Part shown: piece by piece, positions 1 to 64,000 of the stretch | How positions within the stretch are numbered: position 1 is the first letter of the stretch | Layout of the letters: each line of letters begins with the position of its first letter | The notes under the pieces: generated by a model | The model's database searches: none | What the model was told of the DNA's origin: nothing | What the model saw: only the letters and a program-made list of their open reading frames with translations | Assembly (NCBI RefSeq): GCF_003315245.1 | Contig: NZ_QNRT01000005.1 | Coordinates: 62,001 to 126,000, forward strand | DNA: 64,000 bases | Source of the DNA: Arenicella xantha | GTDB taxonomy: Bacteria; Pseudomonadota; Gammaproteobacteria; Arenicellales; Arenicellaceae | Direction: 5' to 3' | Position numbers and translations under genes: made by a program

Positions 1-1805
1 CCCTCACTGCCTGGTAACCATGCTGCGACGAACGCATCAGACGCATTCAATTCAGCATTAACCCACATCGGACGACCCGAAATAAACACTGATACAACGG
101 GTATGTTTTGTGCTTTTAGGGTTCGTAGTAGCTTGAGGTCGGATTTGATTCCGGCTTGATAGTCGAGGGTCTTAATGTCGCCATTGCCTTCGGCATAAGG
201 TTCTTCGCCAAACACGACTATGGCGACATCGGGTCGTTGCTGATAGTTGCCATCTACTGCCAATTCAACCGAACCGCCGGCCGCCGAGACCGCATTCTCG
301 ATTCCGTCATAGATAGACGTGCCGCCGGGGAAGTCGGCATTCTTATTGCCGGTGCCCTGCCAGGTGATGGTCCAACCTCCAGACTGCTTGCCAATATTAT
401 GAGCCGCATCACCGGCAACCAAGATCCGCTGTTGCGGCTTTAGTGGCAATAACTGCTGATTGTTCTTCAACAATACCAATGACTCGCGCACCGCTTGCCG
501 AGCGATAGCTCGATGCTCAGGGGCACCGATAATTTCCAGTCGACCCGATAGCGCACGGTTGGCCGGACTCGGTTTACTAAAAACGCCAGCGCGGACTTTT
601 ACGCGCAAAATTCGGGTCACCGCGTCGTTAATGCGTGACATGGGTATTTCACCGCTTTGCGCCTGTTTGACGGTGTTGTGGAACAGTGGTTTCCAGGCAT
701 CGGATGGTGCCATGAAAACATCTAGGCCAGCGTTTATCGCTTTACTGCAATCGGCATTGGTGCATCCGTCTATTTGTCCATGACCTAACCAATCACCGAC
801 CACAAAGCCATCAAAGCCCATTTTATTTTTGAGAATGTCGGTGAGTAGATAGCGATGGCCATGCATCTTCTCGCCGTGCCAACTGTTGAATGAAGCCATT
901 ACAGATTGTGCGCCAGCCGATAAGCCGCCGACATAGCCTTGCGCATGGAGATCAAACAGGGCTTGTTCGTTATCAATGTTGTTACCTTGATCGATGCCGT
1001 TTTGAGTACCGCCGTCACCTAAGAAATGCTTAACAGTAGCGATGACATGGTCATCGTTTAGAAAGGTGTCATCGATTGACCCTTGCAAGCCTCTGACGAT
1101 CGCGGTTGAGTAGGACCGCACGATTTCTGGGTCCTCAGAATAGCCCTCGTAAGTGCGCCCCCAGCGATCATCACGAACCACCGCAACGGTCGGTGCGAAT
1201 ACCCAATCAATGCCAGTTGCCATTACCTCACGGGCCGTGGCGGAAGCAATGCTTTCGATTAACGTAGGATTGTTGGCGGCACCGAGGCCAATGTTGTGAG
1301 GGAATAAGGTCGCGCCTATTACGTTGTTGTGGCCATGTACTGCGTCGGTGCCCCAGATAGTGGGTATGGTCGAGCCATCCAATGAGTCGTCAATCGAGGC
1401 TTGGTACATCGCTTCGGCCAAGTCGATCCAATCAGATGGTGTCGCGTGTTTATTATTATTCGGAAACGCGCCACCACCATTTAAGTACGAACCGAAGCCA
1501 TAACGACGCATATCCTCCACCGATACGTCACGTATTTCAGGTTGAATCATTTGCGCGACTTTTTGCTCTAACGTCATGTCAGCCAAGATGCGAGCGACCT
1601 GCGTTTCGACTGCGGGGTCTTTAATGGCGCTGAGATCGAGGCTTGGCCATATTGACGGATCTCTAGCGCTGCTTGTTGGTGGTTGGGGCGTTTGTTCTGC
1701 TAGCTCTTGCTGATTGCAGCTCGATAGTAGCAACATGCACGTAAACACGGCGGTCAAAGGGCGTGTTCTATTTAGTCGGGAGGTTTTTGTGGTGGAATTA
1801 GTCAT
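1..1805 (-). CDS. GH3 beta-glucosidase/exo-beta-glucanase lipoprotein (3' end beyond window)
   Basis: Reading the minus strand from ATG at 1805 gives 601 uninterrupted codons that run off the left edge, so the C-terminus is missing. The N-terminus is a lipoprotein signal with lipobox LLSSC (Cys30). Residues from about 60 carry the GH3 N-terminal fold: ADMTLEQKVAQM, GTDAVHGHNN, the KHF motif, and GFDGFVVGDW, whose Asp338 is the expected catalytic nucleophile (many relatives have SDW where this has GDW). The second GH3 domain then starts (RESLVLLKNN). The family removes glucose from the non-reducing end of beta-1,3/1,4-glucans; the closest type is probably the ExoP/CdxA-like exo-glucanases. A lipoprotein location suggests it finishes oligosaccharides released by the GH16 enzymes nearby. 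Family assignment is firm; substrate is inferred from context. Confidence 0.92.
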   Translation of the reverse strand, partial: MTNSTTKTSRLNRTRPLTAVFTCMLLLSSCNQQELAEQTPQPPTSSARDPSIWPSLDLSAIKDPAVETQVARILADMTLEQKVAQMIQPEIRDVSVEDMRRYGFGSYLNGGGAFPNNNKHATPSDWIDLAEAMYQASIDDSLDGSTIPTIWGTDAVHGHNNVIGATLFPHNIGLGAANNPTLIESIASATAREVMATGIDWVFAPTVAVVRDDRWGRTYEGYSEDPEIVRSYSTAIVRGLQGSIDDTFLNDDHVIATVKHFLGDGGTQNGIDQGNNIDNEQALFDLHAQGYVGGLSAGAQSVMASFNSWHGEKMHGHRYLLTDILKNKMGFDGFVVGDWLGHGQIDGCTNADCSKAINAGLDVFMAPSDAWKPLFHNTVKQAQSGEIPMSRINDAVTRILRVKVRAGVFSKPSPANRALSGRLEIIGAPEHRAIARQAVRESLVLLKNNQQLLPLKPQQRILVAGDAAHNIGKQSGGWTITWQGTGNKNADFPGGTSIYDGIENAVSAAGGSVELAVDGNYQQRPDVAIVVFGEEPYAEGNGDIKTLDYQAGIKSDLKLLRTLKAQNIPVVSVFISGRPMWVNAELNASDAFVAAWLPGSE

Positions 1806-2057
1806 TCTTATTCTTATGGTTGCGCAATCCGATTGCTAATTATTATGTTGGTAGCACGTTGTTGCGTGAGTGCAGTGCTCAACGCGACTCGTTAATAGTG
1901 CGTTACCATTTATTTTGCTTCGACCAAATTATCGAATATTCCTTAATTTGTACGACATTCTACTAGTCGTGTCGCGTCTGCCTAGTTCGCGGCGGCTATG
2001 GCAGGCTCGCTTCGCAAGTGCTTACGGGTGTAACGCGAATTGCCCCGGAGTCGAGGG

Positions 2058-3227
2058 TTAGGTGCTTTGTGCATCTAGTTGCTTAGAGCGATATTGAGTC
2101 GGGGTCGCGCCTACTAGTTTTTTAAAGAACGTGTTGTACGTTGCTTTACTGTTAAAGCCGCATTCACCGGATATTTCGATCATGGTTTTATGCCGTTGTG
2201 CAGGATCTGAAAGTAAACGCTTTGCTTCTTCTATACGGTAGGAATTGACGAATTCGTAAAAATTAGTTTTGAAGTGATGCTTTATGGTTACCGATAAGGT
2301 GCGCGGATGCATGGAAAGTTGGTTAGCCAGTTGCTCCAAATTCAATAGGTGAATCAGGTGGGGCTTGTCAGTTTGCATATGCTGTTCGATGCGTTTGGTT
2401 AGTTCGTCATCGATTTTGAAGTTGGGCTCTTCTGCGTGGGCGGGCTCTTCGGTTAGGTGGTGGTCGAACAGAGTTGAACGCTGCAGGCTGTAAAACATTA
2501 ATGTGGTTATTAATGCGAAGGTTAAATAGTTTCCAGCCAAGCCCATATTGTTGAATATTGGGTCACTTAAATTCGGCGCGAAAAAGGTGATAATCAGCAC
2601 CACAACGACCCACACACGGACTATGGTGAATGCAATCACCAAGTAGCTAAGCCAGCCAAAGTCAATTTTTTCGATATTGGAAAATCGGTCTCGTATCTGT
2701 TGGCGTGCTTGGCGAATATCGATGATGCATAACACACCAAAAAATACGCGCAATATCTCTCGAACGCCATTGATTTTGCCTAACAGGGATGGAGTTTTTT
2801 GGTCTTGTTGTTGCTCGAGGAGCAATAATTTGGTTGCAATATCTTGGAAGTAGAATGAAATAAGAATATAGATAGTAAAGCCGATAGCTGGCAGTAGAAA
2901 CAGCAAATCAATTCGAGTCATGCGAAACTCTTTATACAGAATTGATCGGGTGTACCATAGCAAAAGAGGTCCTTCGAGCCAATAGCCGAGCTCAAATGCA
3001 TGAAACAAGCTGGGCGAAGTGGCTAACGCAATCTCGCGAAATGCTTCACCGTAATTCACTAGGATGTGCATTGGAATAACAACTTGCGCTAGAAAGAATC
3101 CGACTAAGAAGTAATCGCTCAAGTGGCGTTCGTGTTTTACGACCAGAATCAGCAGTACGAACAACATACTTTGAAAAGCAGTTGCTAGCAGCAAGGTGTC
3201 GTGAATGTTGAAAACCGGGTCGGACAT
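2058..3227 (-). CDS. Membrane-anchored AraC-family transcriptional regulator
   Basis: This 389-residue protein has about seven hydrophobic helices in residues 1-245 (for example FQSMLFVLLILVV and WLSYLVIAFTIVRVWVVVVLI), followed by a cytoplasmic AraC/XylS-type double helix-turn-helix at about 285-385 (LEQLANQLSMHPRTLSVTIKHHF, then GECGFNSKATYNTFFKKLVGATP). AraC proteins with a multi-helix membrane sensor are common next to TonB-dependent receptors and glycan enzymes. It is divergent from the TonB receptor across a 359-bp spacer, so it is the obvious candidate activator of that receptor and perhaps of the GH genes. The ligand cannot be read from sequence. Confidence 0.9.
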   Translation of the reverse strand: MSDPVFNIHDTLLLATAFQSMLFVLLILVVKHERHLSDYFLVGFFLAQVVIPMHILVNYGEAFREIALATSPSLFHAFELGYWLEGPLLLWYTRSILYKEFRMTRIDLLFLLPAIGFTIYILISFYFQDIATKLLLLEQQQDQKTPSLLGKINGVREILRVFFGVLCIIDIRQARQQIRDRFSNIEKIDFGWLSYLVIAFTIVRVWVVVVLIITFFAPNLSDPIFNNMGLAGNYLTFALITTLMFYSLQRSTLFDHHLTEEPAHAEEPNFKIDDELTKRIEQHMQTDKPHLIHLLNLEQLANQLSMHPRTLSVTIKHHFKTNFYEFVNSYRIEEAKRLLSDPAQRHKTMIEISGECGFNSKATYNTFFKKLVGATPTQYRSKQLDAQST

Positions 3228-3586
3228 AGAAATTGTTATTTTTATAGTTTTTCTAATCGTAGTATAGAGCCAGATTCACCAAAGTGTGTGTACAACTAGA
3301 GTCAGTTAGTCAATTTAGCCGTACAAATTATGGAAAATGCAGTAACTTAGTCGAGGCGTGACGTAAAAGTTTCTAAATTAGACTGTGTACAGGTGTCGAC
3401 ATCAAGTGACAACGGTAACGGCTTACGGTGGATCAGATTGCTGCTAAATGTAGGGTCACGTTACTCGCTTGTTAGTCCGAATTCCTGTGTGAGATTTATC
3501 TGTGTTCAACGGTGTTCGCAGTACTTTGTGAACCTCCAGTGAACCTAAAATAACTAGAAAATTGTCACTATAAAGAGAGGATAATC
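3228..3586. promoter_or_regulatory. Divergent AraC-regulator / TonB-receptor control region
   Basis: This gene-free 359-bp spacer separates the divergent regulator and receptor genes and must hold both promoters. Near the receptor it contains two direct copies of GTGAACCT at 3528-3535 and 3539-3546 (11-bp period), and just upstream two GTGTTC words at 3502-3507 and 3512-3517. These are candidate operator elements; their use by the adjacent AraC protein is inference. A good Shine-Dalgarno (AGAGAGG) precedes the receptor ATG. Confidence 0.5.
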
Positions 3587-6448
3587 ATGACTTCATTCGT
3601 ATCCATTGGGGATAAGACGAAGCTAGCGTCGGCCGTGTCGTCTGCGCTTTCGCCCCGTCGCACTGCCATGCTGAGCGCATTAGTCGCCGGTGTGCTTGCT
3701 GCCCCACAGGCCAGTTACGCTCAAGCAGACGCATCAGCGCAGCTTGAAGAGGTAGTCGTTACCGGCTATCGCAACAGTCTCGCACGTGCCGCTGACGTAA
3801 AACGTAATGCCAGCGGTGTTGTTGACGCCATATCTGCTCAAGACATCGGGGTTTTTCCAGACACTAACCTAGCTGAGTCACTGCAACGTATAACCGGTGT
3901 ATCCATTGACCGTTCACGCGGTGAAGGCAGCAAAGTAACGGTGCGTGGCTTTGGGCCAGCATTTAACCTAGTTACGCTGAATGGTCGTCAAATGCCGACA
4001 CATGACGGCGATAACCGTTCATTCGATTTCGCTGACATTGCCTCGGAAGGCATCGCTGGCGTACAAGTCTATAAAACTGGTGACGCGTCGGTTGCGACTG
4101 GTGGTATCGGCGCCACGATCAATATTCAGACCACTCGTCCACTCGACGCGCCTGGGCTCAAGTCGGTTATGACGCTGAAGGCAGTGCATGACACCTCGAC
4201 TACTTCAGGCGATGACTTAACGCCGGAATTATCTGGGATCTACAGCAATACTTTTGCCGACGATACTATTGGTGTTGCTATTAGTGGTAGTTACCAAAAA
4301 CGAGATAACGGCGTTAATACCGCGACGGTTGGCGACTACAACAACTTTGCTGGCACGGTTGACCAAGATTGGGGCGCGGGCACAGCTCAATGGGGCGGTT
4401 TGCCGCGTGATGATAATCAAATTAACCGACCTGCTGACTCTGATATTTACGCTGTTCCGCAGAGTATTGGCTATGAGTTGGCCGAATTTAGTCGAGAGCG
4501 TTTAAACGGTCAACTTACCGTTCAATGGCGCCCTACTGACAATGTGACAACCACGGTTGATTACACCTACTCTGAAGTCGACTACGAGCGCACTTTTAGC
4601 AACTACTCAGGATGGTTTAACTTTGGTGGTGTGCAGTCTGAATATTCTGACGGGCCGATTGCTTCGCCGCTGGTCTACACTGAGTTTGGTGTTGCGCCTG
4701 ACTTTGCGATGGCAGCTGGCCGTGACGGCGTTAAGACAGAAAATAATTCACTTGGTTTTAATGTCGACTGGCAAGTGACTGACCGTTTGACAGTAGAGTT
4801 TGATGCGCACAGCTCAGAAGCGCAGAGCGGTGCGAGTGGTAATAATGGAACCGCTTCGCAACTTGCAATAGCCAGCTTCACCAGAGATCGTACTTCAGGA
4901 ATTTTTGGTGGTGACCTACCTATATTAAACCTAGGTTTAAGCGGTCCGCTGGATCCTAACGATTTGATTGTGACAGGCAGTGTGTTTGACAACAAAGCGA
5001 CCAAAATGGAAATCCAACAAGTCGCGGCCAATGCCACATTTGATCTAAACGATACATCGGCTATTAATTTCGGCGTACAACTGTCGGAAGTTGATAACCG
5101 TTCGCAATTCTCGAATGTGCAGCGTGATACTTGGGGCGGTACTACTCAGCCTGGTGACATTGCCGACCTCGTGACACCGGCCTCGGCGGCTGGTGCGTTT
5201 GACCAAATATCCAACGGCGATGATCCTCGTCGCCAAAGTGACTTCTTTGTCTTTGACATTGATGAGCTAGCTGCGCGGACTGAAGCATTGGGGGCCACGC
5301 AATCGACCGGTGGTGACTGTGGCACAGGTTTATGCCCGAGTTCAACATTTACGACTGACCGTATCACCAACGAAGAGTCGACCGCATTGTATGTGCAAAT
5401 TGACTTGGATCGTGAGTTAGGCGCCATCCCCGTCAATATTAAGGCCGGCATACGCTATGAAGAAACCGATGTTGAATCATTGGCGCTGGTGCCAACTTAC
5501 ACATCAGTAGTACAGCAAAGCGACAATGAGTTCAGCGCAATTCAAGCGGTAGATGCCAGCGGTGCTGCGATTCAAGATTTTACTCGTTTGACCGGTAGCT
5601 ATGATTATCTGTTGCCGAATCTAGATATTAAGTTCGACTTAACTGACAACGTAGTAGCGCGAATTTCCTATAGTGAATCAATTACTCGACCAGGATATCG
5701 CGATATTCAGGGCGGACTCACAATTGAGCAATTAATTCGAGTGAGTGGCGGTAACGGAAATCGTGGCAATCCAAATTTGTTGCCATTCGAGTCGCAGAAC
5801 ATTGATTTATCGCTAGAGTATTATTTTGGTGATGCTGATTACGCGTCGGTGGGTTACTACAGTAAAGATGTTGAAAACTTTATTGGCACGTCGATCGTGC
5901 AAGACGAAGTTTTATTCGCTAATTTGATTCATCCAGCAACAGGTGCGCCAGTCACGTTTGATGTGACAGTTCCGGTTAACCAAGAAGACGCATCGATCGA
6001 TGGTTGGGAGTTCGCGGTTCAAAAAGCGTTTGGTGATTCTGGTTTTGGTGTGATCGCCAATGCGACTGTGGTCGACAGTGATGTTGCTTACGATAACTTG
6101 AGTTTGGAGTCACAGTTCGTATTAACTGGGCTAAGTGACTCGGCCAATCTTGTTGGCTTTTATGAGAATGATAAATTTCAAGTAAGGCTGGCTTACAACT
6201 GGCGCGATGATTTCTACAATGGTATTGCTGGCGCAGCAGCTGGTACGCCTGGTCCGGTTAACTTTGAATCATTCGGACAATGGGATCTTAGTGCACGATA
6301 TCATGTGAGCGACAATCTGACGGTATTCGTCGAAGGTTTGAACATTACCGAAGAAACGGTAAGAACCTACGGTCGTAGTGAGTTGCAGGTTATTCAGGCC
6401 TATCAAACCGGTGCACGTTATAACTTTGGAGTGCGCTACGCCTTTTAG
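3587..6448 (+). CDS. TonB-dependent receptor (Xanthomonas/Caulobacter carbohydrate type)
   Basis: This 953-residue outer-membrane receptor has a signal peptide ending near SYAQA (about residue 46). A TonB box LEEVVVTG follows at about residue 54, then a plug domain with RITGVSIDRSRGEG, VRGFGPAFNLVTLNGRQMP and GGIGATINIQT. The large beta-barrel ends in the terminal aromatic YAF. The plug motifs and length fit the TonB-Xanth-Caul class (TIGR01782-like), which imports oligosaccharides. Neighbouring GH3 and GH16 genes suggest beta-glucan oligomers as ligand; this is inference. It is transcribed alone up to a strong terminator at 6531-6578, with the halogenase genes beyond. Confidence 0.93.
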   Translation: MTSFVSIGDKTKLASAVSSALSPRRTAMLSALVAGVLAAPQASYAQADASAQLEEVVVTGYRNSLARAADVKRNASGVVDAISAQDIGVFPDTNLAESLQRITGVSIDRSRGEGSKVTVRGFGPAFNLVTLNGRQMPTHDGDNRSFDFADIASEGIAGVQVYKTGDASVATGGIGATINIQTTRPLDAPGLKSVMTLKAVHDTSTTSGDDLTPELSGIYSNTFADDTIGVAISGSYQKRDNGVNTATVGDYNNFAGTVDQDWGAGTAQWGGLPRDDNQINRPADSDIYAVPQSIGYELAEFSRERLNGQLTVQWRPTDNVTTTVDYTYSEVDYERTFSNYSGWFNFGGVQSEYSDGPIASPLVYTEFGVAPDFAMAAGRDGVKTENNSLGFNVDWQVTDRLTVEFDAHSSEAQSGASGNNGTASQLAIASFTRDRTSGIFGGDLPILNLGLSGPLDPNDLIVTGSVFDNKATKMEIQQVAANATFDLNDTSAINFGVQLSEVDNRSQFSNVQRDTWGGTTQPGDIADLVTPASAAGAFDQISNGDDPRRQSDFFVFDIDELAARTEALGATQSTGGDCGTGLCPSSTFTTDRITNEESTALYVQIDLDRELGAIPVNIKAGIRYEETDVESLALVPTYTSVVQQSDNEFSAIQAVDASGAAIQDFTRLTGSYDYLLPNLDIKFDLTDNVVARISYSESITRPGYRDIQGGLTIEQLIRVSGGNGNRGNPNLLPFESQNIDLSLEYYFGDADYASVGYYSKDVENFIGTSIVQDEVLFANLIHPATGAPVTFDVTVPVNQEDASIDGWEFAVQKAFGDSGFGVIANATVVDSDVAYDNLSLESQFVLTGLSDSANLVGFYENDKFQVRLAYNWRDDFYNGIAGAAAGTPGPVNFESFGQWDLSARYHVSDNLTVFVEGLNITEETVRTYGRSELQVIQAYQTGARYNFGVRYAF

Positions 6449-6530
6449 ATTTGGCTTCCCCCAGGGCTGCGTAGTAATTCAATTTAATCGCAGCGTAGCC
6501 CGAAACTAGTAGATCGAAAGATTTGCTGTG

Positions 6531-6578
6531 AGGATGGCGCTAAGGTAGGTTTCGATGCCTTAGCGCTGTCCTTTTTTT
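6531..6578 (+). terminator. Intrinsic terminator after the TonB receptor gene
   Basis: AGGA-TG-GCGCTAAGG (6531-6545) pairs with CCTTAGCGC-TG-TCCT (6558-6572) and is followed directly by seven T residues. It lies between the receptor stop and the first halogenase. Receptor mRNA is therefore expected to be uncoupled from, or more abundant than, the downstream four-gene unit. Confidence 0.88.
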
Positions 6579-6614
6579 GTTCTCTTTGTCTTTTAAATAA
6601 CCTATTGTGGGGCT

Positions 6615-8177
6615 ATGCAACGATCCGTGAGAAATATCGTCATTGTTGGCGGCGGCACAGCTGGATGGCTGACTGCCGGCATTCTTGCCAGCCATTATTC
6701 TGACGATCCCGACACTGGCTTAACGATAAGCTTGGTGGAATCACCTGATGTCGCGACAATCGGCGTTGGCGAAGGTACTTGGCCATCGATGCGGACGACT
6801 TTGCAGAAAATAGGCATTAGCGAAACTGAATTCATGCGTGCATGCGATGTGAGTCTGAAGCAAGGTTCGCGGTTCAATAGCTGGGTAACTGGCGCGAACG
6901 ATTATTACTATCATCCGTTTTCTATGCCGCAGGGCTACAGCGAATTTAATTTGGTTCCCTTTTGGCAAACGGTGCGTGAGCAAGTCAGTTTTACTGATGC
7001 TGTTTCACCACAAGGTCAATTGGCTGATCGTGGCTTGGCGCCAAAGCAGATAAGCACGCCAGAGTACGCCTTCCAAGTGAACTATGGCTATCATTTGGAT
7101 GCCGGAAAATTTGCCGAGTTTTTGCGCAGACATTGCACTGAAAAGCTTGGTGTTAAACACATTTCCGATCATGTGCAAACCGTACACACTCATCCAAACG
7201 GTGATATTAACGGTGTCCACACTAGTCAGCACGGCTTAGTGACTGGTGATTTATTCGTTGATTGCACTGGTTTTAACGGGTTGTTGATCGATAAACACTA
7301 CGAAATTCCCTTTAACAGTGTCGCCGATACCTTATTCAACGATCGCGCATTAGCCGTGCATGTGCCTTATCAGCGCGACAATGAGCCGATCGCATCAGCG
7401 ACGCTATCGACAGCACAGAGTGCTGGCTGGATATGGGACATTGGGCTGCCGTCACGGCGCGGTGTAGGGCATGTGTATTCAAGTGAGTTTACCAGTGACG
7501 AAGCGGCTGAAGTTGAGTTGCGACAGTATCTAGAAGCGCTGGTGGGGCGGCGTCAAGCGCATGAGTTGACGGTTCGAAAGATCCAATTCAAGCCCGGTCA
7601 TCGCGCATCTTTCTGGCACCGAAACTGCGTGGCTATTGGGCTTTCTGCTGGCTTTGTCGAGCCGCTTGAAGCATCGGCTTTAGTGTTGGTGGAATACGCT
7701 GCCAATATGCTTGCCGAGCAGCTACCCGCGAACCGCGACGTTATGGATATCACCGCTAAGCGTTTTAATCATAAATTCGCTTATCGATGGCAACAAATCA
7801 TCGAATTTTTAAAGCTACACTATGTGCTAAATCAACGTGATGACGCAGCTTACTGGCAAGCGCATCGTCACCAAGACTCAGTTCCCGACAGCTTGCGAGA
7901 GAAGTTAAAGGTATGGCGTCATCAAGCTCCGTGGCATCTCGATACGCCGCATATTGATGAGTTGTTTCCGTCCGCAAGTTATCAATATGTGTTGTACGGC
8001 ATGGGGTTTGTTACCTATCCGCAGTCGTTGGAGGCGCGTAATGCTAGCCAACAATTAGCGCAAGCCAACCAGCTGTTGCATGACAATGCTAAGCGTACCG
8101 CGTCGTTGCTGAACGCTATGCCAAATAACCGTGAGCTCATCAACAAGGTTGCCGAGTTCGGTTTTCAAAAAATATAA
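6615..8177 (+). CDS. Flavin-dependent (tryptophan-type) halogenase, paralogue 1
   Basis: This 520-residue protein belongs to the Trp_halogenase family (PF04820 type). It has the FAD-binding GGGTAGW at 12-18, the conserved GVGEGTWPS at 50-58, and Lys82 in SLKQGSRFNSW, aligned with the catalytic Lys79 of PrnA. The GLSAGFVEPLEAS motif carries the Glu that aligns with PrnA Glu346. The halogenase tryptophan motif is divergent (GWIWDIGLP instead of WxWxIP). Such enzymes need reduced FAD and halide and make hypohalous acid and a lysine haloamine. No flavin reductase lies nearby. It is first of four tightly spaced genes (21, 15 and 34 nt gaps) with SapC, cupin and a second halogenase, a neighbourhood known beside sugar TonB receptors. 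Substrate unknown; no indole or NRPS genes are seen. Confidence 0.9.
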   Translation: MQRSVRNIVIVGGGTAGWLTAGILASHYSDDPDTGLTISLVESPDVATIGVGEGTWPSMRTTLQKIGISETEFMRACDVSLKQGSRFNSWVTGANDYYYHPFSMPQGYSEFNLVPFWQTVREQVSFTDAVSPQGQLADRGLAPKQISTPEYAFQVNYGYHLDAGKFAEFLRRHCTEKLGVKHISDHVQTVHTHPNGDINGVHTSQHGLVTGDLFVDCTGFNGLLIDKHYEIPFNSVADTLFNDRALAVHVPYQRDNEPIASATLSTAQSAGWIWDIGLPSRRGVGHVYSSEFTSDEAAEVELRQYLEALVGRRQAHELTVRKIQFKPGHRASFWHRNCVAIGLSAGFVEPLEASALVLVEYAANMLAEQLPANRDVMDITAKRFNHKFAYRWQQIIEFLKLHYVLNQRDDAAYWQAHRHQDSVPDSLREKLKVWRHQAPWHLDTPHIDELFPSASYQYVLYGMGFVTYPQSLEARNASQQLAQANQLLHDNAKRTASLLNAMPNNRELINKVAEFGFQKI

Positions 8178-8198
8178 AAGTATTAACTGGAAGAAACT

Positions 8199-8924
8199 AT
8201 GACTAATTATGTGCTTCTTAATCAAGCTGAACACGCGAAGCTCAGAGTGATTACCGACCGATCCGCTGAGTATGGTGATGCGGTAAATTTCGTAATGACG
8301 TTTCCATTTGAATTTCGCAATATCCAGGCATGTTACCCAATCTTCTTTCAGAAAGATCCAAATACGGGCATGGTGTATCCGGTTGCTTTACTCGGATTTG
8401 AGCAGCGCGAAAACTTATTTTTGACGGAATCCGGCTGGAACGCCAGCTATCTTCCATTAATGATTAAACGGCAGCCTTTCCTAATTGGATTTCAGGCTGA
8501 CGCAAGTGATCCGGCTAAGCGCAATGCCATGGTATCAATAGATATCGATAACCCCAGAGTAAACGAAGAAAATGGTGAGGTACTGTTTTTGGAGCATGGC
8601 GGTACCAGCGAGTTCTTGCAAGAAGCAACCCAGTCGCTAGAGCTTATTCATCAGGCACATCAGCATAGCGAGAAGTTTGTTAACAAGCTTATTGAGTTGG
8701 AGCTACTCGAGGCATTTACTCTCGATATCAAGTTGAATAACGGCGTTGAAAACCAGCTGATGGGCTATTACACAATCAACGAAGAGAAACTGCAGGCACT
8801 CACTGGTGATATTCTTGGTGAATTGAGTCAAGCAGGATTCTTGCAGCCCATATTTATGATATTGGCATCTCACGCGCGCATCGCCACCTTGGTCGATCTA
8901 AAAAATAAGTCAATAGTCGCCTAG
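8199..8924 (+). CDS. SapC-like protein
   Basis: This 241-residue protein matches the SapC family (PF07277 type): YGDAVNFVMTFPFEFRNIQACYPIFFQKD near the N-terminus, then YPVALLGFEQRENLF and the central YLPLMIKRQPFLIGF. The family is named after a Campylobacter S-layer locus gene, but its biochemical role is unknown. I see no signal peptide or membrane helix. In many proteobacteria it occurs beside Trp-type halogenases and JmjC-like cupins downstream of carbohydrate TonB receptors, exactly as here. The start follows a GGAAGAA ribosome-binding site, 21 nt after the halogenase stop. Family confident, function open. Confidence 0.88.
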   Translation: MTNYVLLNQAEHAKLRVITDRSAEYGDAVNFVMTFPFEFRNIQACYPIFFQKDPNTGMVYPVALLGFEQRENLFLTESGWNASYLPLMIKRQPFLIGFQADASDPAKRNAMVSIDIDNPRVNEENGEVLFLEHGGTSEFLQEATQSLELIHQAHQHSEKFVNKLIELELLEAFTLDIKLNNGVENQLMGYYTINEEKLQALTGDILGELSQAGFLQPIFMILASHARIATLVDLKNKSIVA

Positions 8925-8939
8925 CTGAGGCACACTATC

Positions 8940-9944
8940 ATGACATCGCACAAGGCCATTCAGGAGATCGTATTTGAATCTGACTCGGCGTTACCGGAAT
9001 GGTTATCAGGAGTCTCGCAACCAATTGTTTTACGAGGGCTTGTAAGACATTGGCCGATTGTTCAAGCCGGTCTCAGCTCGTCGCGTGCGGCAGCCGATTA
9101 TCTACTTGGTTTTGATCAAAACCTACCATTAACCGTGTATCAAGCGGCGGCCGAGGCCGACGGGCGTATTTTCTATAATGACGATATGACCGGTTTTAAT
9201 TTTGATCGGACTCGCCAGACCTTAAGCAAAGTGTTGGAGGCTTTGTTTGCGCTCGATGCTAGTCAGCCGATGCCAAGCTATTATGTGGGCTCTACCTTAA
9301 TCGACCGCTGGTTGCCGGGGTTTCGGCAACACAATGACTTGTCGATGGGTAAGACTGAGCATCTAATGAGTCTCTGGTTGGGCAACCGCAGTCGCATCGC
9401 AGCGCATTACGATTTTCCCTGTAACATTGCGTGTTCCGTGGTTGGGCGTCGGCGCTTTACGCTGTTTGCTCCTGATCAGGCAGATAATTTATACATCGGT
9501 CCGCTGGACTTAACGCCATCAGGCCAACCGATTAGTTTGGTCGATGCTGCACAGCCCGATTTCGGTCGGTTTCCCAAATACCGCGCGGCATTGGAGTCAT
9601 CGATTAGCGTTGAATTAGAACCTGGTGACGCATTGTATATTCCGAGTATGTGGTGGCATCAAGTTGAATCATTAGCGTCGTTTAATGTGTTGATCAATTA
9701 TTGGTGGCGAACCACGCCGGCGTATATGGGCTCACCGCTAAACGCGTTGCAACTCGCGGTTTTAAGCTTGCGCGACTTACCTCCTGAGCAGCGCACTATC
9801 TGGCGAGATATTTTTGATCGGTACGTGTTCGAGCAAGGTGATGAAGATTGGCAGCACATACCTGAGCACGCGCGTGGAGTGTTGAAAGAGATCGACGAAG
9901 CAACAGCCAACAACATTCGAGCCCAACTACGCCGATTGTTGTAG
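8940..9944 (+). CDS. JmjC-like cupin_8 oxygenase, paralogue 1
   Basis: This 334-residue cupin-like protein resembles the JmjC/FIH family of Fe(II)/2-oxoglutarate hydroxylases. The likely iron ligands are His156 and Asp158 in AAHYDFPCN and His240 in IPSMWWHQVESL. Family landmarks also include VGRRRFTLFAPDQ, NLYIGPLD and FNVLINYWW. The N-terminus has the typical PIVLRGLVRHWPIV strand. Members hydroxylate amino-acid side chains or small molecules; the target here is unknown. It lies in the halogenase unit, 15 nt after SapC, with a GAGG ribosome-binding site. A homologue is at 13178-14233. Confidence 0.88.
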   Translation: MTSHKAIQEIVFESDSALPEWLSGVSQPIVLRGLVRHWPIVQAGLSSSRAAADYLLGFDQNLPLTVYQAAAEADGRIFYNDDMTGFNFDRTRQTLSKVLEALFALDASQPMPSYYVGSTLIDRWLPGFRQHNDLSMGKTEHLMSLWLGNRSRIAAHYDFPCNIACSVVGRRRFTLFAPDQADNLYIGPLDLTPSGQPISLVDAAQPDFGRFPKYRAALESSISVELEPGDALYIPSMWWHQVESLASFNVLINYWWRTTPAYMGSPLNALQLAVLSLRDLPPEQRTIWRDIFDRYVFEQGDEDWQHIPEHARGVLKEIDEATANNIRAQLRRLL

Positions 9945-9978
9945 TTGGTGATGTCGGTAAAACATAACGAGGTACACG

Positions 9979-11469
9979 GTGGAACACAAAAAAATTAATA
10001 AAGTCATTGTGGCCGGAGGCGGCACTGCCGGTTGGATGGCGGCGGCGTCGCTGGCCAAACTGTTGGGTAAGACTCTAGACATTTCGTTGATTGAGTCCGA
10101 CGACATTCCCACGGTTGGGGTTGGCGAAGCCACCATACCCACTATGCTGACCTTGCATGAGTTGCTTGGGATAAACGAGCGTGAATTTGTGGCGGAGGTT
10201 AATGGTACCTTCAAGCTTGGCATCTCGTTTGAGAATTGGCGAGATGTGGATCAAGACTATATCCACTCGTTCGGCTTTACTGGCAAGGATTGCTGGGCGG
10301 CGGGATTTCAGCATTTTTGGTTGAAGGGACAGCAATTGGGGATCGCGAAAGACTTTGGTGAGTACTGTGGCGAGCTGATTGCTGCGCGCCAGAATAAATT
10401 TGCTGTGACTCCTAAGAATGGCTTGAATTATGCCTATCATATTGATGCTGGGCGCTACGCGGCTTATCTGCGGAAGCTCGCCGAACAACACGGTGCAAAA
10501 CGTATTGAGGGGAAGATTGTCGAGGTTGGTCTGAATAGCGATAGCGGTGATATTGAATCACTCACGCTTGCCTCTGGCCAGGTAGTCGAAGGCGATCTAT
10601 TTATTGATTGCAGTGGCTTTAGAGGTCTGTTGATAGAGCAAGCGTTGCACACAGGCTATGATGATTGGTCGCACTGGTTGCCGTGCGACAGTGCCATAGC
10701 GGTACAAACCGAATCACTTGCAGCACCGATTCCCTACACCCGTTCAATCGCGCGTGGAGCGGGCTGGCAGTGGCGTATTCCGTTGCAATCGAGAGTGGGT
10801 AATGGCTTGGTATTCTGTAGTCGTTATCTGTCGGACGATGATGCTAAGCAGCTTTTGCTCGACAACCTTGAAGGTGCGCCGATCAATGAGCCGCGTGTGA
10901 TCAAGTTTAGAACCGGTACACGTCGTAAACATTGGAATAAAAATTGTATTGCACTCGGGCTTTCCAGCGGTTTTATTGAACCCTTGGAGTCCACCAGTAT
11001 TCATTTAATTCAGCGTGGTATTACTCGGCTGATGCAAATGTTTCCCTACGATGGAATTCGAAAGCCTGATGTCGCCGAGTTTAATGCGCAAATGGATGCT
11101 GAAATCGTGAACATACGCGACTTCATCATTCTTCATTACCATGTAACTAATCGTGACGACACGCCGTTCTGGCGGTTTTGTCGCGCTATGGATATTCCTG
11201 ATACATTGCGCCACCGTATTGAGCTGTTCAAGCAAACGGGGCGCGTGTTTAAAGGGCCAAACGAACTATTTGGGGAGAACTCTTGGACCCAAGTAATGTT
11301 GGGTCAGGGTTTGTTACCAGAGCAGTATCATCCGATCGTGAACATGATGAGCGACGACGAGTTGAGCGCGTTCCTACGCGGCATTGATCAGACCGTTACC
11401 AATCAGGTTCGTCAGTTACCGAGTCATCAACAGTTTATCGATCACTACTGTAAGTCGAGCGCAGGCTAA
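9979..11469 (+). CDS. Flavin-dependent (tryptophan-type) halogenase, paralogue 2
   Basis: This 496-residue protein starts with GTG after an ACGAGGT ribosome-binding site. It carries all the canonical family features: GGGTAGW at 13-19, GVGEATIPT at 47-55, Lys79 in TFKLGISFENW (the same number as PrnA Lys79), WQWRIP at 263-268 (the WxWxIP halogenase motif), and GFIEPLESTS with Glu337-Ser338 matching PrnA Glu346-Ser347. It is therefore likely catalytically competent. It is closer to characterised indole-halogenating enzymes than paralogue 1 at 6615, so the two probably have different substrates. It is last gene of the unit; a hairpin overlaps its stop codon. Confidence 0.92.
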   Translation: MEHKKINKVIVAGGGTAGWMAAASLAKLLGKTLDISLIESDDIPTVGVGEATIPTMLTLHELLGINEREFVAEVNGTFKLGISFENWRDVDQDYIHSFGFTGKDCWAAGFQHFWLKGQQLGIAKDFGEYCGELIAARQNKFAVTPKNGLNYAYHIDAGRYAAYLRKLAEQHGAKRIEGKIVEVGLNSDSGDIESLTLASGQVVEGDLFIDCSGFRGLLIEQALHTGYDDWSHWLPCDSAIAVQTESLAAPIPYTRSIARGAGWQWRIPLQSRVGNGLVFCSRYLSDDDAKQLLLDNLEGAPINEPRVIKFRTGTRRKHWNKNCIALGLSSGFIEPLESTSIHLIQRGITRLMQMFPYDGIRKPDVAEFNAQMDAEIVNIRDFIILHYHVTNRDDTPFWRFCRAMDIPDTLRHRIELFKQTGRVFKGPNELFGENSWTQVMLGQGLLPEQYHPIVNMMSDDELSAFLRGIDQTVTNQVRQLPSHQQFIDHYCKSSAG

Positions 11470-11484
11470 GGCTCTGCGCTTTAG
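11458..11484 (+). terminator. Probable terminator overlapping the halogenase 2 stop codon
   Basis: AGCGCAG (11458-11464) and CTGCGCT (11474-11480) form a 7-bp hairpin with a 9-nt loop containing the TAA stop. It is followed by TTAGTTTT. It sits between two genes transcribed towards each other. Confidence 0.55.
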
Positions 11485-11508
11485 TTTTACCGATAGTTTG
11501 GGGCGGTT

Positions 11509-12177
11509 CTAACGTGGTGGGTCGACGCGAGCTGCGGTCGAGGTGTTAACTCGGAACCAACCGGCAATCGAATAGCGGTCTGTCTGAGTGACCGTTACCT
11601 CATGCGGAAACTCCTCGCTAAGGAACAATGCAATGGTGCCGTACGTTGGGGCTACCTTTATGCCTTGTTGGTCATTGTCATCATTATAGATAACCAGTTC
11701 TCCGCCGGCGTCTGGAAGCCAGTCTTGATTTAGATAGACCGCGACCGACAGCACTCTATTATCGTCGCCTTTGAATGCATCTACATGGCGTTTGTAAAAA
11801 TCACCTTTTGCGTAGTGTGCGAAATGACTCTCAAATGAGAACAGTCCGAGAAACAATCGGCGATTTAAAAATATACGCATCGCTTGCATCCAGTCTAACC
11901 AATTGCGACCAGCATCGGACTCGCCGGTGATCCAGCAGATCTCATCTCTGCGAACTGAGTCATCACGCGTAAATGCTTGGTCTCGACCAATGCCTGCTTG
12001 CTCGAATTTTGCCGAATCCATGTGCTTCAAGTGTAGCAATAGGCTCGCTGTTAGATCGTTCGGTAGCGCGCCATAATTGATGCTGTAACCATTGATTTGG
12101 AGATCTGTGGCGATTTGCGCAAATAGGGCTTCGTCATTCGCGGCCGACTGGCTGGTATTGCTCAATACGTCAAACAT
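11509..12177 (-). CDS. 2-oxoglutarate/Fe(II) prolyl-4-hydroxylase-like oxygenase
   Basis: This 222-residue cytosolic protein has the SM-20/P4H-type double-stranded beta-helix. The iron ligands are His131 and Asp133 (YKRHVDAF) and His192 (FPHEV). Arg201 (TDRYSIAGWFR) is the probable 2-oxoglutarate-binding residue, and AGGELVIYND is the conserved strand. Family members hydroxylate prolyl or other residues, or small molecules; the substrate is unknown. ATG at 12177 has a GAGG ribosome-binding site. It is the third non-heme iron oxygenase in this neighbourhood, with the two cupins. Confidence 0.88.
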   Translation of the reverse strand: MFDVLSNTSQSAANDEALFAQIATDLQINGYSINYGALPNDLTASLLLHLKHMDSAKFEQAGIGRDQAFTRDDSVRRDEICWITGESDAGRNWLDWMQAMRIFLNRRLFLGLFSFESHFAHYAKGDFYKRHVDAFKGDDNRVLSVAVYLNQDWLPDAGGELVIYNDDNDQQGIKVAPTYGTIALFLSEEFPHEVTVTQTDRYSIAGWFRVNTSTAARVDPPR

Positions 12178-12189
12178 AAGACCTCAAAA

Positions 12190-12207
12190 GTCTGTGAGTT
12201 AACACAG
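12190..12207. promoter_or_regulatory. Palindrome upstream of the 2OG oxygenase
   Basis: TCTGTG-agttaa-CACAGA is a 6-bp inverted repeat with a 6-bp centre, starting within 15 bp of the oxygenase start codon. It could be an operator. No regulator can be assigned. Confidence 0.3.
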
Positions 12208-12382
12208 ATTGAAAACAAAAAAACAATACGCTGGACCGACAGATTGGTTTGCCGAAACCGAGGAGCGATCCACGTACTACACTTTTGCTAGTCTAATTTT
12301 CTATAGAGCAGGTATTCTGGCTGGTGCCGAGCGGTTAAGTCCTTGCTTATTTTCTATCTCGCTAGTCGACACGATTATAGAG

Positions 12383-13120
12383 CTAATTTGCCAGTTGGAT
12401 AGTGTGTTTTAGCAAGTTTATGTCGCCAGCTTTACCATGTCCAGGCACTACCAGTTTAGCGTCTTGGTAGCGAGTTTTGACTCGATTGACGCTATTCGCC
12501 CATTGGTCTAACGCGGCCTCTCCCGTGTAGCCTAGGGTGTTAGCTTCAAGGCTGCGAATAAGGCATCCTCCGAATAATATTTTTGACTTTGGTAACCACA
12601 CCACTACGTTGTCAGCAGTGTGCCCACCGCCTGGGTAATACGTTTCTAGCAGGCCATCGAGTACCGTTGCAGCGGGCACGTCGAGGGTATTATTGGCAGT
12701 TTCCTCACCTCGTTGCTCAAGGAAATGATTTGTTTGAGCTGATGCGTAGGTTGCTATATTGCGTTGATTTAGCCATTTGATACCGGCGGTGCGATCAGCG
12801 TGAGAATGTGTCGATATGCTGCCGGCCAAGTCAACGCCTTGTTGCGAGATCCAGTCGACAAGCTGTTGCGTGTCTGCCTCTGACCAAGGAGTGTCCACAA
12901 TATACGCCATTTGTTCATGAACAACGACTAAGCCATTGGCGCTGACCAACCCAAATCCATCAACTTGTCGGTACGACTTATGAAGATACACGTTCTCTTC
13001 AAGTGCACTAATCTCGAATTCAGGAACGTCGTCGCCAGCGAGCGCATTGCTTGTGATAACTAAGCTTGCTGCAAGCAAATTGACGACAACGATGGTTATT
13101 AGCAGGGTTGGCAATCTCAT
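12383..13120 (-). CDS. Subclass B1-like metallo-beta-lactamase
   Basis: This 245-residue secreted protein has an N-terminal signal segment (about 1-28). The fold and motifs match B1 enzymes such as IMP and VIM along the whole length. The Zn1 ligands are His105, His107 (THSHADRTAG) and His167 (YPGGGHTADNVVVW). The Zn2 ligands are Asp109, Cys186 (ILFGGCLIRS) and His228 (LVVPGHGKAGD). VDTPWSEADTQQLVDWI and KWLNQRNIATYAS are B1-type. Arg189 replaces the usual Lys224 near the substrate carboxylate, and the active-site loop differs (EANTLGYTG). B1 enzymes hydrolyse penicillins, cephalosporins and carbapenems in the periplasm; actual activity here is untested. It is a chromosomal gene without integron or IS signs, between oxygenase genes. 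A non-lactamase hydrolase of the same superfamily is possible, but Cys186 argues for B1. Confidence 0.85.
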   Translation of the reverse strand: MRLPTLLITIVVVNLLAASLVITSNALAGDDVPEFEISALEENVYLHKSYRQVDGFGLVSANGLVVVHEQMAYIVDTPWSEADTQQLVDWISQQGVDLAGSISTHSHADRTAGIKWLNQRNIATYASAQTNHFLEQRGEETANNTLDVPAATVLDGLLETYYPGGGHTADNVVVWLPKSKILFGGCLIRSLEANTLGYTGEAALDQWANSVNRVKTRYQDAKLVVPGHGKAGDINLLKHTIQLAN

Positions 13121-13177
13121 TTTGGCGATCCGCTGTTTATCTATTTACTCTGAGTGCTGGTAGGTTAACGTAGGCCG

Positions 13178-14188
13178 TTAATTAAGTCGAGATTTGAGAA
13201 ACGCGAAGACTTGTTGACGTTGTTCAGGTGAGAGTCGAGTGATTACATCCATGACATCGTTGGGCAGATGTTCGGCTGGGTCACCGGTCGTATGAAATAC
13301 GAAATAGTCAAACAAATGGCGCCAGGCATGGCGCTGGTCAGTGTCGAGCTGGGCAATTGATAACATGCTGTGCATCAAGCTGTTGTTGGGCGATACCCCA
13401 TGCTCAGCGATTCCTCCCCACCAATAGTTGATTAGCACATTAAATGGATCCAAGGATTCAACGGCATGCCACCAAGGTGTTGGAATGTAGATAACGTCAC
13501 CAGGTTCAAGGGTTGCATGCACGGCGGCTTTCAGTGCTTTTTCAAACAGCGGGAACCGGCTCATATCGGGGTTGCGTAGATCAACTAAGCTAGTAGGCAC
13601 GCCGCCCGGTGAGTCTAACATTGGACCGACGTATAGGTTGGCAACTTGTTCAGGTGGAAACAAAGTGAATTTGCGACGTCCGCTGACGACTGCCGCCAAA
13701 TTGAAATTAACATCGTAGTGTGGCGCTACCATGGCGCGATTGCCGAGCCACATAGTGGGTTCAACGGAAGCATCGAGTAGTGGCAAGGCATGACGTTCGA
13801 CGAAACCTGACAAGGTGGTTTTAACCGGAGCCGCTTGCACCGCAACAGCATGTGGGTTTGCCACCTGTGTTAACGCCAGCAGTTGATCGACGCTGTTAGA
13901 TAAATTTGCTTGGCGTCGTTCGAAATTGACGCCATTAAATTTTTTGTCGTAGGAAAACCCACCGTTAATATCCGGCGCGCCAACAATGGTATACACCGCT
14001 TGCCCGCTGTCTAGGGATTTCAGATAGTTCGCCACGGCCGGCGCGCCGCTATGGCTGGCTTGTACTATTGGCCAATCACCAACCAAACCGCGAAACAGCG
14101 CGGGCTTATTGAGCGGTATTATCTCGCTGTGAAATTGCGAGTGTGTCACATTGTGCCATTCTGGCACTGTGCAAATAGGTTGCTTCAT
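13178..14188 (-). CDS. JmjC-like cupin_8 oxygenase, paralogue 2
   Basis: A homologue of the gene at 8940. Counting from the upstream ATG at 14233, the iron ligands are His172, Asp174 (PHYDVNFN) and His256 (IPTPWWHAVESL). Shared landmarks are SGRRKFTLFPPEQ, NLYVGPML and FNVLINYWW. I prefer the ATG at 14188 (MKQPICTVPEW): homology to the paralogue begins there, while the 15 residues from 14233 (MPDRYLASQ...) look non-conserved. Neither start has a strong ribosome-binding site. It is a predicted Fe(II)/2OG hydroxylase of unknown target. The metallo-beta-lactamase gene follows 57 nt downstream, perhaps co-transcribed. Confidence 0.83.
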   Translation of the reverse strand: MKQPICTVPEWHNVTHSQFHSEIIPLNKPALFRGLVGDWPIVQASHSGAPAVANYLKSLDSGQAVYTIVGAPDINGGFSYDKKFNGVNFERRQANLSNSVDQLLALTQVANPHAVAVQAAPVKTTLSGFVERHALPLLDASVEPTMWLGNRAMVAPHYDVNFNLAAVVSGRRKFTLFPPEQVANLYVGPMLDSPGGVPTSLVDLRNPDMSRFPLFEKALKAAVHATLEPGDVIYIPTPWWHAVESLDPFNVLINYWWGGIAEHGVSPNNSLMHSMLSIAQLDTDQRHAWRHLFDYFVFHTTGDPAEHLPNDVMDVITRLSPEQRQQVFAFLKSRLN

Positions 14189-14616
14189 TAGGTTGTATCG
14201 TCTCGGTTGACTAGCCAAGTATCGATCTGGCATCCCGTAGATTTGATTACATGCTATTAGAATACTTCTTAGAGATCATTCGGGCTTATTTAGAGTGGCA
14301 GTCAAACTATAAAAGTTTTCTGTCAGTGGTTTACTGATGCATGTGGTAGAGTGTGAGTCAGGTGCCGCCGTGATCATAGCATGCTGTCAGTACAATGATT
14401 GTCTCGTAGCGCCAGTGTAAGTTATAACTTAGTGGGTATATTTAGACCTTAAGCTATGCTACTAGTAAATGGTTTAAATTATTAAGCCGACTGTTTAGTA
14501 CACACACTTATCGGTACATGGTCCTGTCGTGCTTTAAACTCAGACCCTTTGTTTTAGTTGGGCCTGAGTTTAATTTGTGAACGTCAAATTTAGGTTGCGT
14601 GAACCCTATCTAGCGC
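14189..14616. other. Intergenic stretch, apart from a hairpin no gene seen
   Basis: About 430 bp between two minus-strand genes. It should contain the promoter of the cupin gene and the 3' region of the beta-helix gene. The only clear structure is the inverted repeat at 14534-14573; I see no coding potential. Confidence 0.5.
14534..14573 (-). terminator. Long hairpin downstream of the beta-helix gene
   Basis: TTAAACTCAG (14534-14543) pairs perfectly with CTGAGTTTAA (14564-14573), and an inner CCC/GGG extends the stem. It lies 44 bp beyond the stop of the minus-strand gene at 14617. No T-run follows on that strand, so it may terminate weakly or protect the mRNA 3' end. Confidence 0.55.
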
Positions 14617-15597
14617 TTACGGAGCCGCAACGCACGAATTGTTTAGCTCCGCTGTATCGGATGTTGTTGCCAGACACGTCGCTGTTCCTGGATCTGATAC
14701 GGTACCCCTTATTATCGAGTGATAGGCTTTAAAAGTGCCGCTGCCTGTATTGTTGACATCATATAGGTCACTATTGACCACCTCAACACTATTAAAAGCA
14801 CCGCTCTTGACCACTACATCTCCTACGAGACTAGTGTTCCTAACATAATAACTAACGGTCAATTGTGGGTTTGCAGATAAGTCATCTGCGAAGATCGCAT
14901 AAGCATTATTGTCTCCATACACTGTCACTGTGGAGTTATAGAGTCCAACAGCGGTTCCTCCAGCCGTACCAAAAATGCCGATGTTATTAACGCTATTAGG
15001 TCTGCCTCCAATTGTAATTGAACTATCGGTAACGGAAACGCTTCCGCCTGCTGAGTAAATGCCAGTATTGTTTATACCCATCGTGACCGATAGCGCAACG
15101 TTTTTTAATATAACCCCGCCGCCAGTTAGATCAGAGTTACAAATGCCTACCACCGACTCATTTCCCACAGCGCGATGTACTAGTGAAAGGTCAGATATGC
15201 GATATGTATAGAATTCGTTAATAGTCACCATTGCTCTTCCACCACAACTAGGGCCAGCACTGGAGGCTCGTTGTCCGAATAGAGTTGTAACACCTTGGCC
15301 ACTGCCAACTAAGGATACATAAGATTTGGGAATCAATGTTCTTTGTAAAGAATACTCGCCGGGAGCAATGAACACTATATAGGGGTTTGACTTTGATGCA
15401 TCATCAATAGAGTCGATTGCGGCTTGGACTTGAGTAAAGTCACCGCCCTTCGGAGCGACAGTAATCACATTGTGAACCGAGTCTATGTCTGTGCCTAACG
15501 GTATGACGACTACCTTGTTGTGTGCGTCAACCAGAAGTGTTGTTAGAAGAAAAGCAGCGGTTATTAAAAATAATAACGAGCGTTTTAGTATGTCCAT
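14617..15597 (-). CDS. Secreted right-handed beta-helix (pectinesterase-like fold) protein
   Basis: I chose ATG at 15597 because it opens a clean signal peptide (MDILKRSLLFLITAAFLLTTLLVDA); a longer reading frame back to 15681 adds an implausible leader. The mature part begins with ITVAPKGGDFTQVQAAIDSI, the start motif of the pectinesterase/pectate-lyase-like helix. It continues with IVFIAPGEYSLQRTLIPKSYVSLVGSGQGVTTLFG and repeating Val/Ser/Asn-rich rungs. I do not see a clear pectinesterase active-site set, so enzymatic function is uncertain; a glycan-binding or structural surface protein is equally possible. Transcribed alone. Confidence 0.75.
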   Translation of the reverse strand: MDILKRSLLFLITAAFLLTTLLVDAHNKVVVIPLGTDIDSVHNVITVAPKGGDFTQVQAAIDSIDDASKSNPYIVFIAPGEYSLQRTLIPKSYVSLVGSGQGVTTLFGQRASSAGPSCGGRAMVTINEFYTYRISDLSLVHRAVGNESVVGICNSDLTGGGVILKNVALSVTMGINNTGIYSAGGSVSVTDSSITIGGRPNSVNNIGIFGTAGGTAVGLYNSTVTVYGDNNAYAIFADDLSANPQLTVSYYVRNTSLVGDVVVKSGAFNSVEVVNSDLYDVNNTGSGTFKAYHSIIRGTVSDPGTATCLATTSDTAELNNSCVAAP

Positions 15598-16156
15598 ATC
15601 TGAGTTTATAAAATAACCTATGAGAGTGAAAACTTTAACATACAAAAGTAAGCTTTTAAATGTACTAGAGCCTACATTCACTTTCTATTGTGATGAGCGT
15701 CAAGATGCCACAAATTTATTGGTTTGATGGTTTTAGAAGGTTCTTCAGCTTCGCTGAGGGTGACTAGCAGAAGCTTGAATCAATGTGTAACGAACGAGTA
15801 GAGGTGGTTAACGTCAATTGCATTGAGACTAATTTTGTTGAGCTCTTGATGATGGATGTTATTTATTCAACGGCTATATGCATACTGCCTTATCCAGAAC
15901 CGATTTAAGAGTGTATTAATTGATGAATGCAACGTAACTTGGTCGAGCCCTAGTTAGGTCGAACTTATAGTTCATGCTCGGCGAAGACAGAAGCGATACC
16001 TATTCGTTTTTTACTGCGGAGCTTGATGATTCAATTTACATTTCACCGACCAAGGTGGCGGGTTTTGGAATGCTGTCGGCTGGGCCGTAAAAGCAAATTC
16101 TATGAAATTTTGCTTGAGTATTACGCTATTCACAATTACATATTCAACAGGAGTCA
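15598..16156. other. Intergenic region with a possible small-ORF remnant
   Basis: A 559-bp divergent spacer between the beta-helix and GH16 genes. A 38-codon plus-strand frame at 15974-16090 (MLGEDRSDTYSFF..., ending FGMLSAGP) has no evident ribosome-binding site and no family I recognise. It could be a gene remnant. Otherwise I see only promoter space. Confidence 0.35.
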
Positions 16157-17554
16157 ATGATGACGCAGCGTTTTGCTATTTTCAATTTAGTCACTTTTAT
16201 AAGTGTGTTCCTAATTTTTGGTTATCAAATCCCAACATGGGCGGCGGCGAGTAACTATCCGGTGGCCTGGGCGCTGAACGTTGGGGGCGAGGCGTACACT
16301 GGCGAAGACGGTATTGAATATCGGGCGGATGACACCGATGCGAGCAAGGTTGGAAACATTTCGATTGTGCAAGGAGCGCAAGATCAGACGGTGTTGCGCT
16401 CTTATCGTCGTGGGATGTTCACTTTGAATCAGCCGCTAGAAAATGGCTTGTATACCGTGACTCTATTATTTGCCGAACCGGAGGATTTGGCGATTGGTGA
16501 CCGTCGCTTTGATGTAAAGATTCAAGATGTGTTGGCCTTACAGAATTTTGACATTGTTCAAGCTCGTGGTGGTAACTCTCGAGCGGCGGTTATTCGGTCG
16601 GTGCCGAATGTGGCGGTGAAGCACGGTGTATTAGCCGTGACACTTGAATCGATTCAAGGCGAACCGGTGCTGAATGGGATCGTGGTGCGGCCCGCGTACG
16701 TCGCTGCTGACGATTGGACCTTGGTATGGGGCGATGAATTTGATTACCTTGGTGCGCCGGATCCGCAAAAATGGTCGTATGACCTGTGGCCAGCAGGCAA
16801 GGTGAACCAAGAACTGCAGGCTTATACTGATCAGACTAAAAATGTACGAGTTGAGAATGGTCGCTTAATAATTCAAGCCCACAAGGAAGCGGTTGATCAA
16901 CCGTCGGCGAATCAGCCACAGTACACTTCTGGCCGTATCCATTCGGCTAACAAAGGAGATATCTTATATGGTCGTGTTGAGGTAAAAGCTAAATTGCCGG
17001 CTGGACAAGGGACCTGGCCGGCGATTTGGATGCTCCCAACGGATGCCTTTCGGTACGCAACAAGTTGTGGCCCCAAGGCTGAATGGCAAGGTAGCGATCG
17101 ATGTGATGCGTGGCCGAATTCGGGCGAGATCGATATTATGGAACATGTGGGCTACGACATGAATCGAGTACACGGAACGGTGCATACCAAAGCGTATTAT
17201 TGGGTTAACGGCGAGCAACGCCAGGCTACGGTTGAAGCGGAGTCGGTAGCTCAACGTTTTCATCTTTATGCACTTGAATGGTCGCCTCAGCGCCTGGATA
17301 TTTTTTATGATGAGCAACTTTACTTCACGTATTTAAATCAAGATGAAGGCTGGCAGGCTTGGCCGTTTGATCATCCGTTCCACGTGATCTTAAACTTGGC
17401 CGTTGGCGGTAATTGGGGCGCAGCCGGTGGGCCGGTCGATAATTCGGTTATGCCCGCCACGTTGGAAGTGGATTATGTGCGGTTTTATAAACCCAAAGCT
17501 CAAGAGAAACTCAACGTTAGCGAGGCGCTAAAAGCCCCGGCGAATGTTAAGTAA
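16157..17554 (+). CDS. Secreted laminarinase: malectin-like domain plus GH16
   Basis: This 465-residue protein has a signal peptide ending near TWAAA (about residue 31). A malectin-like beta-sandwich spans about 36-178 (AWALNVGGEAYTG, GLYTVTLLFAEPE, RRFDVKIQ, LNGIVVRPA). A GH16 catalytic domain spans about 187-448 (WTLVWGDEFDYLGAPDPQKW; ELQAYTDQTKNVRVENGRLIIQA). The catalytic GEIDIMEHVG gives Glu324 as nucleophile, Asp326 and Glu329 as acid/base. LILNLAVGGNWG-type and VDYVRFYK endings are typical for laminarinase-like endo-beta-1,3(4)-glucanases. It probably cuts laminarin outside the cell or in the periplasm, feeding the TonB receptor. AGGAG precedes ATGATG at the start. It converges on the second GH16 gene. 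Confidence 0.93.
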   Translation: MMTQRFAIFNLVTFISVFLIFGYQIPTWAAASNYPVAWALNVGGEAYTGEDGIEYRADDTDASKVGNISIVQGAQDQTVLRSYRRGMFTLNQPLENGLYTVTLLFAEPEDLAIGDRRFDVKIQDVLALQNFDIVQARGGNSRAAVIRSVPNVAVKHGVLAVTLESIQGEPVLNGIVVRPAYVAADDWTLVWGDEFDYLGAPDPQKWSYDLWPAGKVNQELQAYTDQTKNVRVENGRLIIQAHKEAVDQPSANQPQYTSGRIHSANKGDILYGRVEVKAKLPAGQGTWPAIWMLPTDAFRYATSCGPKAEWQGSDRCDAWPNSGEIDIMEHVGYDMNRVHGTVHTKAYYWVNGEQRQATVEAESVAQRFHLYALEWSPQRLDIFYDEQLYFTYLNQDEGWQAWPFDHPFHVILNLAVGGNWGAAGGPVDNSVMPATLEVDYVRFYKPKAQEKLNVSEALKAPANVK

Positions 17555-17592
17555 TACTAGCGTGGGGTTTGAAGATGGCTGACACAGAAGAA

Positions 17593-17626
17593 ACAAAACC
17601 TTGTGGGTTTCTCCACAAGGCTTTGT
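17593..17626. terminator. Bidirectional terminator between the two GH16 genes
   Basis: CCTTGTGG (17599-17606) and CCACAAGG (17613-17620) form a perfect 8-bp stem. It is flanked by AACAAAA on the left and CTTTGTT on the right, so each strand has a U-rich tail. It lies between convergent stop codons at 17554 and 17641. Confidence 0.8.
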
Positions 17627-17640
17627 TGAGTTATTAATGA

Positions 17641-20600
17641 CTATAAAGACTCAAGGAATCGTAACATTGCGTTCTTATCGCTTTGAGAGAGGCCTTGGTA
17701 GTTTAGTTTGGCGTTCCTAGCCTCGCCATCGTGCCATAGAATGGCCTCTTCAATCGAGCGAGCTCGGCCGTCATGCAAATACGCATGATGCGGTGTACAG
17801 ACTTCCCCGCCTTCTAAGCCAGTTACATTGCTCACGCCGCCAGTGACGCATGCGGCCAGACCTAAACCCCACAACGGAGTAGTTCGCCATTCACGCCCAC
17901 TGGCATCGCCCTCGCCTAAGTTGTCAGCCAGACCATCCCCCATGTCGTGTAATAACAGGTCGGAATACGGGTGGATAACTTGGTCGCGGGCTTCCGCTAA
18001 CGGATGAAACTCGCTAGTTTGCAGGCTTGGCGTATGACAGCCAGCGCAGCCGGATTGGGTAAATAGTGATTTGCCGTTAACGATAGTTTGGTCTTCGTTG
18101 CCGCTTTCCCAACCACGTTGTGGACGTACGCCTAAGCCGGTTAAGTAAGTTACCATTTTGTCGACGTGTTGCTCCGCTAATATAGGACTATTGTTGTTAC
18201 AGCCGCTTTGCGCTGCGCCACAGTCCAAGTTCGGAAGCAGTTGCGTACGGACTCCCATATCAGTATTTAATGCAGCCGAGACTTGGTGATGCAAACTAGT
18301 GGTGGCGGCTTTCCAGCCAAACCGTCCGAGTCGAGTGAGTTGAGGGTTTGCCGGGTCGATAATCCGGTTGGCGCGCCCGGAAATTCCATCACCATCAATG
18401 TCGTTAGGATCTTCTTGTGCCAAAATAGTCGTTTCTGGAATCGCTTCTAATAAGCCTAGGCCAACTAATCGCGGTGCGATTCGGGCAGAAAATCGCTGCG
18501 GTGCGCCATTACTAAATTGGTAGGTCGGTGCGCGCAAGCCGTCGGCCAACTCACTCCAAAAGGCAATCGATACATCGCCCTCACCGCCACCATTGACTTG
18601 CTTGGGTTGCAGCACGCGACCAAACTCTGGGTGTGGCTGGCCATCGGCGCCAGCTACCTTAAAAACCCAGCGGTCTAATAGCTCGTTATTATTGGCTACT
18701 GGTGCGCTACCATTGCGTTCGTGGCATCCAGAGCAACGTTGATTGATATAAGCTTGTGATCCGACTAGATTGACAACCTCGCTTAGCACGCCGTTCTCGG
18801 GGTCTTCGTCATGCGTGCCGTCGATAAAGGATGAATGTATTAGACGTCGACCTTCAAGAAATTTTTGTCCATTTAAATAGCCTAGATTAGTCGCCATTTG
18901 CATAAAATGGTCGTTAGGCTCATCGGTGTACTGATAGTGAATAGTGGTGTTGCCGCCGAGCCAATACGACTCTGGTATTTCGCGACTGTCTTCCTGAAAG
19001 TCGGCTGCGCCTTGCACAAACTCGCCAGCATTTTCGGTATACCATGGCACGACGCCTTTGCCGACGATGTAGAGATAAGTGGTGCCATAGTAGTTGGCTT
19101 GGCCACGCGGGATATCACCTCGGCTGAATTGGCTGATCTCAAATTCGAGGCGATCGCCTAGCTGGATCTCGCGATTGTATTGGCGATTGAGATTGTCTGA
19201 CTTGGTATAGTTCCAGTAAGTTCCATCAAAACCGACAAATTCCATGCCCATGCCGCCGTGGTACTCAGCCACAGTATTGCGACCAAGATACCACCAACGG
19301 TTTTCAGCCTCGCTATCGTTCAACGGCCATAGCGTGCGTACGTTCATTACGATGCTGTCGCCGCCTTTGGCGACGTAATCGATAATTTCAATATTGCTAG
19401 CGCGGTGCTCAAAGTAAAACTTGATGTAATGATCGTAGGATTGATATTGGTCTTCACGCGCGTGACGTGTGCGAGGTCGATCAGAGAATCGCGTTACTAG
19501 CGCATCACCGCGATCATATTGGGTGTCGGGTTCGAGTGCAGTATTTGCGTTAAACAAGGGCGTGATATCGCCGGTCGAGGTCGGTATTGGGCAGCCGATA
19601 ACGTCGACTTGCGTTGTTGGCGGTGTGTTGGGGCAGTTGTCTTGTGAATCCGCAACACCATCGCCATCGCTGTCTGCCGCCGAATTGGCTGGGCTTCCCA
19701 TCACCTGCATTTCGAAGATTGAATAGCCCCAATCGTTACCTTGGCTGCGCGTTTGACCAAGCATTCTTACGTAGCGAGCAAGGCCGGCAACCGTACGCGT
19801 ATCTGTGCGCGCACCAAATGCTCCATTGCTGAGGCTAAACAAGGTAGTCCAGTTGCTGCCGTCGAGCGAACCTTGCACGCTGTAACTGGCAGCGTTAGCC
19901 GCTTCCCAATCAATGCTCACGGCAGATAAATTAAACGTTTGTCCGAGGTCGACCGATAGCCATGTAGGGTCAACACTATGGCTGGATTCCCAGCGGGTAG
20001 CTAGGTCGCCATCGAATGCTAAGCTCGCTGATTGCAGAGCACTGGATGCCGTAGCCGGTTGTTGTAGGGCTATATTGGTATCGATAGGATTGTTGGTGTT
20101 GTGTGTGTATGTTGCTGCGGCTGTGTCGACGACTTGATTACTGCTTGGGTCAAGGTAGGTAAACCAGTACGTCAACTGATCGTTGTCCACCAGGTTATGA
20201 ACTTGGAACGTGTTGCGATCATTAGCTTGAGTCATACGATGGTTCTGTTGCGCGCCGCCATTTTTGCTGTAGTGCACGTCGGCCCATCCGGATGTCGCCA
20301 CATAGAATTCTAAGGTGGTGTTGTTGAGTTTGTTGGCTCCGAATGGATTGCTTTGTGAAATTGGGCAGCCGCTGGCGTCAACGGCGACGCCGTTTGGCGT
20401 ATTAGCACAGAGGTCAATGGAATCTAAAATACCATCGCCATCACTGTCGACGGCTTGTTGCTCACGGAGCGTGAACTCGAGCCAATTCAGGTTAAGTCCG
20501 CCGCCGGTAATGTCAACTCGCACGGTGTAACTACCCGCTAAGCTAATAGAAACTAGGCCGAGATCAAGGGTTTCGTAGGTTTGCCATCCGCCGGTATAGT

Positions 20601-22527
20601 CGACGTTGATAGCACCGATGCTGCTGCCGTTGAGGCTGACTGACAAGGCCGGTCCACTGCTTTGTTGGGTTGCAACCCGGGCTAATAAGTCGTAGTCGCC
20701 GGCGCCAAGCTGAACGTTATATTCGAGCCATTCTCCGGTCGCGGTCCAGCCGACATTATAGGCGCCGCTGTTGTCTCCCGTGATTTCTATATCGACATCG
20801 TCAGTACGAGCTTCGCCGCCAATATTGCCGAGCGTGGAGTCAGAGTAATTAATATAGTCCTGAGCCTGAATGCGCTTAGTCTCGGGAGCAATGATGATGA
20901 CTTCGCAGCCATTGTTGTCAACCGTTGCGCCCGTTGGCGTATTTGGGCAAGCGTCGTCGGCATCGACTACCCCGTCGCCGTCGCTATCTAGTGGTGCGCT
21001 ACCGCCGCCGGTATAGAAAATATTGTCGATCGCGTACTCAAACGGACCATCCGGTAAATTGCTAGCATCACTAGAAATCGCAAATAGGTACTGTAATGAT
21101 TGAATGGCAATTAGATCGCCACGAAGATCTGCCATGGGAATCGAGACTTGGCCCCAGCTACCATCTCTGGTCAGGCCATACTTAGTTTCGAGTGCGGGAA
21201 ATGTTACCCAGTTCTCATTGCTATACGTGTCGGTAACGCCAATGCGGAATGAAACGTCGGCGGGGATTTGTATGTTGAATGTTAGTTCGCCGTCTGCGAA
21301 GTTAGTGAGATTACGTGCTTGATTGGATTGCACGCCGCCGCCGAACCAGGTGTTGGCGCCGTCGTAACTCCAAGCGATTACATTGTCGCCCTCATACGGT
21401 AATGTGGCTCCGTCGCTGCTAGTCGGATCCCATAGAAAGATGCTTGAGCTTACCCCAGCTTCGAGCTTGTTGGTGGTTGGCGTAGTGTCGGTAAATACCC
21501 CAAAGGTGCCGGTTTCGGGTGATGTTTGGTCGCCAACTAATACTTCGCCAAAACCGTTATATTGATAAACTCGAATATAGTCAACGAGCATATTTCCGTT
21601 GTCCGGCGCAGTGATTTGCGAGGCGTTTAAGGCGTCAGTAAAGTTGCCTCCAATCGCTAAATTCATCAATAAGAAAAACGGCTCGCGAAATGGACCGTCG
21701 GCATCGACAGGTTGTGGAGTATCGTAAAGATCGTACTCAATTCCGTTATCTTCGACTGTGAAGCGAATTGAATCCGGGGTCCAGTAAGTTCGATAGATCA
21801 CAAAGCGATTGCTCAGCGGGGTAGCCGACACATGGGCGTTGTCTGTCTGCCATGCGGAGCTAGCCGCACAGGTTTCGTTTCCCGGCACACAGGCCGCTGC
21901 GTCGTATTTAATGAGGTTGGCGCCAGTGAAATGATTAATTGGCGGTGCATCAACGCGGCTATCGTCGCTCGGGTCGTCGTTAAATGCATACCACTCTAAG
22001 CGGCCCGCTTGCCGATGGCCCATTTCCATCATGTCGATCTCACCTTTGTTTGGCCAAGGCAAAGTCGATGTGCCGAGCATCCATACTGCTGGCCAATAGC
22101 CGGTGTCAAGATCCGGTACTTGCAGCCGGAACTCGATCATTCCGTAGCGTACTGCCAGTTTGCGATCCGAGAGTACTTTGCCTGAGGTGATTTGCCCTCC
22201 ATTCGGATGGCGTGCTTGTAACTGTAATGCATGATTACTGCTTTGCCCTGGCGATGGTTGGCCAGATGTAATGGCGGTTATAGAGACATTGGCAGCCTCG
22301 TATGACTGTAACTCGGCATTGCCCCAACCGCATAAACCTTGATCACAACCATCACCAACATCTACGGTCCATATGTCGTTGTTGAGAGTGTCGAAATTGT
22401 CTTGCCAGATTAAGTCGCCAACTTGAGCGCTGACCGTTTGTGTGAAATTAAACGATATCAAACATAAGAGTGATACCCGCAGTGCGAGGGTCCATCGGTC
22501 TGCGATGAATCTTGTGTGGTGGCTCAT
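17641..22527 (-). CDS. Multidomain GH16 laminarinase - CBMs - di-heme cytochrome c oxidoreductase
   Basis: A single open frame of 1628 residues with a signal peptide (cleavage near VSA-Q, residue 34). Domains in order: GH16 at about 36-325 with catalytic GEIDMMEMG (Glu163, Asp165, Glu168); a galactose-binding-like CBM at about 335-506; a TSP3-type calcium linker (DSDGDGVVDADDACPNTP, about 514-541); CBM6-like at about 549-687 (RIQAQDY..., GEWLEYNVQLGAGDYDLLAR); TSP3 linker at about 694-721; CBM56-like at about 735-808 (WADVHYSKNGG, LTYWFTYLDP); F5/8-type C/CBM32 at about 815-944; TSP3 linker at about 952-979; an unrecognised module at about 985-1195; and a C-terminal di-heme oxidoreductase domain with two c-type heme sites, CSGCH (1265-1269, bases 18721-18735) and CAGCH (1494-1498, bases 18034-18048). 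It binds and cuts beta-1,3-glucan; the redox partner or reaction is unknown. The frame shows no break. Confidence 0.9.
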   Translation of the reverse strand: MSHHTRFIADRWTLALRVSLLCLISFNFTQTVSAQVGDLIWQDNFDTLNNDIWTVDVGDGCDQGLCGWGNAELQSYEAANVSITAITSGQPSPGQSSNHALQLQARHPNGGQITSGKVLSDRKLAVRYGMIEFRLQVPDLDTGYWPAVWMLGTSTLPWPNKGEIDMMEMGHRQAGRLEWYAFNDDPSDDSRVDAPPINHFTGANLIKYDAAACVPGNETCAASSAWQTDNAHVSATPLSNRFVIYRTYWTPDSIRFTVEDNGIEYDLYDTPQPVDADGPFREPFFLLMNLAIGGNFTDALNASQITAPDNGNMLVDYIRVYQYNGFGEVLVGDQTSPETGTFGVFTDTTPTTNKLEAGVSSSIFLWDPTSSDGATLPYEGDNVIAWSYDGANTWFGGGVQSNQARNLTNFADGELTFNIQIPADVSFRIGVTDTYSNENWVTFPALETKYGLTRDGSWGQVSIPMADLRGDLIAIQSLQYLFAISSDASNLPDGPFEYAIDNIFYTGGGSAPLDSDGDGVVDADDACPNTPTGATVDNNGCEVIIIAPETKRIQAQDYINYSDSTLGNIGGEARTDDVDIEITGDNSGAYNVGWTATGEWLEYNVQLGAGDYDLLARVATQQSSGPALSVSLNGSSIGAINVDYTGGWQTYETLDLGLVSISLAGSYTVRVDITGGGLNLNWLEFTLREQQAVDSDGDGILDSIDLCANTPNGVAVDASGCPISQSNPFGANKLNNTTLEFYVATSGWADVHYSKNGGAQQNHRMTQANDRNTFQVHNLVDNDQLTYWFTYLDPSSNQVVDTAAATYTHNTNNPIDTNIALQQPATASSALQSASLAFDGDLATRWESSHSVDPTWLSVDLGQTFNLSAVSIDWEAANAASYSVQGSLDGSNWTTLFSLSNGAFGARTDTRTVAGLARYVRMLGQTRSQGNDWGYSIFEMQVMGSPANSAADSDGDGVADSQDNCPNTPPTTQVDVIGCPIPTSTGDITPLFNANTALEPDTQYDRGDALVTRFSDRPRTRHAREDQYQSYDHYIKFYFEHRASNIEIIDYVAKGGDSIVMNVRTLWPLNDSEAENRWWYLGRNTVAEYHGGMGMEFVGFDGTYWNYTKSDNLNRQYNREIQLGDRLEFEISQFSRGDIPRGQANYYGTTYLYIVGKGVVPWYTENAGEFVQGAADFQEDSREIPESYWLGGNTTIHYQYTDEPNDHFMQMATNLGYLNGQKFLEGRRLIHSSFIDGTHDEDPENGVLSEVVNLVGSQAYINQRCSGCHERNGSAPVANNNELLDRWVFKVAGADGQPHPEFGRVLQPKQVNGGGEGDVSIAFWSELADGLRAPTYQFSNGAPQRFSARIAPRLVGLGLLEAIPETTILAQEDPNDIDGDGISGRANRIIDPANPQLTRLGRFGWKAATTSLHHQVSAALNTDMGVRTQLLPNLDCGAAQSGCNNNSPILAEQHVDKMVTYLTGLGVRPQRGWESGNEDQTIVNGKSLFTQSGCAGCHTPSLQTSEFHPLAEARDQVIHPYSDLLLHDMGDGLADNLGEGDASGREWRTTPLWGLGLAACVTGGVSNVTGLEGGEVCTPHHAYLHDGRARSIEEAILWHDGEARNAKLNYQGLSQSDKNAMLRFLESL

Positions 22528-23035
22528 TGAATGTGCTCCATTGCTTTGATCTATTTGATGAGCTGGCGGTGCATTGAGTCTTGCTTAGGCCAATCGCTCA
22601 GGGTTGAGTTCTGGAGTGGTTAAGCGCTAGCAAATTGCAGTGCTAAAACCAAATCATCCGAATAGGGTCGTTTGATTTGTCTCCTTACCGGTGAGTAATG
22701 CTGATTACTCAAATTGGTAAATCAACTCGGTTGATCCATTGGTGCGTCATAGGTTCGAGCCAAGTAATTTACAATGTCACATTACTTGTAGTTATTGTTG
22801 ATAGTCGACCAAGTAATGTCGTTTGCGGTAATTTGGACGTTGTTTAGCCTTTCAACTGGTGTGCTTTGCAACAGAAAAATAGGCTTATCTAGTTGAATAG
22901 ATGAGAATAAGTGTGGTTTACATGACATCTTAATTGATTAGCAGATCCCCAATGTTGATGAAAATACGATTGAGCCGATAGAAGGTAATTCTTGCAAAAA
23001 AGCGGGCAGCGCGTGTCAGATGAAGGGGTTCAGTC
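22528..23035. promoter_or_regulatory. Divergent control region with three CAAGTAAT words
   Basis: A 508-bp spacer between the divergent GH16-heme gene and the envelope operon. CAAGTAAT occurs at 22761-22768, inverted as ATTACTTG at 22781-22788, and again at 22810-22817. The first two form an 8-bp perfect inverted repeat with a 12-bp spacer. They are candidate operator half-sites; no regulator can be assigned. Confidence 0.4.
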
Positions 23036-23188
23036 ATGGCATTAAGTAGGCGATTCCGTCTCGCATTCGACACATGGCTATTTGGCCTGTTGCTGGTTAT
23101 ATGTCAAATAGCCTATGGTGCACTATTGGTGGTTGGCGTGGTACCTATGACCGCCTATATTCCTACACCACATCGAGAAAAAGAATGA
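23036..23188 (+). CDS. Small single-pass membrane protein (50 aa)
   Basis: ATG at 23036 is preceded by a strong AAGGGG ribosome-binding site about 8 nt upstream and opens a 50-codon frame. After a basic start (SRRFR), one long hydrophobic segment runs from about 14 to 37 (WLFGLLLVICQIAYGALLVVGVV); the tail is polar (TPHREKE). Its TGA stop at 23186 overlaps the ATG of the next gene at 23185 (ATGA), a typical translational-coupling arrangement. I recognise no family. The good ribosome-binding site, membrane segment and coupling make it likely real. Confidence 0.62.
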   Translation: MALSRRFRLAFDTWLFGLLLVICQIAYGALLVVGVVPMTAYIPTPHREKE

Positions 23189-24579
23189 ATCCTACATCCA
23201 AATTAAAATTTGCATCGGCACTGTTATTAACAGCGTTATTGAGTGCGTGTACGGTAGACGATACTGGCTTAATACCCCCAGATATTGAAGGCAATGTCTA
23301 CAATACGAATTGTCGCGTTGTTATTGACCATAGAGACCCAGATACCGGAGCTCCCCGGAGCACCATCTTGCTTGAGACTCAGCAAGTTTGCAGCAACGGC
23401 GCACCGAATATTGAGTTGCTTGATGACGCATGTGCGACCTTGGTGCGCATCAATATGGAAAACTTTGAAATGATGTACCCTGGCTATGCCGGTGATCCCT
23501 ATTTCGAAGTGGTGGACTCGACCAGAGTGGAGTCTGAAACATGCCAGTTATCACCGTGGACTGACGAAGGTGATGGAGAAGTTCTTAGCAGAACCGATAT
23601 GTTAGTGGATACAGCCGCAGATTTGAGTCTGCTAAACGATGATACAGGGCAGTTACTCGGTAAGAACTCGATCACCAATTCATTAGCGGTGTTGGTCGAC
23701 TCTGAGATCCAAGTTGGTGCTAAATTTGCGAAATGGCGCTACGCCGATACCACGGCACAAGGCGAGATTGATTACGATCGTTTCAATTGTAACGCCGCTG
23801 GCGAATGCGACATAGTGTTGCGCAGTATCACATTGCAGTTTGCTGACTTTACTATTGTACGACCAACCGTGTTTGCACGTGATGTGCCGGTTCGTGATGC
23901 ACGTCTTTACTCAATAAAGAACTATGCCACGCGTACAGACAGTGCCGGCCGGTTCACGATTGGCGATGTTGATGCGATTGTCAGTAGTGTAATTGATGGT
24001 GAAAAGATAAATTTATTGAATACTCAAGGACTTACCATTGAGGGTCAGTTTGCCGATAATTTACATGGACAAAGCCACGCAGCTTTAATGCTGAACTTAA
24101 GTATTAAAGACCAGAATGAGCAGTACTCGGTAAGTGCTAAAGCTAAGTTCCAGACGCATAAGTTTCCGACTAAGTTGGCAAATGGCAAAGATGGCAGCTT
24201 GTGTTTAACCGACGGGCCGAAAACAATCTATCGAGAAGCGCGTGTGGCCGACTGTAGTTACAAGAAGCCGCATCAAGTGTGGTCATTCGAGCTAAAGGGG
24301 CGGTATCTGCGAATTCGGCAGCCGTTCACCAACATGTGCTTGAATGTGAAAAGCGCGAGCGAGAATTACGACGGTGGCATAGTCAGTATTGTTAACTGCT
24401 CAGACCATTGGGATCAACTGTGGGCTGTCGACAACGACTTTAACGTGATCAATCTACACACGCAAAAATGCCTTGATGTTGGCGGTAACAAAAATCGCAA
24501 TGAAGACGATCTAGTTACCATTAATGCTTGCAACAGCAAAATAAGTACTCAAGATTGGGCCGTGCGCCGGCCTAGTTAA
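23185..24579 (+). CDS. Lipoprotein with C-terminal ricin-type lectin domain
   Basis: The start at 23185 gives a canonical lipoprotein signal (MNPTSKLKFASALLLTALLSAC, lipobox LLSAC); a longer frame to 23074 would bury it and overlap the small gene upstream. The N-terminal ~320 residues have no family I recognise. Residues about 330-464 form an R-type beta-trefoil: repeated CLxxxxxx...QxW-type units (SLCLTDGPKT with HQVWSFE; MCLNVKSAS with DQLWAVD; KCLDVGGN with TQDWAVR). R-type lectins bind galactose or xylose-containing glycans. A membrane-anchored glycan-binding protein is likely. It starts on the ATGA overlap, and the next gene follows 12 nt later. Confidence 0.8.
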   Translation: MNPTSKLKFASALLLTALLSACTVDDTGLIPPDIEGNVYNTNCRVVIDHRDPDTGAPRSTILLETQQVCSNGAPNIELLDDACATLVRINMENFEMMYPGYAGDPYFEVVDSTRVESETCQLSPWTDEGDGEVLSRTDMLVDTAADLSLLNDDTGQLLGKNSITNSLAVLVDSEIQVGAKFAKWRYADTTAQGEIDYDRFNCNAAGECDIVLRSITLQFADFTIVRPTVFARDVPVRDARLYSIKNYATRTDSAGRFTIGDVDAIVSSVIDGEKINLLNTQGLTIEGQFADNLHGQSHAALMLNLSIKDQNEQYSVSAKAKFQTHKFPTKLANGKDGSLCLTDGPKTIYREARVADCSYKKPHQVWSFELKGRYLRIRQPFTNMCLNVKSASENYDGGIVSIVNCSDHWDQLWAVDNDFNVINLHTQKCLDVGGNKNRNEDDLVTINACNSKISTQDWAVRRPS

Positions 24580-24591
24580 CCGGACTGACTA

Positions 24592-25983
24592 ATGGATACT
24601 GACAATCAATGTTTTAGCGTTGCACGTAAGTGGACCGTATTGCAGGGACTATTTCTTGCAGGACTATTTATAGCAAGTGTTCTGGCGACAAGCCTAAGTG
24701 CTCGGGCCGCGACGATTTATGTGGTCGCGTTACCCGGTGCGCCGGGTTGTGACCTAGTGGATGCGGTGAACTCAGCGAATTCAGATTCGGCCGTTGGCGG
24801 TTGTGTCGCAGGTACTGATGGGCTGGATACGATTATATTCTCGCCCTTTTTTAGCCGTTATGAACTGACTAACATGGTGTTTAGTCATCCAATTCGAGGT
24901 AGTTCGGCGACGCCTGAAATTGCGTCGGAAATTCGTATTATCGGCTTAGGCGAAGAGCCGTTGGAGATTGTACGTTCTCAAAGCGCTGATTGGATTCGTT
25001 TGTTTACCGTGGGATTTAGTGGCGATTTACGCTTAGAGAATCTATCGCTGCAGAATTGGCGGCAAAGCGATGGGTATGATGGTGGCACTATTCGTGTGGC
25101 TGGTAAACTGTCGATGGACAATGTAGAAGTCACCGACAGTGTCGCTACTTATGGCGGCGGCATTTCTGTCCAAACTGGTGAAGCGCTGATTCGTAATAGC
25201 CTAATACGCGACAGTGCCGCTGGGGACTCCGGAGGAGGCATTGCGGTTGCTTCGCCCGCTCGATTAACTATTTTCGATTCGACCATCTCTCACAATACGG
25301 CTCAATTTGGTGGTGGAGTTGCGATGATCCAAGCGCCAGGCACCGCGCTGTCCTTGTTTAATACGACGCTTACCGAAAATTCAGCTCGTTATGGTGGTGG
25401 ACTCGAGTTGTATACGCCGTTTGTTGAAGGGGCAAGCGAAGGGAGTTCAGTTATTATTCGAAACAGCATTATCTCGGGCAATACTGCAGATAATCAAGCA
25501 GAAGTTAGGTTTATAGACCCTGATGACGCAGAGTTAATGGATGTGTCTAACAACCTATTGGGTGCCAGCGCGCATAGCTATGCTGAGGCGGTGAATAGCG
25601 CGTTGTTTCTTGTCAATGATAACCAAGCACTTACTAGTGACTATGGTAATACTGACCTCAGATCGATAATCGGGCCATTGCAGAATAATGGTGGGAAGAC
25701 CATGACGCACGCGTTGGTTGCCAATAGTCCTGCGATTGATGCGGGCCTACCATTTAGAGTGAGCATTGGCTTCCCCTTCGCCATCATTTACTATCATGCA
25801 GGATGTCGTGGTACTGACAGTGCGTTGGCACTTAGTCTCGGTGACTATCGGCCGGATCAGCGTGGTGTTGAACGCCCCTTGGGGACTGAATGTGATATCG
25901 GCGCTTATGAATACATGCCACCGGATGATGCGTGCTACGTTGTCAAAGCAAGCAACAATAACGTCTTAACATTTTGCTTATAA
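24592..25983 (+). CDS. Secreted beta-helix repeat protein
   Basis: 463 residues. An N-terminal hydrophobic segment ending at SARAATIYVV is a probable signal peptide. GAPGCDLVDAVNSANSDSAVGGC resembles the CSLREAI-type opening of bacterial surface beta-helix proteins. It continues with rungs such as SVATYGGGISVQTGEALIRNS, SAAGDSGGGIAVA, NTAQFGGGVAMI and SARYGGGLEL, the GG[GV] pattern of Chlamydia polymorphic-protein-like helices. It ends with RSIIGPLQNNGGKTMTHAL, ...NSPAIDAG and DIGAYEY, a very common ending of this group. It is probably an exported surface protein; no catalytic residues are seen. Co-transcribed with the lectin lipoprotein and the next lipoprotein. Confidence 0.82.
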   Translation: MDTDNQCFSVARKWTVLQGLFLAGLFIASVLATSLSARAATIYVVALPGAPGCDLVDAVNSANSDSAVGGCVAGTDGLDTIIFSPFFSRYELTNMVFSHPIRGSSATPEIASEIRIIGLGEEPLEIVRSQSADWIRLFTVGFSGDLRLENLSLQNWRQSDGYDGGTIRVAGKLSMDNVEVTDSVATYGGGISVQTGEALIRNSLIRDSAAGDSGGGIAVASPARLTIFDSTISHNTAQFGGGVAMIQAPGTALSLFNTTLTENSARYGGGLELYTPFVEGASEGSSVIIRNSIISGNTADNQAEVRFIDPDDAELMDVSNNLLGASAHSYAEAVNSALFLVNDNQALTSDYGNTDLRSIIGPLQNNGGKTMTHALVANSPAIDAGLPFRVSIGFPFAIIYYHAGCRGTDSALALSLGDYRPDQRGVERPLGTECDIGAYEYMPPDDACYVVKASNNNVLTFCL

Positions 25984-25996
25984 CGGGAGCGAATCA

Positions 25997-26947
25997 ATGA
26001 AAAATCTTAGTCTATGTGTGCTCATGACGAGCGCCCTAGTGGCCGGCTGCGGATCAGACTCTAATCAGGCTGCTACTGGCACGGCTAATGGTGGTTCGAG
26101 TAGCCAGCAAAGTGCTAATCAGGCAGCAACGGCACAGTCATCTTCAGTTAAGCCTAATTCCGTGCCGTGGACAGGGGTTGCTAGCGGCTATGTCAGTAAT
26201 GGCGATCCGAGCAATGATCGTGTTGAACTGTTTGTTCGCTTTGGGGAAATACTGGGCGCGACCACTGTGTATCGGCGTCGAGCCGAAGGGTTTCGGCCTA
26301 GCACCGCGCCGACCTCAGAGCAGATGTCAGCGCAAGCAGCTTATGTTGGTTCGGCCATCGATGAGCCGCTATTAAGCGCTAGTGCGGCGATTGCACCGGT
26401 AATCCAAACAAAGATGCAGGAAGTAAACCAAGTGTTTGCGATACATGATTTGTTACTCGAACTTAAACAAGAGCAGCAGCTACAGAACCTGCTCAATCAA
26501 GATAGATCGCAGCGTGATGTGCAACAACAAGCCAGACAGAAAGTGTTCGACTTACAAAGTCGGCTCTACATGGCGATTACTGCATTTTTTCCTTCACGGC
26601 ATGAGTTTATGCTTGCCTCGTCGGCGTTGATTCGTGAAGCTGGAGACAAAATGGCCATAGCCGTCTCTGGTGATGGTGTGATAATTGATGTCGATTTGCT
26701 GCAAGAAGCGTATGCGCTGATCGATCTTTCAGTAAAACTCGATCCGAAAAACGTTGCGTTCTGCGATTCGCAAAGACTTCCAATGCGTGATCATAAAAGA
26801 GCTATTGACGACCTTTTGAACGCAATCGTGCCGTTACAGCTTGGAGAAAAAATCAACGTAACGGCAACCGATGCTTATGCCTTAGCTGCAAAGGCTCAGG
26901 TGATTGGTGAGGGGTTTCCGCAAAAAGACACTAATCAGTGCGGTTAG
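25997..26947 (+). CDS. Lipoprotein of unknown function
   Basis: 316 residues with a lipoprotein signal (MKNLSLCVLMTSALVAGC, Cys18) and a good GGGAG ribosome-binding site. A Ser/Gln/Ala-rich linker spans about 19-55, then a soluble domain. Residues about 135-200 are rich in Gln, Leu and Arg in heptad-like spacing (LLLELKQEQQLQNLLNQ), suggesting helices or a coiled coil. I recognise no family. It starts 13 nt after the beta-helix gene, so it belongs to the same transcription unit and probably the same surface structure. Confidence 0.7.
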   Translation: MKNLSLCVLMTSALVAGCGSDSNQAATGTANGGSSSQQSANQAATAQSSSVKPNSVPWTGVASGYVSNGDPSNDRVELFVRFGEILGATTVYRRRAEGFRPSTAPTSEQMSAQAAYVGSAIDEPLLSASAAIAPVIQTKMQEVNQVFAIHDLLLELKQEQQLQNLLNQDRSQRDVQQQARQKVFDLQSRLYMAITAFFPSRHEFMLASSALIREAGDKMAIAVSGDGVIIDVDLLQEAYALIDLSVKLDPKNVAFCDSQRLPMRDHKRAIDDLLNAIVPLQLGEKINVTATDAYALAAKAQVIGEGFPQKDTNQCG

Positions 26948-26999
26948 TAACTAATCGCGAGTGCAAGATTTTAAAAGTCTTGGCTGACAGATAAGCTTG

Positions 27000-27890
27000 A
27001 TGGAATTTAACTCGATCTCGATTGCCGAAATACCGTTAATTGTTGCCAGGGATGACCTCAATCATAGAGCGGTGTCGGGCAATAAACTGCACAAATTGAC
27101 ACCGAATATCGAGCTTGCCAAGGCTGGAAACTATTCAACAATTTTGAGTTTCGGTGGCCCCTATTCGAATCATCTGCACGCGCTTGCATGGGCTTGCAAG
27201 GAGTCGGGCTTAGCCAGTATTGGGGTAGTTCGCGGGGAGCTTCATGCCAACTTAACTGACACATTAAAAGACTGTCAGGCATGGGGAATGCGCTTGTTTG
27301 CATCGCAACGTAAAGAATATCGAGAGTATCAACAAGCTTTGGCGCTCGGTTTAGCGCTAAAGTTTGCTAATAGCTCATCTATTGCGTCTTTGTCTGAGCA
27401 GCTTGAGGACACTCTTATTCTTCCTGAAGGTGGAAGTAACCTGATTGCGATTGAGTCTCTAAGCAAGGCATATGCGGAGGTCTTTAGCTTGCCGCACTGC
27501 TCTGGTATTACCCATGCGGTCTGCGCAACGGGCACTGGTGCCACACTTGCTGGTTTATATAAAGCAGCACCACGGCGGATCAAGGTGATTGGGATTCAAG
27601 CGGTTGCCGAATCTGACGCCACGCTAAAGCGTATACACGGGTGGCTAGGCGAAAAGCCATTGAATCTGAGTATTGAGCCGGGGCATTTAGGTGGATTTGG
27701 CAAGATACCGACCGAATTAGTGAGGTTTGTTGAAGAGTTTGAAGCTAATTTTAACGTGCCGCTAGACCCTATTTATAATGGCAAGGTGATGTATAAGTTG
27801 TCGCAAATGATAGCAGCGGGCTACTTCAAAAAGACTGATAAGGTTTTGGTTATGCATACCGGTGGGTTGCAAGGAAAACGCGGTAGCTAG
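27000..27890 (+). CDS. PLP-dependent D-cysteine desulfhydrase / ACC deaminase-family enzyme
   Basis: ATG at 27000 is the natural start; the codon before it is TTG. The 296-residue fold-type II PLP protein shows ARDDLNHRAVSGNKLHKL, where the Lys in GNK (Lys29) should hold PLP. SFGGPYSNHLHALAWA is the phosphate/substrate loop and THAVCATGTGATLAGL the Gly-rich PLP phosphate-binding loop. The C-terminal MHTGGLQG is a hallmark of the ACC deaminase/D-cysteine desulfhydrase family. Sequence alone does not separate the two activities; desulfhydrase or a related amino-acid lyase is more common in such bacteria. A separate unit after the lipoprotein gene (52-nt gap), followed by the tRNA. Confidence 0.85.
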   Translation: MEFNSISIAEIPLIVARDDLNHRAVSGNKLHKLTPNIELAKAGNYSTILSFGGPYSNHLHALAWACKESGLASIGVVRGELHANLTDTLKDCQAWGMRLFASQRKEYREYQQALALGLALKFANSSSIASLSEQLEDTLILPEGGSNLIAIESLSKAYAEVFSLPHCSGITHAVCATGTGATLAGLYKAAPRRIKVIGIQAVAESDATLKRIHGWLGEKPLNLSIEPGHLGGFGKIPTELVRFVEEFEANFNVPLDPIYNGKVMYKLSQMIAAGYFKKTDKVLVMHTGGLQGKRGS

Positions 27891-28016
27891 GCTTATAAGC
27901 TCTGGCTCTGCGGTGGTGCTACAAGGAATTTGCTTGCGTCATGGATTTTTAATAAGGCAAGACAATGTGCGTAAAGTTTAATTATCCCGAGAGGAGAGAT
28001 TCTGGATGTTGAAAAA

Positions 28017-28093
28017 TGGTGGGCCCTGAAGGACTTGAACCTTCGACCGATCGATTATGAGTCGAGCGCTCTAACCAACTGAGCTAAGGGCCC
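28017..28093 (-). tRNA. tRNA-Ile (anticodon CAU, lysidine type)
   Basis: A 77-nt cloverleaf on the minus strand with encoded CCA (28017-28019). The acceptor GGGCCCT pairs with AGGGCCC. The D-arm is TAGCTCAGTTGGTTAGAGC and the T-arm has GGTTCAAGTCC. The anticodon is CAU at 28057-28059 in the loop CTCATAA. The overall sequence is like the E. coli minor tRNA-Ile (ileX) rather than tRNA-Met, so the C34 is expected to be modified to lysidine by TilS and read AUA. The CAU anticodon alone would otherwise suggest Met. Confidence 0.92.
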
Positions 28094-28170
28094 CAAATTT
28101 TTCAAACGGGATGCTAACACAGATTTAAATGCCGCTAAATAACGTAACAAATTAATGTGCAAACAAACGA

Positions 28171-28194
28171 TGCGCTCCTCGAGTGAGGAGCGCA
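28171..28194 (-). terminator. Terminator after rpoD
   Basis: TGCGCTCCTC (28171-28180) and GAGGAGCGCA (28185-28194) form a perfect 10-bp stem with a 4-nt loop, 11 bp past the rpoD stop. On the minus strand TCGTTTGTTTG follows, a moderately U-rich tail. Confidence 0.8.
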
Positions 28195-28205
28195 ATAATA
28201 CAAAA

Positions 28206-30035
28206 TTAGTTTTGTTCGAGAAAGCTTTTTAAGTGCTCTGAACGACTTGGATGGCGTAATTTACGTAACGCCTTGGCTTCAATTTGTCGAATCCGCTCAC
28301 GCGTAACATCAAACTGCTTGCCGACTTCTTCCAAGGTATGGTCAGTGTTCATGCCGATACCAAATCGCATGCGCAATACTTTGGCTTCTCTCGGTGTAAG
28401 ACTTTCAAGGATTTCAGAGGTTGCATTCAATAACCCTGAAGTTGTCGCGGCTTCCATTGGTGCTTCAACATTTTTGTCTTCGATAAAGTCACCTAAGTTG
28501 CTGTCTTCATCGTCACCAATTGGAGTCTCCATTGAAATCGGTTCCTTAGCGATTTTGAGAACCTTGCGAATCTTATCTTCTGGCATCTCCATTTTTTCAG
28601 CCAACTCTTCTGGCAACGCCTCGCGACCTTTCTCTTGAAGAATTTGACGTGAAATACGGTTCAACTTATTGATTGTTTCAATCATGTGCACCGGAATTCG
28701 AATAGTGCGAGCTTGGTCAGCAATAGAGCGTGTGATCGCCTGACGAATCCACCAAGTTGCGTACGTCGAAAACTTATAACCGCGACGGTATTCAAACTTA
28801 TCAACCGCTTTCATTAGGCCGATGTTGCCTTCCTGGATTAAATCTAGGAACTGTAAGCCGCGATTGGTGTATTTTTTAGCAATCGAAATCACCAATCGAA
28901 GGTTTGCTTCGACCATCTCTTTTTTGGCGCGTCGAGCTTTGGCTTCACCGATCGACATGCGACGGTTGATGTCCTTGATTTCTTCAATCGGAACGCCAAG
29001 CGTATCGACAATACGTCGCAACTTGGCTTGAGACATCAAGATCATTGCGTGATTATCTTCGACTTCACCTTTCTGTTTGGCGGCAGCAAGCAGTTTTTCG
29101 TACAGATCTTCGTCTGTCTCACCGCTTACGAAAATCTCAATAAATTCTTTGCGTGAAATTCCCGCTTCCGTGACCGCAATGTCCATAATCGCTTTTTCAA
29201 AGCCACGAATGACCTCGACTTGCTCGCGAATGGACTCCCACAAATGTTCAATGATTTTTGGAACAAACTTGATTTCCATCAATCCTTCGATTAGCTCAGC
29301 TTGAACCTTACGTGCTTGCTTGCTATCAAAACCATGTGACTCTAAGGCTTTTGCGTGGCGAGCATGTTGACGCTTCATTAACTTGAATCGTTCAATCGCC
29401 TCGTCCATGTCAGGGCCGGTATCGACGGGTTTTTCTTCTTCCTCGTCTTCGTCATCATCGTCGTCTTTCTTTTGCGCGGCCGAACCAGATTGCACTGGGT
29501 TCGGGTCGATTTCAGCATTTGGATCGATAAACGCAACCAATAGATCGGTAAGACGCATCTCTTCTTTTTCGATTGCGTCGAAATAGTCCAAAATAGTCTG
29601 AATTGCAGATGGGCAAGCCGCCATCGCCTCAGTGGACTGACGAATACCGTCTTCGATGCGCTGTGCCAGATTGATTTCATCGGCGCGCGTCAATAGATCC
29701 ACTGTACCCATTTCGCGCATGTACATGCGTACCGGGTCAGTGGTGCGTCCAAACTCACTTTCAACTGCTGTGGCTAGCACCGCATCGGTATTGTCATCGT
29801 CTTCTTCGGCTTCTTTGTCAGCCGCGGCCTTGTGCAACAAGGTGTCGGCATCTGGAACGCTGTCGAATACGTCGATACCCATGTCGTTGATCATGTTCAC
29901 TACTGACTCAATTTGGTCAGTATCGTTCATGTCTTCCGGAAGGTGATCGTTGATCTCTCGATAGGTCAGGAAGCCTTGTTCCTTGCCTTTAAGGATCAGT
30001 CGTTTGAGTTCAGTCTTTTTGCTACTCGAATCCAT
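28206..30035 (-). CDS. rpoD: RNA polymerase primary sigma factor (sigma-70)
   Basis: 609 residues, normal for gammaproteobacterial RpoD. Region 1.1 spans about 5-75 and region 1.2 begins [18 protein letters not shown] (100-117). The non-conserved insert contains an acidic run at 191-201. Region 2 has [28 protein letters not shown] and [17 protein letters not shown], which bind core and the -10 element. Region 3 has [14 protein letters not shown]. Region 4 ends in [21 protein letters not shown], the -35 recognition helix. It lies 197 bp downstream of dnaG in the conserved macromolecular-synthesis order, with a terminator after it. Identification is certain. Confidence 0.99.
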
Positions 30036-30232
30036 TAATGGAACCTCACATCAGCTCTTGCACTGTTGAATATCAAGCAGCACAAATAGCCAAATGGTGT
30101 AAATGGTTTTAAATAAGGTTAACGCCTAATTTTATAACAAATAATGCGAGAATTCGCTTTTTTTGGCGTAAAACTCTCTTTATTTGGCCTTTTTAAATAG
30201 GGGCTTAGGTTCACTTTTTCAAGCACTACACA

Positions 30233-32059
30233 CTATTTATAACTTTCACGCAGAAAGTTCATTAGGGTTTGTCGGCGCTGCTCATCCTCTTGACTCAAGG
30301 CAGAGGCGCGTGCACGCTTGCTTAATGCTTCTAATTCATTGGTCGCGCGGATAATTTCATTGGCATTATACTCTTCTATCACTTTGCAAATAGTGCCGTT
30401 AATTAGTTGTTTTGCGTCGTCCTCTTCCAAATGCTCCATGTTGTTGTGCTGGTGGTTGGCCAGCTGCGACAAGGTTGCAAAGAATGATTCTTGTCGATAC
30501 CGCTCTAATAGCGTGGCGGTTGATGCATTGGGGTTCTCGACACAGGCTGCATATAGCGATTGGATGATCCCAATGCCTCGCATTTGATCGTCGGGTATGC
30601 CGCCCAAGGCGGCAAATTCTGGATGTAAGTGTGGGTATTGTAAGATCAACGATAAAGCGCGGCGAACGGGAGTGATATACCCAGTGTGATCTGATTTTGC
30701 TTGCGGTTGGCGGTTATTCGGCCGTTGCGCCGGTTCCGCTTCATTCATGGTTTCTTGTGAGGCTAAGTCTTGCACGCTGACTTGGGTAATTGACGCGAGT
30801 CTGTCGAGGATTAGTTTTTTCAGTACGCCGTTTGGTAGCTTGTCGATCAATGGCCGAGCGAGCTTGCTCAGCTTGGCGCGCCCATCCAAGCGATTTACAT
30901 CTGCCTGGGTCTGCAAGTTTTCGATTAAAAAATCTGGGAGTGGTTTTGCGTCGGTAATGAGAGCCTGAAACGCATCTTTGCCAATTTTTTTCACCATGGT
31001 ATCGGGGTCTTCACCGTCAGGTAAAAATAGGAAGCTGACTTGAAAGCCATCTTGGAGGGCCGATAGGCTGGTTTCAAGGGCTTTCCACGCTGCTTCACGG
31101 CCCGCTCGATCGCCATCAAAACAAAATGTGATATTCGGAGTATGCCGAAATAGGCGCTGTAGATGCATGGGAGTGGTGGCGGTGCCTAACGTGGCGACCG
31201 CGTTATTGATGCCCGCTTGAGCTAGGGCCACGACATCCATATAACCTTCAACCACCAACACACCGTCGGCGTCTTTGATGCCTCCACGTGCTGCGTATAG
31301 TCCATAAAGCTCGGAACCTTTATGAAAAATTGGGGTTTCTGGGGAATTTAAATATTTTGGGTTGCCTGGCTGCGGGTTCTCAGATTCCAGAACGCGGCCG
31401 CCAAAGCCGACGATTCGACCTCGGTGGTCATGAATGGGGAACATGATCCGATGTCGAAAGCGATCGTAAACTCGCTTCTTTTCGTTCTCGGTTAGCATGC
31501 CGGTGTCTAGCAGGGCTTTCTGCGTAGAGACAGTGCTGCCAAGTTGGCTCATTAAGTTGTCCCAGCCTTCGGGGGCGAAACCGAGGCCGAACCGTTTGGC
31601 GATATCGCCACTTAAGCCTCGAGCTTTTAAATAGGAAACGGCTTGATCTCGGTCTTTATGTTGGCGCAGCTGGGTTTGGTAGAACTCATTTACCTGTTCC
31701 ATTAGCTGATATAAGTCGACGCCCGCTACTGAGGTGTTTTTGGGCGTGAAGCCTTGTGCTTCCTCCGGTATCTCCATGCCGGCGCTCGACGCCAACTTTT
31801 CAATTGCGTCGCGAAACTCCATGTGGTCGTATTCCATCAAGAAGCTAATCGCGGTGCCGTTGGCGCCACAGCCAAAGCAATGATAAAACTGTTTGCTTGG
31901 TGATACGGTAAACGATGGCGTTTTTTCGCCATGAAAGGGGCAGCAAGCCTTGTAGTTTGCACCAGCTTTTTTAAGCGGCACATAGGCATCTATCAAGTCG
32001 ACGACATCGATTCGATTGAGTAGTTGATCTATGAAGTGTTGAGGAATGCGCCCGGCCAT
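30233..32059 (-). CDS. dnaG: DNA primase
   Basis: 608 residues. The N-terminal CHC2 zinc finger has Cys40, His43, Cys61 and Cys64 (ACCPFHGEKTPSF; YHCFGCGANG). The RNA-polymerase core domain and TOPRIM follow: GRIVGFGGRVL, KGSELYGLYAARGGIKDADGVLVVEGYMDVVALAQAG, and FCFDGDRAGREAA with the acidic metal-binding residues. The C-terminal ~150 residues form the DnaB-helicase-interaction domain. It makes RNA primers for replication. rpoD follows on the same strand. Upstream, two plus-strand genes separate it from yqeY/rpsU, so dnaG needs its own promoter near 32060-32270. Confidence 0.98.
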   Translation of the reverse strand: MAGRIPQHFIDQLLNRIDVVDLIDAYVPLKKAGANYKACCPFHGEKTPSFTVSPSKQFYHCFGCGANGTAISFLMEYDHMEFRDAIEKLASSAGMEIPEEAQGFTPKNTSVAGVDLYQLMEQVNEFYQTQLRQHKDRDQAVSYLKARGLSGDIAKRFGLGFAPEGWDNLMSQLGSTVSTQKALLDTGMLTENEKKRVYDRFRHRIMFPIHDHRGRIVGFGGRVLESENPQPGNPKYLNSPETPIFHKGSELYGLYAARGGIKDADGVLVVEGYMDVVALAQAGINNAVATLGTATTPMHLQRLFRHTPNITFCFDGDRAGREAAWKALETSLSALQDGFQVSFLFLPDGEDPDTMVKKIGKDAFQALITDAKPLPDFLIENLQTQADVNRLDGRAKLSKLARPLIDKLPNGVLKKLILDRLASITQVSVQDLASQETMNEAEPAQRPNNRQPQAKSDHTGYITPVRRALSLILQYPHLHPEFAALGGIPDDQMRGIGIIQSLYAACVENPNASTATLLERYRQESFFATLSQLANHQHNNMEHLEEDDAKQLINGTICKVIEEYNANEIIRATNELEALSKRARASALSQEDEQRRQTLMNFLRESYK

Positions 32060-32275
32060 GGCGGTATTCTACCCTGTCATGAAAACAAGGTACTAGCTTT
32101 AGTGGGCCAGCTTATGATGATTGTCATATTGTCGCTCGCAAGGCCTTGAATTAACTGCGTATATTGGATGGTAATCACTTTGAGTATGCTGGCAGCGGAT
32201 TGCTCGACCTCGAAAAGTGCTAGGTGCGTTAGTTTTGCTAATTGGGGCAAATTGATTTTACGTTACAATTCGCGG

Positions 32276-32974
32276 ATGCCAAATTCAAAATTTACTATTA
32301 AAAAGCGATTCAATGGCCCGCCGACCTCAGCAAATGGCGGGTATACAGCGGGAATGTTAGCCAAATCTTTAGTTGGCGATGTGGCGGTGGTGCTGCGCAG
32401 CCCGCCTCCGCTAGAAGCTGAGTTGGAGGTGCATATGGCAAATGGCTCGGCGGATCTCTTGCATGAAGATAAGCTGATCGCAACCGCGCATCAAACCGTG
32501 CTCGAGTTGGCCGTGCCAGCGTGTCCAGAGGTGTCGCAAATCGAAGCGTCACATGATCATTACCCCAGTGTTGATGAATCTGTATTCGCGACCTGCTTTG
32601 TGTGCGGTCCGGCGCGTAAACATGGTGATGGGTTAAATGTGTTTCCGGTGGCCCTAAATGACGATAGCTGCGTTGCTAGTCACTGGGTGCCTGTTGACAA
32701 TATGGTTGATGCTGACGGTCTGGTTGCCACAGAGATCCTATGGGCGGCATTGGATTGTCCAGGGTATTTCGCGCATCGAGCTAAAAATGTGCTAATGTTG
32801 TTGGGGTCTATGACGGCATCGATAGCTTATCGACCTGAGCCAAACCAACCACTCGTCGTCATGGGATGGCAGATTGGAGTGGACGGCCGTAAGTATTATT
32901 CTGGAACGGCCATTTTCGATCATGCTGGAAGCTTGTGTGCGAAATCAACCCAGACCTGGGTTAAGCTTAAATAA
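32276..32974 (+). CDS. Hypothetical protein, possible hotdog-fold thioesterase-like
   Basis: I prefer ATG at 32276 (MPNSKFTIKKRFNGPPTSANGGY); the frame back to 32168 adds a non-conserved-looking leader that overlaps the dnaG promoter region. The 232-residue product has FNGPPTSANGGYTAGMLAKSL near the start, resembling the central-helix motif of two-hotdog thioesterase-like proteins, and CFVCGPARKHGDGLNV with two cysteines in the middle. I cannot assign a substrate; the hotdog call is a pattern judgement. It is transcribed from the dnaG side, away from dnaG. Confidence 0.6.
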   Translation: MPNSKFTIKKRFNGPPTSANGGYTAGMLAKSLVGDVAVVLRSPPPLEAELEVHMANGSADLLHEDKLIATAHQTVLELAVPACPEVSQIEASHDHYPSVDESVFATCFVCGPARKHGDGLNVFPVALNDDSCVASHWVPVDNMVDADGLVATEILWAALDCPGYFAHRAKNVLMLLGSMTASIAYRPEPNQPLVVMGWQIGVDGRKYYSGTAIFDHAGSLCAKSTQTWVKLK

Positions 32975-33027
32975 GTAGTGCTAATGAGTTTGGTCTTAGT
33001 GTTACCGCGATCAATGGAACCTAGACA

Positions 33028-34620
33028 ATGTGCAAGAGACGGATATTTGAGGCCTTAGTGTTGCTAAGTTTGAGCGTGCAGGCTCACGCAACGCTTGTTA
33101 GCACGCCGGTTGGTGAGCCCTGTAGTGCGATGTTCAATTTTAATGGGGAAGCTTATTTTTGTGCAGATAACCCTCTCGCAGGAGCAGAACTGCATGCTGC
33201 CAATGGTGGTCGATACTCTACTCGCTTAGTGGTTGATTTAGCGTTAGGCTCAGATGGTTCTAGTCCTTTTGGGTTCTTTGAACTTAACGGCTTTCTATAC
33301 TTTTTTGCTGACACTGCGGCGGCCGGACATGCGCTTTGGCGAACAGATGGCACGGCTGCGGGAACAGTCTTAATACGCTCTATTTCCCAAGACTTCGGTG
33401 GTTACCCTACCCGTGTTAAATCGGTTCTCGCGCAACGTGAAACGATTGTGGCTGAGGGTAATGGTGTTGTCTATTTTGAGGCTTACTCGACGCCCGGCGA
33501 TGTCAACGGCGAGCCAGAGGAATTAATTCGCACCGACGGTACGTTTAGCGGTACTAAAGAGATAGTTAATACCTCTTTGGTCGGTGGGTTTGTGGGCTCC
33601 TTGAGCGCTACAAATTATCGGGTTTTCGGTGGTGATTTGTATTATTTGTCCCTAGGCGCGCTGCATCGGGTTTCTGGCGATGTGAGTAACCTTGTTGCAA
33701 CGATTCCGTTCGATAGTGGCGGGGATGCGACGTTATTCACTGATCTTACGCTAGATGGCAATATGGTGATTTCGGCGGCTGGTGAGATATGGTTGAGTGA
33801 TGGTTCGGTGAGCGGCACCGAGCTCTATCGGCCGAGTGTTGGAGTTGATCCACCTCGGGTGTTCCCTTTTGCGGTGCTCAGTAACAAGCTGCTATACCTT
33901 GCGCTTGAGGATATTCCACAGCTTCTTGCCACCGATACTCCAGATGATGAGGTCGTCATTGAGAGTTTAAGTGGGTTCAGCTTGTTGTTGTCAAGTCAGG
34001 CGGTTTTTGGGGGCAGGTTGCTGGTGGCAGATAAGACTGAAACTTACAGTACTGACGGCACGATAACAGGTACCGTCTCGACCGCAGCCACCAATTTATA
34101 CAGTGCGCGCCAAATTAACTCCTCATTTTTTGGTTTCGCCGGTGAGCCAACCTTTCAAAATCCGGCTTCAGACTTAGTTAAGTTCGAACCCGCTACATTG
34201 GCTAGGATCAATCTTAAGAGTAATCTGCGTCGTTCATCGATATTAGGGGGGGTAAGTCAGGGTGTGTTGTTTAGTGATGTGCCGAGTGATAGCTATGCAG
34301 AAATCTGGTTATCCGATGGCTCGGTAGTTGGTACCAAGAAGTTGAAAACGCTTAGTTCGTCACATTCAATCGTCGAGTTGCATCGAGAAGGTGGGCGAGC
34401 ATATATGCTCAATTTTCCAGACTCGGGGTCGAGCGGTGAAGTTTGGCACTCGGATGGGACTGTGGCGGGCACTTATCGCTTAGATTTCACCTACGAAAAT
34501 GGGGTAATTCCGCCATCTAAAGAGGTGTTGGGGAGCTTGCCCGCGAGCTTGTTTTTATTACTACTGGACGAAGATGCGGCGCCAAAGAGTGCAAACAAAG
34601 GCGACATTCAGTCGAACTAA
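33028..34620 (+). CDS. Secreted ELW-DGT-repeat protein
   Basis: 530 residues with a probable signal peptide (MCKRRIFEALVLLSLSVQAHA). At least six repeats of the form [E]xW-x-[TS]-DG[TS]-x-x-GT are visible: LWRTDGTAAGT, LIRTDGTFSGT, IWLSDGSVSGT, TYSTDGTITGT, IWLSDGSVVGT and VWHSDGTVAGT. They are separated by beta-rich stretches such as GFFELNGFLYFFADTAAAGHALW. These repeats occur in large bacterial secreted proteins and probably fold as a beta-propeller. Function unknown. An 18-bp tandem duplication spans the stop codon. The gene lies between yqeY and dnaG on the opposite strand. Confidence 0.75.
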   Translation: MCKRRIFEALVLLSLSVQAHATLVSTPVGEPCSAMFNFNGEAYFCADNPLAGAELHAANGGRYSTRLVVDLALGSDGSSPFGFFELNGFLYFFADTAAAGHALWRTDGTAAGTVLIRSISQDFGGYPTRVKSVLAQRETIVAEGNGVVYFEAYSTPGDVNGEPEELIRTDGTFSGTKEIVNTSLVGGFVGSLSATNYRVFGGDLYYLSLGALHRVSGDVSNLVATIPFDSGGDATLFTDLTLDGNMVISAAGEIWLSDGSVSGTELYRPSVGVDPPRVFPFAVLSNKLLYLALEDIPQLLATDTPDDEVVIESLSGFSLLLSSQAVFGGRLLVADKTETYSTDGTITGTVSTAATNLYSARQINSSFFGFAGEPTFQNPASDLVKFEPATLARINLKSNLRRSSILGGVSQGVLFSDVPSDSYAEIWLSDGSVVGTKKLKTLSSSHSIVELHREGGRAYMLNFPDSGSSGEVWHSDGTVAGTYRLDFTYENGVIPPSKEVLGSLPASLFLLLLDEDAAPKSANKGDIQSN

Positions 34621-34645
34621 TTATTCTAGTCGAACTAATTATTCG
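34610..34645 (+). repeat. 18-bp tandem duplication across a stop codon
   Basis: AGTCGAACTAATTATTCT (34610-34627) is followed directly by AGTCGAACTAATTATTCG (34628-34645), 17 of 18 bases identical. The first copy contains the TAA stop of the ELW-DGT gene. It is probably a recent slippage duplication. Confidence 0.85.
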
Positions 34646-34729
34646 CACTGCTTAATTTTTAGCTGACTAGCCGGCCCAGAATAATAGTTGAGCGAGAAGA
34701 CTTGCAGGAATACAGCAAGAAAATTTTGC

Positions 34730-35173
34730 TTAGCTAAGTTTAGCTCGGATTAAACCGCTCACCTTTCCCATGTCGGCTTTGCCCTGCAGCTTGTCCTTGA
34801 GAATGCCCATAACCTTACCCATGTCTTGCATTGAGCTGGCGCCGGTCGATGAGATTGCGTCGGCCACGGCTGCAGCGACCTCTTCATCGCTGAGTTGAGC
34901 TGGCATGTAGACCATTAAATTGTCGACGTGCGTTTGCTCTTTTTCAGCTAAATCCTGACGTTCTCCGGCCTTAAACTGAGTGATAGCGTCTTGAGATTGC
35001 TTTATTTGCTTTTGCAAAATGAGCATAACTTCATCGTCGCCGATTTCAGTTTGATCATCCACTTCCTTGCGTTGGATAGCTGCACGGAGCATGCGAATAG
35101 ACTCAAGCTGCGATGCTTGTTTTGCACGCATCGCAGTTTTCATGTCCGCTAGGATTTGATCTTTCAGCGACAT
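34730..35173 (-). CDS. yqeY: GatB/YqeY-domain protein
   Basis: 147 residues, the usual length for the YqeY family: SLKDQILADMKTAMRAK at the start, RMLRAAIQRKEVDDQ, and the C-terminal GatB-like helical domain (MQDMGKVMGILKDKLQGKADMGKVSGLIRAKL). The domain is related to the tail of the GatB amidotransferase subunit and is thought to bind tRNA; its role alone is unclear. It follows rpsU by 51 nt with an AAGAAGG ribosome-binding site, the common rpsU-yqeY pairing. Confidence 0.93.
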   Translation of the reverse strand: MSLKDQILADMKTAMRAKQASQLESIRMLRAAIQRKEVDDQTEIGDDEVMLILQKQIKQSQDAITQFKAGERQDLAEKEQTHVDNLMVYMPAQLSDEEVAAAVADAISSTGASSMQDMGKVMGILKDKLQGKADMGKVSGLIRAKLS

Positions 35174-35196
35174 TTAATATCCTTCTTAATAGTTGG

Positions 35197-35217
35197 TCCT
35201 TCTAAACAATAGAAGGA
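35197..35217 (-). terminator. Attenuator-like hairpin between rpsU and yqeY
   Basis: TCCTTCTA (35197-35204) and TAGAAGGA (35210-35217) form a perfect 8-bp stem with a 5-nt loop, just after the rpsU stop. There is no U-run, so it may lower yqeY transcription or stabilise the rpsU message rather than stop it completely. Confidence 0.45.
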
Positions 35218-35224
35218 GAGCTAT

Positions 35225-35440
35225 TTAGTAGAGGCGAGTAGTACGAATACGGCCACGTGAGGCACGTTTCATTTCACGCTTCTTAGCAGCAGCACCTTTG
35301 CGCTTACGTACTGAAGTTGGCTTTTCGTAGAATTCACGACGACGCATCTCAGTGAAGATACCAGCTTTCTCGCAAGAGCGACGGAAGCGGCGCAGGATGA
35401 CGTCAAATGGTTCGTCGTTTTTTACTTTAACTTGTGGCAT
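35225..35440 (-). CDS. rpsU: 30S ribosomal protein S21
   Basis: 71 residues: [27 protein letters not shown], then [26 protein letters not shown], a full-length S21 with its basic C-terminal helix. S21 helps 16S rRNA 3'-end base-pairing in initiation. First gene of the minus-strand rpsU-yqeY unit, divergent from tsaD across 236 bp that must hold both promoters. Confidence 0.98.
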
Positions 35441-35676
35441 ATCGGCTTTTTAAATTAATTTAAGTTCTCTAGAAATGACAATTAGTCATTCAGGACGCGC
35501 GATTCTATCCGTTTGAAATCAATTTGTATACTATTTCGTACGACAAATTAAGTTGACTATGGTGGCTGACTCAGCGGTTTCCCAACAATCATTTCCTTTG
35601 AGCGCGTCGAGGCTGGCATAATATCGCCTGTATAAACGTGTACTTCTCCCACAATCAACATAAGCGGAACCAGACA

Positions 35677-36693
35677 ATGTCGGTCAGAATATTAGGTATT
35701 GAAACGTCCTGCGACGACACCGGTGTGGCGATTTACGATACCGAAGCAGGTTTGCTTGGTCATGCGTTGTATTCACAAATTGCAACTCACCAGGAATATG
35801 GCGGCGTGGTGCCGGAACTGGCTGCACGTGACCATATTCGTAAAGTCATTCCTTTGGTTGATGCCGTGCTGGCTAAAACCCAATGTGATCGCACGCATAT
35901 AGATGGTATTGCTTACACTTGTGGTCCCGGCTTGGCTGGTGCGCTTCTGGCTGGGAGCGCGGTGGCGAAGGGTCTGGCATTCGCCTGGGATGTGCCAGCG
36001 GTTGGTGTGCATCACATGGAAGGTCATATGTTGGCTCCTATGTTAGAAAATCCGGCGCCTGAGTTCCCGTTTGTGGCGCTGTTGGTATCGGGCGGTCACA
36101 CCTTGTTGGCCGAAGTTAAGGGAATTGGACAATATCGCATCTTGGGTCAAACTTTGGACGATGCCGTTGGTGAAGCATTTGATAAAACGGCCAAGATTTT
36201 GGGCTTGGGTTACCCCGGTGGTCCGGCTATCTCAAAAGTTGCTGAGCTTGGTGATCCGACACGCTTTAAGTTCCCGCGTCCGATGATTGACCGTCCGGGT
36301 ATGACATTTAGTTTCAGTGGACTTAAAACCGCGGCGTTGAACACTGTGAATAAGCATGAGCTCGACCAGCAGACCATTGCCGACATTGCTTGTGCGTTTC
36401 AGGATGCGGCAGTTGAAACCTTAGTGATCAAATGCAAGCGTGCGTTACAGGAAACTCACATCAACAGATTGGTGGTTGCTGGTGGAGTTGGAGCGAACCG
36501 TCACCTACGTAAAGAGTTGCAAACAATGTGCGATAAGCAGCGTGCTGCGTTATTTTTTCCACGGATTGAATTTTGCACCGACAATGGCGCCATGATTGCT
36601 TTAGCTGGGGCATTTCGTATGCATCAGGCCAGTGATGATTTGTCGTTTCAGGTGAAGCCTAGGTGGCCGATAGATACGCTGTTGCCAGTGTGA
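35677..36693 (+). CDS. tsaD: tRNA N6-threonylcarbamoyladenosine transferase TsaD
   Basis: ATG at 35677 starts [21 protein letters not shown], the conserved TsaD N-terminus; the frame extends to 35638 but those 13 residues are not family-like. The 338-residue protein has the metal-binding HHMEGH motif, [36 protein letters not shown] and the C-terminal [12 protein letters not shown] and [10 protein letters not shown]. It transfers the threonylcarbamoyl group to A37 of ANN-decoding tRNAs, working with TsaB, TsaC and TsaE. The position opposite rpsU is conserved in gammaproteobacteria. Confidence 0.98.
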
Positions 36694-36783
36694 TTGGCAT
36701 GTCACGCACAATTCATGACTCTGTTCATCCGTTACGTGATGACCTAAACTCACCTCGAGACTAACTCTGTGCTGTGAGGCGTC

Positions 36784-37482
36784 ATGTCTAAGCTAAATGT
36801 GATTGTGGTCGACGACGACGTGGTCACGCGGTATTTAATCGGTTCAGCGCTGAAAGATGCTGGAATTTCAACGCAAGAGTGCGACAGTGCCGAGTCGCTT
36901 TTCGAACTTCTTGAAACTCAACGCGTCGAAGTGATTATTTTGGACATGGTGCTGCCTAATGTGAATGGCTTGAGTGCCTTGACGTACGTTCGAGAACGCT
37001 CTGATGTCGGTATTATCATGATATCCTCGCGCGCCAATGCCAATCAGCGACTTGATGGACTAAAAAAGGGTGCTGACGACTTCATTAATAAGCCGGTCGA
37101 TACCGATGAGCTTATTTGGAAAGTCCGCCGTCTAGCTGAACGGGTGCAAAGCCAGCGTGGTAATAATGAAGAGCTGGATTTGAAAATCGGAAATTGTTTG
37201 CTGGTTGTGAGTGAGAATCAATTGACGCGCAGCGACCAGACAGCCGATTGCCGACTCACTGATGCTGAGTTGCGACTACTGATTACATTGCTCCATCATG
37301 ATGCCCAACCTTGCAGCCGAAAGTTGCTGCATCAGTGCATTAGCCGAACTGAGGTAACGATAAGCAATGATCGAAGTATTGATACCCTAATTAGCCGAAT
37401 CCGTCGCAAACTAGAGTCGTTGAACTGCAGTGCCTCGATCGCCGCGGTGCGTGGCAAGGGCTACCGCCTGACCATAGATTAG
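36784..37482 (+). CDS. OmpR/PhoB-family response regulator
   Basis: 232 residues. The receiver domain at 1-120 has the acidic pocket Asp10-12, phospho-acceptor Asp54 (VIILDMVLPN), Ser81 and Lys103 (NKPV). The winged-helix DNA-binding domain at about 135-230 ends in SIDTLISRIRRKLE and AAVRGKGYRLTI, typical of the OmpR/PhoB class. A GAGG ribosome-binding site precedes ATG. There is no kinase gene beside it; the nearest is the hybrid kinase at 41438. Two 11-bp-period direct-repeat sites of the type such regulators bind precede the sulfatase (37512) and the giant adhesin (44243), making those its likely targets (inference). Confidence 0.93.
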   Translation: MSKLNVIVVDDDVVTRYLIGSALKDAGISTQECDSAESLFELLETQRVEVIILDMVLPNVNGLSALTYVRERSDVGIIMISSRANANQRLDGLKKGADDFINKPVDTDELIWKVRRLAERVQSQRGNNEELDLKIGNCLLVVSENQLTRSDQTADCRLTDAELRLLITLLHHDAQPCSRKLLHQCISRTEVTISNDRSIDTLISRIRRKLESLNCSASIAAVRGKGYRLTID

Positions 37483-37511
37483 TTAACAGTTGTCTGCAAT
37501 CGTAATGTCTT

Positions 37512-37529
37512 GTTGACAGTCGGTTAACA
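37512..37529 (+). promoter_or_regulatory. Direct-repeat operator candidate, sulfatase promoter
   Basis: GTTGACA-gtcg-GTTAACA has two 7-bp words with an 11-bp period, the geometry of OmpR/PhoB-class binding sites. It is nearly identical to 44243-44260, the flanking TT and AAAA included. A weak -10-like TAAATT starts 10 bp downstream at 37540. An extra GTTAACAGTTG half-site lies at 37482-37492, across the response-regulator stop codon. Confidence 0.6.
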
Positions 37530-37542
37530 AAAATATCTCTAA

Positions 37543-37574
37543 ATTAAATCCTCATACTTCCCTGAGGATTTAAT
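37543..37574 (+). promoter_or_regulatory. 5'-leader hairpin covering the sulfatase ribosome-binding site
   Basis: ATTAAATCCTCA (37543-37554) and TGAGGATTTAAT (37563-37574) are a perfect 12-bp inverted repeat with an 8-nt loop, ending 2 nt before the sulfatase ATG. The Shine-Dalgarno GAGG (37564-37567) lies inside the right arm, paired with CCTC. No U-run follows, so it is not a normal terminator. It could restrict translation. Confidence 0.6.
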
Positions 37575-37576
37575 CC

Positions 37577-39631
37577 ATGACCGTCAAGCAGACGCCGCAA
37601 ACCGCTCCTAATATCTTGTTCATTACCGTTGACCAGATGCGTTACCCAGATATGAGTGATGCGCAGTCGGGCATGCTCAACAGCCTTAAAGAGATATTTG
37701 GATTTCAGGCGCTTAGTAGTAACAACCCTTACGTTCAGCAGTTTCCTGGCTTCATGCGTCTCAGAAAGAACGCGGTGACGCTGCAAAATCATCATATTGC
37801 AGCTTCCGCCTGTGTGCCTAGCCGCACTACCATTTACACTGGCCAATATGGCACTCGAACTAAGGTCACGGAAACCGATAGTTTATTTAAATACGGCAGT
37901 GATCCGGCCTTTCCGTGGCTTGATCCACGAGGCATACCGACGATCGGTGACTGGTTTCGCGAAGCTGGATACGACACGCACTACTTTGGTAAATGGGATC
38001 TGTCTTATGCAGACGTTGAAGGGCCGCAAAAAGGTGATATCAATTCTTGGGGATTCGAGGATTGGAAATTCAGCTCGCCCGATGCACAGGGTGGTCAACT
38101 GAATCAATTGGGTGTTTATCGTGACCCCGGCTATGCGGATTTAGCGTGTACCTTTTTGCGCCGTAAGGCGATGAACTATGTTACGGCACAAGACAACCCG
38201 AAGCCTTGGTTTGCCACCGTATCTATTGTTAATCCACACGATATTGCCTCGGCCTATCCGATAAGCTGGTGGATGCCAGACGGTATTGAGGCTGACTCTG
38301 ACAACGCCGACAAAATTCCCGCGCCGAATGGCGTGCAAACTATTGCCAAAGGTTCGGTCGAAGATAATCCTGCGACACCAAAGCCGGTGCCGGCAAAAAA
38401 CAGTCGTTCTAATCCTTTGCCAGGTGGTACGTATCAAGTCGACCTTAACCCAACCGGGTTCGGTACTAGTGAGTCGTTATTCACCAATCCGCCAAGTTTG
38501 AGCGAGGATTTGACGACTAAGCCAGATTGCCAATTTGACTATAGTTATAAGATGGGTCTGGCCTTGAAGTCGCGTCGGCCAGAGTTTATTCGTGATTGGC
38601 AAACGCTGCCATTCCAGTCTTTTGCTGATCAAGGGCATCCGGAGCTAAGCGACAAGTGGTTTCAGGCCTATGGTCAATTCTATGCGTATCTACACACCTT
38701 GGCCGACCAGCAAATTGAGCGGGTATTAAAGACGCTCGATGAATCAGGTTTGGCCGACAACACAATTGTGGTCTTTCTGTCTGATCATGGTGAATATGGT
38801 GGCACGCATGGCGGCATGATAGAAAAATGGCATACGGCCTACGATCAGATCCTGCATGTGCCGGTGGTATTTTCAAGCCCGTTATTAAACAATAAAGATC
38901 ATGCAATGAAGTCGGTTGATCAGTTAACTAGTCATATTGATATATTGCCGACCCTCTTAGGGCTCGCGGGCTATTCCACGTATCAGCAGCAGCACGCACT
39001 TGGCTTGCAATTGAAGCAGCAGCAAGATCAAACGTATGTGCCACTCCCTGGGGCTAACTTGACCAGCGTATTGACGGATCCGAGTCAGCAAATTCGCTTT
39101 CCAAGTTTTCCAACCGAAGGCGACGGTGAGGCACGGAATGAGATTCTATTTATCACCGACGATACAATTACTGATCATCTTGCTGGTGAGGCACCGACGC
39201 GCTCCTACCATCGATTTATGCAAATGGTCGATGATTACACCGAAATACAACCGCGCTTGAAACCCGGTCCGGTAGTTCAACCGAATCATATTCGTTGTAT
39301 TAAATGGACTATTCAAAATTCAGATAATTCTTTATTGAATGGAGTGACCTGGAAGCTGGCGCGTTATTGGGACCCTGCTGGTACCGAACCTGATCAATGG
39401 GAGTTTTACAATTTGGATTTGGACCCAGCTGAGCTTAATAATTTGGTGACATGGAGCAACGGCGAGCCGCTTGTATTGGCAGATCGATTGCCTGTCGATA
39501 GCGGTTTGAATAACGATGATTTGCAACAGGCTCTGAATGAATCGAGATGTCGACTATTGTTTTTGGAGAAGCTTTACTTAGAGCCAGTTTCGCCGTTTGA
39601 AGAAGCTTATGTGTTAGAAAAAGTGAAGTAA
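37577..39631 (+). CDS. Type I sulfatase (alkaline-phosphatase superfamily)
   Basis: 684 residues. PNILFITVDQMRYPDM opens the sulfatase fold with the metal-binding Asp. CVPSRTTIYTGQYGT (Cys79-x-Pro-Ser-Arg) is the consensus for conversion of Cys to formylglycine. HYFGKWDLSY, TIVVFLSDHGEYGGTHGG and the GMIEKWHTAYDQILHVPVV segment supply further metal and sulfate contacts. The length is above the usual 450-600, with extra sequence at about 225-330. No signal peptide is seen, unlike most marine polysaccharide sulfatases. No formylglycine-generating enzyme gene lies in the window. It is followed by the beta-propeller-like gene. Confidence 0.88.
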   Translation: MTVKQTPQTAPNILFITVDQMRYPDMSDAQSGMLNSLKEIFGFQALSSNNPYVQQFPGFMRLRKNAVTLQNHHIAASACVPSRTTIYTGQYGTRTKVTETDSLFKYGSDPAFPWLDPRGIPTIGDWFREAGYDTHYFGKWDLSYADVEGPQKGDINSWGFEDWKFSSPDAQGGQLNQLGVYRDPGYADLACTFLRRKAMNYVTAQDNPKPWFATVSIVNPHDIASAYPISWWMPDGIEADSDNADKIPAPNGVQTIAKGSVEDNPATPKPVPAKNSRSNPLPGGTYQVDLNPTGFGTSESLFTNPPSLSEDLTTKPDCQFDYSYKMGLALKSRRPEFIRDWQTLPFQSFADQGHPELSDKWFQAYGQFYAYLHTLADQQIERVLKTLDESGLADNTIVVFLSDHGEYGGTHGGMIEKWHTAYDQILHVPVVFSSPLLNNKDHAMKSVDQLTSHIDILPTLLGLAGYSTYQQQHALGLQLKQQQDQTYVPLPGANLTSVLTDPSQQIRFPSFPTEGDGEARNEILFITDDTITDHLAGEAPTRSYHRFMQMVDDYTEIQPRLKPGPVVQPNHIRCIKWTIQNSDNSLLNGVTWKLARYWDPAGTEPDQWEFYNLDLDPAELNNLVTWSNGEPLVLADRLPVDSGLNNDDLQQALNESRCRLLFLEKLYLEPVSPFEEAYVLEKVK

Positions 39632-39665
39632 TCTAGCATGGCTTAAGAGACGTTCGAGAGTTAAT

Positions 39666-39694
39666 AGCTCAGCAGTGTGCAAGTTGGCTGGGCT
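39666..39694 (+). terminator. Possible terminator after the sulfatase gene
   Basis: AGCTCAGC (39666-39673) and GCTGGGCT (39687-39694) pair over 8 bp with one G-U, followed by GTTTGGTGC. The tail is weak and the loop is 13 nt, so the call is tentative. Confidence 0.35.
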
Positions 39695-39803
39695 GTTTGG
39701 TGCTGTTATCTAACTCGACGATTGCCTATGCTACAGACCCTAAATAATCGGCTGCTGCTGGCAATTGCGCGCCGTATTTGACTAAAACACTTTGGAGGAA
39801 TTT

Positions 39804-41381
39804 ATGTCACAACTTGATTACGTGGTGCCACAGCGCAGCGAGCAATTGTTTACCGTATTGGAGGCATGCAGTAGCAACAACAAGTTTGCGGCTGCTGAGA
39901 TACCTCAGCATCCATTTATGGCGCCTAATAATTTTGGTAGTCCGCACCAAGATGCTTGGTGTTCGGAGTCTGTGTCCTTAGCTGGACCTACCAGCAGTAA
40001 ATTGCAGCTAACCTTGCAGCGTAACCCCTATGGTTATACGGCTAATATGGTGTGTAATTCAGCCAATCAAATGATCGGGGTATCGTTCGATTATGTTACG
40101 CAGACCTTCTATGTTGTGATGTTTGACGCAGACTGCAATATTATTTCGGCTACACCTGCCGGTAGCCGCCAAGGTAGTACGTTTGGTGGTGGGTATTTTT
40201 ACCTAGATAATCATGACAATACGATCGTGGTGCAAGACAACACGATAATCTCCTACCCGACCCAGCAACAAGAGTTGCAACAAGATATCTACGCGCTAAC
40301 GCCAAACTGGGTGAGCGACAATATAGTCGAACTCGTTACCAATCAAGCTAACACGCTATATTCGGCGCTGCCGGTGTGGGACGCAGGTTTGCCGAATCAC
40401 TATTGGTGCCTGATTTCGGGTACCTACGATTACGATAATTACCCCGATGCCATTCTAGAGTCGCCAGCCTATATGGCCGTTGTTGAAGTTGTGGCACAAG
40501 GCTCGGGCAGTTACCGTACCGAACTGCGTGGCAAAATTGAGTTGTCAGGTCAGTGGAATAACAATACCTTCGCGGTTGACGAGGCTGGTGCGTACATTGT
40601 TACCAATGGCGTGCCAGAGCATGGAAGCGGTAATGCTGGGCAAGGGTATTTGTGGGCGTTTGAATACCAAAATGGCGCAGTAAGCGCACTCTGGAAAACC
40701 GCTTATCAAAATGCTGGCTACTTAAAGCCCGGCCAGAAGAATATAGGTTCGGGTACCACGCCAACTTTAACCGAGACACCTGATGGCACACGCTTAGTCG
40801 CCATTGCTGACAACGCTGATCCGCAGCTTCATGTGTTGGTATGCAATCGTGATACTGGTGAACCAGTAGCCGAAATTCCGTGCTTTGAAAAGATGCGTAG
40901 CGCGGATGAAGCCTCATTGATCGGCGTTGGAAACACCTTTATTGCAGAAAATAATTTTGCACACTATCCGACTTGGCCACATTCACAAGTGATTCCTAAT
41001 GGCACTGGCATGTCATCGATTACGGTTAATGCGACTGGCGACAACGCCGGTTTAGAAACCACTTGGGACATGCCCAACACACATTTTTATGCAATGAATA
41101 TGCTGTGTCGTGCGAGCGGTATTATTTTCGCGCATACCTGTGATTGGAGTAGCGATGAGTCCGATGAAAAAGGTGGAATGTATTATGTTTCGGCGATTGA
41201 TTCATTCAATGGGCGAACCATCTGGCGCATCCCGTTAGGGCGTGGAGTAGATTATTGCCATGAGTATGGTGGTATCTATTTCAACAAAAATGGTGATTTA
41301 TATATTGGTACTAATAAATACATTGCCAAAATCGGCAACTATTATGATCGAGCAGCCGAGACCAAAGCCTCGCTGATCTAA
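39804..41381 (+). CDS. Beta-propeller-like protein of unknown function
   Basis: The start at ATG 39804 (MSQLDYVVPQRSEQLF) sits 7 nt after a perfect GGAGGA ribosome-binding site; the frame before it begins with TTG. 525 residues, beta-rich, with repeated strand patterns such as GYLWAFEYQNGAVSALWKTAYQNAG, GMYYVSAIDSFNGRTIWRIPLG and IYFNKNGDLYIGTNKYIAKIG. These resemble PQQ-type propeller blades (the xxDxxxGxxxW pattern). No signal peptide. I do not recognise a specific family; 172 bp downstream of the sulfatase and probably functionally linked to it, but this is inference. Confidence 0.65.
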   Translation: MSQLDYVVPQRSEQLFTVLEACSSNNKFAAAEIPQHPFMAPNNFGSPHQDAWCSESVSLAGPTSSKLQLTLQRNPYGYTANMVCNSANQMIGVSFDYVTQTFYVVMFDADCNIISATPAGSRQGSTFGGGYFYLDNHDNTIVVQDNTIISYPTQQQELQQDIYALTPNWVSDNIVELVTNQANTLYSALPVWDAGLPNHYWCLISGTYDYDNYPDAILESPAYMAVVEVVAQGSGSYRTELRGKIELSGQWNNNTFAVDEAGAYIVTNGVPEHGSGNAGQGYLWAFEYQNGAVSALWKTAYQNAGYLKPGQKNIGSGTTPTLTETPDGTRLVAIADNADPQLHVLVCNRDTGEPVAEIPCFEKMRSADEASLIGVGNTFIAENNFAHYPTWPHSQVIPNGTGMSSITVNATGDNAGLETTWDMPNTHFYAMNMLCRASGIIFAHTCDWSSDESDEKGGMYYVSAIDSFNGRTIWRIPLGRGVDYCHEYGGIYFNKNGDLYIGTNKYIAKIGNYYDRAAETKASLI

Positions 41382-41386
41382 ATCGA

Positions 41387-41423
41387 ATTGGAACGCCGCA
41401 CTAGGCAGTTGCGGCGTTCAATG
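41387..41423 (+). terminator. Hairpin after the propeller-like gene
   Basis: GAACGCCGC (41391-41399) and GCGGCGTTC (41411-41419) form a perfect 9-bp stem with an 11-nt loop, extendable by ATTG/CAAT around a bulge. It lies 10 bp after the stop. No U-run follows, so termination strength is uncertain. Confidence 0.5.
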
Positions 41424-41437
41424 CAATACTCGCCGAG

Positions 41438-44200
41438 ATGGTGGCATGGTTAAAACAGGTTGATAGACTAGGGGCGAATCGCGTTGGTGCGCGTGCATTG
41501 TTGGTTATGGTGTTACTTGTGCTCCCCTTTGCCGGGCAAGCTGCTTCGCGACTAGTTATCACCGACGATTTGCTAAGCAGTAGTAACGTTGATCTGCAAG
41601 CGTATACCTTGGTTTTGCCGGATCCTGACAACGCTATATCTGCATCGCAAGCAGTCGAAACAATGTTGCAGCACAGTGGGCTGCAATCTGAGTTCGACTC
41701 TAACGCCAAGTATTACTGGTTTTTGACGCCGCTGAAAAATCATTCATCTGAAAGTCATTGGTCGATTCGGTCAAATAACGTGCTGTATGACAGTATGGAA
41801 TTTTACTGGTATTGCAAAGGTCAGCCAATCAGCAAAATGCCGCAGCCCGAATTGGGCCTAAATAGCGCTAATCTGAGCACGTCGTTTTATGTAGACCTAA
41901 CGATTCCCGCTGATACTGAGTGTGGTTTTTTGCAACAAGCGAGTGTGACGGCATTTTATCCAGTGCAGATATACCTGCTGCCAAGCTCGGCGGTGCTAGC
42001 ACAATCCAATCTGCATACGGTGTTAAACCTAATGGGGTTTGGCATCATAATTGGTCTGGTTATCTATAATTTGCTTCTCAGTGCGTCGCTACGTAGTTCG
42101 ACCTACTTATTGTATAGTCTCTATGCCAGCATACACTTTCTGCTGCTACTGCTAGTGTCTTCGCGCCATACAATAATTGATTTGCCGAGCTGGAATAGTG
42201 TTCAGTGGTTTCGCTTTTTGAGTGCAAGCCTAATGGTTATGTTTATTTGGCTTACCTTGAAATTCATGCAGCCGGGTTTTCAATTAGCGCGCGAAGGGTT
42301 TACCAGCCCGGTCGCTAAGCGCCTTAGTTTGGCACTCAAGCGGTTGAGCTGGATACCGGTGATGGTGATGCTGTGCTTTGCTTTCGAGGCCATTTTTTGG
42401 CCACAGCACCTTGGTAAAACTGCGTCTATTTATCCACCTGCGTATATTTTATGTAGCCTATTTATTCCTATAATTTCGTTGTCAACGGCGTTAACTGGCT
42501 ATCGTCCTGCTTGGGTATTTCTGTCGGCTTGGAGCATTTTGATTGCCACTCACATTCTTGGCTCGCTGGACCTGATGGGAGTGATCGAGCTCGGAGGCTG
42601 GAGTCGAACCCAGGCTGTATTGGGTGGCGCGACAGAAATGATTTTGCTCTCAATTGCGTTGGGGATGAGTCTGACTGCATCGCAAGCGGCACGTCAGCGG
42701 TCACGCTTAGCACGTCAGCGTGCGGAGACTATGATGGAGCAACGCGACAAATTTTTGTCGACGGTGAGTCACGAGATTCGCACGCCATTGCATGCCATGC
42801 TGGGCGCCTCTGAGTTGCTCGGCAAAACATCACTCAATCAGCAGCAAAAACGTTATTGGACGGCTACGCATTATGCTGCTGAATCACTGTACGCGCTGAC
42901 TGACAATCTATTGGACCGAAATCAGCCTGAGCAACAACATGCCAAGCAGCAATATGATCCAGCGCGTTTAGTCGACGCCATGGTGCAGCTGCTTCGACAC
43001 CGTGCTGAAGAAAAAGGCCTACAAGTTGTTGTTGATTTGCAATCTGCTGGTGACTCGTCATTGCCTGCGTGGCTTGAGGGCAATCCAGTCATTATTCGTC
43101 GCTTGTTGATCAACTTAATAAGTAATGCGGTTAAGTACACCGAGTCGGGCACTATCTCGGTGACGGCTGGCTGGCATCAAGACTCTGGCATGCTGCAGTT
43201 AGAGATCCGCGATACCGGTAAAGGTATGTCGCGAGTACAACTCGAGCGGGTACGTCAAGCGCTTAATCAGCGCGTCGAAGTGCTCTATTCCGACGACCCT
43301 AGTTCTGGGCTAGGCCTAGCAATTTGTCAGGAGCTAACCAATAGCATTGGCGGTACTCTGGCGATTGATAGTCAGGCCGACTTATCGCAAGCTGAGCACG
43401 GCACGGTGGTGACGATTAGTCTACCAATGCAGGAAGTGAGTCAAGTTCAAACGGCGGAGGTACTACCGAATGAGCACTTAAGTCGCACGGTGTTAGTGGT
43501 TGATGATTTGGATAGTAATCGGATGATTGCGTCGGAGTTACTGTCGCAAGCGGGTCATCGAGTGTTGCAGGCTAGATCAGGTAGCGAGGCCTTGTTGGTG
43601 CTAGCGCACGAGTCGGTTGATGTTGTCTTGAGTGACTTGCGAATGCCAGAAATGGATGGCGAAGAACTTCTTAATGCGATCCGGTCAACCGAGACCACGC
43701 GCGACATAAGGTTTGTGATCAGCAGTGCGCATTTGTCATTGGATGTTCAAGCACGCGTGCTACGGCGAGCCAATACCCAATGCTTGCCAAAGCCTTATAG
43801 CCGCGAGCGCTTGCTCAGCATTGTCGAGATCGATGGGTCTTCTGCGTCAATGTCTTCCCAGCCGGTCTTTTCTGAGCCAAGCGCTGATACGGCATCGCAA
43901 AAGCTGTTGGCTGAACTTGGAGCTCAGAAAATGAGTGTCTTGATGGGGTTGTATAACGAGCAGATTCTAGTCGATAAGCAGCGCATTGCTGAGGGTCTCG
44001 AGTGCCAAGATGCTGCTGCAATTAAAGTTGCGGCACATCGAATTGTAAGCGCTAGCCAAACTCTCGGTGTGCTGACTAACGCACAAACTGCCGCCCATAT
44101 CGAAGACGAAATAGGCCACATAGATCAGAGCAGTTGGTCGGAATTACACGCGAAGCTGTCAATAGAGCTAAAAAAAATTTCCGTAGTAGGCACTCCTTAA
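41438..44200 (+). CDS. Hybrid sensor histidine kinase with 7TMR-DISM sensor, receiver and HPt
   Basis: 920 residues. An N-terminal hydrophobic segment (about 18-35) is followed by a periplasmic 7TMR-DISM extracellular domain at about 38-185, often a carbohydrate-binding-like sensor. Seven membrane helices span about 195-410. The dimerisation domain has His445 in FLSTVSHEIRTPLHAML. The ATPase domain has NLISNAVKYT (Asn563), RDTGKGM and SSGLGLAI. A receiver at about 684-797 has Asp733 (VLSDLRMPEMDG) and Lys785. A C-terminal HPt has His867 (KVAAHRIVSASQTLG). The layout supports a His-Asp-His relay to a separate regulator, with the orphan regulator at 36784 a plausible recipient. Expression just before the giant adhesin gene suggests surface-structure control. 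Confidence 0.92.
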   Translation: MVAWLKQVDRLGANRVGARALLVMVLLVLPFAGQAASRLVITDDLLSSSNVDLQAYTLVLPDPDNAISASQAVETMLQHSGLQSEFDSNAKYYWFLTPLKNHSSESHWSIRSNNVLYDSMEFYWYCKGQPISKMPQPELGLNSANLSTSFYVDLTIPADTECGFLQQASVTAFYPVQIYLLPSSAVLAQSNLHTVLNLMGFGIIIGLVIYNLLLSASLRSSTYLLYSLYASIHFLLLLLVSSRHTIIDLPSWNSVQWFRFLSASLMVMFIWLTLKFMQPGFQLAREGFTSPVAKRLSLALKRLSWIPVMVMLCFAFEAIFWPQHLGKTASIYPPAYILCSLFIPIISLSTALTGYRPAWVFLSAWSILIATHILGSLDLMGVIELGGWSRTQAVLGGATEMILLSIALGMSLTASQAARQRSRLARQRAETMMEQRDKFLSTVSHEIRTPLHAMLGASELLGKTSLNQQQKRYWTATHYAAESLYALTDNLLDRNQPEQQHAKQQYDPARLVDAMVQLLRHRAEEKGLQVVVDLQSAGDSSLPAWLEGNPVIIRRLLINLISNAVKYTESGTISVTAGWHQDSGMLQLEIRDTGKGMSRVQLERVRQALNQRVEVLYSDDPSSGLGLAICQELTNSIGGTLAIDSQADLSQAEHGTVVTISLPMQEVSQVQTAEVLPNEHLSRTVLVVDDLDSNRMIASELLSQAGHRVLQARSGSEALLVLAHESVDVVLSDLRMPEMDGEELLNAIRSTETTRDIRFVISSAHLSLDVQARVLRRANTQCLPKPYSRERLLSIVEIDGSSASMSSQPVFSEPSADTASQKLLAELGAQKMSVLMGLYNEQILVDKQRIAEGLECQDAAAIKVAAHRIVSASQTLGVLTNAQTAAHIEDEIGHIDQSSWSELHAKLSIELKKISVVGTP

Positions 44201-44242
44201 AGGGATAACATTCCGCCTTAGTAAATCCACAGAAATTAGTTT

Positions 44243-44260
44243 GTTAACAGTTGGTTAACA
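44243..44260 (+). promoter_or_regulatory. Direct-repeat operator candidate, giant adhesin promoter
   Basis: GTTAACA-gttg-GTTAACA is a perfect 7-bp direct repeat with an 11-bp period, 170 bp before the adhesin ATG. It matches the sulfatase site at 37512-37529 in 16 of 18 positions and both are followed by AAA. A possible -10 (TACGCT) begins 10 bp downstream at 44271, the same spacing as at the sulfatase. Confidence 0.6.
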
Positions 44261-44429
44261 AAACCTCGTTTACGCTGACTAGGCTAAATGGACTACATAC
44301 AGAGTTTAGTCATTAAACTATTGTTTGCATTAACTTGAGGTAATGTGGTTTATTAGGCAGATGGACTGTAAAAGTTCGTCCTACCGAACAGAACGCTGTA
44401 TTAACTCGTCACCAAATTAGGAAGCACGC

Positions 44430-47400
44430 ATGAGTATCTCTAGATTCTTTGCATCAGTACGTCGTATCGCGCAATCATCGAACCTTATTGTTATTACAGC
44501 TGCCTTGGTTGCAGTGCCGGCTTCAGCTGAAGAACGATCAGGTACCGCCACGGTTGGTGGGCGTTTTAGTAGTGATATGGCAGAGGCTTATTTAAGTATT
44601 CTTGCGCCGTTGTCGTCGACTGATGACAGTTTGCTGTTTTTGAATCCTAGGTTGTCGCTGAAAGACGAGGGAGAAAGTGAAGGCAATTTTGGTATAGGCT
44701 ATCGCAAGCTATTTGGTGACAAAGCCATATTGGGCGCAAACCTTTATGCCGACCGCAGTCGCTCAAAATACGACAACAGCTTTAATCAATGGGGTATCGG
44801 GCTAGAGTTTCTAACCGACAGTTTCGATTTTCGTGCCAATTACTATAACCCTGGAAGTGACACGGTTATCGGTGCCACCGCCAATGTGGATACGTTCGAG
44901 CAATTAATCGACATCCAAGAGCGCATTGATCGAATGCGCGCTATTAGTCGCAGTCTAGTCGAGAGTCGCACGTCTACAATCTCCAGTGATTTTTATGAGG
45001 GTAATAATCTCCTCAATACGACGACGGCAACCACCACTGATCGGTTTCGTACCACCACAACTGATACCACGACGACTACCACTACTACCACTACCACGAA
45101 CACTTACAGTGATTTGTTGTTCGAAAAGCGTGAGGGCGGATTAGAGGGCTATGACTTAGAGTTAGGTTATAAACTTCCGCTGGCCGATACTTTGCCCGAA
45201 GTTCGCGTGTTTGGCGGCTATTACGATTTTGATGGGCCATTTAACAGTGAAATAAAAGGCGCCAAGGGGCGTTTAGAAGTTCGTGCCGGAGATTACTTAA
45301 CCTTTGACGCCGAATTATTCGAAGACGATGAATTGCACGGTTCCGACTACTATGTCGGCGCACGACTAAATTTACCGTTCAGCTTTAGCCGTTTGTTCGA
45401 TGGCCAGAATCCCTTTCTAGCGCGCAAAGATGATATCAAGCGTTTCCGTAATCGCCCATTAGCGGCACGTCTTGGTGAAGAGGTACTGAGAGACGTGAAT
45501 ATTCACGTGGCCGAAAGCGATTTCGCTGAGAACATTGCTAAGCGCGAGACAAATATTGAAATTGATGTGGTTGAGGAAGTTCAGGTAGATGTTGAAACGA
45601 CATCCCGCACCGATTCCGTGGTAACCCGTCGCGAAGATGAGTTGCGCTACACCAGTGATGGCGAATTGATTACCTTGACCCACGTAGACAGTAATTCGAC
45701 CGGGGCTGATGTTGGTACTTTTGAAGACCCGAATACAACATTAACATCAGCGAATGCGACACAGGCCGCGGACGCGAATGACATCGTGCTGATTCATGCC
45801 GACTCAGCGTATAACGATGAATCAATTGAGGTTACGGATAATCAAATGGTGGTTGGTCAGGGTGGTGGTGTCGAGACCAGCATCGAGACTGATCAAGGCA
45901 CGGTAGTTCTGCCGAACGCCAATGGTGGAACCAGTGCGCCCGTGATCACCAATGGTGGCGTAAATATTAATTCGAATAATGTGCTGGTCACCAATTTGGC
46001 TATTGATGGTGGCAGTATAACTACCGCAGCTAACGGTGAGCATTCGGATCTGACCATTACCAACATGAGTATTGCTAATTCGAGTGGTGATGCAATTAGT
46101 CTAGGTGATGGTGGTGGCACGTTGAGCGGTACCATTACGCTGTCTGACATTACCATTACAGACAGCGCTGACGACGGCATCGATATCCAAAATATGTTGG
46201 CCAACACGCAAATAGTGGGCAATAACATTTCGATCACAGGTGCTGGCGATGACGGCATTGATTTTGATGATTTAATCAGTGCTGCGACTAATTCCAACAT
46301 GAGCTTCACTAATGTGGTTGTCGAAAATAGTGCTGATGCAGGCATTACCTTAACTGGGTTGGCTGATGGTTCAACGACTTCATTCGCAAATACGCAAATT
46401 GACTCGAGTGGTTCAGATGGTTTACGTGTTGATGGCCTGAACGCTGGTGCAACACTAAACGTTGAAAATTTCGATGTAGCAACCAGCGCCGAGAACGGTA
46501 TTGGCATCTATAATTCTGACGGCACCATTACATTTGATGCGGCCTCATCGATTGCCGATAGCGCAGAGCATGGAGTGTTGATACAAAGCGGTGATGTTGA
46601 TCTCAGCTATTCTGGCACCATAGATCACACATTGGCTGGGGCTCAAGAGGTTATCGAAATCAGTAATACTGGCGCCGCGAGTTCGGTTGTCTTTGACAGT
46701 GAGGCTGACAATGCTATTGTTGATACTAACTTAGGCATCTATGTAGACAACTCAGCTGGCGACCTTACTGTGAGCGCTGATGCGGAGCTTTCAGGTCTCG
46801 ATGGGGTATACATAAGCGGTGCAAGTGGTACTTTGACTTTTGATAATACGCACCTGCGTAATATTGAAGGAGTACTGGACCCTAATGGCGCTGCAGAGGG
46901 CGCGCTAGACCTACATGATAGTACCGCAACCGTGGTGTTTGGTGAGGGTAGTTCGATCGATCAGGGCGTTGACTTAGCGGCTGTAGCCGTGGGTTTTTTT
47001 GGTGCTGGCGATAACAGCACTTTAGAGTTTAACGGCACAATTAACGCGACTAATGGCGACGGTTTGCAGTTCCAAGATGCCGACGGTGTTTACAGCTTCA
47101 ATGGCACTAGCACCCTAAATGGCGGCGATGCCGGCATTGATATCTCAAATGGTTCAGGCGGTGAATTTACTTTTGAAAATACCGCCATTACTAATGCGAG
47201 CGGTGTGGCGATCAATATAGACGGCCTTGATGGTGGGACAGTTACATTTAACGATGGCTCAGCCACCACCAGCAGCGGTTCGCCAACGGTTAACATCAGC
47301 AACGGCACTGGTACCGTCAACGTAACAAACAGCGCGATTAGTCAACAAGGAACCGGGCGCGTTATTAGCGTAGAGCAATTTGGTGCCGCCGGCGACAATA

Positions 47401-50400
47401 TATTGTTCGACGCAGCAGGCAGTGTTTCAGCACTCGCATCGGGTAATCAAGGTGTGGTGATTCAAGACGTTAACGCTAATGTCACGCTCGGCAATGCGAA
47501 CATTGCTAATACTGCTGGCGATGCGATCACTATTGATAATTCGACAGGTCAAATGAACTTGAGTTCGGTCAGTGTGGTCAATGCTGGTGCGAACGGTATA
47601 CACGCCACTGATCTAAATGGCACTTTACTCATTCAGCAAGGCACTACCATCAACGGCGCAGTCGGCGACGGTATTCGTGTAGATTCCAGTGGCGCACCGG
47701 TAGCGACTACAGTACAAGTTTTGGGTACAGCTGACAGTGTTGATGTCAGTAATGTTGCTGGTAATGCTTTAGTGGTGGCGGATACAACCGCGCCAGTCTT
47801 ACTCTCCGATTTTGATACACAAAATATTTCGGGCAATGAATTTGTGTTCGATAATTCGGGTCCAGTGACCGTGACCGATGGACTCACGTTCGCAGACATC
47901 GCGCAAGGGTTATTCATTAATCAAACAGGCAGTCACCTGATCACTAATGCTGACCTAACTACGCTACAAGTTAGTGGGGGTTCAGCTGATATTACAATCA
48001 CCGATTCGGCGATTGTTAATAATACCAATGCGGCAACTATTTCAGTGGATGGCGGCCACAGCGGTTCGATTACCACTGATGCTAATACCACCATCGAAAC
48101 GACTAATGGCACTGGCTTCCAGTTCGACGATGCTGATGGGACTTACGCCTTCAATGGCCCCAACACCTTTAATGGTGGAGATGCCGGGATCGATATTGTT
48201 AATGACTCTAGCGGTACGTTTACCTTTGGTAGTGGCACGGCAATCACTAGTCCAAGTGGGGTTGCGCTTAATATCGACGGCAGTGATGCGAACGTCACTT
48301 ATAACGGTACGATCACGCAGAATAACGCGGCAACCGCTATCAATATCGCCAATAATACCGGCGGTACTGTCACCATTGCTGGCCAGGTCGTTGCGAATAC
48401 GTCAAATACGGATTCTGTCGTTATCAGCAATAACACCAGCACCACCAGTTTCACTGGCGGGCTCAATCTAAATACCACCAGTGGTACCGCGTTGTCTGCC
48501 AACAATGGCGGTACGGTCAATATCAGTAACGGTGGCGATGAATCAATCACCGCCACGAATGGCGCTGCGGTGCAAATTGCAGACACCAACACCAATATCG
48601 TCCTAGACTCCATTTCAGCAAATGGTGGAGGCGCTGGTGTCGGGGTTCATTTAACCACCGCGGGCGCGGGTTCTATATTTGCAGTCAGTGGCACAACCCA
48701 GCTGGACAATTATCTTACTGCAATCTTGCTCGAAGATAACCAAGGTACAGCAACCTTCGGGACTACCAATATTGATATGAGTAATGCCGGCGGTGCCCGT
48801 GGAATCGATTTTCTTGGCACTAATAATGCCACTAATTTCGGTGTTACCAGCATCACCAATGTAGGTGGTGGTGCTAGCCAAGTGGGTATCGATTATGCCA
48901 ATAGCACGTTGCTTGGCGGTTCCTTGTTTACTTCAGTGGATATCTCCGGCCCCGCTACATCGACAGATTCGGTCGCAGTAGACTTAACGGCAATGCAAGG
49001 TAATCAAGTGGTTCGTCTTGGCGAGCAGGTTCGCACTGGCGCATCGAGTCATATTACCGACGTGCATGGTGGTGTACTTATTGATAATACTGCTGCCGTG
49101 CAGTTTACCTTTGGTGATGGCGAAGACGCCACTGACACGCTGTCTACGATTGATGTAAACAGTCAAGCTGGTGCCTACACGGTCGACGCGGCTGGTGGCA
49201 CGTTAGCCGCATCCAACTTCAACTTCGAGGATGTCATGGTTGGTTCTGGCGATTCAGCAAACTTACCTGCTGGCGCAAATGCACCTATATTTGTCAGTGA
49301 AACGGGAGGCACAATTACCGCGTCTACCAACAATCTCAGTGACGATGTTACGACCATCACGGTTGCTGATGCTGAAAGTCTAGCGGACACAGACCAGCTA
49401 TTTGTATTCGTTGGTGACAGTGGCGGCGATATCGACGTAGCCGGTGGTGCTGTCGACGGATTTACCCTGGATGAAGGTCAGAGTATTGATAGCTTCAACA
49501 ATGGCAACACGATTTCGTCGGGTCAAGCACAGCCAAATAATATCACTGGTAATATTGGCTCTAGTGGCGTCACATACAGCTCGGATGATGTCACCGCAAT
49601 TAATACCGCGGCCGGCGCAACCAGTGTTATTAATATTGATGGAGCAGGAAACAACCAAGTTAGTAACTTAAATGTGATGAGCCCAACCACGGCAGGAGCA
49701 TCAGGGGTTGTCGTACAAAACGTTGTTGCCGGCCCAGTTACCTTATCAAATTTGACGATTGATAATGGTGCTATGGCGGCAGTGACCTTGAGTGGAAATT
49801 CACAGACGATTAACCTGAATAATGTCGATGTCGCAGACTTAGATTTGTCTGGCGTTAATGCCGGTACGGCGCTTACGATTACTGGCGCCAGCCACGCTGG
49901 TCAAGTGGTTGTTGGTTCGGGTTCTGATCTCGGCGGCACCACAGGTACCGTTATCTCCGCAAATGTGGGCGACAATGTTGTGTTGCTCGACACCAGTGGT
50001 ACGCAACTTAATGTTAGCGGCAACACCGGTACGGTTATTGATATCAATGGCCTAGCAGCTGGCAGTAATTTGAATCTAGGTGCAATTAATGCCGATGGTG
50101 TGACCGCCGACAGTGTGTTGCGGATTCAGAATATGGATGGCGGCAACCTAAATGCGCAAGCGATAGCGATTACTAATTTCGGTGACGCAACAAGTGACAC
50201 GGCGATCGATATAGCTGGTAGCGCCGGGTCGTTAAATTTTACCGAGCTTGATATTGCTGCGACCAGTGGTAGTGCGTTGGTGTTAGAAGGTCAAACTCTG
50301 GCAATTGCTAATACCGATAACGATATTACGACGCTAGATGGCCAAGCGCTGAACCTCGACGGTACAGTGATCGCCGCAGGCGGTGTGACTTTCGATCAGG

Positions 50401-53400
50401 TTACGGCGAATGCGACTACTCAAGATGTGGTATCAATTAACAACACAACTGGCGGTGACCTAATACTCAACGATGTTGCGCTAAGCGGGAGCGCGATCAC
50501 CAAGGGGCTGCTTGTGTCCGGTGGCGCGCGCAGCAGCAACGTCTTGGTGAATGCTGGAACCATTGCTAATGGTGTTTCGATTATCGGTTCAGGAGCTGGT
50601 GACGTAATAGTCGATGCAGATATCAGTGCCGCAGCTGGCTACGCCGTACAAGTCGCGAATCGTGGCGCCGGCGCCGGCGTGGTTGATATCAATGGCACTG
50701 TCACCAGCAGCACCGGTGCTGTTTCGATACAGAACAATTCGGCCGGCACGGTACAGTTTGACGGTGTGGTGACCGGTGCTGGTGGGAATACTAGCGGGGC
50801 GATCAATGTCGGCGGAAATACGGGCGGCACGAACAACTTTAATGCACTAGTTGACATTGATGTAACTGGTAACGGTACTGGCGTCATGATTGGCAACACC
50901 AACACGCCAGGTGCAGCGGTGAACTTTAATGGCGGGCTAGATGTTAATTCGGTCAATGGCGTCGCTCTGAGTGTTGAAGGTGGCACGATTTCGGTGGCAA
51001 ATGCAGGCACTGAATCGGTTGCAACCACTGGCACTGCCGGTGCGGTCAATATTGACGGCGCAACTGTGGCTGCTAGTGGAATCAATCTCGATTCAGTCAG
51101 CACCAGCAGCTTAGCTTCATCAAATGCAATCAATGTTAATGACGCAGTTGGCGGTGCGATTACTATTGCGTCGGTCGATACCAACGGTACTGTCCTGACG
51201 ACGGGCTTGAATGTCAGCGGCGATGCTCGCACTAGCAACGTGCTAGTCAACGGTGGAACCATCAATAATGGTCTGACAATAAGTGATGACGGAACCGGAA
51301 CAGTGGTTGTCGGAGCGGCTATTACCGACAACGCAGGTTACGCGGTTCGAATTGAAAACCGTGATGGTTCTGCGGGTCAAGTAGACATTAATGGCGCGGT
51401 GAGTAACAACACCGGCGTAGTATCAATTCAATCGAATTCAGCTGGTACGGTGAACTTTAACGGCGTGGTTACCGGCACCGGTGCCAACACGACTGGCTCG
51501 ATCAATAGCGATAATAACACCGGTGGCAGCACCAACTTTACCGCCTTAGTCGATCTCGACCAGACCGGCAATGGTGTTGGGGTTGATCTACAGAGCGGTA
51601 TTGGCTCTAGTACCAACTTCACCGGCGGTTTAGATGTTACAACGGCTTCAGGTACTGGGGTAAACGTGTTCGAAGGCGGCACGGTGTCTATCACCGGTGC
51701 GAGTAATAGTATTGCCACTGGCAGTGGTCGCGTGATGACGTTTTCAGATTCAACTATCGGTGCAGCTGGTTTAAATTTCGCATCCGTTGCCAATACCAGT
51801 GCAAACGCGTTCGCGAGCCTTGAAATGACTAATGTTAGCGGCGGAGATCTAATCATCGGCACTACTAATTTAACCGGGTCAGGCGTTCGTTTAGCGGGGA
51901 CTATTGATTCAGATGTTGAACTTGGTGATGTGGATATTGCCTTAACTGGCGATAGTCAAACTGGCCTGGACCTAAGCGGTTCGGCACTCAACGGCACGCT
52001 GAATGCGTCGGACTTTGATTTAACTTCAAGCAGTGCGACCGATACTGTTGGTGTGAATCTAGTTAACACTACAGGCACCGGCAGTATTCAACTCGGAGAT
52101 ACTAATCAGAACGGTGGTGATAATGCGACGATTACCGGCGTGAATGATGGGGTTCTTTTTTCATCCGTGACTGACACCGACTTTACCTTCGGCGATGGTA
52201 GCAACGTAAATCCTGATGGTATTGCATCGACAATTGATGCGGTTACACCAATAAATGATAACGGAAGCGGATTGCCAGCAAGCGGTGGCTATCATTTTAA
52301 CGACGTCACTTTAATCGGTGATACCTCAGCCTTGGCCGGCCCCGATGTGTACTACGTTGATGCCGCTGGCAGTGGTAATGGCAACACTCAAGGAAATGCT
52401 GGCAGCATTGATGGTGCAGAGAGTTCCGGTGCGGATGCCATTGTCTTGATCGACACCACCAACAATAGCTCGGCGGATGTTATCGATCAAATGAGTGTTC
52501 CACATATCAGCGCAGGCTTAAGCAACTCACTTGAACTTGCAGATGGTCAAATACTAATCACTCTGATTGGTGGGCAAGTCATTGATCTGGGAATATTTGG
52601 CTTGTCGGGAGGTGTTCCATCGAACTTCGAAATTAATGTGAGTGGTTCATCTGTGATTACTGGCTCGGCGACCTTGGATAGTTTGGCGCCGGTTCTAACC
52701 ACTAGTGTCGGTGACACCGTGGTGTTGAACGGATCTTCAACTTTACAAGACGTGGTTCTAACCAACACTGGCACTGGCACCGCTGTATCGGGTGATTTCA
52801 GCAGCAACGAAACCGTCACCATCAACACTAGTACAGTAGATGGAGTTAGTTTCACACCGAGTGGTGGCACAACTACCGTTAATTTGAATAACCTTGCCTC
52901 AACGTCAACGGTAAGTCTTAATGGCTCTGGTGGAGGCGCTATCACCTTAAACACCACTGGTACCAATACAATAGAAACGGTCGCTGACCAAATTCTAAAC
53001 TTGGATACTGTGACACTTGGTGCTGGTGGCGTTAACTTTGCTTCATTAACATCAACAGCGGCTGTTAGCGCTGGTGATGCAGTACGATTAGCCGCGATTT
53101 CGGGCGGTAATTTTTCCGGCGGTAATCTAACCGTGGCTGGCACGCTCGCCGGTAATGGTTTGTCGGTAGTTGAGACTAGCGCTAATACCTCGTTCAATTC
53201 CATTGATATAGATAATGTCAGTGCAGCTGGGATTTCGATAGATTCTATTGGCGGCGATGGTGGCAATACTGGAGATTTCACTGTGCTCGGTCTAACCGAC
53301 ATTAGTGGTACCGGCGCAGGCCAAGCGGCGATCGCTATCGCCAATCATAGTGGCGCAACCACTTTCGCAGATATCAATATCAATAATCGCGGTGGTGCTG

Positions 53401-56045
53401 GTATTGCTATTAATGGTGCAAATGATGGTACGCAAGATATCGAACTTGGTAACGTGACGATCAATAATCAAAACAGCAGCGTAACCACCGGCTTGGAGAT
53501 CGCGGATATCAACGCGGCGGGCAGCACGGTAGACATCACCAGCGTTGCAATTAACAACAATGGTGCCAACAGCTCAGCTATTGCTCTGTCGAACAATGAT
53601 GGCGCGACCATCAACATCAATGGCGGCAACGTGCAAAATGCCGCTGCCGCGGCGGTCAGTATTTCAAACAGTAGCGGCAGTGCAACCTACGCTGGCACCA
53701 TCAACAACAGTGCGGGCCGCTCACTTCATGTATTCACTAATGAAGGCGGCGGCGTGGTGAATATCACCGGTGCCATTACGGATACCGGCGCCGGCATTGT
53801 TTTGGAAAACAACGATGTGGGCGGGGACGCAACGATCAATATCTCCGGCGGCATGAACTTGAGTACTGGTACTGACAATGCGTTCACTGCTGTCAATGGT
53901 GGTGATGTTACTGTCACCGGCAGCAATACGATCTCGACCACCTCTGGTAGCGCGCTGGCAATAGTGAATGCTGATGTGACTGCCGAATTTGATTCAGTGA
54001 CGGCGAGCGCGTTAAACGGTAACGCCGGAATTCGGATTACCAACTCGGGCAATGGCACTATCAATGTCAATGGCGGCTCGATTACCAATATCGGCGCTGG
54101 AAACGCGATTGATATTTCGGGGGGCAGCGGGAGTCTGACTTTTGCTACCGACATCAATTCGTCCGGCGCAACAGGGCATGCCGTCGAAGTTACAACGCAT
54201 ACTGGTGGTAACGTGGTTTTCTCCGGCAATCTGACGGATAACGGGGCAACCGGCGGCAGTCTGCGGCTGCAAAATAACTTGGGTTCGACCATCACGTTCT
54301 CGGGTGGTACAAAGCAAATCAACACCGGCACCAGTGATGCGTTCGTTGTGGCGAATAATTCGGCGGTCAATTTTACTAATGGCGGCCTGGATATCGATAC
54401 CACCACAGGGAATGGTTTTGCGGTCACCGGCAGTGGCACCGTGACAGTCGAAGGAGCAGGTAATACCGTTACCACGACAACTGGTACGGCTGTCAACATT
54501 TCTGGTGGCACCTCGATTGGCACAGTGGCCGGCGGTCCACCAGCGTTGAGTACCGGCAGCGGCATATTCAGCGGCGGCTTCGGCGTGACATTCGAAAGCA
54601 TCAACGTAAATGGCGCAACTCAAGGCATTAATTTGAACAATGCGGGCTCAGGTGGATTCCAAATCACCGGCACCGGTACGACTGCTGGCTCCGGCGGCAC
54701 TATTCAAAACACTGCTCAGGACGGTATCGACATCACCAATACCGATAACATCTCCTTGGCAAACGTGAATTTGCTGAATAACGCGCAAACCTCATCCGGC
54801 ACTACTGGCAGCGTATTCGGTGCCGCCGGTGCGACCGATGGCTACTTTGCGGCACTCGATTTGTTGAACGTGGACAACATCGTGCTGCGCAATATGAGTA
54901 TTAATGGCGGTGAAACTGGCGCAGGCGTGAATAACAATAACGGCGAAGTTGGCATCAGCGGCCGTAATGTGTCTGACTTGTTTGCCACCAACGTGACGGT
55001 GGAAAACTTCGGCAACGCCGGGAATGAAGACAATGTGCAGTTCCAACAACTAACCGGCACCGTTGGCCTAAGCAACTTTACCAGCCGTGATACCGGTGGT
55101 GGCTTGTTCTCGGTCAACAATACCTCAGGTAATTTGGCGCTCACGGTCGACAATGGCGCCTTCGAGGAGACGGTCAATGGGGTTGGTCGTGGAGGCTTGG
55201 AGATAAGCGTTGCTGGTGCCGGAACCACGGTAGTGAATGTTGACAATAGTACCTTCGGTAATGGCAATACCTCGCTTACTGACGGTGGCATTCAAGGTAC
55301 CGCATTGTCGCTTAATGTAGGTGGCACTCAAGATGCGACCCTGAATGTTAATAGCAGCAGCTTTAATGGTGCTAACGTTGGCATCAGCGGCACACTGGAT
55401 TTGGGCACCTCGCCCGAGCTAGCCATGAATATTGGTAACACTAGCGGTAATACGATTAATCGCACTCGTTCAAATGCGATTAATATTTTTACCAACGGTA
55501 ATTTATCGCCGGGTCAGGGCAGCGTCCGTGCCAATATCCAGAGCAACAGAATTGGCACGGCGGGATTAAATATGTCTGGCTCCCTATTTGGCAGTGGTAT
55601 CAGTGCGCGCAATGAAGGCGGCGGTGAAATGAGCCTGCGGATCAATAACAATACTATTCAGGAAGTTGGTGACTCAGCGGCGGGGCCGGCCGCTGGCTTC
55701 GAAGGCATTTTTATTGCTGAAAGTGTAACGGCCGGCACCACCAATGCCACGATTACCAATAATGTAATCCAAAATATACACGACGACCGAGGCATTCTAG
55801 TAGCTCTGCTCAATGGCGGCACTAGCTGCACCAATATCTCGGGTAACACTTTTGCTGGCACGATTCGCGAAGATGCACCATTTAGTGGCACGACGTCAGT
55901 AATTCGAATACGGCAGGATGCTGGCACACACAATGTGGTGCAGGGCAGTGCCGCCGCCTTGGCTACTGCCAATGGCTTGGTCGCGGGCAATATTACTGAG
56001 TCGGGTAGCTTTAATTACTCAACACCAACGTGTGTAGTGCCTTAA
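44430..56045 (+). CDS. Giant inverse autotransporter with beta-helix passenger
   Basis: 3871 residues. Signal peptide about 1-33 (VPASA-E). Residues about 38-325 match the inverse-autotransporter (intimin/invasin, type Ve) beta-barrel: GGRFSSDMAEAYLSILAPL, FLNPRLSLKDEGESEGNFGIGYRKL, ILGANLYADRSRSKYDNSFNQWGIGLEFL, FDFRANYYNP and the late strands YYVGARLNLPFSF. The barrel has an insertion at about 152-230 with a helical stretch and an 11-Thr run. The passenger from about 410 to the end is not Ig-like but a right-handed beta-helix of short rungs ([ILV]x[ILV]xN/D with SxGDAIxI, NNGGTVxI patterns) in three large blocks. I see only two cysteines, both in the last ~100 residues. It is likely a long surface adhesin. 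Type Ve topology puts the C-terminus at the cell-distal tip. It is followed by tail-collar genes. Confidence 0.88.
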   Translation: MSISRFFASVRRIAQSSNLIVITAALVAVPASAEERSGTATVGGRFSSDMAEAYLSILAPLSSTDDSLLFLNPRLSLKDEGESEGNFGIGYRKLFGDKAILGANLYADRSRSKYDNSFNQWGIGLEFLTDSFDFRANYYNPGSDTVIGATANVDTFEQLIDIQERIDRMRAISRSLVESRTSTISSDFYEGNNLLNTTTATTTDRFRTTTTDTTTTTTTTTTTNTYSDLLFEKREGGLEGYDLELGYKLPLADTLPEVRVFGGYYDFDGPFNSEIKGAKGRLEVRAGDYLTFDAELFEDDELHGSDYYVGARLNLPFSFSRLFDGQNPFLARKDDIKRFRNRPLAARLGEEVLRDVNIHVAESDFAENIAKRETNIEIDVVEEVQVDVETTSRTDSVVTRREDELRYTSDGELITLTHVDSNSTGADVGTFEDPNTTLTSANATQAADANDIVLIHADSAYNDESIEVTDNQMVVGQGGGVETSIETDQGTVVLPNANGGTSAPVITNGGVNINSNNVLVTNLAIDGGSITTAANGEHSDLTITNMSIANSSGDAISLGDGGGTLSGTITLSDITITDSADDGIDIQNMLANTQIVGNNISITGAGDDGIDFDDLISAATNSNMSFTNVVVENSADAGITLTGLADGSTTSFANTQIDSSGSDGLRVDGLNAGATLNVENFDVATSAENGIGIYNSDGTITFDAASSIADSAEHGVLIQSGDVDLSYSGTIDHTLAGAQEVIEISNTGAASSVVFDSEADNAIVDTNLGIYVDNSAGDLTVSADAELSGLDGVYISGASGTLTFDNTHLRNIEGVLDPNGAAEGALDLHDSTATVVFGEGSSIDQGVDLAAVAVGFFGAGDNSTLEFNGTINATNGDGLQFQDADGVYSFNGTSTLNGGDAGIDISNGSGGEFTFENTAITNASGVAINIDGLDGGTVTFNDGSATTSSGSPTVNISNGTGTVNVTNSAISQQGTGRVISVEQFGAAGDNILFDAAGSVSALASGNQGVVIQDVNANVTLGNANIANTAGDAITIDNSTGQMNLSSVSVVNAGANGIHATDLNGTLLIQQGTTINGAVGDGIRVDSSGAPVATTVQVLGTADSVDVSNVAGNALVVADTTAPVLLSDFDTQNISGNEFVFDNSGPVTVTDGLTFADIAQGLFINQTGSHLITNADLTTLQVSGGSADITITDSAIVNNTNAATISVDGGHSGSITTDANTTIETTNGTGFQFDDADGTYAFNGPNTFNGGDAGIDIVNDSSGTFTFGSGTAITSPSGVALNIDGSDANVTYNGTITQNNAATAINIANNTGGTVTIAGQVVANTSNTDSVVISNNTSTTSFTGGLNLNTTSGTALSANNGGTVNISNGGDESITATNGAAVQIADTNTNIVLDSISANGGGAGVGVHLTTAGAGSIFAVSGTTQLDNYLTAILLEDNQGTATFGTTNIDMSNAGGARGIDFLGTNNATNFGVTSITNVGGGASQVGIDYANSTLLGGSLFTSVDISGPATSTDSVAVDLTAMQGNQVVRLGEQVRTGASSHITDVHGGVLIDNTAAVQFTFGDGEDATDTLSTIDVNSQAGAYTVDAAGGTLAASNFNFEDVMVGSGDSANLPAGANAPIFVSETGGTITASTNNLSDDVTTITVADAESLADTDQLFVFVGDSGGDIDVAGGAVDGFTLDEGQSIDSFNNGNTISSGQAQPNNITGNIGSSGVTYSSDDVTAINTAAGATSVINIDGAGNNQVSNLNVMSPTTAGASGVVVQNVVAGPVTLSNLTIDNGAMAAVTLSGNSQTINLNNVDVADLDLSGVNAGTALTITGASHAGQVVVGSGSDLGGTTGTVISANVGDNVVLLDTSGTQLNVSGNTGTVIDINGLAAGSNLNLGAINADGVTADSVLRIQNMDGGNLNAQAIAITNFGDATSDTAIDIAGSAGSLNFTELDIAATSGSALVLEGQTLAIANTDNDITTLDGQALNLDGTVIAAGGVTFDQVTANATTQDVVSINNTTGGDLILNDVALSGSAITKGLLVSGGARSSNVLVNAGTIANGVSIIGSGAGDVIVDADISAAAGYAVQVANRGAGAGVVDINGTVTSSTGAVSIQNNSAGTVQFDGVVTGAGGNTSGAINVGGNTGGTNNFNALVDIDVTGNGTGVMIGNTNTPGAAVNFNGGLDVNSVNGVALSVEGGTISVANAGTESVATTGTAGAVNIDGATVAASGINLDSVSTSSLASSNAINVNDAVGGAITIASVDTNGTVLTTGLNVSGDARTSNVLVNGGTINNGLTISDDGTGTVVVGAAITDNAGYAVRIENRDGSAGQVDINGAVSNNTGVVSIQSNSAGTVNFNGVVTGTGANTTGSINSDNNTGGSTNFTALVDLDQTGNGVGVDLQSGIGSSTNFTGGLDVTTASGTGVNVFEGGTVSITGASNSIATGSGRVMTFSDSTIGAAGLNFASVANTSANAFASLEMTNVSGGDLIIGTTNLTGSGVRLAGTIDSDVELGDVDIALTGDSQTGLDLSGSALNGTLNASDFDLTSSSATDTVGVNLVNTTGTGSIQLGDTNQNGGDNATITGVNDGVLFSSVTDTDFTFGDGSNVNPDGIASTIDAVTPINDNGSGLPASGGYHFNDVTLIGDTSALAGPDVYYVDAAGSGNGNTQGNAGSIDGAESSGADAIVLIDTTNNSSADVIDQMSVPHISAGLSNSLELADGQILITLIGGQVIDLGIFGLSGGVPSNFEINVSGSSVITGSATLDSLAPVLTTSVGDTVVLNGSSTLQDVVLTNTGTGTAVSGDFSSNETVTINTSTVDGVSFTPSGGTTTVNLNNLASTSTVSLNGSGGGAITLNTTGTNTIETVADQILNLDTVTLGAGGVNFASLTSTAAVSAGDAVRLAAISGGNFSGGNLTVAGTLAGNGLSVVETSANTSFNSIDIDNVSAAGISIDSIGGDGGNTGDFTVLGLTDISGTGAGQAAIAIANHSGATTFADININNRGGAGIAINGANDGTQDIELGNVTINNQNSSVTTGLEIADINAAGSTVDITSVAINNNGANSSAIALSNNDGATININGGNVQNAAAAAVSISNSSGSATYAGTINNSAGRSLHVFTNEGGGVVNITGAITDTGAGIVLENNDVGGDATINISGGMNLSTGTDNAFTAVNGGDVTVTGSNTISTTSGSALAIVNADVTAEFDSVTASALNGNAGIRITNSGNGTINVNGGSITNIGAGNAIDISGGSGSLTFATDINSSGATGHAVEVTTHTGGNVVFSGNLTDNGATGGSLRLQNNLGSTITFSGGTKQINTGTSDAFVVANNSAVNFTNGGLDIDTTTGNGFAVTGSGTVTVEGAGNTVTTTTGTAVNISGGTSIGTVAGGPPALSTGSGIFSGGFGVTFESINVNGATQGINLNNAGSGGFQITGTGTTAGSGGTIQNTAQDGIDITNTDNISLANVNLLNNAQTSSGTTGSVFGAAGATDGYFAALDLLNVDNIVLRNMSINGGETGAGVNNNNGEVGISGRNVSDLFATNVTVENFGNAGNEDNVQFQQLTGTVGLSNFTSRDTGGGLFSVNNTSGNLALTVDNGAFEETVNGVGRGGLEISVAGAGTTVVNVDNSTFGNGNTSLTDGGIQGTALSLNVGGTQDATLNVNSSSFNGANVGISGTLDLGTSPELAMNIGNTSGNTINRTRSNAINIFTNGNLSPGQGSVRANIQSNRIGTAGLNMSGSLFGSGISARNEGGGEMSLRINNNTIQEVGDSAAGPAAGFEGIFIAESVTAGTTNATITNNVIQNIHDDRGILVALLNGGTSCTNISGNTFAGTIREDAPFSGTTSVIRIRQDAGTHNVVQGSAAALATANGLVAGNITESGSFNYSTPTCVVP
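45018..45098 (+). repeat. Threonine-codon repeat tract in the barrel insertion
   Basis: Residues about 197-223 of the giant protein are mostly Thr, ending in 11 consecutive Thr at 213-223 (bases 45066-45098) coded by mixed ACC/ACT/ACG codons. It forms an ACN trinucleotide tract. Length change by slippage would stay in frame. Confidence 0.8.
50447..51838 (+). repeat. Two tandem ~233-residue modules in the adhesin passenger
   Basis: The motif SGGARSSNVLVN (from 50517) recurs as SGDARTSNVLVN (from 51216), exactly 699 nt (233 codons) later. The following text stays alignable: GAVSIQNNSAGTVQFDGVVTG versus GVVSIQSNSAGTVNFNGVVTG, and FNGGLDVNSVNGVAL versus FTGGLDVTTASGTGV. Boundaries are approximate. 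This is an internal segmental duplication. Confidence 0.75.
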
Positions 56046-56079
56046 CCAGCTAAACGTAAAGTTAAAAGCGAATGTTTAA

Positions 56080-56107
56080 AAGACTCCTGGGTGATCTCAG
56101 GAGTCTT
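56080..56107 (+). terminator. Hairpin between the adhesin and tail-collar genes
   Basis: AAGACTCCTG (56080-56089) and CAGGAGTCTT (56098-56107) form a perfect 10-bp stem with an 8-nt loop, 34 bp after the adhesin stop. AGTCAGAG follows rather than a U-run. It may cause partial termination, giving less of the downstream genes or separate expression. Confidence 0.55.
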
Positions 56108-56154
56108 AGTCAGAGAATCTACTACTAATTTACTTCAATCAGGAGGATGTACTT

Positions 56155-56673
56155 ATGTCAGAACCATTTCTTGCCGAGGTTCGAATCGTAGGATTCAATT
56201 TCGCGCCGCGTGGCTGGGCGTTCTGTGATGGGCAAATTCTGCCGATTAACCAGAATCAGTCGCTGTATTCCCTGTTGGGAACTACCTATGGCGGCGATGG
56301 TCGGACCAGCTTCGCGTTGCCTGATTTACGTGGCCGTGCACCAATGCATGTGGGTAGTTCAGACGGTGGTGAGGAACACCCAGAAGGACAAAAGTCCGGT
56401 GAAGAGACCCACACGCTATCAGCTGCCGAAATGCCACAGCACACACATGCGCAAAAGGCCTCAGCAACTAATGCCGATACCTCGACACCGACAGGCCACC
56501 TACTAGCACGTGAGGTTAGTAACCCATACAGCGCGGCTACCACGTCAAAGGAACCGTTCGCGGCTGGCACCATTGCCAATACCGGCGGTGGCCAAGCACA
56601 TAATAATATGCAGCCTTATCTTGCATTGAATTTTTGTATCGCACTGCGGGGTTTATTCCCGTCACGCAATTAG
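56155..56673 (+). CDS. Tail-collar-domain protein 1 (MdpB-like)
   Basis: 172 residues, start MSEPFLAEVRIVGFNFAPRGWAFCDGQILPI, with an AGGAGG-type ribosome-binding site (TCAGGAGGATG) upstream. The phage tail-collar domain is recognisable by NQSLYSLLGTTYGGDGRTSFALPDLRGRAPMHVG and the C-terminal NNMQPYLALNFCIALRGLFPS. The middle is GEETHTLSAAEMPQHTHAQKA, the His-rich turn of collar fibres. No signal peptide. First of three homologous tandem genes. Bacterial, non-phage proteins of this type (microcystin-dependent-protein-like) occur in triplets; function unknown. Paralogues follow at 11- and 12-nt spacing. Confidence 0.88.
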   Translation: MSEPFLAEVRIVGFNFAPRGWAFCDGQILPINQNQSLYSLLGTTYGGDGRTSFALPDLRGRAPMHVGSSDGGEEHPEGQKSGEETHTLSAAEMPQHTHAQKASATNADTSTPTGHLLAREVSNPYSAATTSKEPFAAGTIANTGGGQAHNNMQPYLALNFCIALRGLFPSRN

Positions 56674-56684
56674 GAGAAGGAGTT

Positions 56685-57206
56685 ATGTCAGAACCATTTG
56701 TAGGAGAAGTAAGAATGTTTGCCGGCAACTTTGCGCCGCGTGGCTGGGCCTTTTGTGACGGTCAGTTATTAGCCGTTTCGCAAAATGATGCCCTGTTTAG
56801 TTTACTGGGCACCATTTATGGTGGCGACGGTCGAACCACTTTCGGCTTACCGGACTTGCGCGGTCGAGTTCCGATTCACGCCGGTCATGGCCCAGGTTTA
56901 AGTGCGCGCCGCCTTGGAGCCAAAGCGGGGTCAGAAACCGTAACCCTGACCGTAAACCAACTACCGTCCCACACGCATAATATGGAAGGCGTTGCCGCCA
57001 ACGCTACTTTACCAAACCCTCAAGACAACCATCTAGGCACCAGTACTGTCATCCAGCCTTTTGCTCCTACCGAGTCACTGGATGAAAATATGGCAACCAC
57101 AGCCGTTGCAAAGGTTGGTGGCAGTCGCTTGCACGCTAACGAACAGCCGTACTTGTGTGTGCATTTCATTATCGCGTTGTTTGGAATCTATCCATCGCGC
57201 CAATAA
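56685..57206 (+). CDS. Tail-collar-domain protein 2 (MdpB-like)
   Basis: 173 residues from the ATG at 56685, with GAGAAGGAG upstream; the frame back to 56634 overlaps the previous gene and is not used. It has MFAGNFAPRGWAFCDGQLLAVSQNDALFSLLGTIYGGDGRTTFGLPDLRGRVPIHAG, then HGPGLSARRLGAKAGSETVTL and the QLPSHTH turn, and ends NEQPYLCVHFIIALFGIYPS. Closest in type to protein 3 (both share GLSARRLG). Probably forms a trimeric fibre-like knob or is an export-linked component; untested. Confidence 0.88.
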   Translation: MSEPFVGEVRMFAGNFAPRGWAFCDGQLLAVSQNDALFSLLGTIYGGDGRTTFGLPDLRGRVPIHAGHGPGLSARRLGAKAGSETVTLTVNQLPSHTHNMEGVAANATLPNPQDNHLGTSTVIQPFAPTESLDENMATTAVAKVGGSRLHANEQPYLCVHFIIALFGIYPSRQ

Positions 57207-57218
57207 GGGAGAATTAAT

Positions 57219-57740
57219 ATGTCAGAACCATTTATTGCAGAAATTCGAATTTTTGCCGGCAAGTTTGCCCCTCGTGGCTGGGCCTTATGTAATGGACAAT
57301 TATTACCAGTGTCGCAGAATACAGCACTGTTCTCACTGATCGGCACCACCTACGGTGGCGACGGGCGAACCACCACTGCTCTGCCTGATATGCAAGGCCG
57401 ATTGCCCATGCATCCAGGCCATGGTCCAGGCCTTAGTGCTAGGCGGCTTGGTCAGCATGGTGGCGTGGAAAAGGTCACGTTGACCGAAGCGGAGATGCCA
57501 AATCACTCGCACAGCATGCGTGCATCCGGTGAAAATGGCGAACAGGGTACCTTTACAGCCAATACCAAGTTAGCGCGCTCCCGTAGCGGCGCGCTGTATC
57601 AAACCAATACAACTACCAATTTAGTTGATATGGCGCCGCTGCCAAACACCGGTGGCTCACAGGCTCACAATAACTTACAACCTTTCCTAGCAATGAATTT
57701 CATTATAGCGCTGGTTGGTTTGTATCCGTCACGCAGCTAA
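57219..57740 (+). CDS. Tail-collar-domain protein 3 (MdpB-like)
   Basis: 173 residues with IFAGKFAPRGWALCNGQLLPVSQNTALFSLIGTTYGGDGRTTTALPDMQGRLPMHPG, HGPGLSARRLGQHGGVEKVTL, AEMPNHSHSM and the NNLQPFLAMNFIIALVGLYPS ending. AGGGAGA ribosome-binding site and 12-nt gap from gene 2. Three diverged copies in a row without other phage genes argue for a bacterial assembly rather than a prophage. Confidence 0.88.
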   Translation: MSEPFIAEIRIFAGKFAPRGWALCNGQLLPVSQNTALFSLIGTTYGGDGRTTTALPDMQGRLPMHPGHGPGLSARRLGQHGGVEKVTLTEAEMPNHSHSMRASGENGEQGTFTANTKLARSRSGALYQTNTTTNLVDMAPLPNTGGSQAHNNLQPFLAMNFIIALVGLYPSRS

Positions 57741-57758
57741 GAAAAGGAGATAAAAAGC

Positions 57759-58190
57759 ATGAATAGTACTCTTAATAGAAGGCGTTCGTTTCTGCAATGT
57801 GTCACACTGGGTGGGGTAGCGATTGCGTCACCACTTACTTCAACCGCAGCGCTGAATTCGCTTGCCGACGGTCTGCAACGAACGGAGTTTCCGTTGCCAG
57901 ACTTTGATAATTTGATTGGCGAGGTAGTGCAAATCAGCTGCGTAGACAGTGGTGTTTGTCATGCGACAGTGAGTGAAGTCGCAAACATTGAGTTTGAGTC
58001 AGACACTGTGCAGCGGCCTAAGTATTTGCGTCAAACGGCTAAGGTGGTACGTTTTGATGTCGACGGCACCATGGAATTTAGCAATACGTTGTATCACGTT
58101 AGTCATCCTATGCTAGGCAAGCTCGAACTGCTCTTGTCACCGGTACCTGATGCAGATGGTGCAATTGGCTTGGAGGCCGTGTTTAATTAA
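57759..58190 (+). CDS. Tat-signal small protein (DUF6916-like)
   Basis: 143 residues. The N-terminus carries a twin-arginine motif RRRSFLQ (residues 7-13) followed by a hydrophobic stretch (CVTLGGVAIASPLTSTAAL), so export of a folded protein by the Tat system is likely. The rest is small and beta-rich, with two cysteines (VQISCVDSGVC) and GKLELLLSPVPD near the end. It resembles the small domain that accompanies collar proteins in other bacteria, but I hold that family name loosely. It starts 18 nt after collar gene 3, behind an AAAAGGAGA ribosome-binding site, and so belongs to the same transcript. Confidence 0.7.
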   Translation: MNSTLNRRRSFLQCVTLGGVAIASPLTSTAALNSLADGLQRTEFPLPDFDNLIGEVVQISCVDSGVCHATVSEVANIEFESDTVQRPKYLRQTAKVVRFDVDGTMEFSNTLYHVSHPMLGKLELLLSPVPDADGAIGLEAVFN

Positions 58191-58278
58191 TTACTCGACT
58201 TAATCGCCGCTGCGTACCGGTTTGACATATCAATACCAGGTACTAATCTTAAAATTTTTGTAGAAATGAGCTATTTAA

Positions 58279-59127
58279 ATGAAAAAAGTTATCAAACTTG
58301 TAATCCAATCGACTGTGGCGCTATTGGCAGTGCCTTCGATGAACGTGTTCGCAGCCGAGCATTATGCGTATGTAATTGATTCCAGTTACACAGTCCAATT
58401 GGTGTCGATGAAGGGCGTTGCGGAGGCACAGTCTAAGCCAGACTTTGCGCTCAATGTGAGCTCTGGTGGGGATGGGAGCGTGTGGATTGTATCCACTGAC
58501 TCGGGTAAAGCTGATCGCGGCGGTAATCTATTGAAAGTACGGCCCAATGGGAGTACTGAGTGGAAAACAGTGAAGATCGAAGGCGGTGTTGAGGTGTCTG
58601 ATGTCAGTGGCGACTACGCTGGCAATGCCTATGTGGTAGACGGTGCAACTCAAGAAATTCTACATGTGACCGCAGCGGGAAAAATTCTGAGTCAAGGCAA
58701 CGCTAAAGGGCCGTTTTTTGACGTGAGTGCATCCTTTAGCGAAATTGGGCCTGCTGAGAATTTGATTGCGGCTATTGGCTCCGAACCAGATGCAGGTATT
58801 GGTAACCCCGTGTACTTTTTCAAATCCTCCAAAACGGGTTGGAAGCCACGAGGGGTTGGTGCTAAAGATGTAACCGGCTATTGGATAGTGACAGCGAGTG
58901 GACAGGTAAAGACCGCGGCCCCTGACAATCCAATAATGGTAAAATCACCCGAAAATACCGCAAGCAGTATAAGTGTCTCTAAGTCTGGGCTAGTGTGGAT
59001 ACTGAGCCAAGAGCCAAACATCAATAAAGGTGGTGCGTACTTAAAAGTATGGGATGGCAAAGGCGCGGATTCCTCGAACTGGATAAAAGTCCCCAAGATT
59101 GGAGCGTATGCGGTGTCAGCGCGCTAG
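58279..59127 (+). CDS. Secreted propeller-like protein (tectonin-type)
   Basis: 282 residues with a signal peptide (MKKVIKLVIQSTVALLAVPSMNVFAAE). The mature part has repeated blade-like units: VSSGGDGSVWIVSTDSG, VSGDYAGNAYVVDGATQEI, VTGYWIVTASGQV and VSKSGLVWILSQEP. The [VS]SxxxxGxVW pattern is that of tectonin/TECPR beta-propellers, which often bind glycans or lipid A. The function is unknown. It is 88 bp after the Tat gene; co-expression with the adhesin locus is possible. Confidence 0.68.
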   Translation: MKKVIKLVIQSTVALLAVPSMNVFAAEHYAYVIDSSYTVQLVSMKGVAEAQSKPDFALNVSSGGDGSVWIVSTDSGKADRGGNLLKVRPNGSTEWKTVKIEGGVEVSDVSGDYAGNAYVVDGATQEILHVTAAGKILSQGNAKGPFFDVSASFSEIGPAENLIAAIGSEPDAGIGNPVYFFKSSKTGWKPRGVGAKDVTGYWIVTASGQVKTAAPDNPIMVKSPENTASSISVSKSGLVWILSQEPNINKGGAYLKVWDGKGADSSNWIKVPKIGAYAVSAR

Positions 59128-59366
59128 ATTGCCCAATTTTGTACCGAATTAGTAGCGCATAGCCGTAGGCTTTTTCGAAAAATTGATTGGCTGACAATGC
59201 CCTTGCCGGCAACCGAGCTGGTAATAGATATTTTGGCGCCTGCTGCATGCACTAACGGCTTGCATGATGGTATAGTTGTATTGGGGCAGGACAATTAGGG
59301 GGCTAAAATGCGCATTGCGCAAGAATCAACCGATCATGTTCGGTTAACATGTCATGGACGACAATC
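59128..59366. other. Intergenic region with a short inverted repeat
   Basis: 239 bp. AACCGA (59328-59333) and TCGGTT (59340-59345) form a 6-bp hairpin just upstream of the lipase start. No coding potential seen. Confidence 0.4.
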
Positions 59367-60278
59367 ATGATTAAACCACTTTGCCTTACCATGTTGGTGG
59401 CCTATTTTTTGACTGCGTGTGCAACTGCTGGGCGTGACTCCGTGCCACTGTCGCAGGCCGAAGAAGTGGGCTTTTCTCAGCAAGAAATTATCGATTTTGG
59501 TCAAATGGTGAATCTAACTTATGATCAATTTCACCGGTATTCGAGTGACTTTAGCCCGCCCGCACCTGACACGTTTGTAGCTGGTTATCGAGCCACGCAA
59601 AACTTGCATTCTCAAGATAAGCCGAGCGACAGTAAGCGTGAATTTTATGGATATCTTGCGCGATCCAATGCCGACCCTCAGCATCTGATAATTGCAGTCC
59701 GTGGTACCAGCGATGCAGCGGAATGGCTAGATGATGTTAAATTCGACAAAGTTCCTTTTTCGCATAACGCAAAGCATGGTCGAGTTGAATTGGGTTTTAA
59801 ACAGGTGTTCGACAGGTTTGCTATTTCTGATTTTGGCAGTCGCCACGATGTCAGCCTAGATGAATACTTGGCGGCACTTGAGGACGTGTCAATGATTACC
59901 GTGGTCGGGCACAGCCTCGGCTCGTCGTTGGCGACGCTGATGGCATTTGATTTCAGCGTTAAAGGCTATGCTGATGAAATCAGAATACTCACGTTCGCCT
60001 CACCTCGTACCGGCGATCATCACTTCTCGGCAGCTTTTGTTGCGCAAGTCCCTAACAGCTTGCGTGTGGTGAACGAGCCGGACTTGGTACCAAGAGTCCC
60101 ACCACGTCTATTTAAATTTCGCCATGTGTGGCACGAATTGAAGATCGACTCTCGGCTTCATTCACGAGTAAAAAGGAGTGTTACATGCTTTCATAGCCTG
60201 TCTACCTATTTGTATGTACTGACAAGGAGCCAACATGCCTCACAATTTGAACCAACCGCAGAATGCTTAGCCTTATGA
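59367..60278 (+). CDS. Class 3 lipase lipoprotein
   Basis: ATG at 59367 gives a clear lipoprotein signal (MIKPLCLTMLVAYFLTAC); an upstream in-frame ATG at 59349 adds 6 residues and cannot be excluded. Numbered from 59349, the alpha/beta-hydrolase triad is Ser189 (VVGHSLGSSLA), Asp245 (EPDLVPRVPP) and His282 (CFHSLSTYL). LIIAVRGTSDAAEWLDD is the lipase_3 oxyanion-strand motif. It probably hydrolyses lipid or other esters at the outer membrane; substrate unknown. Its TGA overlaps the next ATG (ATGA). Confidence 0.87.
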   Translation: MIKPLCLTMLVAYFLTACATAGRDSVPLSQAEEVGFSQQEIIDFGQMVNLTYDQFHRYSSDFSPPAPDTFVAGYRATQNLHSQDKPSDSKREFYGYLARSNADPQHLIIAVRGTSDAAEWLDDVKFDKVPFSHNAKHGRVELGFKQVFDRFAISDFGSRHDVSLDEYLAALEDVSMITVVGHSLGSSLATLMAFDFSVKGYADEIRILTFASPRTGDHHFSAAFVAQVPNSLRVVNEPDLVPRVPPRLFKFRHVWHELKIDSRLHSRVKRSVTCFHSLSTYLYVLTRSQHASQFEPTAECLAL

Positions 60279-60769
60279 ATCCAACATTACTCGATCAATA
60301 TGATCTCACCTTTCGACCCGCGACCGACAAAGACCGGTCGTTTCTGCGCCGACTGTATGGTTCCACGCGAGAAGTTGAAATGAGTATGGTGCCATGGACC
60401 AGTGAGCAAATTAGCGAATTTCTGGATATGCAATTCGAGGCCCAACATAAGTTCTACCACGACCAATTTGCGGAAGCTGAGTTCAGTATCATTATGCAAT
60501 CTAGCCGTCGCATTGGTCGGCTATATCTTGACGTTCGGAAGGACGAAATACGCATTATCGACATCGCTTTAGTGCCGCAATCTCGAGGTCGCGGTTTCGG
60601 GGTCGCGCTGCTCAGCCACATTCTCGATAAGGCACGTCGTTTGACGCTGCCGGTGACCATTCACGTCGAAAAAAATAATCCTGCTATGTCGTTGTATAAA
60701 CGTCTGGGTTTCGTCTTGGTGGAAGATCAGGGAGTGTACGATTTGATGCGTTGGAATGTTGATAATTAA
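60275..60769 (+). CDS. GNAT-family N-acetyltransferase
   Basis: 164 residues from ATG 60275, which overlaps the lipase stop as ATGA; another ATG lies at 60263. Core GNAT motifs: DIALVPQSRGRGFGVALLSHILDKARR (acetyl-CoA-binding motif A, with the QxxGxG/A-like QSRGRGFG) and HVEKNNPAMSLYKRLGFVLVEDQGVYDLM (motif B). TFRPATDKDRSFLRRLY opens the fold. The acceptor is unknown. Translationally coupled to the lipase. Confidence 0.88.
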   Translation: MNPTLLDQYDLTFRPATDKDRSFLRRLYGSTREVEMSMVPWTSEQISEFLDMQFEAQHKFYHDQFAEAEFSIIMQSSRRIGRLYLDVRKDEIRIIDIALVPQSRGRGFGVALLSHILDKARRLTLPVTIHVEKNNPAMSLYKRLGFVLVEDQGVYDLMRWNVDN

Positions 60770-60925
60770 ATGGGGCTAAATCGCGGCCTATAATTAATTT
60801 GCGTGCTAAACATGGCTCGTTCAACCGTGCGGTTAACAAATCAATTGCTTAGCGACTCCCGTCTGTAGTCATTTAGCGGTATGATAAGTTCCCCCTGAAA
60901 TTCGCCTTAAGTAAACCTTATTTCC

Positions 60926-61429
60926 ATGGAACAATTCTTTGAACGAATGATGTACCGCTCACGCTGGGTACTGGCACCGATCTACTTTGGCCTAAGCTTG
61001 GCGATCCTCGCTTTGGGTATTAAATTCTTTTTGGAACTATTTCACTTGTTGGTGGATATCGTTGTGTTATCTGAAGCCGACATGATTTTAGTGGTGTTGA
61101 GTTTGGTTGACATTGCTATGGTCGGCGGCTTACTGATTATGGTAATGATGAGCGGCTATGAGAATTTTGTCTCGCAAATTGATTTAGGCAAAGACGAAGA
61201 GAAGCTCAGTTGGTTAGGCAAAATGGATGCCTCGTCATTGAAAGCCAAAATAGCCGCCAGCATTGTGGCCATTTCATCTATTCACTTACTAAAAAAGTTC
61301 ATGGCTGCCGAGACCGTCGATAATGACAAGTTGCTATGGTACGTGGTTATGCACATTACGTTTGTTGCATCAGCATTTGCGATGGGCCTGTTAGATGTGT
61401 TGTATTCGCGGGTTAATCAGCCTAAATAG
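60926..61429 (+). CDS. UPF0114-family membrane protein
   Basis: 167 residues, start [35 protein letters not shown], the signature N-terminus of the UPF0114/YqhA family. About four hydrophobic helices; [12 protein letters not shown] and [32 protein letters not shown] are conserved. Function unknown, inner membrane. Its 3' end overlaps that of the convergent LysR gene by 8 bp. Confidence 0.92.
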
Positions 61430-62330
61430 CTAGTCGTTGGGCAAATTTGGCGCGTAGCATATCTCGTAACAGCAGTACCGCCGGTGTGATTTGACGGCGT
61501 GTTGGGCTTAGTAGATTCAATGAGATTCGACGAGATTGATGATCCGGTAATACGCGTACTAGTCGACCGGATTTAAGGTCTTCAGACACATCGAGTCGTG
61601 ATTTAAACGCAATCCCGCGTCCAGCCACAGCCCAACGGCGCACGACATCGCCGTCATTCGCACATCGGTCACTTCGTACCTGTATTTTAAGCGCACCAGT
61701 ATCGTCTTGGTGATTTGATACTAACTCCCAAATTCGATTTGGGCGGCTGTTTAGTTGTAACAACAAACAGTTATGCTTGCTTAAGTCGCTGGGTTTGGTC
61801 GGGAGACCATGTTTGGCTAAGTAGGTTGGTGAGGCGCACAGTATTCGATTGATCGTTGCCAGCTCAAATGCCACCATTGACGAGTCTTCCTGATTGCCAT
61901 AGCGGATTGCTAGGTCAACGCGATCTAAATAAAAGTCAGAGAGTGAGTCACCCAAAAAGAGGTGGATCGACAAATCTGGATGAGCCAACATAATCTCGTC
62001 GACCCAGTCGAGCAGCATATTGCGGCCTAAGTCGGAGGGCGCGGAAATTCTAAGCTCGCCAGCTACCTTACCTTTCAATGAGTGAATTGACGCTTGCCCA
62101 GCATTGAGGCTAGCAAGTGCCTCCCGGCAGTACACCAAAAAGCGTTCACCTTCGCCAGTGATGCGAAGCTGTCGCGTGGAGCGAATGAATAAGGCCACAC
62201 CAAGTTGCTTCTCAAGTCGTTTAATCGCCGCACTGGCGGCTGCAGCACTGATATCGAGTTGCTGAGCGGCACGGGTGATGTTGCCACTATCGGCGATACG
62301 GACAAATAGCGTTAAATCATTGACGTTCAT
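61422..62330 (-). CDS. LysR-family transcriptional regulator
   Basis: ATG at 62330 ([28 protein letters not shown]) is preferred; the two codons before it are TTG-ATA. 302 residues: winged helix-turn-helix at about 1-62 ([28 protein letters not shown]), then a periplasmic-binding-protein-like effector domain ([34 protein letters not shown]). The clade resembles AphB/CrgA-type regulators. It is divergent from the alcohol dehydrogenase-like gene at 62463, its likely target. Confidence 0.92.
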
Positions 62331-62462
62331 TATCAAAAATATTTTGAATATGTTTCGCCTATTATGCCGTTTATGTGCTTGCTGTGCTTGTTAATAATAA
62401 GACCAAGCAAATAAACCAAGTCTAGCCAATAACCGGCCTAGGCAAATTATTGAGGAGAAGTT

Positions 62463-63512
62463 ATGAAAGCAATTGCCTATCAAACCCAACAGCCCATTGA
62501 ACATAACGATGCTTTAATGGATATCGAATTGGATAAGCCCGTGGCCACTGGCCGCGATATTTTAGTGAACGTGCGAGCCGTATCGGTCAACCCCGTCGAC
62601 ACCAAAATCCGTGCCTCGGCGTCTGCCGCTGAAGGTGAATACAAGGTCCTCGGTTGGGATGCTGTTGGCGAGGTCGTCGCGATTGGTGAAGCGGTTGAGC
62701 TTTTCAGTGTTGGAGACCAGGTGTGGTATGCCGGTGATCTAACACGGTCTGGGTCTAATGCTGAGTTTCAATTGGTCGATGAGCGCATTGTTGGTCTAAA
62801 ACCAACGACACTCTCCAATGTTGAAGCGGCCGCAATGCCACTTACGGCGATCACCGCGTGGGAATTACTGTTCGACCGTATCGGTTTCGTACCGATGCTC
62901 GCAGATGATGCCACTGCCGACATAGCGGTGTCGGGCGCGCCTAAACCGAGTTTGTTGATTATTGGCGCGGCCGGCGGTGTTGGCTCAATTCTCACTCAAC
63001 TGGCCACGCAGCTAACCGATGCTACTGTAATTGGCACGGCATCGCGCCCCGAGAGCCAAGCGTGGGTTCGCGAACTGGGAGCGCATTTTGTGATTAATCA
63101 TCATCTGCCATTGGCTGAGCAGCTTAAGGAGCACGGCATTGAACAGGTGTCTCACGTAATTAGCCTTAATCAAACCGATCAGCATTTTGCCCAATTGGTT
63201 GAGGTGCTCGCTCCGCAAGGCAAACTCGCACTGATTGATGACCCTAAAGCGCCTATTGATATTATGCAGCTAAAAGCAAAGTCATTGTCATTGCACTGGG
63301 AATTGATGTTTACTCGTTCGATGTTCAATACTTGGGACATGGTCAAACAACACCAGCTGCTCAGTCACGTTGCGCAATTGGTTGACCAAGGGCGTTTGAA
63401 AACCACGCTTGGCGAGAATTATGGAACCATCAATGCGGCGAATTTGAAGCGTGCACATGCTCATATTGAGAGTAATTCGGCAGTCGGTAAAGTTGTTCTC
63501 GAGGGATTTTAG
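62463..63512 (+). CDS. Zinc-type alcohol dehydrogenase-like (quinone oxidoreductase) family protein
   Basis: 349 residues of the MDR superfamily: MKAIAYQTQQPI, VRAVSVNPVDTKIRA, VLGWDAVGEVVAIGEAVELFSVGDQVWYAGD, AAAMPLTAITAWELLFDRIG and the Rossmann motif LLIIGAAGGVGSILTQLA. The catalytic-zinc ligands of true alcohol dehydrogenases are not seen, so it is probably an NADPH-dependent quinone or enone reductase. Behind a GAGGAG ribosome-binding site, divergent from LysR. Confidence 0.9.
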   Translation: MKAIAYQTQQPIEHNDALMDIELDKPVATGRDILVNVRAVSVNPVDTKIRASASAAEGEYKVLGWDAVGEVVAIGEAVELFSVGDQVWYAGDLTRSGSNAEFQLVDERIVGLKPTTLSNVEAAAMPLTAITAWELLFDRIGFVPMLADDATADIAVSGAPKPSLLIIGAAGGVGSILTQLATQLTDATVIGTASRPESQAWVRELGAHFVINHHLPLAEQLKEHGIEQVSHVISLNQTDQHFAQLVEVLAPQGKLALIDDPKAPIDIMQLKAKSLSLHWELMFTRSMFNTWDMVKQHQLLSHVAQLVDQGRLKTTLGENYGTINAANLKRAHAHIESNSAVGKVVLEGF

Positions 63513-63588
63513 TAGCCTCGTGACGCGTTTCCATCAGTCATATTGAGAAGAACATTAAGTCCTAACTGAGAATTTTTTTGAGTAAACT

Positions 63589-63882
63589 ATGAATAATGAA
63601 CTAACTATCGTCGCGCGTATTGTCGCAAAACCAGCACAAACTGATTTGGTGAAGTCGGCTCTAGTGCATCTTATTGAGCCAACGCGCAAAGAACAAGGTT
63701 GTATTCGATACGATTTGCATCAAGATAACGAAGAGCCCTCGGTGTTTGTATTTTACGAGAGCTGGGAATCGCGAGAGCTATGGCAAGAACATATGAATAA
63801 TGATCATCTCAAAGCGTATATCGAAGCCACCGATGGTGCGGTAGACAGCTTTACCCTAAATGAGATGTCGAAAATTGCTTGA
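63589..63882 (+). CDS. ABM-domain (YgiN-like) monooxygenase
   Basis: 97 residues: ELTIVARIVAKPAQTDLVKSALVHLIEPTRKEQGCIRYDLHQDNEEPSVFVFYESWESRELWQEHMNNDHLKAY is the complete antibiotic-biosynthesis-monooxygenase fold. The family includes quinol oxygenases of the YgiN type. It follows the reductase gene by 76 bp and may be co-regulated by the LysR protein; the quinone/quinol pairing of the two is inference. Confidence 0.9.
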   Translation: MNNELTIVARIVAKPAQTDLVKSALVHLIEPTRKEQGCIRYDLHQDNEEPSVFVFYESWESRELWQEHMNNDHLKAYIEATDGAVDSFTLNEMSKIA

Positions 63883-63908
63883 AGAAAGGCAAAAGCTGTT
63901 TTAGCAGA

Positions 63909-63937
63909 GTTGCCTGACTTCGGTAGTGTTAGGCAAC
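63909..63937. terminator. Hairpin between convergent genes
   Basis: GTTGCCTGAC (63909-63918) and GTTAGGCAAC (63928-63937) form a 10-bp stem with one G-U and a 9-nt loop. It overlaps the last codons of the minus-strand gene. Neither strand has a clear U-run, so the call is tentative. Confidence 0.45.
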
Positions 63938-64000
63938 AACGCCGAATAGATTGCCAACCACGGCGGTTAGCGCCATAGCCAATGCTCCCCAAAAAGTGAC
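63929..64000 (-). CDS. C-terminal end of a membrane protein, possibly VIT/CCC1-family
   Basis: Minus-strand frame from the right edge ending at TAA (63929-63931) encodes ...VTFWGALAMALTAVVGNLFGVVA. The hydrophobic, Gly-rich tail is like the final helix of VIT/CCC1-type iron/manganese transporters. Only 23 residues are visible, so the family is a guess; that a gene ends here is likely. Confidence 0.45.
   Translation of the reverse strand, partial: VTFWGALAMALTAVVGNLFGVVA

Follow-up and report, generated by a model that had tools for sequence, protein, structure and literature searches.

A recurrent receptor-halogenase gene block in Arenicella xantha and its possible role in modifying TonB-dependent receptors

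A compact five-gene block of Arenicella xantha encodes, in this order, a TonB-dependent receptor (TBDR), a first flavin-dependent halogenase (type A), a SapC family protein, a Cupin_8 hydroxylase resembling FIH and JmjC proteins, and a second halogenase (type B); it occupies positions 3587-11469 of the window, the 64,000-nucleotide stretch of contig NZ_QNRT01000005.1 analysed here. The preferred reading, to which we give a probability of roughly 0.4, is that the block is a receptor-dedicated protein-modification module acting on the co-encoded TBDR. Many flavin halogenases lie outside biosynthetic clusters, and their frequent pairing with TBDRs, seen in many genera, suggests a candidate for their substrate.

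The gene block and its enzymes

The receptor, first gene of the block (3587..6448, plus strand), scores 656.6 bits with TIGR01782 (TonB-Xanth-Caul; cut-off 310). On the same strand follow halogenase A (6615..8177) and halogenase B (9979..11469), whose PF04820 matches of 410.6 and 637.6 bits (cut-off 21) span the full length of both proteins. Both carry the Rossmann glycines of the FAD motif GxGxxG (GGGTAGW), the catalytic lysine (LKQG / FKLG) and the catalytic glutamate (VEPLEAS / IEPLEST). The first-pass annotation had seen that the two enzymes keep Lys and Glu and that WxWxIP stands in the second alone, which is correct and does not imply that the first is inactive: halogenase B reads WQWRIP and halogenase A reads WIWDIGLP, a variant common to most of its 103 relatives and to the solved structure 2PYX, the departure to glycine being present in 85 of the 103. 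Decay of halogenase A through an altered motif was thus rejected, the change being a subfamily feature. Both enzymes look active from their sequences because neither the catalytic Lys nor the Glu varies in type A (103/103), and both are near-invariant in type B (all but about six of 119). These counts also weigh against the idea that such PF04820 proteins no longer halogenate and serve instead as flavin hydroxylases or as redox or structural partners; receptor-F-F-F operons retain in mid-position a degenerate halogenase devoid of both residues, a sign that non-catalytic roles occur in the family, but the close relatives of halogenase B are active brominases and we regard this explanation as very improbable for the block. 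The closest solved structures to halogenase A, three "tryptophan halogenases" of type A that all match over the full length, are 2PYX (615 bits), 9LTB (492) and 9LU2 (442), for which no published function was found; those to halogenase B are 6Y1W (Xcc4156, 678 bits) and 6FRL (BrvH, 460 bits), two enzymes that brominate indole and not free tryptophan.

Between the halogenases lie the genes of SapC (8199..8924, plus strand; PF07277, 227.3 bits, cut-off 28.9) and of the Cupin_8/JmjC-like Fe(II)/2-oxoglutarate hydroxylase (8940..9944, plus strand; PF13621, 238.1 bits). SapC has no apparent signal peptide, and its name, with its S-layer protein and serum resistance namesake, should not be taken as a function. 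Its structure model is confident (pLDDT 94.3) and found no counterpart of its fold in the PDB, the best fold match having an E value of 0.12; this combination makes it a ready target for structure work. Inspection of the translated hydroxylase reveals the HxD...H iron ligands (AHYD, WWHQ), and its nearest solved relatives, similar over part of the protein only, are FIH, JMJD5 and JMJD7. These enzymes act by hydroxylating proteins, as do most of the nearest relatives, and it is this kinship to FIH and JMJD5 that suggests a protein as substrate of the Cupin_8 enzyme and argues for the receptor reading.

The genes inside the block are separated by median gaps of 34, 11 and 31 bp, with 164 bp after the receptor gene, and such short gaps favour a unit acting with its receptor. 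An AraC-type regulator (PF12833; 2058..3227, minus strand), divergent from the receptor gene and recurrent in Arenicella relatives, likely controls the block. Two oxygenase genes converge on its far end. The first, a 2OG-Fe(II) oxygenase (PF13640; 11509..12177, minus strand) with HxD...H present by inspection, is a possible accessory and is rare in relatives (2 matches including that of the window); the second encodes another Cupin_8 hydroxylase (13178..14233, minus strand; PF13621, 205 bits), and the arrangement in which an opposed Cupin_8 gene comes right after halogenase B is found again in loci L118, L120, L122 and most of L209-L218.

The block adjoins beta-glucanase genes: a GH3 enzyme truncated by the window's left edge (1..1805 inside the window, minus strand), a GH16 enzyme with a malectin domain (16157..17554, plus strand) and a second GH16 enzyme (17641-22527). 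Together with the profile scores, these neighbours confirm what had first been read from the letters, namely two non-identical halogenases, SapC and a JmjC-like cupin beside a glucan system. The statement that no peptide-synthase, polyketide or indole pathway lies nearby was likewise borne out, as no NRPS, PKS or indole/aromatic pathway was found in the window, most of whose larger ORFs were scanned; a giant ORF of 3871 residues (44430-56045), considered as an NRPS or PKS, proved to be inverse-autotransporter-like. A defence-system reading of the block was rejected, with no PADLOC match.

Recurrence with receptors of varied sugar context

All eight full-length halogenases of the Arenicella genome lie in gene runs headed by a TBDR, at five receptor loci. 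Seven of them are near the genome's seven TIGR01782 receptors, where about 0.22 of eight would be expected at random; the receptor ahead of the eighth belongs to a different subfamily. This adjacency is not chance. Among the 86 halogenases of the order, 65 have a TIGR01782 receptor within 6 kb, in every case (65/65) on the receptor's strand. Over all fetched loci, a co-oriented TBDR of any type lies within 6 kb of 217 of 243 halogenase genes; many of the exceptions are at contig ends, and a few halogenases, as in L139 and L202, sit on long contigs with no receptor nearby. Most of the 80 SapC loci, which come from numerous genera across the Gammaproteobacteria, have the order receptor, halogenase A, SapC, cupin, halogenase B. 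In control searches, Caulobacter vibrioides gave matches to every one of the profiles. The link of halogenation and hydroxylation to sugar TonB receptors, described earlier as recurrent yet unexplained, is thereby supported and given numbers, and in the open literature no paper was found that joins a halogenase, SapC and a TonB-dependent receptor. Because the module is both recurrent and co-oriented with receptors, the receptor itself comes forward as the candidate substrate.

The neighbouring sugar genes change from locus to locus (beta-glucan GH3/GH16, maltodextrin, GH1 and others) while the enzyme module persists. Since the enzymes stay constant as the sugar context changes, a glucan-specific role of the module is unlikely, and the dependence on laminarin or glucan that had been anticipated does not hold as a general rule. 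The same constancy argues for receptor modification and bears on two other explanations. One has a small aromatic compound as the substrate, for instance a carrier or a glycan's phenolic or indolic group, which the receptor imports or which the cell makes and then takes up again. The halogenases are cytoplasmic, free indoles are substrates of Xcc4156 (PMC7336383) and BrvH (PMC5945002), and models of this kind exist for the receptor-linked cytoplasmic oxygenases of CciT/CciO and PiuA/PiuC (PMC12004947); but an aromatic ligand shared by receptors of GH3/GH16, maltodextrin and GH1 contexts is hard to picture, the window holds no aromatic pathway, and we consider modification of a ligand unlikely. 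The other explanation places the target in another protein common to all receptors, such as TonB/ExbB/ExbD, an inner-membrane permease or a periplasmic chaperone. This would account both for the independence from sugar type and for the few halogenases found away from receptors. Against it, each receptor has its own set: eight halogenases at five receptor loci in one genome suggest receptor-specific pairing, which leaves a common target improbable.

The receptor as candidate substrate

If the receptor is modified, we infer the substrate residues, the order of events, the role of SapC and the physiological benefit as follows. The receptor would be modified after translation and before export via Sec, by cytoplasmic enzymes; a general reductase would supply the two halogenases with reduced flavin, and these enzymes as well as the FIH-like hydroxylase would act on receptor side chains; SapC probably either offers them the receptor chain or serves as their scaffold. 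The likely targets of the halogenases would be outer-loop tryptophans lining the ligand entrance, W343 first, then W262/W269 and W516, where bromo- or chloro-tryptophan would be expected to change how sugars stack, how phages or toxins are recognised, or how stable the loop is. Of the phenolic, signal or receptor-modifying roles proposed at first, the last fits best and the other two have no genomic support.

In the AF2 model of the receptor (pLDDT 85.2), a barrel strand ends at Trp343 (codon 4613..4615, plus strand; NYSGWFNFGG), on a side that barrel topology suggests to be extracellular. Alternative candidate sites are Trp262 and Trp269 in the preceding outer loop (DQDWGAGTAQWGGLP; 4370..4393, plus strand) and Trp516 at the base of another outer loop (5132..5134, plus strand), the latter, like W343 (39 receptors), invariant in receptors of full operons. 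W343 is present in 111 of 121 halogenase-linked receptors versus 22 of 80 unlinked ones, a raw figure that falls to 82/104 upon realignment with another MAFFT mode, and the raw frequencies of columns G786, G421 and N392 show a difference no smaller. W343 is missing from ten halogenase-linked receptors, among them L119, in which neither of the two examined loops contains a tryptophan. In the phylogenetic test of W343 against the halogenase, 1.8 of 10 independent pairs go the same way and 0.8 the opposite way, which does not support a link: the association is confounded by descent. Despite its strong raw association, W343 was therefore rejected as proof that the receptor is the substrate and is retained as a candidate, the receptor being a presumed substrate. 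Another receptor subfamily, considered as an independent contrast, was set aside for having too few homologues.

A further explanation takes as substrate a small RiPP, its gene lying within the block or close to it, that the receptor re-imports; in its favour one can cite BrvH, whose open site is reported to be MibH-like (PMC5945002). The gaps within the block measure only about 10-35 bp, no small ORF is conserved, those in the receptor-halogenase gap varying between loci, and no RiPP maturation or export genes occur among the scanned neighbours; a RiPP is hardly credible as the substrate, and the missing precursor argues in turn for the receptor.

Should receptor modification be true, it would mean that bacterial transporters carry a new type of post-translational modification, provide a native role for "orphan" indole halogenases, and be a source of enzymes halogenating tryptophan inside proteins. 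The full proposal, that of a widespread bacterial system halogenating and hydroxylating outer-membrane receptors, with halogenated outer-loop tryptophans in TonB-dependent sugar receptors, cytoplasmic installation before export and SapC as dedicated chaperone or scaffold of unsolved fold, is a speculative one, and on balance somewhat doubtful. No modified receptor is reported in the literature searched, which counts against receptor modification.

Comparison with known systems

The solved relatives of the halogenases share their motifs: Xcc4156 (6Y1W) and BrvH (6FRL) have the catalytic Lys, Glu and WxWxIP in common with halogenase B, and 2PYX, a solved "tryptophan halogenase" of type A, has the WIWDIGLP variant of halogenase A. 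BrvH is inactive on tryptophan, slow on indole and has an open site resembling that of the peptide halogenase MibH, and its gene adjoins a second halogenase gene (PMC5945002); a peptide-type substrate was likewise proposed for Xcc4156 (PMC7336383). These properties are a further reason to favour the receptor chain as substrate. Unlike here, the papers on both enzymes do not discuss a receptor-SapC-cupin neighbourhood, TonB and SapC being absent from their text. MibH, of the NAI-107 pathway, halogenates a tryptophan inside a polypeptide, which is the mode proposed here, but it serves a lanthipeptide pathway whereas the Arenicella block has no precursor peptide gene.

A precedent on the receptor side, and thus an argument for the receptor reading, is CciT: this receptor cannot function without CciO, a cytoplasmic dioxygenase whose gene is its neighbour (PMC12004947). 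The authors of that work prefer ligand models to receptor modification (PMC12004947), which counts against our reading. The CciT-CciO and PiuA-PiuC pairs have in common with the Arenicella block a TonB receptor with a neighbouring cytoplasmic oxygenase gene, and the conserved synteny that marks pairs of this kind is found here as well; those are iron receptors with one dioxygenase, whereas here sugar-type receptors are accompanied by two halogenases, SapC and an FIH-like hydroxylase. From its nearest solved relatives FIH, JMJD5 and JMJD7 this last enzyme differs in being bacterial and receptor-linked.

Organization and recurrence of the block

The five genes at 3587-11469 all lie on the forward strand, in the order TIGR01782 TonB-dependent receptor, halogenase A, SapC, Cupin_8 hydroxylase and halogenase B, with 166 bp between the receptor and halogenase A and 21, 15 and 34 bp between the genes that follow. 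The gene of an AraC regulator diverges from the block, while two genes converge on it, one for a 2OG oxygenase (11509-12177) and the other for a further Cupin_8 protein (13178-14233). A GH3 enzyme upstream and two GH16 enzymes downstream flank the block, and the glucan context proposed in the first-pass annotation therefore holds. Between the accessory oxygenase genes, on the reverse strand (12383-13120), lies a homologue of subclass B1 metallo-β-lactamases of the DIM/SIM/IMP group (NF033088, 261.9 bits, cut-off 200; NF012145, 300.4 bits, cut-off 288); its nearest solved structure is 4WD6 (302 bits) and, by inspection, its zinc ligands appear to be present. The reverse-strand gene at 17641-22527 encodes 1628 aa combining GH16, CBM6/CBM35, CBM56, F5/8C and di-haem peroxidase-like (DHOR) domains in a single chain, a predicted glycanase joined to a cytochrome-type redox domain. 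The 3871-aa forward-strand ORF at 44430-56045 carries an inverse-autotransporter beta domain near its start, the rest being without Pfam match.

The protein families of the block are already known. No paper on the operon or its function was found in the open literature; subscription papers lay beyond the search and may hold an earlier mention. A separate SapC-anchored scan of the GTDB collection, which takes in further genera, finds the five-gene order in most loci, namely in Shewanella, Colwellia, Rheinheimera, Paraglaciecola, Aliiglaciecola, Simiduia, Porticoccaceae, Woeseiaceae and NOR5-3, with variants in Cellvibrio and in Kordiimonas (the latter without halogenase A); in some scanned loci SapC was overlooked by the simple gene caller, and a six-frame search found it where checked (locus L270). 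Reduced or altered forms comprise receptor-A-SapC, receptor-B, receptor-B-B-B and receptor-SapC-cupin-B-A. The sugar neighbours differ as well: GH3/GH16 in the window, GH3 with kelch/DUF5060 proteins at the related locus L049, amylases and a cyclomaltodextrinase at L051, and GH1 at L124. As sugar context and block form both vary, the enzymes track the receptor and not the sugar. In several Arenicella genomes, a second, unlinked type of SapC (L116, L121, L133, L148, L172) has neither halogenase nor TIGR01782 receptor nearby.

Linkage of halogenases to the receptor

The linkage between halogenases and receptors exceeds chance. The Arenicella genome encodes eight halogenases of full length, along with seven complete TIGR01782 receptors, two copies of SapC and five proteins of the Cupin_8 family. 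Of the halogenases, seven belong to gene runs that start with a TIGR01782 receptor, against 0.22 of eight expected under random placement, and the remaining one is preceded by a receptor from another subfamily. Across the order (109 genomes), a TIGR01782 receptor lies within 6 kb of at least 65 of 86 halogenases, a lower bound because only the best candidates per genome were scored, and on the same strand in 65 of 65; the genomes with matches mostly belong to one genus, so that genome-level co-occurrence statistics of the order are not independent. With all loci pooled, a receptor on the same strand is found within 6 kb of 217 of the 243 halogenases, many of the others sitting at contig ends. 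A second order shows a weaker association: of 56 halogenases there, 31 are close to a TIGR01782 receptor and 21 are co-oriented with it.

The enzymes and SapC

An alignment of 222 halogenases shows the catalytic Lys and Glu in 103 of 103 type A sequences; among the 119 of type B, about six depart from this pattern. These exceptions, in which the Glu is gone and the Lys and FAD glycines mostly so, are degenerate copies. Five genomes (L049, 7910-9418; L130, L177, L169, L193) keep one as the middle gene of a receptor-B-B-B operon, a conserved pseudo-halogenase flanked by two intact halogenases, and L173 has another as the second of its two halogenases. Type A carries the motif WxWxI(G/P/A)LP and has 2PYX, 9LTB and 9LU2 as closest solved relatives; those of type B are Xcc4156, 9LUQ and BrvH. 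Neither BrvH nor Xcc4156 halogenates free Trp, and the authors of both studies suggested a peptide or something larger as substrate (PMC5945002, PMC7336383).

The Cupin_8 protein is nearest to FIH, JMJD5 and JMJD7 among solved structures, weaker relatives including the tRNA hydroxylase TYW5 (C2orf60). At L248 and L263 an additional protein stands between receptor and halogenase A, a DUF6445 protein (PF20043) in the former and a look-alike in the latter; its HxD...H pattern, seen by inspection, suggests a further Fe/2OG oxygenase-like protein tied to these receptors. SapC, modelled with AlphaFold from 60 relatives (mean pLDDT 94.3), gives no Foldseek match in the PDB below E 0.12 (among the best-ranked matches, the query-normalized TM does not exceed about 0.17), and a profile search of solved structures found no sequence relative; from its constant company, we would guess at a presenter or scaffold.

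Proposed modification of the receptor before export

By inspection, no signal peptide is seen in the halogenases, SapC or hydroxylase, which are thus placed in the cytoplasm. The receptor chain must cross this compartment unfolded, ahead of Sec, and its modification there before export would be the simplest connection of enzymes with receptor. That the block enzymes modify the receptor is our tentative reading, with a probability of roughly two in five.

The receptor model (pLDDT 85.2) displays the expected plug and barrel, and its PDB matches are TonB receptors. Trp343 lies at the end of a barrel strand, probably on the extracellular side given the barrel topology. It is found in 111 of 121 halogenase-linked versus 22 of 80 unlinked receptors and, together with Trp516 and Trp872, is invariant among 39 full-operon receptors. 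Since linkage switched only about 12 times across the receptor tree, and in 10 independent pairs Trp343 went with linkage 1.8 times and against it 0.8 times, Trp343 is not claimed as the target; it is the most promising candidate site.

The CciT/CciO pair provides a precedent for an outer-membrane receptor depending on a cytoplasmic oxygenase encoded alongside, although its authors prefer ligand models (PMC12004947). For the block enzymes, we hold modification of a ligand to be unlikely, and less likely than that of the receptor.
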